From NCBI GenBank assembly GCA_026197095.1, contig JAPHTF010000158.1, positions 1 to 35,177 of the forward strand: a stretch of DNA of 35,177 nt. Reading direction: 5' to 3'. This DNA comes from Gammaproteobacteria bacterium. Lineage in GTDB: Bacteria; Pseudomonadota; Gammaproteobacteria; UBA6429; Thiohalophilaceae. Shown here piece by piece: positions 1-35,177 of the stretch (its first letter is position 1; the number at the start of each line of letters is the position of its first letter). Under the pieces are notes generated by a model. That model was not told where the DNA came from, ran no database searches, and saw only the letters and a program-made list of their open reading frames with translations. A program made the translations under genes and the position numbers.

Positions 1-2851
1 CTAAAGAATCAATAACGATAGTTTGAGGTTCGTTTAGTGTAAAAGTAAAATCATGTATCTCATGCGATCCTGCTAATTGGCCATTTATTACATCATTAAA
101 AAGTAGCGAACCTGGTATTGAATTGCTTTGATTTAAACTAAAGTTAATATTTTCAGTTCCTGAACGATAATAGAAACCTTCATTCAGCAGGGTGTATGTC
201 CCATCTAAAGTTGTTGTAAAAGAATGGTTTGAATTATTTGCATATTTTGTATAAATCGTTTTACCAAATGGATCTACGACCCGCCAATATGAATTAGTTG
301 TATTGTTAGGAATAGTAAAAACATCGCCCGACTTAGCATCAAAACGCCAGCCTATTGTTTCATTAGCAGGTGTTCTGTCGGCAGAAATTTCCTGGTTAAG
401 AGTAATCTGGGCCAGGTCTGCTGTATTAATCAGGCGAAATGCGTACACACCGCTTCCATATGCAGCATTTATAGTAAGTGCGTATTCACCTTTAACCAAT
501 GCCAAGGTCGGATCTGAATATTGTGCATCACTGGTATATAACCTTTTATTATTCACCTCCTGACCTAAAGGACCTACCATGCTCCAGGTAAACGAAGAGT
601 TATTAGTCTGTGTATCAAATATCAATACACTATTACTGTCTAAGGTAAAACGATATACCTGACTTTCGCCGGTGGCTGACAGGCTTCCTGCAATTACATC
701 ATTTAGGACAAGTGCTTCACCCGCAGGCAATTGTGGTTGTGGTATGTTGCTGACGTAATTGAATTGAAATTCATAGTTCACAGAAGCGGTATTAACTAAG
801 GAACCTTCGATAAGTAAACTATAAGTCCCGGCAGTATCAAGCACAAAAGACGGCTTATCCAGGGCGAGACTATTTGAACCTAATACATCCCGACCATATG
901 CGTCAATCAATCGCCAGTTAGCCGATCCCCCTGTAATAGCGATACTATCAAAACTTATTTGATCGCCGGCTTCTACAGTTAAAGCATATAGATTTGTTGA
1001 ATTACCTGGTGTAAGCGTACCGGATATCGCTGTATCAGTTGCAATAGCAGGTGCAACTGAGGAATCAAGTAATTGAAAAGAATATGCACCCGTTGCTGCT
1101 CCTGTACCATGAACTTTTAGCTGATACGTACCTGCAGGCAAATTAAAAAAAGCTGAACCATCTACAGCATCACTACTTGTAAAAAGTTGGTTTATAACTT
1201 CTGTTCCGCGTGGCCCGTGAAGTGACCAGGTAATATCTGTAGTTTCTGTCAGGCTATCAAACACCAACCTGCCTGGTATAGCCAAATCAAACTCATAAAC
1301 AGTAGTCTGGCCTGAAACAGTAATAGCATCTGATATTAGTTCATTAAAATCTAGCGTACTTATTAGATCAGGAACACGATTTAATGCGAATTCGTAAGTA
1401 AGCGTTAAAGCAGGATCGTTTGATTTATCTCCTTCGAGTACTAACCAATAGTTACCCGTAATATCAGCGGTGAAAGCAGGGACATCTGAATTCAGCGTAT
1501 TACTCGCAATGACATGATCACCATAAGGATCAATCAAGCGCCAACCAACCGTTCCATTATCAACGGAGCGACCGTCCATAAATAATTTATCACCTTCCTG
1601 AAGTGACACATTGAATAATGCCATCCCACGTGCATTATCAAGAGCAGCGTTTGTTACAGTGCTTAATGGTAAATTTGTGCTGGATGCCGCAGTCAAAAGA
1701 CGAAAAGCAGCCTCGCCAGTAGTTGCCAAAGTCGCATCTATAGTCAACCTATAGTCACCAGGCACTAGCCACTGCCACTCACTGAAACCAAAGCCAGACG
1801 TATCAGTCATCAACCGTGATGCAACTGTTTGCCCGTCTGGACCTTCTAGTGACCATGAAAACTGATCTGAATCTGTTAAACCTTCAAACAGTACAGGCGT
1901 ATTGTTGCTTAAACTAAACGTGTAGTGTGATACTTTGCCAGCATGATCAATATTTGCTGTAGTAACTGTATCAAGCGCTAATGGTAAAGTCGTATCTTCT
2001 ACGGGGCTGAGATTAAATGAATATGATACGGGTGAAGTATTATTATTATCGCCCTCAACCAGGAGTAAATATACCCCTGTTCTTTGTACTGTAAATGCTT
2101 CAGCATCACTGGAAATATTAGTAACCCCTATTTCCTGGGTTCCATAAGGATCTATCAAACGCCAGTAGGCATTGCCACCTGAAGTGTTATTAATATCGTA
2201 AAAAAACTTATCACCCGTAGTAGCTGAAAAACTATATACCGCTGTTTTTCTACCGCTATCTAGTGTTGCTGTAGCTTCTGTTCCAGGTGTCAGGACGGAT
2301 GCTGTGCTGGCATCTATAACTCTTAATTCATAATCGCCAGTTGCGTCTTTATAGCCATCAACTGTTAATTCATACTTACCTGAAATCAATTCAAATGCTG
2401 ACCCTAAAGATGAGCTACCACCAGTATTTTGAAAATTGCTTTCGGTTATTTCGCCTGTAGGCCCTGAAAGACGCCAGTTAATATCATTTCGATCAGTCAG
2501 GCTATCAAATACAACTCGCGTTGTAGCTTCCAAAGTAAATTCAAAATGATCTTGTTCACCCGGGGAATCGATAGAACCGGCAACAGTTAATGCTGCAGGG
2601 TTTACATCAGCCGATAATAAAACACGAGGCTCCATAGGCTCAAAACGAATTTTCCCGGTACTTATATACTTTTGGGTATTCTGGCCAGAAGATTTAACGG
2701 ATGCTGTATTTGTATTTAAATACTTTTTGAATGTTGAACGTACAGATTGGCTAAGTGTCGATAAGGCAGGCAGTGTATTTTTGCTATTGCTGCCTTCCTG
2801 AAAATTATCGTTTTGTTGAGATTTATTTTTTTTATCAAAAAATGTAGCCAT
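1..2851 (-). CDS. Giant LEPR-XLL-type repeat protein, N-terminal 950 residues (truncated by window edge)
   Basis: This open frame starts at ATG 2851-2849 behind a GGGAGG ribosome site (2858-2863, 6-base spacer) and stays open to base 1, so the C-terminus is missing. Residues 1-70 are polar, rich in Ser, Asn and Lys, with no hydrophobic signal peptide. Residues 70-82 read FEPMEPRVLLSAD, matching the LEPR-XLL motif found near the N-terminus of very long bacterial surface proteins. From about residue 88 the protein is a series of roughly 95-105 residue beta-rich domains resembling bacterial pre-peptidase C-terminal (PPC) domains. They alternate strictly: type A contains W-S/R-L-x-G-P-x-G (near 126, 333, 542, 757) and type B contains W-R-L-I-D-P-Y-G or a close variant (near 230, 437, 646, 856). 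A fifth A repeat begins near 920. It is probably secreted or surface-bound. Divergence from the export-like operon at 3424-9454 suggests that it is that operon's substrate; this is inference. Confidence 0.9.
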   Translation of the reverse strand, partial: MATFFDKKNKSQQNDNFQEGSNSKNTLPALSTLSQSVRSTFKKYLNTNTASVKSSGQNTQKYISTGKIRFEPMEPRVLLSADVNPAALTVAGSIDSPGEQDHFEFTLEATTRVVFDSLTDRNDINWRLSGPTGEITESNFQNTGGSSSLGSAFELISGKYELTVDGYKDATGDYELRVIDASTASVLTPGTEATATLDSGRKTAVYSFSATTGDKFFYDINNTSGGNAYWRLIDPYGTQEIGVTNISSDAEAFTVQRTGVYLLLVEGDNNNTSPVSYSFNLSPVEDTTLPLALDTVTTANIDHAGKVSHYTFSLSNNTPVLFEGLTDSDQFSWSLEGPDGQTVASRLMTDTSGFGFSEWQWLVPGDYRLTIDATLATTGEAAFRLLTAASSTNLPLSTVTNAALDNARGMALFNVSLQEGDKLFMDGRSVDNGTVGWRLIDPYGDHVIASNTLNSDVPAFTADITGNYWLVLEGDKSNDPALTLTYEFALNRVPDLISTLDFNELISDAITVSGQTTVYEFDLAIPGRLVFDSLTETTDITWSLHGPRGTEVINQLFTSSDAVDGSAFFNLPAGTYQLKVHGTGAATGAYSFQLLDSSVAPAIATDTAISGTLTPGNSTNLYALTVEAGDQISFDSIAITGGSANWRLIDAYGRDVLGSNSLALDKPSFVLDTAGTYSLLIEGSLVNTASVNYEFQFNYVSNIPQPQLPAGEALVLNDVIAGSLSATGESQVYRFTLDSNSVLIFDTQTNNSSFTWSMVGPLGQEVNNKRLYTSDAQYSDPTLALVKGEYALTINAAYGSGVYAFRLINTADLAQITLNQEISADRTPANETIGWRFDAKSGDVFTIPNNTTNSYWRVVDPFGKTIYTKYANNSNHSFTTTLDGTYTLLNEGFYYRSGTENINFSLNQSNSIPGSLLFNDVINGQLAGSHEIHDFTFTLNEPQTIVIDSL

Positions 2852-3343
2852 CACTGACCTCCCTGTGTCTGGCTAAAAATACTACGTAAACCATAAACAC
2901 CATGAAAAAGGCACGGTAATTATTTCAATTTACGAAAAATATTTTTGCGAAAGAGTTGCTGCATCTCCACAGATACAGCCGTTTACCCGTTCAAGAAGTT
3001 TTCAACTGCCTGCTTCCTATCATCAGAATACTAATACTAAATTAGTGACAAATCTACAACAAATTTTTAAGGTTTAACCCTTGCAAACGGCGCCCAACTA
3101 TCACCTAAAATAAAAACGTACATTTGACTCACAACTTCACATTATGCATTAATAAATACACTATTCAGTTCAGTTTCTATGTTGCCTTATAAACTCGAAA
3201 CTATTTGTGGATGGCATTGTTTGATATCCATAATGATTTAAATAACCTGCCAATTGTATATTTAGTTCAGTTGATAGCAATAAGACGTATATTCAAAGTA
3301 TAATAAAATTGTATCTAGCTTCTACTAGTATTGATAAGGGTTC

Positions 3344-3372
3344 AGCTTGAATACTTAAGCTAAATTTTTTTT
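3344..3372 (+). promoter_or_regulatory. Short hairpin plus eight-T tract in the export-operon leader (possible attenuator)
   Basis: Bases 3344-3361 can form a 7-bp stem (one G-U pair) closing a four-base loop. Three A residues and eight T residues (3365-3372) follow, the layout of a weak intrinsic terminator. It lies downstream of the candidate -10 at 3299-3304 and upstream of the first gene, so it could attenuate the operon. The stem is AT-rich and may be too weak to terminate efficiently. Confidence 0.3.
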
Positions 3373-3399
3373 ACCTGGAACAGTAATAAGGACATTTCT

Positions 3400-3417
3400 A
3401 TGGAAACTCTAGGTTAA
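3400..3417 (+). other. Five-codon mini-ORF (METLG-stop) with its own ribosome site
   Basis: ATG at 3400 is preceded by AAGGA at 3388-3392 with a 7-base spacer, the best Shine-Dalgarno match in this leader. The frame reads Met-Glu-Thr-Leu-Gly and then TAA. It is in the same frame as the following HlyD-type gene, whose first possible ATG lies six bases after this stop. It could be a leader peptide for translational coupling, or the ancestral start interrupted by a nonsense change. Confidence 0.35.
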
Positions 3418-3423
3418 TGGGAG

Positions 3424-5313
3424 ATGGCCATCATGATGCCCCCACCCTCTGAAAACACAGAAGAAAAGCCGTCCTCATGGTCACTTGAGAATGAGGCTGA
3501 CATCTGGCGCAAATTTGTTACTCCAGAAAATGATGGCGAATTTTATCAAACATGGCTTGCCCTTTTATGCCGTCAGTTACCTGGTATAAAAGCTGGGGCT
3601 GTCTTACTGCGAAGTGAAGAAGCTAATACATTCAAGCCAGTTGCAATCTGGCCCGAAGTTTCGCGTGATCTAACCTTTCTTACTGAAGTCGCAGAACGCG
3701 CCATAACAGAAATGCGTGGTGTTGCACATCGTCCAGATAATTCTCCAAACTCTAATGTCCAGGTTTCATACCCTATAAAAATTTTTCAACAAATACTCGG
3801 TTCAGTTGTACTAGAAGCTGAAGCACGTTCAGATACTGAAATCCAATCCCTGCTAAGGCAATTACATTGGGGAATTGCCTGGATATACGAGTTAGCTCAT
3901 AGACACAACAACGCAGCAAGCGAAGCAAAAATTCAACGTATTGGTAGTGTGATGGAAGTGATAGCCACATCATTACGCCAAAACCGCCTGCAGCAAACGT
4001 TATTTGATTTAACGAATCATATCGCTCGTCAACTTGATTGCTCAAGAGTAGCTATAGGGCTTGTAAATAAAAATTCATTACGCCTTAGCGCACTTTCTAA
4101 TGCTGCATGGTTTGAGAAAAAAACAAATATAGTAAAACTCTATGTCTCTGCAATGGAAGAGACTTATGATCAGCTTGATTCTTTTTCATATTCATCTAAC
4201 AAATCAAATAAAGAAGATCAAAATAAGGTTATTGATTATTCAGCACATGGGCGCCTTGCCAATGAAAGTGGTGCAGAACATATTTATTCTGTACCGATGC
4301 TGCTCGGTGCAGACTGTGTCGCAATTCTTATGTTGGAGCGAGATGAAGATAGTAACTTTCACGAACAAGATAAACTATGGCTTGATGCACTAATAAGCCT
4401 GCTTCCAGCAATCATCCAGGAGAAGCGCCAGGCTGAACGAAGTTTTTATTCCCATATTCGTGATGAGTTTCAAAAAATTTCAAAAAAATTATTAGGACCA
4501 AAATATTTAATCTGGAAATTCAGTTCTTCTTTGTTGCTGATATTCTTCCTGACCTTAACTTTTGTGCATATTGATTACCGTGTTTCAGCTAAAACCATGA
4601 TAGAAGGTCAGATTCAGCGTGCAATAGTTGTTCCTTTCGAAGGCTTTGTTGCATCAAGTAATGTCAGAGCCGGCGATCTAGTTAAGCAAAAACAGGTACT
4701 CGTTACATTAGATGATAATGATCTCAAGTTGGACCTGGCTAAATGGAAAAGTGAATTAGAGCAACATAATCGCAAACTCCGCGAAGCCATGGCAAAGCAT
4801 GATTTATCTGAATACCAGGTACTAAACGCCAAACAACAACAGGCACGAGCACAACTTAACCTTGCAAAAGAAAAATTATCGCGAACAGAAATTACTGCAC
4901 CATTTGATGGCGTAGTAATTTCAGGAGACCTAAGCCAGCTTATTGGCTCACCTGTTGAACAAGGTAAAAAGCTATTCGAAATTGCACCACTGGATTCCTA
5001 TCGAATAATTTTACAAACTGATGAGCGTGACATACGCCATATCCAGGTTGGACAAAATGGTAAACTGGTCATGCCTGGCCTCGGCGAGGATCCAATTCCT
5101 TTCGAAGTCATAAGAGTCACTCCTATTGCAATAGCGCAGGACGGACAAAATTTCTTTCGAGTTGAAGCACTTGTAAAAAATGCTAAACCACAGTTACGCC
5201 CTGGTATGGAAGGGGTAGGTAAAATAGTTATAGGAGAACGCCGCATATGGTGGGTTCTAACACATAAATTTACCGATTGGTTGCGACTTTCAATGTGGAA
5301 ATGGTTGCCATAG
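3424..5313 (+). CDS. GAF-GAF-transmembrane-HlyD-type periplasmic adaptor
   Basis: A 629-residue protein. Residues about 20-160 and 169-345 look like two GAF-type domains (the second is clearer, with a typical long entry helix). One membrane segment lies at about 362-385. The periplasmic part has the HlyD/RND-adaptor layout: first half of a lipoyl-like barrel-sandwich (about 400-440, VPFEGFV...AGDLVKQKQVL), a coiled-coil hairpin (about 440-495), the second barrel half (ITAPFDGVVISGD...GSPVEQGKKLFEIA), then a beta-barrel domain. Coordinates use the outermost ATG. ATG 3433 is more likely the true start, because GGGAG at 3419-3423 then gets a 9-base spacer. The next gene begins 9 bases downstream. 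Canonical HlyD proteins lack cytoplasmic GAF domains, so this one may couple a cytoplasmic signal to assembly of the exporter. That role is inference; the architecture is seen. Confidence 0.88.
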   Translation: MAIMMPPPSENTEEKPSSWSLENEADIWRKFVTPENDGEFYQTWLALLCRQLPGIKAGAVLLRSEEANTFKPVAIWPEVSRDLTFLTEVAERAITEMRGVAHRPDNSPNSNVQVSYPIKIFQQILGSVVLEAEARSDTEIQSLLRQLHWGIAWIYELAHRHNNAASEAKIQRIGSVMEVIATSLRQNRLQQTLFDLTNHIARQLDCSRVAIGLVNKNSLRLSALSNAAWFEKKTNIVKLYVSAMEETYDQLDSFSYSSNKSNKEDQNKVIDYSAHGRLANESGAEHIYSVPMLLGADCVAILMLERDEDSNFHEQDKLWLDALISLLPAIIQEKRQAERSFYSHIRDEFQKISKKLLGPKYLIWKFSSSLLLIFFLTLTFVHIDYRVSAKTMIEGQIQRAIVVPFEGFVASSNVRAGDLVKQKQVLVTLDDNDLKLDLAKWKSELEQHNRKLREAMAKHDLSEYQVLNAKQQQARAQLNLAKEKLSRTEITAPFDGVVISGDLSQLIGSPVEQGKKLFEIAPLDSYRIILQTDERDIRHIQVGQNGKLVMPGLGEDPIPFEVIRVTPIAIAQDGQNFFRVEALVKNAKPQLRPGMEGVGKIVIGERRIWWVLTHKFTDWLRLSMWKWLP

Positions 5314-5322
5314 GTACATAGT

Positions 5323-7470
5323 GTGAAAAGGAAAATCTTTAGCCAGTCTTGGCATAGTGTTGCACCTCTGAAGCCAAAGCTGTTATCTCAGGCCAGAATA
5401 TTTCGTCACAAGTACCGTGGCAAACTCTGGTACATCATTCAGGATCCAAGTGGAGGTCGATACCACCGGTTAACTCCCGCTGCACATAACTTACTGCAAA
5501 AAATGAATGGTAAAACAACTGTTCAAAAGCTATGGGATGATACGTGTCAGTTAAATGAGGATGAGTTACCTACCCAGGATGAAATTGTAGAATTATTAAT
5601 GCAACTACATTCCAATGACCTGCTATCTACTGATGTAACGCCTGATGCGGCAGAACTATTTCAGCGTTTCCGTAAACGCCGCAGTCAGAAATGGAAGCAG
5701 GCTCTTATGAATCCAATGGGATTAAAAATTCCTTTACTAGATCCTGATATCTTTCTCACTAAATGCTTAAGATACTTCTCATGGCTGTTTGACAAACGCG
5801 GTGCAATCTTATGGTTTGCGCTTGTAATGCCGGCCCTCTTTCTCGCTGGCCAACACTGGAATGAGCTAACTGCCAACCTGTCTGATCAGGTGTTAGCAGC
5901 AGAGAACCTTCTGTTACTAATGATAGTGTATGCAATAATCAAGGCTACTCATGAAGTAGGTCATGGACTGGCGACTAAAGTCTGGGGTGGCACAGTACAT
6001 GAGATGGGTATTATGCTTCTTGTATTTGCACCAATCCCATATGTTGATGCTTCCTCAGCATCTTCTTTCCAATCAAAACATCAACGTGCCATTGTTGCAG
6101 CAGCAGGTATTCTCGTTGAAGTAGCTCTTGCTGCTATTGCTATGTATGTTTGGTTATTAGTAGAACCTGGACTTATACGCGCTATTGCTTTTGATGTCAT
6201 GTTTGTTGCAGGCATATCTACAGTACTTATTAATGGTAATCCATTACTACGATTTGATGGGTATTATATTTTTACTGATCTGATAGAAATGCCTAACATG
6301 GCTCAGAGAGGTCAGCGTTACCTTACATATCTAAGTGATCGCTATCTTTTTGGCGCCAAGGAAACTGAATCCCCAGATGAAACCACAATAGAAAAACGCT
6401 GGTTATTTTTCTATACAATAGCTTCGTGGTTATATCGATTTGTATTAATGATCACTATCGCAATGTTTGTTGCAGGTCAATTCTTTATATTTGGTGTCTT
6501 ACTGGCCCTCTGGTCTATAGGAATGTTCTTAGGGAAACCGCTCTGGAAAAGCATAAAACATCTCAAAGAAAGTCCTACATTGCAACGCAATCGTCCACGT
6601 GCAATTAGAACATCTATCGCCTTACTTGCGCTAGTCATTATCTGTATAAGCCTGGTACCTATGCCGTTACGTACTACTGCTGAAGGAGTTATCTGGTTAT
6701 CGGAAAATGCTCTTATCCGAACAGGAACAGCAGGTTTTTTTGATAAATGGCTGGTAGAACCTGGAACACATGTTGAAAAAAACACTCCTCTATTCATAAT
6801 GCATAATTCAGAATTAAAAACTGAATATGCATCAGCCAAGTCAAGGTTAGCCGAAGCTACTGCACGCTATAAAAAAGTACAATTTAGCAGTCCTTCAACA
6901 GCAGAAGTCATATTGCAACAGCTTCAACACGAACAACTAATAGTAAACAGACTAATAGAACGAAATAAAAAACTTGTTATATACAGTAAAACTTCAGGAG
7001 TATTGAGTGCTCTAAAAGCACAAGATATGCATGGAAAATATTTTAAACAAGGTGAGCTTCTTGCCTATATTCTAGATAATGATAACTTTATAGTCCGAGC
7101 AGCTGTAGAACAAACTGATATCGAACTTGTTCAATCAAAAGTCATAAACACACAAATCCGCCTGGCTGATGATTTAAAAAATACTTACCCAAGTAAAATA
7201 CTATATGAAGTTCCCAGCGGTAGCGATCAACTTCCTACTGCTGCACTCAGTCCTAACGGTGGAGGACAAATAGCAGTTGATCCGACAGATTCCAGTGGTC
7301 TTAAACCTCTGCAGAGAGTATTTTTATTTGATCTTACTCTCCCAAATAATTCTGCCTCACATACCTTTGGCGGACGAGTCTATGTCCGATTTGAACATGA
7401 ATTTGAACCTTTATTCCATCAATGGTACAGGCGTATACGACAACTATTCTTGAGTCATTTCTATGTCTAG
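5323..7470 (+). CDS. PqqD-like / M50 site-2 metalloprotease / HlyD-like fusion membrane protein
   Basis: A 715-residue protein with a GTG start 9 bases after the previous stop. Residues about 20-115 resemble the PqqD/peptide-chaperone winged-helix fold (WYIIQDPSGGRYHRLTP). The multi-pass M50 core follows, with the zinc motif HEVGH at 210-214 and the third-ligand region GNPLLRFDGYY with Asp312. Hydrophobic segments lie near 160-180, 195-215, 228-241, 253-280, 288-306, 364-410 and 430-448. After the last one, residues about 450-600 have an HlyD-like lipoyl/coiled-coil pattern (AEGVIWLSENALIRTGTAG...VEPGTHVEKNTPLF...SGVLSALKAQDMHGKYFKQGELLAYI). M50 enzymes cut within membranes, and PqqD domains bind peptides. 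The protein may therefore recognise, process or conduct the exported substrate. All catalytic residues appear intact. The stop overlaps the start of the SecA-like gene by 8 bases. Confidence 0.88.
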   Translation: MKRKIFSQSWHSVAPLKPKLLSQARIFRHKYRGKLWYIIQDPSGGRYHRLTPAAHNLLQKMNGKTTVQKLWDDTCQLNEDELPTQDEIVELLMQLHSNDLLSTDVTPDAAELFQRFRKRRSQKWKQALMNPMGLKIPLLDPDIFLTKCLRYFSWLFDKRGAILWFALVMPALFLAGQHWNELTANLSDQVLAAENLLLLMIVYAIIKATHEVGHGLATKVWGGTVHEMGIMLLVFAPIPYVDASSASSFQSKHQRAIVAAAGILVEVALAAIAMYVWLLVEPGLIRAIAFDVMFVAGISTVLINGNPLLRFDGYYIFTDLIEMPNMAQRGQRYLTYLSDRYLFGAKETESPDETTIEKRWLFFYTIASWLYRFVLMITIAMFVAGQFFIFGVLLALWSIGMFLGKPLWKSIKHLKESPTLQRNRPRAIRTSIALLALVIICISLVPMPLRTTAEGVIWLSENALIRTGTAGFFDKWLVEPGTHVEKNTPLFIMHNSELKTEYASAKSRLAEATARYKKVQFSSPSTAEVILQQLQHEQLIVNRLIERNKKLVIYSKTSGVLSALKAQDMHGKYFKQGELLAYILDNDNFIVRAAVEQTDIELVQSKVINTQIRLADDLKNTYPSKILYEVPSGSDQLPTAALSPNGGGQIAVDPTDSSGLKPLQRVFLFDLTLPNNSASHTFGGRVYVRFEHEFEPLFHQWYRRIRQLFLSHFYV

Positions 7471-9454
7471 AACAGCAGTGTTGCTACATGGTCGCTCTAT
7501 TGAAGTATCTGATGGTGTATATCAGGAGAGAAAGGATAAACCTGAACCATTACTTGAAGAGTTACTACGTTCATGGATGGCACGACTTCCAGGATTAAAA
7601 TCCAGAAAGAAGCGTATACGTAAACTTATAGAACAAACAAATGCCTTCGAACCAGAGATACAACAACTAAATTCTGATGACCTGATAAAAAATCTTGCCA
7701 GCAACGCTGACTTAATGAGGCACCAGGGATTTAGTGACGATCTATTATCACGTAGTTTCGCAATCATTCGAGAGGCTTCTTTGAGAACACAGGGTTTACG
7801 TCATCATGATGTACAGTTGATTGGTGGGTGGGCGCTTTTACAAGGGACAATTGCAGAAATGCAAACTGGCGAAGGTAAAACTCTTGTGGCCACTCTTGCT
7901 GCATGTACTGCAGCATCTGCCGGTGTTTCAGTCCATGTTATAACAGTCAACGACTATCTATCAGAACGTGATGCAAACTATAACCGTAAACTTTATGAAT
8001 TTTTCAATCTTAGTGTCGGCATAATTCAACAAGGTATGTCACCCGCTGAAAGAAAAAAACAATACGGGTGTAATATTGTATATGTGTCTAATAAAGAAAT
8101 TGTTTTCGATTATTTAAAAGATAGAATAGCGACTTCTAATGCGACTTCTGCACATTATCGACTGCGTCATCTTTACCGCCCCCATCAAACACCTCAAGTA
8201 TTATTGCAAGGATTACATATTGCAATTGTAGATGAAGCTGACAGTGTATTTGTTGATGAAGCTCGAACACCACTAATAATTTCTGAATCTGTTCCTGATG
8301 AAAATGGTGAAGAATTATATGGCACTGCCCTGGATATAGCTTCAAGTCTGGAAAACGGAAAACACTTTGAAATATCAAATGATCGAAGTATATGGGTAAA
8401 GCCTGAAGGAGAAATATTTGCAAAAGAATTATGCTCTGATTTAACTGGTGTTTGGCAGTCATCTCTTTGGAGGAATGAACTACTAGAAAAAGCTTTGTCA
8501 GCAATATGGTGCTTCCAACGTGATCAACATTATCTTGTAGCAGATAATAAAATTCAGATAATTGATGAATTCACTGGTCGACTTATGCCAGATCGATCAT
8601 GGGAACATGGCCTGCATCAAATGATTGAATTTAAAGAAGGTTGTGAAATTACAGGGCAGCGCAAAACATTATCACGTATTACCTATCAACAATTTTTTCG
8701 ACGCTACCTCCTCTTATGCGGAATGACAGGTACTGCTTCGGAAATCATCCCTGAATTACGGCGAATATATGATCTGGAAGTCATAAAAATTCCAACACAC
8801 CAGCCAAGCCGGAGAAAACATATTGGAAGTCAAATATGGCTTACATCTGAACAACGTTGGCAGGCAGTTGCCGAGCGCGCTGCTGAACTTAGCATCGCTG
8901 GCCGTGCCGTTCTGCTTGGAACACGATCAGTCGATGCTTCTGAAAGCCTGAGCAGGTTTTTAACAAAACAAAATGTCGAGCATACAGTATTGAATGCGCG
9001 ACAGGATCAAGAAGAGGCATCAGTTATTGCTCAAGCCGGGCAACCAGGACACATCACCGTTGCAACAAATATGGCAGGGCGGGGCACTGATATCAGTTTA
9101 TCAAATGAACTGGCTGACAACCTCGGCCTTCATGTGATACTCACAGAATTTCATGAATCACCCCGTATCGATCGACAGCTAATTGGTCGCTGTGCTCGTC
9201 AAGGTCAACCTGGTTCTTTTGAAGCATGTGTTAGCCTGGAAGATGATATATTCAAAGATCATGCAAAAGCGCTACTACATTTTACAAATACCATACCTTT
9301 TTTTAAATCAACTATCCCACAGTGGTATTTAGCACTAATGGTTAGATACGCTCAAACCAAAGCTGAACGACATAATGCAAAAATGCGAATAGCCACACTT
9401 AAGAATGATCGTAAACTGCAACGATTGTTAGCTTTCTCTGGCTCATCAATTTAA
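7463..9454 (+). CDS. SecA-like translocase ATPase paralogue, C-terminally short
   Basis: A 663-residue SecA-family ATPase; housekeeping SecA is about 900. Visible motifs: Walker A MQTGEGKT (133-140), HVITVNDYLSERDANY, Walker B DEAD (257-260; canonical SecA has DEVD) followed by DEARTPLIISE, the preprotein-binding region (about 225-375), GLHQMIEFKEG, GMTGTASE, ATNMAGRGTDISL, and GRCARQGQPGSFEACVSLEDD (canonical GRSGRQGDPGSSR...SLED). After this last motif only about 64 residues remain, covering the start of the helical scaffold (AQTKAERHNAKMR). The helical wing, two-helix finger region and zinc-binding C-terminal linker are absent, and NBD2 lacks its usual variable insertion. Translation is coupled to the M50 gene by an ATGTCTAG overlap. 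ATP-driven export of the divergent giant protein is inference from context. Confidence 0.9.
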   Translation: MSRTAVLLHGRSIEVSDGVYQERKDKPEPLLEELLRSWMARLPGLKSRKKRIRKLIEQTNAFEPEIQQLNSDDLIKNLASNADLMRHQGFSDDLLSRSFAIIREASLRTQGLRHHDVQLIGGWALLQGTIAEMQTGEGKTLVATLAACTAASAGVSVHVITVNDYLSERDANYNRKLYEFFNLSVGIIQQGMSPAERKKQYGCNIVYVSNKEIVFDYLKDRIATSNATSAHYRLRHLYRPHQTPQVLLQGLHIAIVDEADSVFVDEARTPLIISESVPDENGEELYGTALDIASSLENGKHFEISNDRSIWVKPEGEIFAKELCSDLTGVWQSSLWRNELLEKALSAIWCFQRDQHYLVADNKIQIIDEFTGRLMPDRSWEHGLHQMIEFKEGCEITGQRKTLSRITYQQFFRRYLLLCGMTGTASEIIPELRRIYDLEVIKIPTHQPSRRKHIGSQIWLTSEQRWQAVAERAAELSIAGRAVLLGTRSVDASESLSRFLTKQNVEHTVLNARQDQEEASVIAQAGQPGHITVATNMAGRGTDISLSNELADNLGLHVILTEFHESPRIDRQLIGRCARQGQPGSFEACVSLEDDIFKDHAKALLHFTNTIPFFKSTIPQWYLALMVRYAQTKAERHNAKMRIATLKNDRKLQRLLAFSGSSI

Positions 9455-9600
9455 TTTCATATTCATATTATATCTTGAATCACATATTATGATTTATGTG
9501 CAATGTACTTAAATATGACAACATACAATAACGATATTAAATAAATATTTTTTACTTAATTATTTTTAACACTCTCTTTCTCACCTGTTATCTTATCCAT

Positions 9601-9630
9601 AAAAAAGCCTGCAAAGAAGCAGGCTTTTTT
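9601..9630. terminator. Bidirectional intrinsic terminator between convergent genes
   Basis: A perfect 12-base inverted repeat (AAAAAAGCCTGC / GCAGGCTTTTTT) around the six-base loop AAAGAA. It has a GC-rich stem and T tracts on both strands, placed between the SecA-like gene (ending 9454) and the SulP gene (ending 9647 on the other strand). Confidence 0.93.
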
Positions 9631-9646
9631 ATAAAGCATAAAAGCA

Positions 9647-11191
9647 TTATGCTAGCTGATCATCAGCAACATGATACTTTGGATCTTCCATCAGGTTAAC
9701 TTCAACCAGGTCGCCGGCTTTTTCCAGCAACTCAACACACTCAGGACTTAAATGACGTAAGTGTAATGTTTTACCGGCTTTAATATATTTCTCAGCCAGG
9801 TTATCAATCGCTTCGATAGCGGAATGATCCGCGACACGTGAATTCTGAAACTCAATAATAACTTCCTGTGGATCTTCTTCCGGATTAAACAGCTCCATAA
9901 AGCTTTTAACTGAACCAAAAAATAAAGGTCCATTTAGTTCATAAATACGGATACCATATTTATCATCATAACCTTTCACATTGATGTGTGAGGCATGTTC
10001 CCATGCAAAGAATAATGCTGAAACAATAACACCGACAATTACCGCGAATGCCAGGTCAGTTGCAACAGTAACGCCTGAAACAAGAATTAAAACAAAGGCA
10101 TCTTTTTTAGGAATCTTGCCCATAATACGGAAGCTTGACCATTCAAAGGTACCGAGTACGACCATGAACATTACTCCGATTAATGCTGCCATCGGAATTT
10201 GCTCAATCAGGCTTGAAGCGAACAAAATAAAAATTAACAGGAAGATTGCCGCAGAAATACCCGATAAACGTTGACGGCCTCCCGAGTTAATATTAATTAT
10301 ACTCTGGCCAATCATGGCACAACCACCCATGCCACCAAAGAATCCGGTTGCCGTGTTTGCAATACCCTGACCGACACATTCACGGTTACCGCGACCACGT
10401 GTATTCGTCAGGTCATCAATTAGTGAAAGTGTTAATAACGATTCAATCAAACCCACTGCCGCCAGAATAATCGAGTAAGGTAAAATTATAGATAAGGTTT
10501 CCCAGTTAAATGGTACTTCAGGAATATTAAATGTTGGCAAAGCACCTTTAATCGAAGCAAGATCACCTACCTGGTTAGTATTGACATCAAAACCAATCAC
10601 CATAAATGAAACAACAAGTATTGCGGCCAATGCAGCAGGAAAAGCTCCAGTAATTTTTGGTAGGAAGTGCATAATTGCCATGGTTAAAGCAACCAGTCCA
10701 AGCAAGATATATAAAGGTGAACCAACCATCCATTGCATTGAGCCATCAGGTAACTTCACCTGGAAATGTTGTAACTGGGCAAGAAATATAACAATCGCTA
10801 AGCCATTAACAAAACCCAGCATGACAGGATGTGGCACGATACGAATATATTTGCCGAGTCGTAATACACCTGCCAGTATCTGAATCAAACCGGTTAACAC
10901 AACGGCCGCGAATAAATATTCAACGCCATGCTGAGCCACTAACGCGACCATGACTACGGCCATTGCTCCGGTAGCACCCGAAATCATACCGGGACGACCA
11001 CCAAAAATTGCCGCTAATAAACCCACCATGAATGCTGCATAAAGACCAACTAAGGGCTCAACACCCGCAACAAAAGCAAATGCTACCGCCTCAGGAACAA
11101 GGGCCAATGCAACGGTTAAACCTGAAAGAATTTCATTTTGAAAACATGTGCGACTGGCACAACCCAGCTGGAACATAGAATAACTCCGCAA
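9647..11191 (-). CDS. SulP-family inorganic anion transporter with STAS domain
   Basis: A 514-residue protein. The first ~400 residues form the multi-pass SulP transport domain, with the typical opening [35 protein letters not shown] shortened here to its start, and the [19 protein letters not shown] segment near residues 60-85. Residues about 405-505 are a cytoplasmic STAS domain. The compact length and the [12 protein letters not shown] pattern are closer to BicA-like bicarbonate or sulfate SulP carriers than to long eukaryotic-type members. Substrate cannot be decided from sequence alone: sulfate, bicarbonate and other anions are all possible. It is the last gene before the bidirectional terminator, and a 70-base gap separates it from the upstream methyltransferase gene. 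Confidence 0.9.
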
Positions 11192-11261
11192 ATTAACGAC
11201 TTTTCGTAAAAAGGGCGAATAATAGCAGAATTAAAGGACTAAAACTTTAAGCCGCGTGAAC

Positions 11262-11903
11262 TTATTTAATGTAAATCTGGCTTAGCCAGATGAAAGTTTG
11301 CTTTTGAAAAACTTTTTTAAAACCAGCATCGGTTATCCAACGCTCGATATCATCAGGGTTATGCACAAAAGCGCGAAAATCGGAGCCACTGAGCTTTAGA
11401 AATATCGCCATAATCTCAATCGCAACTTTAGTGAACCAGCGATCGCGGGGATAGGTTAAAGCATAAACCCGTTTCGTTTTTGCAGTAGAGTGATTAATTA
11501 ACAATTCAGCATGAGGATAACAGCAGACGACTTTATCCAGAACCGTGACTTCAGCCGGCTCAACCTGATCTAAGAGTTCAATAAAATCACCCTGAATATA
11601 TTCAGTGCGATCAATGAGATTTTTTTCCTTTGCCCAGTCTTCAGCTTCTTTAAGCATATCAGGCGCAAGATCAATTCCGATGGCAGACTTCGCCCCTTGC
11701 TCTAATAAAGTTTGATGTAAGTAACCCACACCACTGCCTACTTCCAGCAATGTTGCGTCTTTATAACCCGCTTGCTCCAGGCCTTCTATTAACTGGAGTT
11801 GCGAAGGCTCAAAACCCTTTTTAGAAAATCGACGACGATAGCTGCGCGCAAAAAATGAAAACAGACGTCCGCCAGATTTTGAATGTGGGCAACAGCAACT
11901 CAT
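11262..11903 (-). CDS. Class I SAM-dependent methyltransferase
   Basis: A 213-residue protein. SAM-binding motif I is LLEVGSGVGYLHQTLLEQGA (about 57-76), followed by IGIDLAPDMLKEAEDWA (motif II acidic residue) and YIQGDFIELL. The N-terminus has a Cys cluster (MSCCCPHSK). The C-terminal part, with ALTYPRDRWFTKVAIE and a terminal WLSQIYIK strand, resembles the arrangement in magnesium-protoporphyrin O-methyltransferase (BchM/ChlM-like) and related small-molecule methyltransferases. No other tetrapyrrole or bacteriochlorophyll gene lies nearby, so the substrate is unknown. It lies between the metal-handling genes and the SulP gene on the same strand. Confidence 0.85.
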   Translation of the reverse strand: MSCCCPHSKSGGRLFSFFARSYRRRFSKKGFEPSQLQLIEGLEQAGYKDATLLEVGSGVGYLHQTLLEQGAKSAIGIDLAPDMLKEAEDWAKEKNLIDRTEYIQGDFIELLDQVEPAEVTVLDKVVCCYPHAELLINHSTAKTKRVYALTYPRDRWFTKVAIEIMAIFLKLSGSDFRAFVHNPDDIERWITDAGFKKVFQKQTFIWLSQIYIK

Positions 11904-11976
11904 TGATTAATCCCTTTAAATCTCATACTGACTATAATCGCAGCCAGAAGCCGACGTTAACTAATTATCATCAGTC

Positions 11977-12327
11977 TCACAACTTAATTCCGAAGTGATT
12001 CAAAATTAATATCATTATCCAATAACTCAATATGGTTACAAATATGGAAATTGAAATACTTAAATAAAAGTTAATATTCTGTTTAAGCAGTATTGGTAAC
12101 GAAATAAATAATGTTAAAGAAGGCAATACAAGCCAAAAAACACTCGTTGATAATGTGCTTACTTTCGTTATATTTTTTGTGTCTATATAAAGCCATATCA
12201 TAGCAAGTACTGAAACAAGAGGTATAGAAGCCAAAATTGCACCTATAAAAGTACTTCGTTTAGATATTTCTGATATAGCTACAATCAACATTGTAGTAAT
12301 TATAATTTTTAGTGTGTAATAAGCCAT
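11977..12327 (-). CDS. DUF3147-like small inner-membrane protein
   Basis: A 116-residue, almost wholly hydrophobic protein with about four membrane segments (residues ~3-20, 28-47, 60-82, 88-110). The pattern ISKRSTFIGAILASIPLVS followed by STSVFWLVLPSLTLF fits the DUF3147 (GlpM-like) family of small inner-membrane proteins, whose function is not established. It is the most downstream gene of the run 14441-11977, 88 bases after the DUF6488-like gene, and may be co-transcribed with it. The family call rests on pattern recognition only. Confidence 0.72.
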   Translation of the reverse strand: MAYYTLKIIITTMLIVAISEISKRSTFIGAILASIPLVSVLAMIWLYIDTKNITKVSTLSTSVFWLVLPSLTLFISLPILLKQNINFYLSISISIFVTILSYWIMILILNHFGIKL

Positions 12328-12415
12328 AGTACCTAACCTTACAATATATATCTCATACCTACCATGAATGTAATCTCAAGATAGATATGAGGCAACACCA
12401 TTTATCTAAATCAAT

Positions 12416-12760
12416 TTATTTTCCCGTATAGTTAGCAGCAATATAATCACCACTTAATGTTAAAAAGATATAAAGTTTACGTTTTTTAGCATCAGTCACT
12501 TTTTCATTCTCAAAGCTAACCACCCATTCTTGTTTGCCATTAAACATTTTTTTCTCAGATGAGCTAACAGTAGTAGATTCCCAACTCTTATCAAGTGTCT
12601 TTTGCTTAATAAAGTTCGCAACAATTTTAGTTGCTATTGAACTTGCATTTTCTTGATTAACTGGCTCATGTGAATGCCCATGATCATGCCCACTCCCAGC
12701 TATTGCTATCATTGAAAACAAACCCAGGGTTAAGCCAAGTAATAGTGTTTTTAGTTTCAT
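12416..12760 (-). CDS. DUF6488-like secreted protein with His-rich N-terminus
   Basis: A 114-residue protein with a clear signal peptide (MKLKTLLLGLTLGLFSMIAIAGS). The mature protein starts with a GHDHGHSHEP metal-binding-like segment. The rest is a small alpha/beta domain (about 40-114) with the pattern KTLDKSWESTTVSSSEKK, EWVVSFENEKVTD, KLYIFLTLSGDYIAANYTGK, as in DUF6488-type periplasmic proteins. The gene starts 16 bases after the HupE/UreJ-type permease gene and is certainly in the same operon. The His tract and the permease partner suggest periplasmic metal binding or delivery; that is inference. Confidence 0.8.
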   Translation of the reverse strand: MKLKTLLLGLTLGLFSMIAIAGSGHDHGHSHEPVNQENASSIATKIVANFIKQKTLDKSWESTTVSSSEKKMFNGKQEWVVSFENEKVTDAKKRKLYIFLTLSGDYIAANYTGK

Positions 12761-12776
12761 TGTAAATCTCCTAAAA

Positions 12777-13916
12777 TTAAAAAATAGAATCGTGTTGTTT
12801 AGAGCTGCTTTCTTTCTCCGGTTCGGTTTTTTCTTTCTTTGTTAAATCAAGACGCTGATAATCACCGTTAATTTTCAAAACAACATCAACAGTAGATAAC
12901 GTATTATTTTTCCAGTACCAACCATGAGTACCTTCAAATGATGTTGTTAAATTACCGCTTGACTTACTTTCGGTGCTTTTTTTGAAACTTTTGAAATATC
13001 CTGTTTTATCGTCTTTTGGCTCACCATGAAAATCATAAAAGAGTTTTGTTCCATTGGTTTTCCATGAATATTCAAATGTAGTGTTTTTGGGAAAAAGCAA
13101 TTTATACTCTTTATCACCTCTAGCTGGGATGGTTATGGTAATAACGTCCTTCCAGTTAGCATGATTAGTAACTTCAGTTTTTTGTATTGCCTGTGCAGGT
13201 GCTGATTCAGCAACAAACTCTTCTGCATTAGAAACATGTTCATAACCATGCATTTGCATTAAAAAGAGATACCCGCCTGCAATAATTAAAAAACTGTTTG
13301 CAGCTTTGGTAAAACTCTTAAATGTATGGCTTTGACGAAATCCTGCAATAAGCAGCAACATCACCGCCAATGCTAAAATTTGACCTAGTTCGATACCAAC
13401 ATTAAATGAGATAATATTCATTAATAAATTATCTTCACTTAATGGTAATTGTTGTAACCGTGTTGATAATCCAAGTCCATGTATTAAACCTAAGCTAAAA
13501 ATCATGGCCATCATATTAGGCGATTTCACGTTCAGGTATTTTTCAAAGCCTTTCAGGTTTGCAAAAGCGATATAACAGACGCTCAATGCAATAACCGCAT
13601 CAATTAAAAAATAATTAACCTGAATCGCATTAAATGTTGCGTAAATAAGCGTGATACTGTGACCTACAGTAAATGCTGTAATGTATTTAACAATATCTTT
13701 GAACCTGGTTAGAAAAAAAATAATGCCAAAGATAAATGCTAAATGGTCATAACCAGACAACATATGAGTAGCACCAATCCAGATATAACGTAGATTTCCA
13801 CCCTCAATAATCGTTTGTTTCTCGGCTTCTGACATTCCATGCCCAAAAGCCTGACTTGCTATAAGCAATGTAAATATCACGATCAACCATCGTGATTCTT
13901 TAAATATAGATATCAT
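12777..13916 (-). CDS. HupE/UreJ-family permease with an extra C-terminal soluble domain
   Basis: A 379-residue protein. After an N-terminal signal/TM segment ending near SQAFGHG, residues about 45-225 are the HupE/UreJ core with the characteristic HMLSGYDH motif (HX5DH, residues 51-58), AFTVGHSITL and LIHGLGLS, histidine motifs linked to nickel or cobalt transport in this family. Usual members stop near 200 residues. Here about 150 more follow, including ITIPARGDKEYKLLFPK and EGTHGWYWKN, a beta-sandwich-like pattern seen in bacterial transmembrane-anchor or GOLD-like proteins, then a charged tail. The flanking His-rich secreted protein and His-rich DUF6488-like protein support a role in metal uptake or homeostasis. 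The metal is unknown; no urease or hydrogenase gene is in the window. Confidence 0.86.
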   Translation of the reverse strand: MISIFKESRWLIVIFTLLIASQAFGHGMSEAEKQTIIEGGNLRYIWIGATHMLSGYDHLAFIFGIIFFLTRFKDIVKYITAFTVGHSITLIYATFNAIQVNYFLIDAVIALSVCYIAFANLKGFEKYLNVKSPNMMAMIFSLGLIHGLGLSTRLQQLPLSEDNLLMNIISFNVGIELGQILALAVMLLLIAGFRQSHTFKSFTKAANSFLIIAGGYLFLMQMHGYEHVSNAEEFVAESAPAQAIQKTEVTNHANWKDVITITIPARGDKEYKLLFPKNTTFEYSWKTNGTKLFYDFHGEPKDDKTGYFKSFKKSTESKSSGNLTTSFEGTHGWYWKNNTLSTVDVVLKINGDYQRLDLTKKEKTEPEKESSSKQHDSIF

Positions 13917-13985
13917 AACGTCCTCAATAAAAAGTTTTTAGATGAATAAGTTCACCTAAAGTAAATTGGATTTAACTAATGGAGA

Positions 13986-14441
13986 TTATGAAAATTTAGG
14001 AGGCGCGCGAAGGCTTATGGTGGAGTAATCAATATATCGTCGTTTGGAGTTACTGAGTCCTGATGATTCAATACTAATTATGTGATGAGTAAGATTTAAC
14101 TGGAGATTTACAGAAGTTAAGACAACAGGTTGATCATCAATATTATTCCAGCTCTGCACATTGCAATCGTTACCAAGCTCTACAAGCTTAACGTCCTGCT
14201 TATGTACCTGATGATTTGAATCTGGAACATGATCATTATGGGTCAATGATTGATGTGCATGACCTTCAATATTATGCTGATGATGGCTTCCATCATGGTT
14301 ATGATGTTCTGCAAGATGGATATGAGCTGATGACCACTGCATTGAAAGCAATGCTGTAACCAAAACAAAAAACATTACCTTATTAAGTCGGAATTTAGTT
14401 ATGTAGGCAAGCTCGTTCATATTAGCAATAAGTATATCCAC
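13986..14441 (-). CDS. His-rich exported protein, possibly DUF2946-like
   Basis: A 151-residue protein. A hydrophobic segment (about 22-36, VMFFVLVTALLSMQW) acts as signal peptide or anchor. Residues 40-80 hold fourteen of the sixteen histidines in runs such as HHNHDGSHHQH. The C-terminus ends with SLRAPPKFS, recalling the RAPP or RGPP ending of DUF2946-type small metal-linked proteins; this assignment is tentative. The start is uncertain, since Met8 and Met23 are alternatives. It is the first gene of the run that continues with the HupE/UreJ-type permease, 69 bases downstream, so it is probably a periplasmic metal buffer or sensor-type protein. Confidence 0.75.
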   Translation of the reverse strand: MDILIANMNELAYITKFRLNKVMFFVLVTALLSMQWSSAHIHLAEHHNHDGSHHQHNIEGHAHQSLTHNDHVPDSNHQVHKQDVKLVELGNDCNVQSWNNIDDQPVVLTSVNLQLNLTHHIISIESSGLSNSKRRYIDYSTISLRAPPKFS

Positions 14442-14519
14442 TCAATTTAGTAAAAACTAGTATGTTCTATATATCTTTTGTGGAGGGTAACCGTCAGCTT
14501 TGAATTCGTTAACAGAAAT

Positions 14520-14957
14520 TCAGTCTATTACTTTAAGTTTAATTTCTGCTCCATCCGGAAGATCTTTTATTTGTTTGCCTAAATCTCCGGACAGCCTGAT
14601 GATTTCACTAAAAGGAGCAGATTGAATATTGTTTCCAGAATATTCACCATCCAGAATGCCTGGAATTACCATATAATATTTATATCCTTCTTTTAATTCC
14701 CCAAGCATTTTTTTTGCTTCATCAACCATTACGGTCATATTCCAGTCAATAAGAAAATCATTGTCCTGAATCTGGTTGTTATAATCTTCAATAGACTTTG
14801 CTATAACCTCACAATAAACATCTTCTGGACATAAACGCCAAAAATTATCTTCTGCATCTTTAAGGATAAGATTACCAAAATCATTCTCAGCAACAACTTC
14901 AATTGGCTGTATACCTGACCATCCCCAGTGCTCTTTAACTACTTCAAGAATATTCAC
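14520..14957 (-). CDS. Tdi1/DUF1851-type protein
   Basis: A 145-residue acidic soluble protein with no signal peptide. The N-terminal part (HWGWSGIQPIEVVAENDFGN, NFWRLCPEDVYCEVIA) and C-terminal part (GYKYYMVIPGILDGEYSGNN, SGDLGKQIKDLPDGA) match the pattern of DUF1851 proteins, a family that includes the C-terminal domain of the T6SS immunity protein Tdi1. No toxin or T6SS gene is near, so this may be an orphan immunity-like protein or a family member with another role. It lies 17 bases downstream of the YeeE/YedE gene on the same strand and is likely co-transcribed with it. Confidence 0.72.
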   Translation of the reverse strand: MNILEVVKEHWGWSGIQPIEVVAENDFGNLILKDAEDNFWRLCPEDVYCEVIAKSIEDYNNQIQDNDFLIDWNMTVMVDEAKKMLGELKEGYKYYMVIPGILDGEYSGNNIQSAPFSEIIRLSGDLGKQIKDLPDGAEIKLKVID

Positions 14958-14974
14958 TTCATAAGCATCCAGCG

Positions 14975-15994
14975 TTAGCTATTTTTTTCCATCCATTTCA
15001 CTGAAAGTGCAGTACCAGCAAACATACCCGCAAAAGCCAACATTGATTCAAATGATAAGGTAGATATACCCGACAAGCCCTGACCGACATTGCAGCCATA
15101 AGCCATAATGCCACCGATACCCATTAAGCTTCCGCCCAGGATAGCAAACTTAAAGGCTTCTTTTTTAGGCGGCTCCAACTTAAAGCGGCCCGTTGCCAGG
15201 GTAAACAGTAAAACAGCTACGGTAATACCAATAACAAATGAAATCGCAAATGACAAAGCTGGAATTTTTGACGAAATTAAAATATAGCCAAATCGTGCTA
15301 ATGGCCCTGATACTGTTATCGCTGAAGGCTTAGTGGGATTAAAATCATCTTGCGCCAATACACCGGTGATATACCAGCCACTTACCACCAAAGCACCAAT
15401 GGCCGCACCCGCTATCACCATCCATTTAGCCGCGGGGTTCCAGTTTTTAATCATATAAGCTGCCATAATAATGACAATAACAACTGCAGGTATCCATTGC
15501 GGCAGACCTAAAATAGTTGCAATCGAAGCGTCACCCGTTAAATTAATGGCTGTACTTTGTGTAATGCCTAAGCGAATTTTTTCTAAAAAGCCAAACTGTG
15601 CTGAAGCAGCAAATAACATAAAAAATAATAACGCGATAACCGCATGCAAGCTGCCTTCTGCTGATCGCACTAATGTGCGTGTTGCACATCCTCCCGCCAT
15701 GACTCCACCAATACCAAATATCAGGCCACCTAAACTTGCACCAAACCAGTCAAGTTGTGAATTACGATATGCAGAATCTGCAATAGCCACTGTCTCGGTA
15801 AACTCAAGGAGTTGCGTGCCTGTTATGGCAACAATTAATGCCGCCATGAAGGCAAGTACCTGACGATTATCTTTTATAAGTAATAGATTACCTGTCGCAG
15901 CAACCAGGCAAAGGCGATGATATTGAACAAGTACGCCAAAAATAGCCCCTACTGTTAAACCACCACCAACTAACCACAGATTCAGCTCACCCAT
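14975..15994 (-). CDS. YeeE/YedE-family (TsuA-like) thiosulfate transporter
   Basis: A 339-residue membrane protein with two internally related halves. Conserved cysteines are Cys29 (YHRLCLVAA), Cys103 (AGGCATRTLVRSAEG) and Cys301 (AYGCNVGQGLSG). These correspond in context to the three cysteines of the thiosulfate importer TsuA (YeeE), which pass thiosulfate through the membrane by transient S-H interactions. The start has a good AGAGG ribosome site 7 bases upstream. Import of thiosulfate or a related sulfur compound into the cytoplasm is likely from the family. The window also contains a rhodanese and a TtcA-type thiolase, but neither is in the same operon. Confidence 0.88.
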   Translation of the reverse strand: MGELNLWLVGGGLTVGAIFGVLVQYHRLCLVAATGNLLLIKDNRQVLAFMAALIVAITGTQLLEFTETVAIADSAYRNSQLDWFGASLGGLIFGIGGVMAGGCATRTLVRSAEGSLHAVIALLFFMLFAASAQFGFLEKIRLGITQSTAINLTGDASIATILGLPQWIPAVVIVIIMAAYMIKNWNPAAKWMVIAGAAIGALVVSGWYITGVLAQDDFNPTKPSAITVSGPLARFGYILISSKIPALSFAISFVIGITVAVLLFTLATGRFKLEPPKKEAFKFAILGGSLMGIGGIMAYGCNVGQGLSGISTLSFESMLAFAGMFAGTALSVKWMEKNS

Positions 15995-16100
15995 TACGTA
16001 CCTCTTATTAAAACAAAATAAATATTAATTCAAAAAAATATTCTAACTAATGCAACTACGCTTTAATAGATTAAAAATAAGATAAGTCACGATTAATATT

Positions 16101-16883
16101 TTATGCAATTTTTCGTTGGCTCAGGTAAATGAACAAAGTACCTATTAAAATAAAGGGGAGACTTAACCATTGCCCCATATTGAGACTTAATATTGGTTCA
16201 AATGATTCCTGGGGAATTTTAATAAACTCAATCAAAAATCGTGAACCAAAAATAACGATCATTAATATTCCCATCATAAAACCTGGTTTTAATTTATCAC
16301 CGTATTTTCTGTACAGGAAAAATAATGAAATAAATAATAATAAATAAACCAGCGCTTCATAAAGTTGCGCGGGATGGCGAGGTAAATCGTCTACGCGTGA
16401 GAACACAATCGCCCAGGGCACTGTTGTTGGAGTACCTATAATTTCTGAATTAAAAAAATTACCTGAGCGAATAAAAAATGATCCTAATGAAATCGGTAAT
16501 GTCATGCGATCCAGTATCCAATAAAAACTGACATCTGCTGTTTGTCTTGCATAAACATACATCGCGATTAACATCCCTACTGTGCCGCCATGACTGGCTA
16601 AACCGCCTTCCCAAACTTTAATGATTTCAAAAGGATTTAACAGGTAGTAGACAGGATCATAAAATAAAACATGACCTAAACGTGCGCCAAGCAAAGCCCC
16701 TAACACCATGTACACAAATATCTTATCTAATGAGTTCAGTGGCTTTTTTTCACGAATAAATATCCAGCGCATAATCTGGAAACCTAAAAAAAACCCCGTG
16801 GCAAATAGCAATCCGTACCAGGCAAGGCTGAAACTGCCAAATGAAACTAACACCGGACTTGTATTCCATTCAAAATAGTTCAA
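16101..16883 (-). CDS. lgt: Prolipoprotein diacylglyceryl transferase
   Basis: A 260-residue inner-membrane enzyme that transfers diacylglycerol from phosphatidylglycerol to the lipobox cysteine of prolipoproteins. Visible family motifs: GARLGHVLFYDP (66-77), ASHGG with His98, the Lgt signature FIRSGNFFNSEIIG with Arg139 and Asn142, RHPAQLYEA (169-177) and SRFLIEF with Arg215, which correspond to essential His103, Arg143 and Arg239 of the E. coli enzyme. Length is slightly under the usual 270-290. It lies between the YeeE/YedE gene and the J-domain gene on the same strand, with gaps of 106 and 44 bases. Confidence 0.95.
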   Translation of the reverse strand: MNYFEWNTSPVLVSFGSFSLAWYGLLFATGFFLGFQIMRWIFIREKKPLNSLDKIFVYMVLGALLGARLGHVLFYDPVYYLLNPFEIIKVWEGGLASHGGTVGMLIAMYVYARQTADVSFYWILDRMTLPISLGSFFIRSGNFFNSEIIGTPTTVPWAIVFSRVDDLPRHPAQLYEALVYLLLFISLFFLYRKYGDKLKPGFMMGILMIVIFGSRFLIEFIKIPQESFEPILSLNMGQWLSLPFILIGTLFIYLSQRKIA

Positions 16884-16927
16884 ACATTCAATTCCTTTTT
16901 AACCAGGTACCGGAGCCACTTTAATTT

Positions 16928-17506
16928 TTAATCCAGAAGTAATGCTAAAGCATCATTAATTTTTTGTAATTTATCGCTATCGCCACCGCGATCAGGATGA
17001 TGCTGCATGGCTAATCTGCGGTATTCTTTTTTAATGGTTTTATCATCAACCGGATCTTTTAAACCTAATTCTGCTAATGCGTCTTCTCTATTATCAAATT
17101 TATTAACTTTATTCCAGAATGATGCCAGCATATCGTAAACATCATCCTCAGATGTTTTATCAAGATGCGTAAAGTCCAGATAATACGTTCTTAATTTATC
17201 TTCTTTTTGTATATTGCTTTCACCTTCACTATAGGGAGTCAATTGAATTTTTAATGTATTTATATCTAATAAATAATCTTTGTTATTCAAGAAAATGTCA
17301 CGCAATAAATACAACGCGTGAAACAGAAAAAAATGCACGCGAAAAAGTTCATGGGGCAGGGCAGGCGAAGATAAAAAATCAAAATAGCCAAGTGATTTTA
17401 AATTTTGAATTAAATCATACTCACTTATGCCAGCAGGCTGGTTTTCAAGCTCAACCTGTATAGCTTGAATAAACTCGTCAGGAATAGATGATTTTTTCTT
17501 CTGCAT
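16928..17506 (-). CDS. DnaJ-related protein with C-terminal J domain
   Basis: A 192-residue protein. Residues about 8-135 form an alpha-helical N-terminal region like the 'DNAJ-related' domain of gammaproteobacterial proteins (IPDEFIQAIQVELENQPAG..., ELFRVHFFLFHALYLL). Residues about 140-192 form a C-terminal J domain with the intact HPD triad in YRRLAMQHHPDRGGDS. J domains stimulate the DnaK ATPase. The G/F region and zinc fingers of DnaJ are absent, so this is a specialised class C co-chaperone whose client is unknown. Confidence 0.85.
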   Translation of the reverse strand: MQKKKSSIPDEFIQAIQVELENQPAGISEYDLIQNLKSLGYFDFLSSPALPHELFRVHFFLFHALYLLRDIFLNNKDYLLDINTLKIQLTPYSEGESNIQKEDKLRTYYLDFTHLDKTSEDDVYDMLASFWNKVNKFDNREDALAELGLKDPVDDKTIKKEYRRLAMQHHPDRGGDSDKLQKINDALALLLD

Positions 17507-17517
17507 AATTATTTTTT

Positions 17518-17656
17518 ACCACAGAGGGCACGGAGGTTCACAGAGAAAATAAAATTCAGTAATAAAAACTAAAAAAACGATAATTATAATTTCACTTAAA
17601 TATTTGAATTAAATAAAAAAACATAAACCTCAGTGAACCTCCGTGTCCTCCGTGGT
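17518..17656. repeat. Inverted-repeat element, family 1 copy A (CACAGAGG...CCTCCGTG type)
   Basis: Left arm 17518-17545 starts ACCACAGAGGGCACGGAGG. Right arm 17629-17656 is its near-complement, ending CCTCCGTGTCCTCCGTGGT. About 80 AT-rich bases separate the arms. A related but shorter element lies at 34054-34127. This resembles dispersed non-coding hairpin repeats found in many bacterial genomes. It sits between metH and the J-domain gene, both on the minus strand. Confidence 0.88.
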
Positions 17657-17708
17657 TTAATTTTTATATCTTCTTATATTATTTTCGCACACTGTCAACA
17701 ATTGATAC

Positions 17709-20700
17709 TCACGCATCATAACCAATATTCGGTGCCAGCCAACGTTCAGCCTCAGCTAAAGACATACCTTTACGCTTGGCATAATCTTCAACCTGATCTT
17801 TATTAATTTTTCCGACACCAAAATAACTTGAGTCAGGATGACTGAAGTACCAGCCACTCACAGATGCAGCAGGCCACATGGCATAACTCTCGGTTAAAGT
17901 CACACCTGCATTTTTTTCTGCATCAAGTAATTCCCATAACAATGGTTTTTCAGTGTGATCCGGGCAAGCGGGATAACCTGGGGCCGGACGAATACTCGAA
18001 TAATCTTCTTTAATTAATTTCTGATTATCAAAACCTTTTTCTATTCCATTACATGGCGTCCAGCTTGATTTTCTAGCAGAGCCATTTTCATATCCCCAAT
18101 TAACATGCCGAATACGATCATGCATATGTTCTGCAAAGGCTTCTGCTAAACGATCCGCCAATGCCTTTAACATAATAGAGCGATAGTCGTCATGTTCTTT
18201 TTCAAAACGTTTTACATGTTCATCAATACCGATACCCGCAGTCACAACGAAAGCACCAATATAGTCTTCTTTACCACTGCCTTTTGGGGCTACAAAATCA
18301 GATAAACAACGATTTGGTTTTCCTGGCGGACGTTCAGTTTGCTGACGTAAATGGTTAAGTGTCAGCTTAACCTCATCACGTGAATTATCCGTGTAGACTT
18401 CGATACCATCCTCAACACTATTGGCCGGGAACAAACCCACAACGGCACGTGCTTTTAACCAGCGCTCATCTAAAATCTGCGCCAGCATTTCTTGTGCATC
18501 TGCAAAAAGTTTTTTAGCCTCGACGCCTTTTTCGTCATCATCTAAAATTTTTGGATATGAGCCTTTTAATTCCCAGGTATGGAAGAAAGGTGTCCAGTCA
18601 ATGTAAGGCACTAAAAACTCAAGTGGCATATCATCAAAAATCTGAATCCCTGGATCTTTTGGTACGGGCGGTTTATAACTATCCCAATCAATTTTTGATT
18701 TATTTGCGCGTGCTTGCTCTATAGTTAACCATTTAATTTGCGCACGACGACCTGCATAAGCTTCACGCACTTTTTCATAGTCGGCGCGAGTCTCCTGTAT
18801 AAATGCATCTTTAAATTCTTTGCTAATGAGTTTTTGTGCCACACCTACTGCACGTGAAGCATCTTTTACCCACAATGTAGCTCCATGATAATTCTGTTCT
18901 ATTTTAACTGCCGTATGTGCTTTTGATGTTGTTGCACCACCAATCAGAATTGGAAGATCAAAACCAAGACGTTCCATTTCTTTCGCAATATGTACCATTT
19001 CATCCAGTGATGGCGTAATCAAACCTGATAAACCGATAATATCAACATTCTCTTCTTTGGCTTTTGCCAGGATTTCATTCGCCGGTACCATGACGCCGAT
19101 ATCAATGACTTCAAAGTTATTACACTGCAATACAACGCCGACAATGTTTTTACCTATGTCATGTACGTCACCTTTAACTGTTGCCATCAGGATCTTGCCG
19201 TTACTTTTTGAGACCCCGTCTTTCTCTGCTTCAATGAACGGTAATAAGTAAGCTACCGCTTTTTTCATCACACGTGCAGATTTAACCACTTGCGGTAAGA
19301 ACATTTTGCCATCGCCAAACAAGTCGCCAACAACATTCATGCCGTCCATCAATGGACCTTCGATGACTTCAATAGGCTGAGCAAAGGCGTGCCGCGCTTC
19401 TTCGGTATCTTCTTCAACATATGTATCAATGCCTTTTACTAAAGCATGTTCAATTCGTTTTACAACAGGAAGTTGACGCCATTCCAGCCCTTCATCTTTT
19501 TTACCTGCACTGCCATCGCCTTTATATTTATCCGCAATATCAAGCAAACGTTCTGTTGCATCATCACGGCGATTGAGCACAACATCTTCAACACATTCAC
19601 GCAGTTCTTCAGGCAAATCATCATAAACAGCAAGCTGACCTGCATTTACAATACCCATGTCCATGCCTGCTTTAATGGCGTGATAGAGGAACACGGCATG
19701 AATCGCTTCACGCACGGGATCATTACCACGGAATGAGAACGAAACATTTGAGACACCACCGCTGATCATTGCGTGCGGTAATGTTTTTTTGATTTCACGA
19801 GTTGCTTCGATAAAATCAACACCGTATGTATTATGTTCTTCAATACCTGTTGCGACTGCAAAAATATTCGGATCAAAAATAATATCTTCTGGCGGGAAGT
19901 TCACTTTTTCAGTTAATACTTTATAAGCACGGGTACAAATTTCTATCTTACGTTCTTTAGTATCTGCCTGACCTTCTTCATCAAAGGCCATCACAATAAT
20001 TGCAGCACCATAGCGACGACAAAGCCTGGCTTGTTTAATAAAGTTTTCTTCACCTTCTTTTAGCGAGATGGAGTTAACAATACCTTTACCCTGAATACAC
20101 TTTAAACCTTCTTCGATAATTGGCCACTTGGATGAATCAACCATCACGGGTACACGAGAAATATCAGGCTCTGAAGCAATAAGGTTTAAAAATGTTTTCA
20201 TTGCATGCTCGCCATCAAGCATGCCTTCATCCATATTCACATCGATGATCTGAGCACCATTTTCAACCTGCTCACGCGCAACACTTAAGGCTTCATCATA
20301 TTCTTCTTCCAATATCAGCCGTTTGAATTTTGCTGAACCGGTAACATTGGTGCGTTCACCCACATTCACAAACAAGGAATCATCTTTTATATTGCAGGGC
20401 TCTAGTCCACTTAAGCGACATTCAATCGCGACTTCGGGCGGGACACGTGGGGGATATTTGCTCACCGCATCTGCAATCGCTTTGATATGTGCAGGGCTGG
20501 TACCACAACAACCACCAACAATATTCAGGAAACCATTTTTGGCCCAGTCAGCAATTTCTTCTGCCAGCATTTCTGGTGTTTCATCAAAACCACCAAAGGC
20601 ATTAGGTAAACCGGCATTAGGGTGAACATTGATACAGCAGTTTGCGATACCGGCCATTTCTTCAACATGTGGGCGTAAATCTTTTGCACCCATGGCACAG

Positions 20701-21425
20701 TTAAAGCCAAAACTAATCGGTTTAATATGACGTAAGGAATTCCAGAAAGCTTCGGGTGTTTGACCGGTAAGAATACGGCCACTTGCATCTGTAATGGTGC
20801 CGGAGATCATAACGGGCAGGACATTTCCGGTCTCTTCAAAGTATTCATCAATCGCAAAAAGTGCCGCTTTGGCATTCAAGGTATCAAAAATCGTTTCTAC
20901 TAAAATGATATCAATACCGCCTTCAATCAAACCTCTTAATGAATTGTCATAAGCAACGCGCAGTTGATCAAAGGTAACATCACGCGCACCAGGATTATTG
21001 ACATCTTTAGACATAGACGCGGTGACAGGCATTGGACCGAGAACACCGGCGACAAATCGTGGCTTGTCGACTGTCGCAAAGGCATCACATGCTTCACGTG
21101 CGACTTTGGCTGCTGCAACATTAAGCTCATATACCAATTCTTCGGCTTCCATACCGTAATCTGCCATACCGTAATGATTGGCATTAAAGGTATTGGTTTC
21201 AATAATATCGGCACCGGCTTCTAAATAAGCAGCATGAATTGCCTTGATAATCTGCGGCTGGGTAATGGAAAGTAAATCATTATTACCTTTTAGATCCGAG
21301 CTCCAATCTTTAAACCGTTCACCACGATAATCCGTTTCTTCGAGCTCATAGGTTTGAATCATCGTACCCATGGCACCATCTAGAATAAGAATGCGTTCTT
21401 TAAGAATTTGTTTAATATCAGTCAT
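17709..21425 (-). CDS. metH: Cobalamin-dependent methionine synthase
   Basis: A 1238-residue enzyme (E. coli MetH has 1227) that methylates homocysteine using methyl-tetrahydrofolate through methylcobalamin. All four modules are present. The homocysteine domain (1-325) has zinc ligands Cys243, Cys306 and Cys307 ([17 protein letters not shown]). The folate domain (about 350-640) contains [13 protein letters not shown]. The cap and B12 domains (about 650-890) have the DVHDIG motif with axial His755. The C-terminal SAM-binding reactivation domain has [15 protein letters not shown] and ends in [18 protein letters not shown]. No frameshift was seen. A cobalamin riboswitch was looked for in the 147-base upstream gap and not found, but palindromes are present there (21457-21490). 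The flavodoxin or reductase partner is not in this window. Confidence 0.98.
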
Positions 21426-21456
21426 GTTGGGTTCTTTACATTAATTAAAATACGTG

Positions 21457-21490
21457 GAGATATCTCTAAATCAAAAAAGTGATGATTTAG
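21457..21490 (-). promoter_or_regulatory. Palindromes upstream of metH (possible operator or leader hairpin)
   Basis: GAGATATCTC at 21457-21466 is a perfect 10-base palindrome. It abuts a perfect 8-base inverted repeat, CTAAATCA (21466-21473) and TGATTTAG (21483-21490). They lie about 30-65 bases before the metH start codon, where a repressor site or 5' leader hairpin would be expected. They do not match the MetJ box or the classical MetR site. Confidence 0.35.
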
Positions 21491-21572
21491 TATATATAAG
21501 AATAAAAACGGGGTGAATAATAACAGATTATTTTCAATCAGGCTGCATTGATAGGTGCTGTTTTAGAGTGGA

Positions 21573-22682
21573 TTAGGCATTTACATGTGTCGATGAAATA
21601 TAAAAACCCCTGCGTTGTTTTGTTTTAGCTTTCGCTTTATACATTTCATTATCCGCGGCGGTTAATATTTTTTCATGATCAATAAATACATCCGGGCCAA
21701 TCCCTGCCATCCCCATACTAAAACTCACACCGCACATTTCCGGAATTTTAAAATTCTTAATCAACCGTTTTGCAAAAGTATCCGCTTCTTCTAAAGTGGT
21801 ACGTGGAAGAATAAGTGCGAATTCGTCCCCCCCATAGCGACAGGGAAGATCGCCGTCACGCATGCTCTTTTTAATAACATTACCTGTAGTAATTAATACC
21901 TCGTCACCTTCCTGGTGGCCCTTCTTATCATTAATCGCCTTAAATCCATTTAAATCCAGATAACAAAGCACCATCGATTCGCGGTAGCGCTCCGCATTTG
22001 ATATTTCTCGCCGTAAATAATCAAAAAATGCGCGTTGGTTATATAAGCCCGTTAACATATCTCGCATCGAAAGCTCTTCTAGTTCTTTTGTTCTGTCTTC
22101 TACCTTTTTTTCTAACGAGTTTGCATATTTTTTAACTTCTTTTCGTGCGGCTTCAACCTGGTTAACCAGGCCTGAATAATACGTCTCCAAGACAAATTGA
22201 ATATCGAACATAATGATTTTATTAATCGCCTGACGTAAAGCAAACATATCCATAAAATCACTATTGCCCATTTCATACATGGCGACAGTATTGTGGATGT
22301 TTAGCTGCAGTTGATAAACAGCCGCTAAATAAAGATCGGTTGATACGCCGATACGTTGATGGACCAAGCCAATCCTTAAACGTTTGCTGACATAATCAAT
22401 ATCATAGTGGCCATCAAATAACTCAAGTACATATCGATTCATTGCACTACTCAAACGGCGCATGGATTCAGCATCACCAATGATTGCAGAAACCTCCGGG
22501 TATCGTGTTAAAAAATCATAAAAATTCTTAACGATACCATCACAATGTTTAGCAATAACGGGTTTATACGCTAATAATATTTCCTCATCTTTTTCAGTGA
22601 AGTTTAAAAAACTTTTACGCCTTTCAATTTCGTGCTTAGAAATATTAAGTTGTTCAGCTAATGTTTGACTTAAATTGTGCAT
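21573..22682 (-). CDS. Globin-coupled sensor diguanylate cyclase
   Basis: A 369-residue soluble protein. Residues about 10-165 are a sensor globin with proximal histidine His108 in RIGLVHQRIGVSTDLYLAA and a distal-side Tyr in NFYDFLTRYPE (Tyr55). Residues about 170-202 are a linker coiled coil. Residues about 205-365 are a GGDEF domain with an intact GGDEF active site (284-288) and an RxxD inhibitory site (Arg275-Asp278) five residues before it. It should bind haem and oxygen and make cyclic di-GMP accordingly, like DgcO/DosC. It is shorter than E. coli DgcO (about 460) because it lacks the middle domain. An 80-base gap separates it from the upstream membrane-protein gene. Confidence 0.93.
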   Translation of the reverse strand: MHNLSQTLAEQLNISKHEIERRKSFLNFTEKDEEILLAYKPVIAKHCDGIVKNFYDFLTRYPEVSAIIGDAESMRRLSSAMNRYVLELFDGHYDIDYVSKRLRIGLVHQRIGVSTDLYLAAVYQLQLNIHNTVAMYEMGNSDFMDMFALRQAINKIIMFDIQFVLETYYSGLVNQVEAARKEVKKYANSLEKKVEDRTKELEELSMRDMLTGLYNQRAFFDYLRREISNAERYRESMVLCYLDLNGFKAINDKKGHQEGDEVLITTGNVIKKSMRDGDLPCRYGGDEFALILPRTTLEEADTFAKRLIKNFKIPEMCGVSFSMGMAGIGPDVFIDHEKILTAADNEMYKAKAKTKQRRGFYISSTHVNA

Positions 22683-22762
22683 AAAATTCCGGTAAATACT
22701 GCGATATAACTTTTATCGACCAGATCACAGCATAACTTAAGTAATTGTGTATGCTGCACTAT

Positions 22763-23191
22763 CTATATAAGCAGCACTTTTATTGCATATAGAAACAACT
22801 GAATAATCAGCACCACAGAAATAATAATAATTAACACGCCGAACATTTTTGCGTGTTTTCCTTTAATGACAACAACAGTAAAAGGAAAGCGTGTTTTACC
22901 TGATAGCAACACAGGAGGAAGTTTTGACGATGCCAGCACCCGGAAACCAAACCAACTGGCATAAAAAGCCGGAATTAAGCCAATAACAGTATAAATTATC
23001 GTGCTCGCTATTAACTTTACTTTATTAATATACTCAATAAGAAAAGGGGTGCTTTGTCCATATATCATAAGCAAAACAAAATCGATAACAGGTTCAACTG
23101 AAATAATTAGAAGTAAAAAGGATGCAATAATAAGATAAAGATTAAGACGTAAGGATTTATCGCCTTCAATAATTTCAACCGGTTTTCTCAT
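22763..23191 (-). CDS. Small membrane protein of unknown function
   Basis: A 142-residue protein with three predicted membrane segments (about 17-42, 60-82 and 115-141). A cytoplasmic-like N-terminus (MRKPVEIIEGDKS) and a basic loop (KGKHAK) before the last segment are also visible. I recognise no family. It starts 27 bases after the rhodanese gene ends and may be co-transcribed with it. Confidence 0.65.
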   Translation of the reverse strand: MRKPVEIIEGDKSLRLNLYLIIASFLLLIISVEPVIDFVLLMIYGQSTPFLIEYINKVKLIASTIIYTVIGLIPAFYASWFGFRVLASSKLPPVLLSGKTRFPFTVVVIKGKHAKMFGVLIIIISVVLIIQLFLYAIKVLLI

Positions 23192-23218
23192 GCAAAATAA
23201 CTGTTCCTGACACTCTCG

Positions 23219-23644
23219 TTAGCACTGATTCCAGGGTAACCCTTCAAATCGCCAGCCCGCTAATGTACTGCGATGATGATTCTCATCAAGCTCACCTTCA
23301 AAGCCGTCTTCAATATTATAAACATCATGAAAACCCTCTTTTAATAGCAATTTCCCTGCTTCTAATGAACGCTTGCCACTACGACAGATTAAAAGGATAG
23401 GGACATTATGCCCGCCACTATCATGCTCTAATCCACCCAATATTAATTTACGCACATCGGATGCAAAATTTGGGTTAACCACCCAGTCCGGCTCATCTAT
23501 CCAGGGGATACTAATGGCATCCATTGGGTGGCCGATGAATAAGAACTCCATATTAGAACGCACGTCGATTAACAATGCTCGCGGATCACTTTTAATGAGC
23601 TCATATGACGCTGTGGGTGAAATCGTTTTTACACTATTATTCAT
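23219..23644 (-). CDS. Single-domain rhodanese-like sulfurtransferase
   Basis: A 141-residue protein with the rhodanese fold pattern: LIDVRSNMEFLFIGHPMDAISIPW at the N-terminus, shortened here, and the active-site loop CRSGKRS (87-93) with catalytic Cys87. The segment after it, AGKLLLKEGFHDVYNIEDGFEGE, is typical of PspE/GlpE-like single-domain members. The enzyme moves a sulfane sulfur as a cysteine persulfide. The 116-base gap to the TtcA-like gene makes these two divergent genes, one carrying sulfur and one using it for tRNA thiolation; a functional link is possible but unproved. Confidence 0.88.
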   Translation of the reverse strand: MNNSVKTISPTASYELIKSDPRALLIDVRSNMEFLFIGHPMDAISIPWIDEPDWVVNPNFASDVRKLILGGLEHDSGGHNVPILLICRSGKRSLEAGKLLLKEGFHDVYNIEDGFEGELDENHHRSTLAGWRFEGLPWNQC

Positions 23645-23759
23645 CTTATCTATTCCTTTATCAGCCCCATCTTTTAATTAAAGATGCTGTCTAATCATTT
23701 ATACTCTAAATTTATAGTGCGGATCAGAATATTCTTCAAATTATCGTAGCAAGCAACTC

Positions 23760-24506
23760 ATGACAAAAAAACAAAACATCATAAAAATGCCAAAAACTCT
23801 AATGCGCCCCATTGGCCAGGCTGTTGCTGAATTTGAAATGATTAAAGAAGGTGACCGGGTATTGCTGGGACTATCGGGAGGCAAGGATTCATTAACCTTA
23901 TTACATGCACTTCGTCACCTGCAGCGCCACGCCCCCATTCAGTTTTCAATTGCTGCACTCACCGTGGACCCTGAAATCGAAGGTTTTGATCCCTCTGTGC
24001 TCAAAAATTATTTAGCTGAGTTAGAGATTCCCTATTTTTATGAAAGTCACGACATCACCAAACAAGCCGAAGAACAAATGAAAAATGATTCATTTTGCTC
24101 TTTTTGCTCGCGCATGAAGCGCGGCATTATGTATTCCACCGCCCGACGAGAAGACTACAATGTGCTCGCTTTAGGACAACATTTAGATGATTTGGCCGAG
24201 AGTTTTTTAATGTCTGCCTTTCGTGGTGGGCAATTGCGGACAATGAAGGCTAATTACATGAATCAAGATGAAGATATTCGAATAATCCGCCCAATGATCT
24301 ATGTTAGAGAGCGTCAAACTACTGAATTTGCTAAAGAAGTTGTACTACCCGTCATTCCTGATTCTTGCCCTGCATGTTACTCCATGCCAACAGAACGCGA
24401 GCACATGAAGCAACTGCTCGCACAAGAAGAAACCCACAACACTGGGTTATTTAAGAGCTTAAAGACCGCATTATCTCCACTTTACTCGGTTGATGACGCC
24501 AGTTAG
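23760..24506 (+). CDS. TtcA-family tRNA 2-thiocytidine synthetase-like protein
   Basis: A 248-residue PP-loop ATPase. The adenylation P-loop SGGKDS lies near residues 38-43. Iron-sulfur-type cysteines are Cys113-x2-Cys116 (FCSFCSRMKRG) and Cys203-x2-Cys206 (SCPACYSMPTE), in the same relative places as the cysteines holding the 4Fe-4S cluster in TtcA. TtcA thiolates C32 of certain tRNAs. Length is below the E. coli protein (311), with shorter N- and C-terminal parts, and the LGQHLDDLAESFLM segment departs from the canonical LGHHRDD. It may be a TtcA paralogue of the same family rather than TtcA itself. Confidence 0.82.
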   Translation: MTKKQNIIKMPKTLMRPIGQAVAEFEMIKEGDRVLLGLSGGKDSLTLLHALRHLQRHAPIQFSIAALTVDPEIEGFDPSVLKNYLAELEIPYFYESHDITKQAEEQMKNDSFCSFCSRMKRGIMYSTARREDYNVLALGQHLDDLAESFLMSAFRGGQLRTMKANYMNQDEDIRIIRPMIYVRERQTTEFAKEVVLPVIPDSCPACYSMPTEREHMKQLLAQEETHNTGLFKSLKTALSPLYSVDDAS

Positions 24507-24647
24507 CAGTCACTATTAGCCACATACCTTGTTAAATTATCATCTTTCTGATTTCGTTTATTAAAAATCGAAAATATAGAGATCAATAACCAATAGTTAC
24601 GCAAAATCAGCATCAAGTGGGATTTATATTATTCATTGTTAAAATTG

Positions 24648-24663
24648 TGTGAACTGGTTCACA
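24648..24663 (+). promoter_or_regulatory. CRP/FNR-superfamily-type operator
   Basis: TGTGAACTGGTTCACA is a perfect match to the CRP half-sites (TGTGA-N6-TCACA), with 7-base complementary arms. A -10-like TATTCT at 24681-24686 would place the site about 38 bases upstream of transcription start, close to a class II activator position. The likely target is the small gene starting at 24774. Confidence 0.6.
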
Positions 24664-24704
24664 AACACTTAAAAGCTCGCTATTCTTGATAGTAGCAAGT
24701 GTTG

Positions 24705-24740
24705 TCATTCGAACTTGTTGGTTCTTTTAAACGCGAATGA
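24705..24740 (+). promoter_or_regulatory. 5' leader hairpin upstream of the 58-residue gene
   Basis: TCATTCG (24705-24711) pairs perfectly with CGAATGA (24734-24740) around a 22-base loop. Further complementarity outside the stem (AGTG with CACT) can extend it. It lies between the candidate promoter and the ribosome site, so it could affect translation or mRNA stability. Confidence 0.35.
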
Positions 24741-24773
24741 TGAGAGCACTGACAAGTGCCCAGGAGATGTACC

Positions 24774-24950
24774 ATGACTTTTGATACAACAATGATTCAA
24801 CCATGTGGTGAAGGTTGGTGCGTAAAAACACCTGTTGGAATGGAAGGCCCGCTTGAATCTGCTGATGATGCAGCCAATTATGCCGTTCTTCTAAACAGGG
24901 TGAATGCTGCTCGTACTGAACTGGTTTGTCAGGAAGCTGAATGCAACTAG
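24774..24950 (+). CDS. Conserved-looking 58-residue protein, function unknown
   Basis: ATG 24774 is chosen over an in-frame GTG at 24756 because AGGAG (24762-24766) lies 7 bases before it. The product has 58 residues, with no signal peptide or membrane segment. It reads like a compact domain: a GWCVKTPVGMEGPLES strand region, a helix DDAANYAVLLNRVNAARTEL, and three Cys residues outside the initial region (GEGWC, LVCQ, AEC at the end) plus one near the start (QPCG). I do not recognise the family. The strong ribosome site and upstream CRP-type palindrome argue that it is a real, regulated gene. Confidence 0.75.
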   Translation: MTFDTTMIQPCGEGWCVKTPVGMEGPLESADDAANYAVLLNRVNAARTELVCQEAECN

Positions 24951-24966
24951 TGAGTTTTGTTATTAT

Positions 24967-25914
24967 TCAGTGTTGATAAGGTGATGGGGCGCCATCAGGG
25001 CGCGTCTGAAACAACCTGAGTGACCACATATATTGGGCTGGAGCCTTTAAGATCAGTTGCTCCAGAATGTGATTCATTCTCTTCATATTTTCCACTTCGT
25101 CTTTTCCCGGAAAGCCTTCTAGCGGTTCCTTAACTTCAAGCGTATAACACCCCGTTTCTTCATCGAGTGTCGTCACGGCGGGAAGCACGGTTGCATTCGT
25201 CATTTTTGTCATCGGTGCCAACGCGGTGAGTGTTGCGGTTTCGACGCCAAAGAAGGGCACAAACTTTGTTTTTGCCTTTTCACCTAAATCTTCATCGGGC
25301 AAATAATAAAAAACACTATTTTGTTTAATTTCGCGTATAACCGGCCGAATACCTTTTTCGCGTAAATAGAGTTTAGCCTGTCCTTCAAATCGCATACGGC
25401 CTCGGGCAATTAGCCACTCAAATACTTTATTTCTTGCAGGTTTTATTAAACCAACTGTTTTAACCTTTTTTGTTAACGCCAAAGCACCATACTCTAGTGC
25501 CAGCATATGGCAGGTTAATAAAATAATTGGCTTGTTTTGTTGCCGGCATGATTCTATATATTCCAGCCCTTTAAAATTTATACGCTTATCTAGTGTTTTT
25601 TGTTTTGACCAGAGTAACAACGGGTAATCCAACAAAATGAAAATGGCGTTCGTGGTAAAGTGCAGCGCCATTTGCTGGCGTGCCTGCCGTGTCATACCTG
25701 GAAATGCGAGTGATAAATTTGTATCAACAATATTGCGCCGCTTGGCATTATGTAAATAAATCTGACGACCTAGTAAGTGACTCAAATTACGTTTGATTTT
25801 AAAAGGCAAAAAATTCAATAACCACAGTAATAACAGACCTAACCAGGTCATCCAGTAATGCGGAAGAAGAAAATGCCAGTCAAATTTTGGCAGGTAATGA
25901 TCAATCTGTTTCAT
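24967..25914 (-). CDS. LpxL/HtrB-family lipid A acyltransferase-like protein
   Basis: A 315-residue protein with an N-terminal membrane anchor (about 22-37) and the LpxL/LpxM fold. It has the catalytic HX4E motif, His136 to Glu141 in TCHMLALEYG, the YYLPDEDLG segment (family YxxDQxxG-like), FVPFFG and a terminal YMWSLRLF. The family adds a secondary acyl chain to lipid A at the cytoplasmic face of the inner membrane; here the exact acyl chain and position are unknown. It ends 16 bases from the end of the convergent small gene and follows the fructosamine-kinase-like gene by 56 bases on the same strand. Confidence 0.88.
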   Translation of the reverse strand: MKQIDHYLPKFDWHFLLPHYWMTWLGLLLLWLLNFLPFKIKRNLSHLLGRQIYLHNAKRRNIVDTNLSLAFPGMTRQARQQMALHFTTNAIFILLDYPLLLWSKQKTLDKRINFKGLEYIESCRQQNKPIILLTCHMLALEYGALALTKKVKTVGLIKPARNKVFEWLIARGRMRFEGQAKLYLREKGIRPVIREIKQNSVFYYLPDEDLGEKAKTKFVPFFGVETATLTALAPMTKMTNATVLPAVTTLDEETGCYTLEVKEPLEGFPGKDEVENMKRMNHILEQLILKAPAQYMWSLRLFQTRPDGAPSPYQH

Positions 25915-25970
25915 TCACACCATCATAATGAATCAACAGAATAAACCAAAGATTCTTTTACATTATTTAA

Positions 25971-26864
25971 TTAAAGCGAGGCTAATAACTGGTCAATCAT
26001 GTTTTCAGCTTGCATGCCATAACCACCACCAAATAAATGATAGTGATTTAAAATATGGTAAAGGTTATACAGTTTTTTGCGTTGCTGATAACCTTTATCG
26101 AGAGGCCAGGCTTCCTTGTATGCCGAATAAAAATCAGCAGGAAAACCGCCAAACAATTCAGTCATGGCAATATCGGCTTCACGATCACCAAAATAAACCG
26201 CAGGATCATAAATGACCGGCTCTGCATTTTTCAAATAAGCATAATTACCCGACCATAAATCACCATGTAACAATGAAGCTTCAGGTTGATAGCCAATAAA
26301 AAACTGATCTAGCTCTGCGCTTAACGCTTTGCCTTTTATATATAAAGACTGGCCGCCACCTTTTTGCCTTGCCAAATCAAGCTGAAAACCTAAACGGTTT
26401 TGCCGCCAGAAATCTATCCAGTTACCCGCACAGGTGTTGATCTGCCTGGTTGAACCTATCGTATTATCTCGAGACCAGCCAAACTGTGGAGATGTTGTTT
26501 TATGCATTAAAGCCAGTTGTTGACCTAAATGAGTTGCCGAATCTCTCGCACCAGCACCTAAGCTCAGGTTCTCCAGCACCAAATAGCTTTGATTTTCTAC
26601 AACCCCACTGCAAATAACATGTGGAACATGGATGGCTCGTGACTTTTCAATTTCACCAAGCCCTGCAGCTTCTGCTTCAAACATATCGAGCATGTTTTTT
26701 TTGTTCAGTTTTATAAAAAAACGAGCTGTTTCCTGTCCAATCAGGCCATCTATACGGTAGGCCTGATTAATATCTCCACCAGAAACAGAACTATGCTTTT
26801 TTAACTGAAAATCACTTTCTATTGAGGTGCTTATTTCTTGCTCAATCTTGACCCAAATTGACAC
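25971..26864 (-). CDS. Fructosamine kinase family protein
   Basis: A 297-residue protein of the FN3K/YniA aminoglycoside-phosphotransferase-like fold. Motifs: the SVSGGDINQAYRI nucleotide-binding region, VLENL hinge, catalytic LLHGDLWSGNYAY and metal-binding YDPAVYFGDREADIAM, plus ELFGGFPADFYSAY and the C-terminal YHILNHYHLFGGGY segment. Eukaryotic FN3K phosphorylates glycated lysines for deglycation; bacterial members probably act similarly on small or protein-bound sugar amines. It is the first gene of the minus-strand pair with the acyltransferase and faces priA across a 537-base gap. Confidence 0.92.
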   Translation of the reverse strand: MSIWVKIEQEISTSIESDFQLKKHSSVSGGDINQAYRIDGLIGQETARFFIKLNKKNMLDMFEAEAAGLGEIEKSRAIHVPHVICSGVVENQSYLVLENLSLGAGARDSATHLGQQLALMHKTTSPQFGWSRDNTIGSTRQINTCAGNWIDFWRQNRLGFQLDLARQKGGGQSLYIKGKALSAELDQFFIGYQPEASLLHGDLWSGNYAYLKNAEPVIYDPAVYFGDREADIAMTELFGGFPADFYSAYKEAWPLDKGYQQRKKLYNLYHILNHYHLFGGGYGMQAENMIDQLLASL

Positions 26865-27401
26865 AGAATCTCTCCATAAGTGAGCAATTTTTGCTCATAT
26901 TTATTCATACAGTTTATTCTTCATGATAATGATAAACTCGCTCAATATTATTTAGTGTTAATTGAACAGGTTTTTACAAAAAAGGGCTGATTTCACCGCC
27001 CGGATTACATGAAAATTTTCATTGGATCAAGAAAAAAATCATTAAAAATTCACTTTTATGCACAGCCTTAACAATAACAACAACTTAGCTTCATAAAAAT
27101 GTCATGAAGTGTCAAAAACGCTATAAAAACAATATAAACCATTGAAATATATAGAATTATTATTCAGTACAAATTGTAACCAATTTAACATTTATGCAGT
27201 AAAACAGGGTAAATAATGTATAAAAATACATTTCATCCACAGACTTATCCACAGCTTCTGTGGATAACTAACAAACTAGTGTATAGACAATAACTTAGCT
27301 CAGTTAAGCTAGAAAGACTGTGAGATAAATTAGCTAACTATACAATTTTTAGCCTCATAAATATTAGAAAAAACGAACGCTTAAACGAGCCATTATTTGA
27401 A
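26865..27401. promoter_or_regulatory. 537-base AT-rich divergent gap upstream of priA with clustered DnaA boxes
   Basis: No gene is seen. Two perfect DnaA boxes face each other: TTATCCACA at 27245-27253 and its complement TGTGGATAA at 27259-27267. A third consensus box, TTATGCACA, lies at 27056-27064, and a one-mismatch box at 27233-27241. Between and around them the DNA is very AT-rich (27100-27240). This could be a DnaA-regulated promoter region for priA, a DnaA-titration site, or less likely part of a replication origin. Promoters of both flanking genes must also lie here. Confidence 0.55.
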
Positions 27402-29621
27402 ATGAAGTACGCCTATTTTCGCATTGCCATTCCCACCCCACTAAGGCGTTATTTTGACTACCTTGCACCGGCAAATATACAGGCTAAAACACCTCAGCCT
27501 GGGGTACGCGTAAAGGTGCCTTTTGGGCGGCAAACGCTGGTTGGAATATTGCTCGACGTTGTGCATGAAACAGACGTTCCAGGCAATAAATTAAAACCCG
27601 TTATCGAGGTATTAGATGAACTCCCTGTTTTTGATAGTGAGCTTTTGCAACTGCTGCGTTGGTGTAGCGCTTATTATCACCACCCAATCGGTGAGGTCAT
27701 GCAGAATGCCTTACCGGTGAAATTACGCCAGGGAGCGAACACCCATATAAAAGGTATCCGGCGATGGCAGATTACACCTGAAGGAGAAACCGTCGAGCCG
27801 CAAAGTTTGAAACGTGCCGCCAAACAAATTGCTTTGCTTGGCGATCTAAAGCAGGCATCTTCTGGTTTGTTAGACTCACAGCTCTCTGAACAGCATGTTG
27901 GCTGGCGCCCTGTAATGAAACGGCTGCAGGAAAAAGGCTGGGTTAAGTCTGTTGAGGAAAATGCATTGCCCATTGCAACTCCAATAAACTCTGCACCGGT
28001 ACTCAATCCAGACCAGCAACACGCGATTAACCGTATTATTGAGCAACGCGATCACTTTCATGCCTTTGTCCTTGAAGGGGTAACCGGTAGCGGCAAAACT
28101 GAAGTTTACCTGCAGGTCATTGAGGACATTATTAAACAAGGTAAGCAAGCGCTGGTGCTGGTGCCTGAAATTGGCCTCACGCCTCAATTATTCGATCGCT
28201 TCTTAAAACGACTTGATGGTCGTATCGCCATTATGCATTCAGGCTTAAACGATGAAGAGCGTTTACAGGCCTGGTTAAACACCCAGGCAGGTTCCGCTGA
28301 TGTTATTATTGGAACGCGTTCTGCCGTCTTTAGCCCGTTATTACGACCCGGTATTATCATTATTGACGAAGAACATGATCTCTCATTCAAGCAACAAGAC
28401 GGTTTTCGTTATTCGGCACGTGATCTTGCTGTTAAACGGGCACGTGATTTAAATATTCCTATTGTACTAGGCTCAGCCACACCTTCTTTAGAAACGTTAT
28501 ATAACGCGTTGCAACATCGCTATGAAACCTTGTTGCTACCTGAACGTGCAGGCGAGGCAAAACCCCCTGTGATTCGTTTGCTCGATGTACGCAGCCAGAA
28601 AATGGAACATGGCATATCCGCACAACTGCTACATAAAATGAAAGAACACCTTGAGCGTGACTCACAGGTTTTATTATTTTTAAATCGCCGCGGCTTTGCA
28701 CCGGTTCTGATGTGTCACGAATGTGGCTGGCATGCCTTGTGTCCACGTTGTGATGCGCACATGACATTGCATCAAAGTAATTCACAACTGCGTTGTCACC
28801 ACTGTGGCACTGAGCAGTACCAACCAAAAGTCTGTCCAAAATGTCACAGTGAAGACTTATTGCAAATGGGCTTTGGTACTGAGCGTATAGAGCAGGCTTT
28901 AAATGAACTTTTTCCTCACTATCACGTGATACGCATAGATCGTGATAGCACTCGCCGCAAAGGATCAATGCAAAAGCTGCTAACAGAGATTAATAATGGC
29001 AAACGACAAATTTTAATCGGCACACAAATGCTGGCGAAGGGCCATCACTTTCCTAATGTCACCTTAGTGGCTATGTTAAACGCCGATCATGGTTTATACA
29101 GTTCAGACTTTCGCGCTTCTGAACGAATGGGGCAACTCATTTTACAGGTCGCCGGTCGTGCAGGGCGTGAAGAAAAAGAAGGTGAAGTGTTGATCCAGAC
29201 ACATCATCCTGATCATCCTTTATTTACCCCTTTACTCAAACATGATTACCCGGGTTTTGCCGAAAGCTTAATTGAAGAAAGGCAACAAACTGAATTGCCC
29301 CCGTTTACTCACCTGGCATTACTACGTGCTGAAGCGGTTGATCAAAAAAGCCCAATGGTATTTCTGGAACAAGCTCGCTTGTTGCTAGAACAAGTTGGAC
29401 AAGTTAATTCGGCCAATCAAAACGACGTGATGTTGATGGGGCCTTTCCCTGCGTTAATGGAACGTCGTGCTGGCCGCTATCGTGCACAACTCCTTATCCA
29501 GGCGAATAGCCGCAAACAACTGCAAGCACTTTTTGCCTCAGGCATTAGCCAAATTGAAAAGGAACAAACAGCAAAAAAAGTCCGCTGGTCGATTGATATT
29601 GATCCCCAGGATTTGATGTAG
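27402..29621 (+). CDS. priA: Primosomal replication restart helicase
   Basis: A 739-residue protein that restarts stalled forks by loading the primosome. The N-terminal 3'-end-binding and winged-helix parts (about 1-200) precede a helicase core with Walker A GVTGSGKTEVY, IIDEEHD (motif II), GSATPSLET (motif III), and later helicase motifs GTQMLAKGHHFPNVTLV and QVAGRAGRE. The zinc-binding domain lies inside (CHECGWHALCPRCD, CHHCG, CPKCH; eight cysteines). Length matches E. coli PriA (732). The last codons are part of a 12-base tandem repeat continuing past the stop. No strong ribosome site precedes the ATG. Confidence 0.97.
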   Translation: MKYAYFRIAIPTPLRRYFDYLAPANIQAKTPQPGVRVKVPFGRQTLVGILLDVVHETDVPGNKLKPVIEVLDELPVFDSELLQLLRWCSAYYHHPIGEVMQNALPVKLRQGANTHIKGIRRWQITPEGETVEPQSLKRAAKQIALLGDLKQASSGLLDSQLSEQHVGWRPVMKRLQEKGWVKSVEENALPIATPINSAPVLNPDQQHAINRIIEQRDHFHAFVLEGVTGSGKTEVYLQVIEDIIKQGKQALVLVPEIGLTPQLFDRFLKRLDGRIAIMHSGLNDEERLQAWLNTQAGSADVIIGTRSAVFSPLLRPGIIIIDEEHDLSFKQQDGFRYSARDLAVKRARDLNIPIVLGSATPSLETLYNALQHRYETLLLPERAGEAKPPVIRLLDVRSQKMEHGISAQLLHKMKEHLERDSQVLLFLNRRGFAPVLMCHECGWHALCPRCDAHMTLHQSNSQLRCHHCGTEQYQPKVCPKCHSEDLLQMGFGTERIEQALNELFPHYHVIRIDRDSTRRKGSMQKLLTEINNGKRQILIGTQMLAKGHHFPNVTLVAMLNADHGLYSSDFRASERMGQLILQVAGRAGREEKEGEVLIQTHHPDHPLFTPLLKHDYPGFAESLIEERQQTELPPFTHLALLRAEAVDQKSPMVFLEQARLLLEQVGQVNSANQNDVMLMGPFPALMERRAGRYRAQLLIQANSRKQLQALFASGISQIEKEQTAKKVRWSIDIDPQDLM

Positions 29622-29657
29622 GATCTGATGTAGGTTCTGATGTAGCTTTTAATGTAA
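29610..29657 (+). repeat. 12-base tandem repeat across the priA stop codon
   Basis: Four consecutive 12-base units: GATTTGATGTAG (29610-29621, including the stop), GATCTGATGTAG, GTTCTGATGTAG and a divergent CTTTTAATGTAA. The first is the end of priA (Asp-Leu-Met-stop), so the stop codon itself has been duplicated in frame. Confidence 0.85.
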
Positions 29658-29763
29658 GTATTGGCCTACGAAAGTAACCTTTTATCTATGTATTTCAACT
29701 CTCTGTAACCTTTCTCTCTTGCAATCTAACAGCTAACTTCATAACCTCATAACTTCACTTGTT

Positions 29764-29865
29764 ATGGACGAATATAAGCGGTTTATTATGTTTTGGCGCA
29801 TACAACTTGATGAATACATTGAAGGCTTTAAATGCCACGCCAAAAACGTAAAGAATAAATATTAA
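29764..29865 (+). CDS. Possible 33-residue small ORF ahead of the 449-residue gene
   Basis: ATG 29764 to TAA 29863-29865 encodes a 33-residue, aromatic and basic peptide (starts MDEYKRFIMFWR). No Shine-Dalgarno sequence precedes it. Its stop lies within the ribosome site of the next gene, so it could be translationally coupled. It may equally be chance. Confidence 0.2.
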   Translation: MDEYKRFIMFWRIQLDEYIEGFKCHAKNVKNKY

Positions 29866-29876
29866 GGGGAAACATT

Positions 29877-31226
29877 GTGCCTAGACACATTCGAAATATA
29901 TTAATTGCAGCATTACTTGCAATACTTGCGCTTGTTGCGGGTATCAATGGTTATATTCATCACCAGTTTAAAACGAATATTGATAACACCTTAAGCTCCA
30001 TTCAGATGTTTGCACAGGTGAAATACAGTGAATTATCGACATCTATCATCTCAGGAAAAGTTGAATTAAAAAATGTGCGCGTCTCCGCGCAATTTTTACC
30101 CGAACAAATTAATCTCGGTAACATTACTTTAGAAACACCGGGCTTCTTATACATGTTAAGTGGCCCTGAAAATGCCCGAAAAGGTGAATTCCCGGATCAT
30201 TTGGGTTTTGCTATTGATGATTTTTATATCGACATGAATGGTGCAACGGCAGAATGGTTAAATAAATTAGTTAAACGTATGCAACCTGTATACGGCAGCC
30301 AGCGTAAGATATGCGGCGGCAAATCTATTTTTGGTCCCAGTGATTATAAAGAAATGGGTTATGCCCGGGTCATGTCAAACATGCGTATGGCATATGACTT
30401 TAATAAAAGCAGAAAAACACTCACCATTGATGTAACCGGAAAAACACGCAATATGGGGAACGTCTCTGCCCGTGCTTTAGTTTCTAATATCAGCAGCATG
30501 AAATCAGCAAACATGATGCAAGGCGGCTTACCCCAGCTCACCAGTGTTGAAGTCAATTATAAAGATGATACTTATACGCCTCGCATTATTAAGTATTGCT
30601 CAGATCTCGATAAAACAAAAAAAGAAGAATTTATTGAGGCTGAAGTTAAACAACCCGATGAATATTTTTACATGCTTTGGGGGTTTTCACCGGGTGATGG
30701 CTTGCGCGACGCGTATAAAGACTTTTTATTAAAGCCTGACTTAGTGACATTAACTTTAGCTCCGAGTAAAGAATTCAATCCCATGATGCTCTCTATGATG
30801 TCGAGCAATGAGATTATAGATGCGTTAAATGTTCGTTTAAAAATAAATGGTCTGCTGGTAACTGACCTGAGTTATAAAGCCCCGCCAGCTGGCTTTATTG
30901 AAAACTTTGAACGACGCCTGGCTAATAGCCTGGACTTTAATTCACTCATGCGTGGTGAACCCGTTAAAGAACCTGAGCCCGTAATAGAGCCTAAGGTAGT
31001 CGTTAAAGCTGTTGCGGCATATCACCCAATTAGCCTGGCTCAGGCTCCACAACATATAAATGACTTTGTCCGCATTACGACTAAATCAGGCAATGAACGC
31101 AAAGGTCAACTATTACGCCTCGATCAGAATAACCTTTATGTGCAGAAAAAAGTCAGCGGTGGAAAATTCACCATGACTGTGCCGCGCTCGAAAATTAAAA
31201 CCATTGAAGCTTATTTTTCGAAATAA
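29877..31226 (+). CDS. Membrane-anchored protein of unknown function with C-terminal Sm-like barrel pattern
   Basis: A 449-residue protein starting at GTG, 7 bases after AAGGGG (29864-29869). Residues about 7-25 are a single N-terminal membrane anchor, so most of the protein is probably periplasmic. The large middle region (30-370) is beta-rich, with ISGKVELKNVRVSAQFLPEQ near residues 58-77, a pattern reminiscent of AsmA/YdgA-type proteins. Two cysteines occur (RKICGGKS, IKYCSDLD). A Pro/Glu/Val hinge (about 364-380) is followed by a small barrel-like domain (FVRITTKSGNERKGQLLRLD...VPRSKIKTIEAYF), which resembles Sm/LSm-like folds. It lies between priA and argS on the same strand. I do not recognise a named family. 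Confidence 0.75.
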   Translation: MPRHIRNILIAALLAILALVAGINGYIHHQFKTNIDNTLSSIQMFAQVKYSELSTSIISGKVELKNVRVSAQFLPEQINLGNITLETPGFLYMLSGPENARKGEFPDHLGFAIDDFYIDMNGATAEWLNKLVKRMQPVYGSQRKICGGKSIFGPSDYKEMGYARVMSNMRMAYDFNKSRKTLTIDVTGKTRNMGNVSARALVSNISSMKSANMMQGGLPQLTSVEVNYKDDTYTPRIIKYCSDLDKTKKEEFIEAEVKQPDEYFYMLWGFSPGDGLRDAYKDFLLKPDLVTLTLAPSKEFNPMMLSMMSSNEIIDALNVRLKINGLLVTDLSYKAPPAGFIENFERRLANSLDFNSLMRGEPVKEPEPVIEPKVVVKAVAAYHPISLAQAPQHINDFVRITTKSGNERKGQLLRLDQNNLYVQKKVSGGKFTMTVPRSKIKTIEAYFSK

Positions 31227-31254
31227 ACAGTCATTATAAAGTCTGTAATTTAAC

Positions 31255-31357
31255 GCAAAGGATGCGAAGGTGCTAAGGTGCTAAGGTGCTAAGGTGCTAA
31301 GGTGCTAAGGTCACAAAGTTTTTTGTTATGTGTTCTTTGCGTCTTCGCATCCTTTGC
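31255..31357. repeat. Inverted-repeat element, family 2, containing an 8-base tandem array
   Basis: Perfect 15-base terminal inverted repeat: GCAAAGGATGCGAAG (31255-31269) and CTTCGCATCCTTTGC (31343-31357). Inside the left side are five perfect copies of GTGCTAAG (31270-31309). This is the type of small hairpin repeat with GCAAAG/CTTTGC ends that is dispersed in many bacterial genomes. It lies between the 449-residue gene and argS. Confidence 0.9.
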
Positions 31358-31437
31358 AATTCATTTCAGTAATGACTTACCGCAATGTAGTCTGTGTTAA
31401 ATAGTCGTGACTCCTGTACCTTTAGCCGCCAAGCCAG

Positions 31438-31446
31438 TGATATAAT
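31438..31446 (+). promoter_or_regulatory. Extended -10 promoter for argS
   Basis: TGATATAAT contains a perfect TATAAT (31441-31446) preceded by the extended -10 TGn. No good -35 lies at the usual distance, which is acceptable for an extended -10. It lies 48 bases before the argS ATG. Confidence 0.55.
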
Positions 31447-31493
31447 CGGCTTTTTTTCAAGCAAGCCGTAAAACCAGGTTAATTATTTAGATC

Positions 31494-33263
31494 ATGAAAG
31501 CAGCACTCAAAGCATTACTCGAACAAGTTGTCATAAACCTTAAAAAAGACGGTGTCCTGGCTGACGATGTCAATCCCAAAATAGTCATTGAACATACCCG
31601 TGACCCCAGTCATGGTGACTTTGCCTCTAACCTCGCCATGATGCTGGCCAAAGCCGCAGGTCAAAAGCCGCGCGATCTGGCTGAAAAAATTGTTGCTGCA
31701 CTTCCTGAAAATAATGATATTGATAAAGTCGACATTGCGGGTCCAGGCTTCATCAACTTTTTTATGAATGCCAATACTCTGACCTCTGTCATACCCGCAA
31801 TTCTTGATGCTGGTGAAGTCTATGGACACTCAACGATTGGTAATGGCAAACGTGTTCAGGTTGAATTTGTTTCTGCCAATCCAACAGGGCCTTTACATGT
31901 GGGTCATGGTCGTGGCGCGGCCTATGGTGCCGCTGTTGCAGATTTATTGGCGGCTGCCGGTTTCCAGGTTCACCGTGAATATTATGTGAATGATGCTGGT
32001 CGCCAGATGGACATTCTCTGTGCCAGTGTCTGGGTGCGTTATTTAAGCCTCTGCGGTGCTTTGCCCGATCTGGATTATCTTCCTGCTAATGGTTACAAAG
32101 GTGATTATGTCTGGGATGTTGCCGCTCATTTACACCGCAACAATGGTGATAAATTCCAAAAACAGTGGAGCGACATAAGCCAGGAACTTCCTGCCGATGA
32201 ACCTGACGGTGGCGATAAAGAAAAATTTATTGATGCCGTGATTAACATGGCAAAAGAGCAATTAGGCGCTGAAGATTATCGCTTTATTTTTGATACCGGC
32301 CTGAATTACATTCTTGATGATATTCGTGATGACTTAGCGCACTTTGGTGTTGTTTATGAAGAATGGTTTTCGGAGCGCAGCTTAACAGATAACGGATTAG
32401 TGAAAGACGCGGTTGAACGTTTACAAAAAACCGGGCATGTTGATGAAAGAGAAGGCGCGCTGTGGTTTAAGTCAACCGACTTTGGTGATGAAAAAGATCG
32501 TGTCCTTGTGCGTGCCAATGGTCAATCCACTTATTTTGCTTCTGACATTGCTTATCATATGAATAAACTTGAACGTGGTTACGATCAGGTTATTGATGTC
32601 TGGGGCGCCGATCACCATGGCTATGTCCCTCGTGTAAGAGCAGCCATGGAAGCGGTCGGTGATGATCCTTCAAAGCTTCATGTATTGTTAGTTCAGTTTG
32701 CTATTCTTTATCGTGGTAAAGAAAAAATGCAAATGTCGACGCGCTCCGGGGAATTTGTCACCTTGCGTCAGTTACGTAAAGAAGTGGGCAGTGATGCCGC
32801 ACGGTTCTTTTATGTCATGCGTAAGTGTGAACAGCATCTTGATTTTGATCTGGATCTTGCCAAGTCAAAATCCAATGAGAATCCGATGTATTACATTCAA
32901 TATGCACATGCCCGTGTTTGTAGTGTTTTACGCCAGCTTGATGAAAAAGGCTTTACGCATGATCAAGAGGCAGGCTTTGAAAGTCTCGACAAATTAAGCG
33001 AACCACACGAACAAGCACTCATGACGACATTATCAAAGTTTGCTGAACTCGTTGAAAAAGCCGCGTTGAATCATGAGCCACATCAGCTTGCGCATTACTT
33101 ACGCGACTTAGCGAATGATTTTCATACTTATTACAATGCCCATCAGTTTATTGTTGATGATGAAGTTATCCGTAATGCACGTCTTTGTTTAATAAAAGCG
33201 ACAAAACAGGTATTACAAAATGGACTGGGTTTACTCGGGGTATCTGCGCCGGATGAAATGTAA
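31494..33263 (+). CDS. argS: Arginyl-tRNA synthetase
   Basis: A 589-residue class Ia synthetase (E. coli ArgS has 577) that charges tRNA-Arg. The N-terminal Add-1 domain (1-110) leads into [19 protein letters not shown], where HVGH is the HIGH signature. The family variant of KMSKS is [10 protein letters not shown]. The anticodon-binding DALR domain closes the protein ([16 protein letters not shown]... to ...[12 protein letters not shown]). The start at ATG 31494 follows a TATAAT promoter. The order priA - (unknown) - argS - SPOR gene is a recognised gammaproteobacterial arrangement. Confidence 0.98.
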
Positions 33264-33302
33264 ATGCACTAGAAATGTAATATTAAAACGCTATCGACCT
33301 TA

Positions 33303-33387
33303 ACGTCATTCCGGTAGTCTTTAAAGCCGGAATCCAGTGTCGATGATATAGTATAGATGCCTGCTCAAGAACATAGCGGAATGACGT
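33303..33387. repeat. Inverted-repeat element, family 3 (GTCATTCCGG...GGAATGAC type)
   Basis: ACGTCATTCCG (33303-33313) and its perfect complement CGGAATGACGT (33377-33387) enclose an internal smaller hairpin (CCGG 33311-33314 with CCGG 33327-33330). The GTCATTCC/GGAATGAC ends are typical of small dispersed bacterial repeats. It lies just after argS and may act as its 3' hairpin. Confidence 0.88.
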
Positions 33388-33440
33388 ACAACTATTTGAA
33401 TTTAGTTTTTTTCTAAAAATTTATTAAAGCAAAATTACCC

Positions 33441-34037
33441 ATGCCCAGAGACTACGCAAAAAGCCACCATAAAGAACAAAAACCCATTCCTGGCTGGATA
33501 TGGATGATGGCAGGTTTAATCATCGGCCTGTTTGTGGCGCTGCTCGTTTATATAAAAGACAATAGCTCAGGAAAACTCGCTATTACCGAAACTGTTGCAA
33601 AAGTTTTTCAGCCACAAAAACAAACTGATACACGTGATGTAAAAAATTCTCAGCCAACTGAACCACATGCACCGCCTGAACCTGCAAGCAGTACTAAACC
33701 AAAGTTTGATTTTTATACTATTTTGCCAGAATTAGAAGTAGCTATTCCTGAGCAGGAGTTAATTAACTCTGCAGACGATTCCAGCGAAAGCAAATCAATC
33801 CAACAATACATTCTTCAAGCCGGATCTTTTAAAAAATTTGAAGAAGCAGACAAACTAAAAGCTCGCCTTGCTTTAGAAGGCATTGAAGCTGATATTCAAA
33901 AAGTTAAAATAAATGACTCTGATACCTGGCACCGTGTGCGTATTGGCCCATTAAGTAATGTCAAAGCACTCAATCAAACCCGACTGCGGTTAAGAAATTT
34001 AGGTATTGCTTCCATCGTAGTAAAAAACAAAAGCTAA
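33441..34037 (+). CDS. SPOR-domain protein (FtsN-like)
   Basis: A 198-residue bitopic membrane protein. It has a short basic cytoplasmic N-terminus, a single membrane helix (about 19-42), a Pro/Lys/Thr-rich periplasmic linker (about 45-115), and a C-terminal SPOR domain (about 120-197; YILQAGSFKKFEEADKLKARL ... WHRVRIGPL) that binds denuded peptidoglycan. Position after argS and overall layout match the FtsN-like protein of many gammaproteobacteria. It is shorter than E. coli FtsN (319), and the essential FtsN motif could not be identified, so the specific division role is not assigned. Confidence 0.88.
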   Translation: MPRDYAKSHHKEQKPIPGWIWMMAGLIIGLFVALLVYIKDNSSGKLAITETVAKVFQPQKQTDTRDVKNSQPTEPHAPPEPASSTKPKFDFYTILPELEVAIPEQELINSADDSSESKSIQQYILQAGSFKKFEEADKLKARLALEGIEADIQKVKINDSDTWHRVRIGPLSNVKALNQTRLRLRNLGIASIVVKNKS

Positions 34038-34053
34038 TCTTTAAAAAAATTTA

Positions 34054-34127
34054 AACCACAGAGGACACGGGGGTTCACAGAGAACAACAAGTAAAAACTC
34101 TGTGTACCTTTGTGCGCTCTGTGGTTA
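34054..34127. repeat. Inverted-repeat element, family 1 copy B
   Basis: Left arm 34055-34083 (ACCACAGAGGACACGG...) and right arm 34098-34126 (...GCGCTCTGTGGTT) are near-complementary with a 14-base loop. It is the same family as 17518-17656 but lacks the long AT-rich spacer. It lies between the SPOR and metallopeptidase genes and may act as a transcription end hairpin. Confidence 0.87.
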
Positions 34128-34187
34128 GTTCTGATAAAAATTATATCTTTCGTAGTTCAGCATTAAATTCTATGTGATACTTTCCTT

Positions 34188-34871
34188 ATGCATTTTATTG
34201 TCATTCTACTTTTAGTTATTGCGCTTTTATTTGGGCCGCAATGGTGGGCGCAATATACTTTTCGTCGTTATGCAAAACCTTTAGATCGACTTCAGGGCAC
34301 AGGCGGTGAACTCGCCCGGCACTTACTTGATCGATTTGAAATGCCACATGTCAAAGTAGAAAAAACCGATCCGGATTCAGATCATTATGATCCTAACGAT
34401 TTAGCCGTACGTTTATCGCCGACTAATTTTGATAACAAATCATTAACGGCTATTGCAGTTGCGGCTCATGAAGTCGGACATGCTATTCAACATCATCGCA
34501 AAGAATCATTATTAGCCTGGCGAAGTCGCCTGGCTATTTTTGCAGGTGCAGTACAAAAATTTGGTGTTGCAGCCATGATGATCATGCCGGTGGTTACTGC
34601 AGTTACGCGTGTGCCTGCACTTGGTGGTTTTTTGTTTTTAGTGGGTATTGGTTCGATGTTTATGGCAACACTGGTGCATCTCATTACCTTGCCGGTCGAA
34701 ACGGATGCCAGTTTTAACAAGGCATTACCTATACTAGAAGCAGGATATGTTGAAGCAGAAGACATACCTAAAGTTCGCCGTATATTACGCGCTGCTGCAT
34801 TAACTTATTTAGCCGGCTCAATGGCAAGCCTGTTAAACCTATGGCGCTGGATTGCGATACTTAAAAGATAA
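34188..34871 (+). CDS. YugP-type zinc metallopeptidase, membrane-bound
   Basis: A 227-residue protein of the Zn_peptidase_2 (YugP-like) family. An N-terminal membrane helix (about 2-20) precedes the family core DHYDPNDLAVRLSPTNF and AVAAHEVGHAIQHH, with zinc-binding HEVGH at 94-98. Two more membrane segments (about 118-140 and 142-168) and a C-terminal helix with LTYLAGSMASLLNLWRW follow. Catalytic residues are intact. Biological substrate is unknown for this family. In many relatives hslVU follows the SPOR gene; this gene occupies that place instead. Confidence 0.9.
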   Translation: MHFIVILLLVIALLFGPQWWAQYTFRRYAKPLDRLQGTGGELARHLLDRFEMPHVKVEKTDPDSDHYDPNDLAVRLSPTNFDNKSLTAIAVAAHEVGHAIQHHRKESLLAWRSRLAIFAGAVQKFGVAAMMIMPVVTAVTRVPALGGFLFLVGIGSMFMATLVHLITLPVETDASFNKALPILEAGYVEAEDIPKVRRILRAAALTYLAGSMASLLNLWRWIAILKR

Positions 34872-34890
34872 AATCAACATTAAATCTTCA

Positions 34891-34908
34891 GCCATGTTAA
34901 TTCATGGC
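34891..34908. other. Perfect hairpin between convergent genes
   Basis: GCCATG (34891-34896) and CATGGC (34903-34908) around TTAATT. It sits in the gap between the metallopeptidase and the minus-strand partial gene, where a terminator is expected, but no T tract follows on either strand. Confidence 0.3.
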
Positions 34909-34936
34909 AAAAACATACTCAGTCTGAGGATCAAGC

Positions 34937-35177
34937 TCATTTTTTTGCCCCAGGAAAACGGATGGCGACAACCTCGGCCTTAAAGAAGGCAAAATAACTC
35001 TCGGTTCCAAACATATTGCCTGCCTCAACCCGGAACGGCAGGCGATAACCTTGCACAATACGGAAGTCAGATAAAATCCCACCAAAAGGCTGGAGTTGAT
35101 ATTTTTTATCAGGGTTCGCATTACTCCAGCGCATGAATGTCACTTTAAGCAGCTGACCCTCTCTATTCACAGTCATA
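34937..35177 (-). CDS. DUF6544/DUF6920-like protein, C-terminal end only
   Basis: The frame enters from the right edge and ends at TGA 34939-34937, giving the last ~80 residues. The pattern WSNANPDKKYQLQPFGG, FRIVQGYRLPFRVEAGN, FGTESYFAFFKAEV and VVAIRFPG matches the C-terminal part of the DUF6544/DUF6920 family of unknown function. The Met encoded at the window edge is probably internal, since the family is about 250-300 residues long. It is convergent with the metallopeptidase gene. Confidence 0.8.
   Translation of the reverse strand, partial: MTVNREGQLLKVTFMRWSNANPDKKYQLQPFGGILSDFRIVQGYRLPFRVEAGNMFGTESYFAFFKAEVVAIRFPGAKK

Follow-up and report, generated by a model that had tools for sequence, protein, structure and literature searches.

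An N-terminal LEPR-XLL motif probably directs giant bacterial proteins to a SecA-containing, type-I-like export cassette without an ABC transporter

What does a short conserved motif do near the start of a giant bacterial protein, and which machinery might read it? The question is raised by the window, the whole 35,177-nucleotide stretch of gammaproteobacterial DNA analyzed here, in which the 5′ part of a giant gene, with beta-sandwich repeats past the motif, occupies positions 1..2851 of the minus strand: about 950 codons from the ATG, then the window edge. Three genes, encoding a GAF-HlyD protein, a PqqD-M50-HlyD protein and a SecA homolog, diverge from it across 569 bp. The first 300 residues of the giant frame share 45–56% identity over the aligned parts with the starts of frames of 11,448–13,738 amino acids in Azonexus, Dyella, Luteibacter, Frateuria, Azotobacter and others, and the genome nearest by its M50 protein in our class sample (G077) has a homologous start too. 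Judged by homology, the window therefore most likely carries the 5′ end of such a giant gene, and the ‘very long protein’ of the sequence-only reading holds on these grounds, with the frame itself leaving the window after 951 codons. Frames with the same motif, here called LEPR, extend up to 14,112 amino acids; these giant sizes are open-frame lengths and, with many of the genes interrupted at a contig edge, should be taken as approximations or minimum values.

Minus-strand positions 2632..2609 encode EPRVLLSA, residues 74–81 when the ATG at 2851 is residue 1, exactly where the motif had been placed on the translation. The core motif, FEPMEPRVLLSAD (2606..2644, minus strand; F70 to D82), comprises the match to the 24-position NCBIfam model NF012209 (‘LEPR-XLL’, LEPR-8K) and a 14-column conserved block. 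In a profile search of the window's own genome, this site scored 38 bits (E 5.5e-9, cut-off 17) and was the sole match in 3.12 Mb, which excludes a chance origin of the motif; a scan of the protein gave 32.9 bits. It is thus a full member of the family (> 17 bits), N-terminal and on a very long protein. The tail preceding it (2645..2851, minus strand) is variable and, from hydropathy and AlphaFold2, predicted to be disordered and to lack a signal peptide. Hydropathy over 15 residues peaks at 1.41 between the start and 60 residues past the motif, a span in which we saw no hydrophobic core of a Sec signal peptide, and an AlphaFold2 model built from an alignment of only nine sequences leaves residues 1–83 unstructured (pLDDT < 50) and begins a beta-sandwich at residue 87. 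The earlier description of some 70 polar residues without a signal peptide is therefore correct. A Sec signal peptide was ruled out as the route on the absence of that core and of an AxA-type site at LLSA-D, which, with leucine at −3, is a poor signal peptidase I site.

The alignment check proposed with the sequence-only reading came out in its favor: the motif is the only conserved part of homologous N-termini. Among 57 LEPR N-termini, 48 of them non-redundant, conservation in the non-redundant set is confined to about 14 columns around the motif, with flanks near background; the set was gathered with the LEPR model, so that conservation of the motif is partly built in, but its absence from the flanks is not. 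Nearly all columns between −4 and +9, counted around E-P-R, carry 1.4–4.5 bits of information; position −2 is unconstrained (0.9 bits), F or P is preferred at −6, and past +12 conservation is again near background. The tails before the motif are variable and mildly K/R-rich, with a positive net charge in 82%. Downstream, the proteins are unrelated, carrying PPC-like, cadherin or DUF-type repeats, and some of the giants have cadherin- or Ig-like repeats.

On the other side of the divergent intergenic stretch, in which a repeat search found nothing notable, lies a recurrent gene set. The GAF-HlyD gene (3424..5313, plus strand), present in nearly all cassettes, encodes a cytosolic GAF-like part, one transmembrane stretch and an HlyD/RND-type barrel-sandwich. 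It is followed by a fusion of a PqqD/RRE-like domain, an M50 metalloprotease and an HlyD-like part (5323..7470, plus strand; domain scans, AlphaFold2 pLDDT 88), so that the neighboring protease and PqqD-like domain noticed earlier are real and reside in one protein. The third gene (7463..9454, plus strand) encodes a secondary SecA ATPase of 663 amino acids which, by domain profiles, is truncated past the nucleotide-binding domains. This arrangement, a SecA_DEAD protein beside M50-HlyD and GAF-HlyD proteins, is that of the secondary SecA_DEAD locus described, together with type I secretion proteins, by Kamneva, Poudel and Ward in 2015 (PMC4452313). As far as the passages covered here go, that locus has the same GAF-HlyD, M50-HlyD, SecA_DEAD and HlyD proteins, sometimes with an outer-membrane factor and without an ABC transporter; SecA was first proposed there as the ATPase and M50 as the pore, no substrate was named and the role was given as unknown. 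Planctomycetes, Verrucomicrobia and Chlorobi were the groups of its first description. The same passages make no mention of LEPR, giant cargo, the PqqD-like domain or the missing wing-scaffold.

In 80 named loci retrieved with an M50 alignment, the genes follow the order GAF-HlyD, M50, SecA, small HlyD in all but a few cases, and some of the loci add a TolC. The named sources are Beta-, Gamma- and Alphaproteobacteria, Desulfobacterota, Nitrospira, Omnitrophota and Rokubacteria, many of them metagenome-assembled genomes in which stray contigs are possible. Most cassettes include the small HlyD; the best homolog in the window genome (43% identity) lies outside the window cassette, on contig C56, and a TolC candidate is likewise on a different contig from the cassette, a scatter that counts against the export reading. 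The 2015 account likewise has some locus members encoded elsewhere in the genome (PMC4452313, passages covered). A DUF3467 protein adjoins the small HlyD on contig C56 (L231, 1477–3389), a relative lies upstream of the GAF-HlyD gene in another locus (L060, 5078–5398), and the DUF3467 protein is a possible additional component. Elsewhere in the window, the minus-strand gene at 21573–22682 encodes a Protoglobin-GGDEF protein, probably an oxygen-sensing diguanylate cyclase, and is adjoined by a gene for B12-dependent methionine synthase (17709–21425).

Within the M50 fusion protein, the PF05402 stretch is encoded at 5395..5625 (plus strand, as are all parts of this gene); the family is detected in 21 of 66 homologs at E ≤ 0.001 and falls below its gathering score in the window protein (22.8 versus 23.4 bits). 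The AlphaFold2 model places beta-strands at residues 25–31, 34–41 and 46–50 and helices at 52–59, 67–77 and 85–97, and this modeled order is that of the beta3-alpha3 winged helix by which RREs are defined (PMC12710340). A structure search with the whole model mostly returned the HlyD part, with weaker rows for GdmN and Rv2067c over residues 12–114; no PqqD entry was among the matches listed, an uninformative result. PF02163 also scores below its cut-off in this protein (23.3 versus 27.2 bits), and over residues 37–396 the protein matches NF041824, a model of daptide metalloproteases, at E 3.6e-45 but with a score short of that model's cut-off. As in site-2 proteases, a metal-binding HExxH (H210, E211, H214; 5950..5964) is accompanied by a second active-site motif with an aspartate, NGNPLLRFD (N304–D312; 6232..6258), and both HExxH and N304, N306, P307, L308 and D312 are invariant in 66 of 66 homologs; proteolysis is a possible activity. 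Residues 445–701 (6655..7425) form a periplasmic HlyD/MacA-like adaptor, with matches to MacA and MexA folds (Foldseek E ~1e-10, VIA-align Z 13–14).

The truncated SecAs have SecA_DEAD, PP_bind and P-loop domains in 17 of 17 cases and SecA_SW in none; the housekeeping SecA of the window genome scores 250 bits for SecA_SW. Their profile ends at about residue 609 of SecA of known structure. The wing-scaffold part of SecA carries the two-helix finger that acts in SecY, and since wing and finger are missing, a SecY-independent role is possible for the predicted truncated protein. Truncated SecA was found in 17 of 21 cassette genomes versus 0 of 20 other genomes tested. It is missing from G052 and G094, but their M50 genes stop at contig ends; the cassettes of G206 and G190 seem truly to be without it, which counts against the export reading of the cassette and its motif. 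SecA homologs in three other loci (L179, 12127–13848; L189, 12182–14107; L193, 11802–13268) are very divergent, scoring 130–204 bits versus the usual ~800–900, and their sequences look as if they are changing or losing function.

Does the motif travel with this gene set? In a class sample of 274 genomes, NF012209 matches 19 and the M50 protein matches 21 at 360 bits or more, a cut set after the gap in scores was seen (next value, 247 bits). Fifteen genomes have both, six only M50, four only LEPR and 249 neither, so that LEPR occurs in 15 of 21 strong-M50 genomes versus 4 of 253 without (Fisher p 1e-16, with kinship of genomes ignored in this and the other p-values); with a threshold of ~135 bits instead, the counts are 17 of 33 versus 2 of 241. 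Equal conservation of the motif where the operon is lacking is thus not what we find, and two of the four motif-bearing genomes without a strong M50 have a weaker one (G177 and G224; 247 and 145 bits). In another of the four (G076), no M50 homolog was found, the LEPR match lies on a 3.1-kb contig and the assembly has 7% contamination. The last, the complete genome G213, has a LEPR-like giant, VESLEQRLLLSTS (L014, C57:21725-21784), several LssB-type ABC exporter matches and no M50 homolog, and is the clearest exception to the link between LEPR and M50. Among the six M50-only genomes, four have a sub-threshold variant motif on the cassette contig (EERRLFSGG, EPRLLFSAG, EPRLLLSGG, ERRILFSAD); in G264, G265 and G258 the variant LEPR protein shares a stretch with the cassette, and in G094 it shares a contig with the remainder of the M50 gene. 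A contig end cuts a repeat protein in G179, and the G008 assembly is 75% complete. The G008 cassette stands beside a 2195-residue ORF (L075, 37–6624, minus strand) whose N-terminus includes a hydrophobic stretch but not the LEPR motif.

A second draw, 48 genomes from several phyla picked by the M50 protein alone, yielded LEPR in 45, although setting this figure against 4 of 253 mixes taxa. LEPR was not found in G287 and G296, whose cassettes count against a role in export; in the third genome (G295), a repeat protein beside the cassette exits the locus. A Roseovarius-centered sample of 240 genomes held too few positives to bear on the link: LEPR genes and cassettes each number two in the center genome, and the one other, weak LEPR match is in a genome with a weak M50 homolog. 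The association is also physical. In a linkage set of 92 LEPR genes from 60 genomes, 53 genes are on an M50-bearing contig, and 48 of these 53 (42 of the 60 genomes) lie within 10 kb of the M50 gene, mostly on the same strand; many other LEPR genes sit away from the cassette within the same genome.

Of the cassette proteins, M50 appears to be the steadier partner of LEPR, since its homologs occur in 17 of the 19 LEPR genomes of the class and truncated SecA in 12. A variant motif, LEPR-MMFDGA or LEPR-LLFDGA, is present in L018 (G224) and in L081 (G162, 10691–16741), in the latter genome beside the M50 gene, and LEPRMMFDGA-type proteins pair with weaker M50 homologs, without the extra SecA (G162, G224, G119). 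An FDGA model matched 4 of 14 weaker-M50 genomes versus 0 of 19 without M50 (p 0.02), with two of the four having supplied the model and a fifth match (E 0.05, 24-residue frame) left out of the count. FDGA-motif proteins and weaker M50 homologs are possibly a sister system, and the presence of M50 without SecA weakly suggests M50, not SecA, as the partner that stays constant. We keep only as a lead a tie between loss of E(−3) in LEPR-FDGA and loss of arginine in the PqqD-like domain of the accompanying M50 proteins: Arg 28 or 49 persists in some, in a small number of proteins whose PqqD-like alignment is uncertain.

Because the motif recurs beside one secretion gene set across genomes, it is probably a tag that sends giants to this machine. 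Distribution over genomes and physical linkage strongly support a signal–machine pairing of LEPR-XLL with the cassette, and we consider it likely that giant surface or secreted proteins carry LEPR-XLL as their N-terminal signal for export by an ABC-less, SecA-powered, type-I-like cassette. The sequence-only reading, targeting or cleavage, divides accordingly: motif-only conservation, two samples and physical linkage lend good support to a dedicated machinery that recognizes the motif, the M50/PqqD protein being the candidate partner, whereas LLSAD as a processing site is unsupported, given leucine at −3 and conserved columns that fit docking or cleavage alike. Gene linkage alone does not distinguish an export signal from another N-terminal handle. 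Alternatively, the motif would be a cleaved leader, docked by the PqqD domain and cut by the M50 metalloprotease at or near LLSA-D, which would release or mature the protein. HExxH and NxNPLxxxD are invariant in all 66 homologs, so that processing of the tail may occur, the daptide metalloprotease match points the same way and the motif lies in a disordered tail immediately before the first folded domain. S2P-type M50 enzymes, however, cut in or beside membrane segments, of which the LEPR tail has none, and invariant catalytic residues may be structural; we regard cleavage as a possible but rather unlikely function of the motif.

Two further explanations turn on the other end of the protein and on conventional exporters. 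LssB (TIGR03375) is over cut-off in 4 of 19 LEPR-positive versus 46 of 255 LEPR-negative genomes (p 0.76) and, at the looser E ≤ 1e-100, in 11 of 19 versus 97 of 255 (p 0.09); at E ≤ 1e-100 it has no match in the window genome, and no ABC transporter is among the window ORFs scanned, although other ABC exporters may be encoded elsewhere in the genome. The giant's own C-terminus lies beyond the window; in 13 other LEPR proteins, all complete, the final 740 residues are free of RTX-like repeats, and the protein ends compared across genomes have no obvious signal in common. LEPR giants as ordinary type I substrates with an incidental motif are thus very improbable, even though RTX domains have been reported at the C-terminus of a LEPR protein from Vibrio (PMC10868602) and G213 combines a LEPR-like giant with type I exporters and no M50; with no LssB association and linkage to M50 instead, we rejected type I secretion as the route. 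The same observations weaken the idea of a retention or anchoring handle, comparable to the N-terminal retention module of LapA, with export of the giants left to some other route and the cassette serving to hold or release them at the envelope. Adhesin-like cadherin or Ig-like repeats and the abundance of periplasmic adaptors in the cassette would suit retention, but it is hard to see what a SecA-type ATPase would do there, and we judge this explanation improbable. Shared descent or chance, with LEPR left over from one giant family traveling with the cassette, draws on the tendency of neighboring genes to travel together and on the apparent horizontal mobility of the cassette (PMC4452313, passages covered), but downstream regions are unrelated while 14 columns stay fixed, and many LEPR genes are far from the cassette in the same genome; this explanation is hardly credible.

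How might the preferred export signal work? Carried in an unfolded and usually basic tail, LEPR would stand in for the signal peptide of the Sec route or the C-terminal signal of type I secretion. Docking of this segment at the inner membrane would fall to the PqqD/RRE-like domain of the M50 protein, just as RREs bind the leader peptides of RiPPs, and the truncated SecA, with motor and preprotein-binding domains but no wing-scaffold, would hydrolyze ATP to feed the chain into a conduit formed by the M50 membrane part. Three HlyD-type adaptors could connect this conduit to a TolC-type outer-membrane channel, and the M50 site may clip the tail. The motif itself, its linkage to the cassette genes, the domain composition and the conservation of the catalytic residues are observed; we infer the role of the signal in export and its reading by the PqqD-like domain, and likewise SecA as motor, TolC as exit and any cleavage. 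More tentatively, these parts could constitute a secretion system in its own right, widespread and devoted to giant proteins, with RRE-read LEPR, a SecYEG-free SecA motor, an M50 gate or pore and an HlyD/TolC conduit, an extension that we entertain without favoring it.

Each element has a counterpart in a known system. With type I secretion (HlyB-HlyD-TolC), the proposed route has in common adaptors, a TolC-type channel and one-step exit, but it has no ABC transporter, its signal is N-terminal and no C-terminal RTX-type signal is found near the ends. Accessory Sec also uses a second SecA (SecA2) with motor and preprotein-binding domains for special substrates; in contrast, the cassette SecA lacks SecA_SW in 17 of 17 cases and is partnered by M50 and HlyD proteins, not SecY2. 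With PqqD and other RREs (PF05402), the M50 protein has in common a winged helix, predicted to be of the beta3-alpha3 kind, on an enzyme that handles peptides and, in our reading of LEPR, a substrate marked by a short N-terminal recognition sequence, although the candidate partner is a protein of thousands of residues rather than a small peptide.

What is new here is the link between signal and machine. The open-access papers found to name LEPR-XLL give no tested function for it, and we propose the machine here; nor did we find a link from LEPR-XLL to the SecA_DEAD locus in open-access papers. Two orphans would thereby explain each other: a motif without a function on some of the largest bacterial proteins, and a secretion-like locus without a substrate. 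If true, this pairing would identify what is carried, and by which signal, along an ABC-less export route that occurs in Proteobacteria, Desulfobacterota, Nitrospirota, Omnitrophota and Rokubacteria; it would also make the exit of proteins of more than 10,000 residues testable by point mutations in a 14-residue motif.
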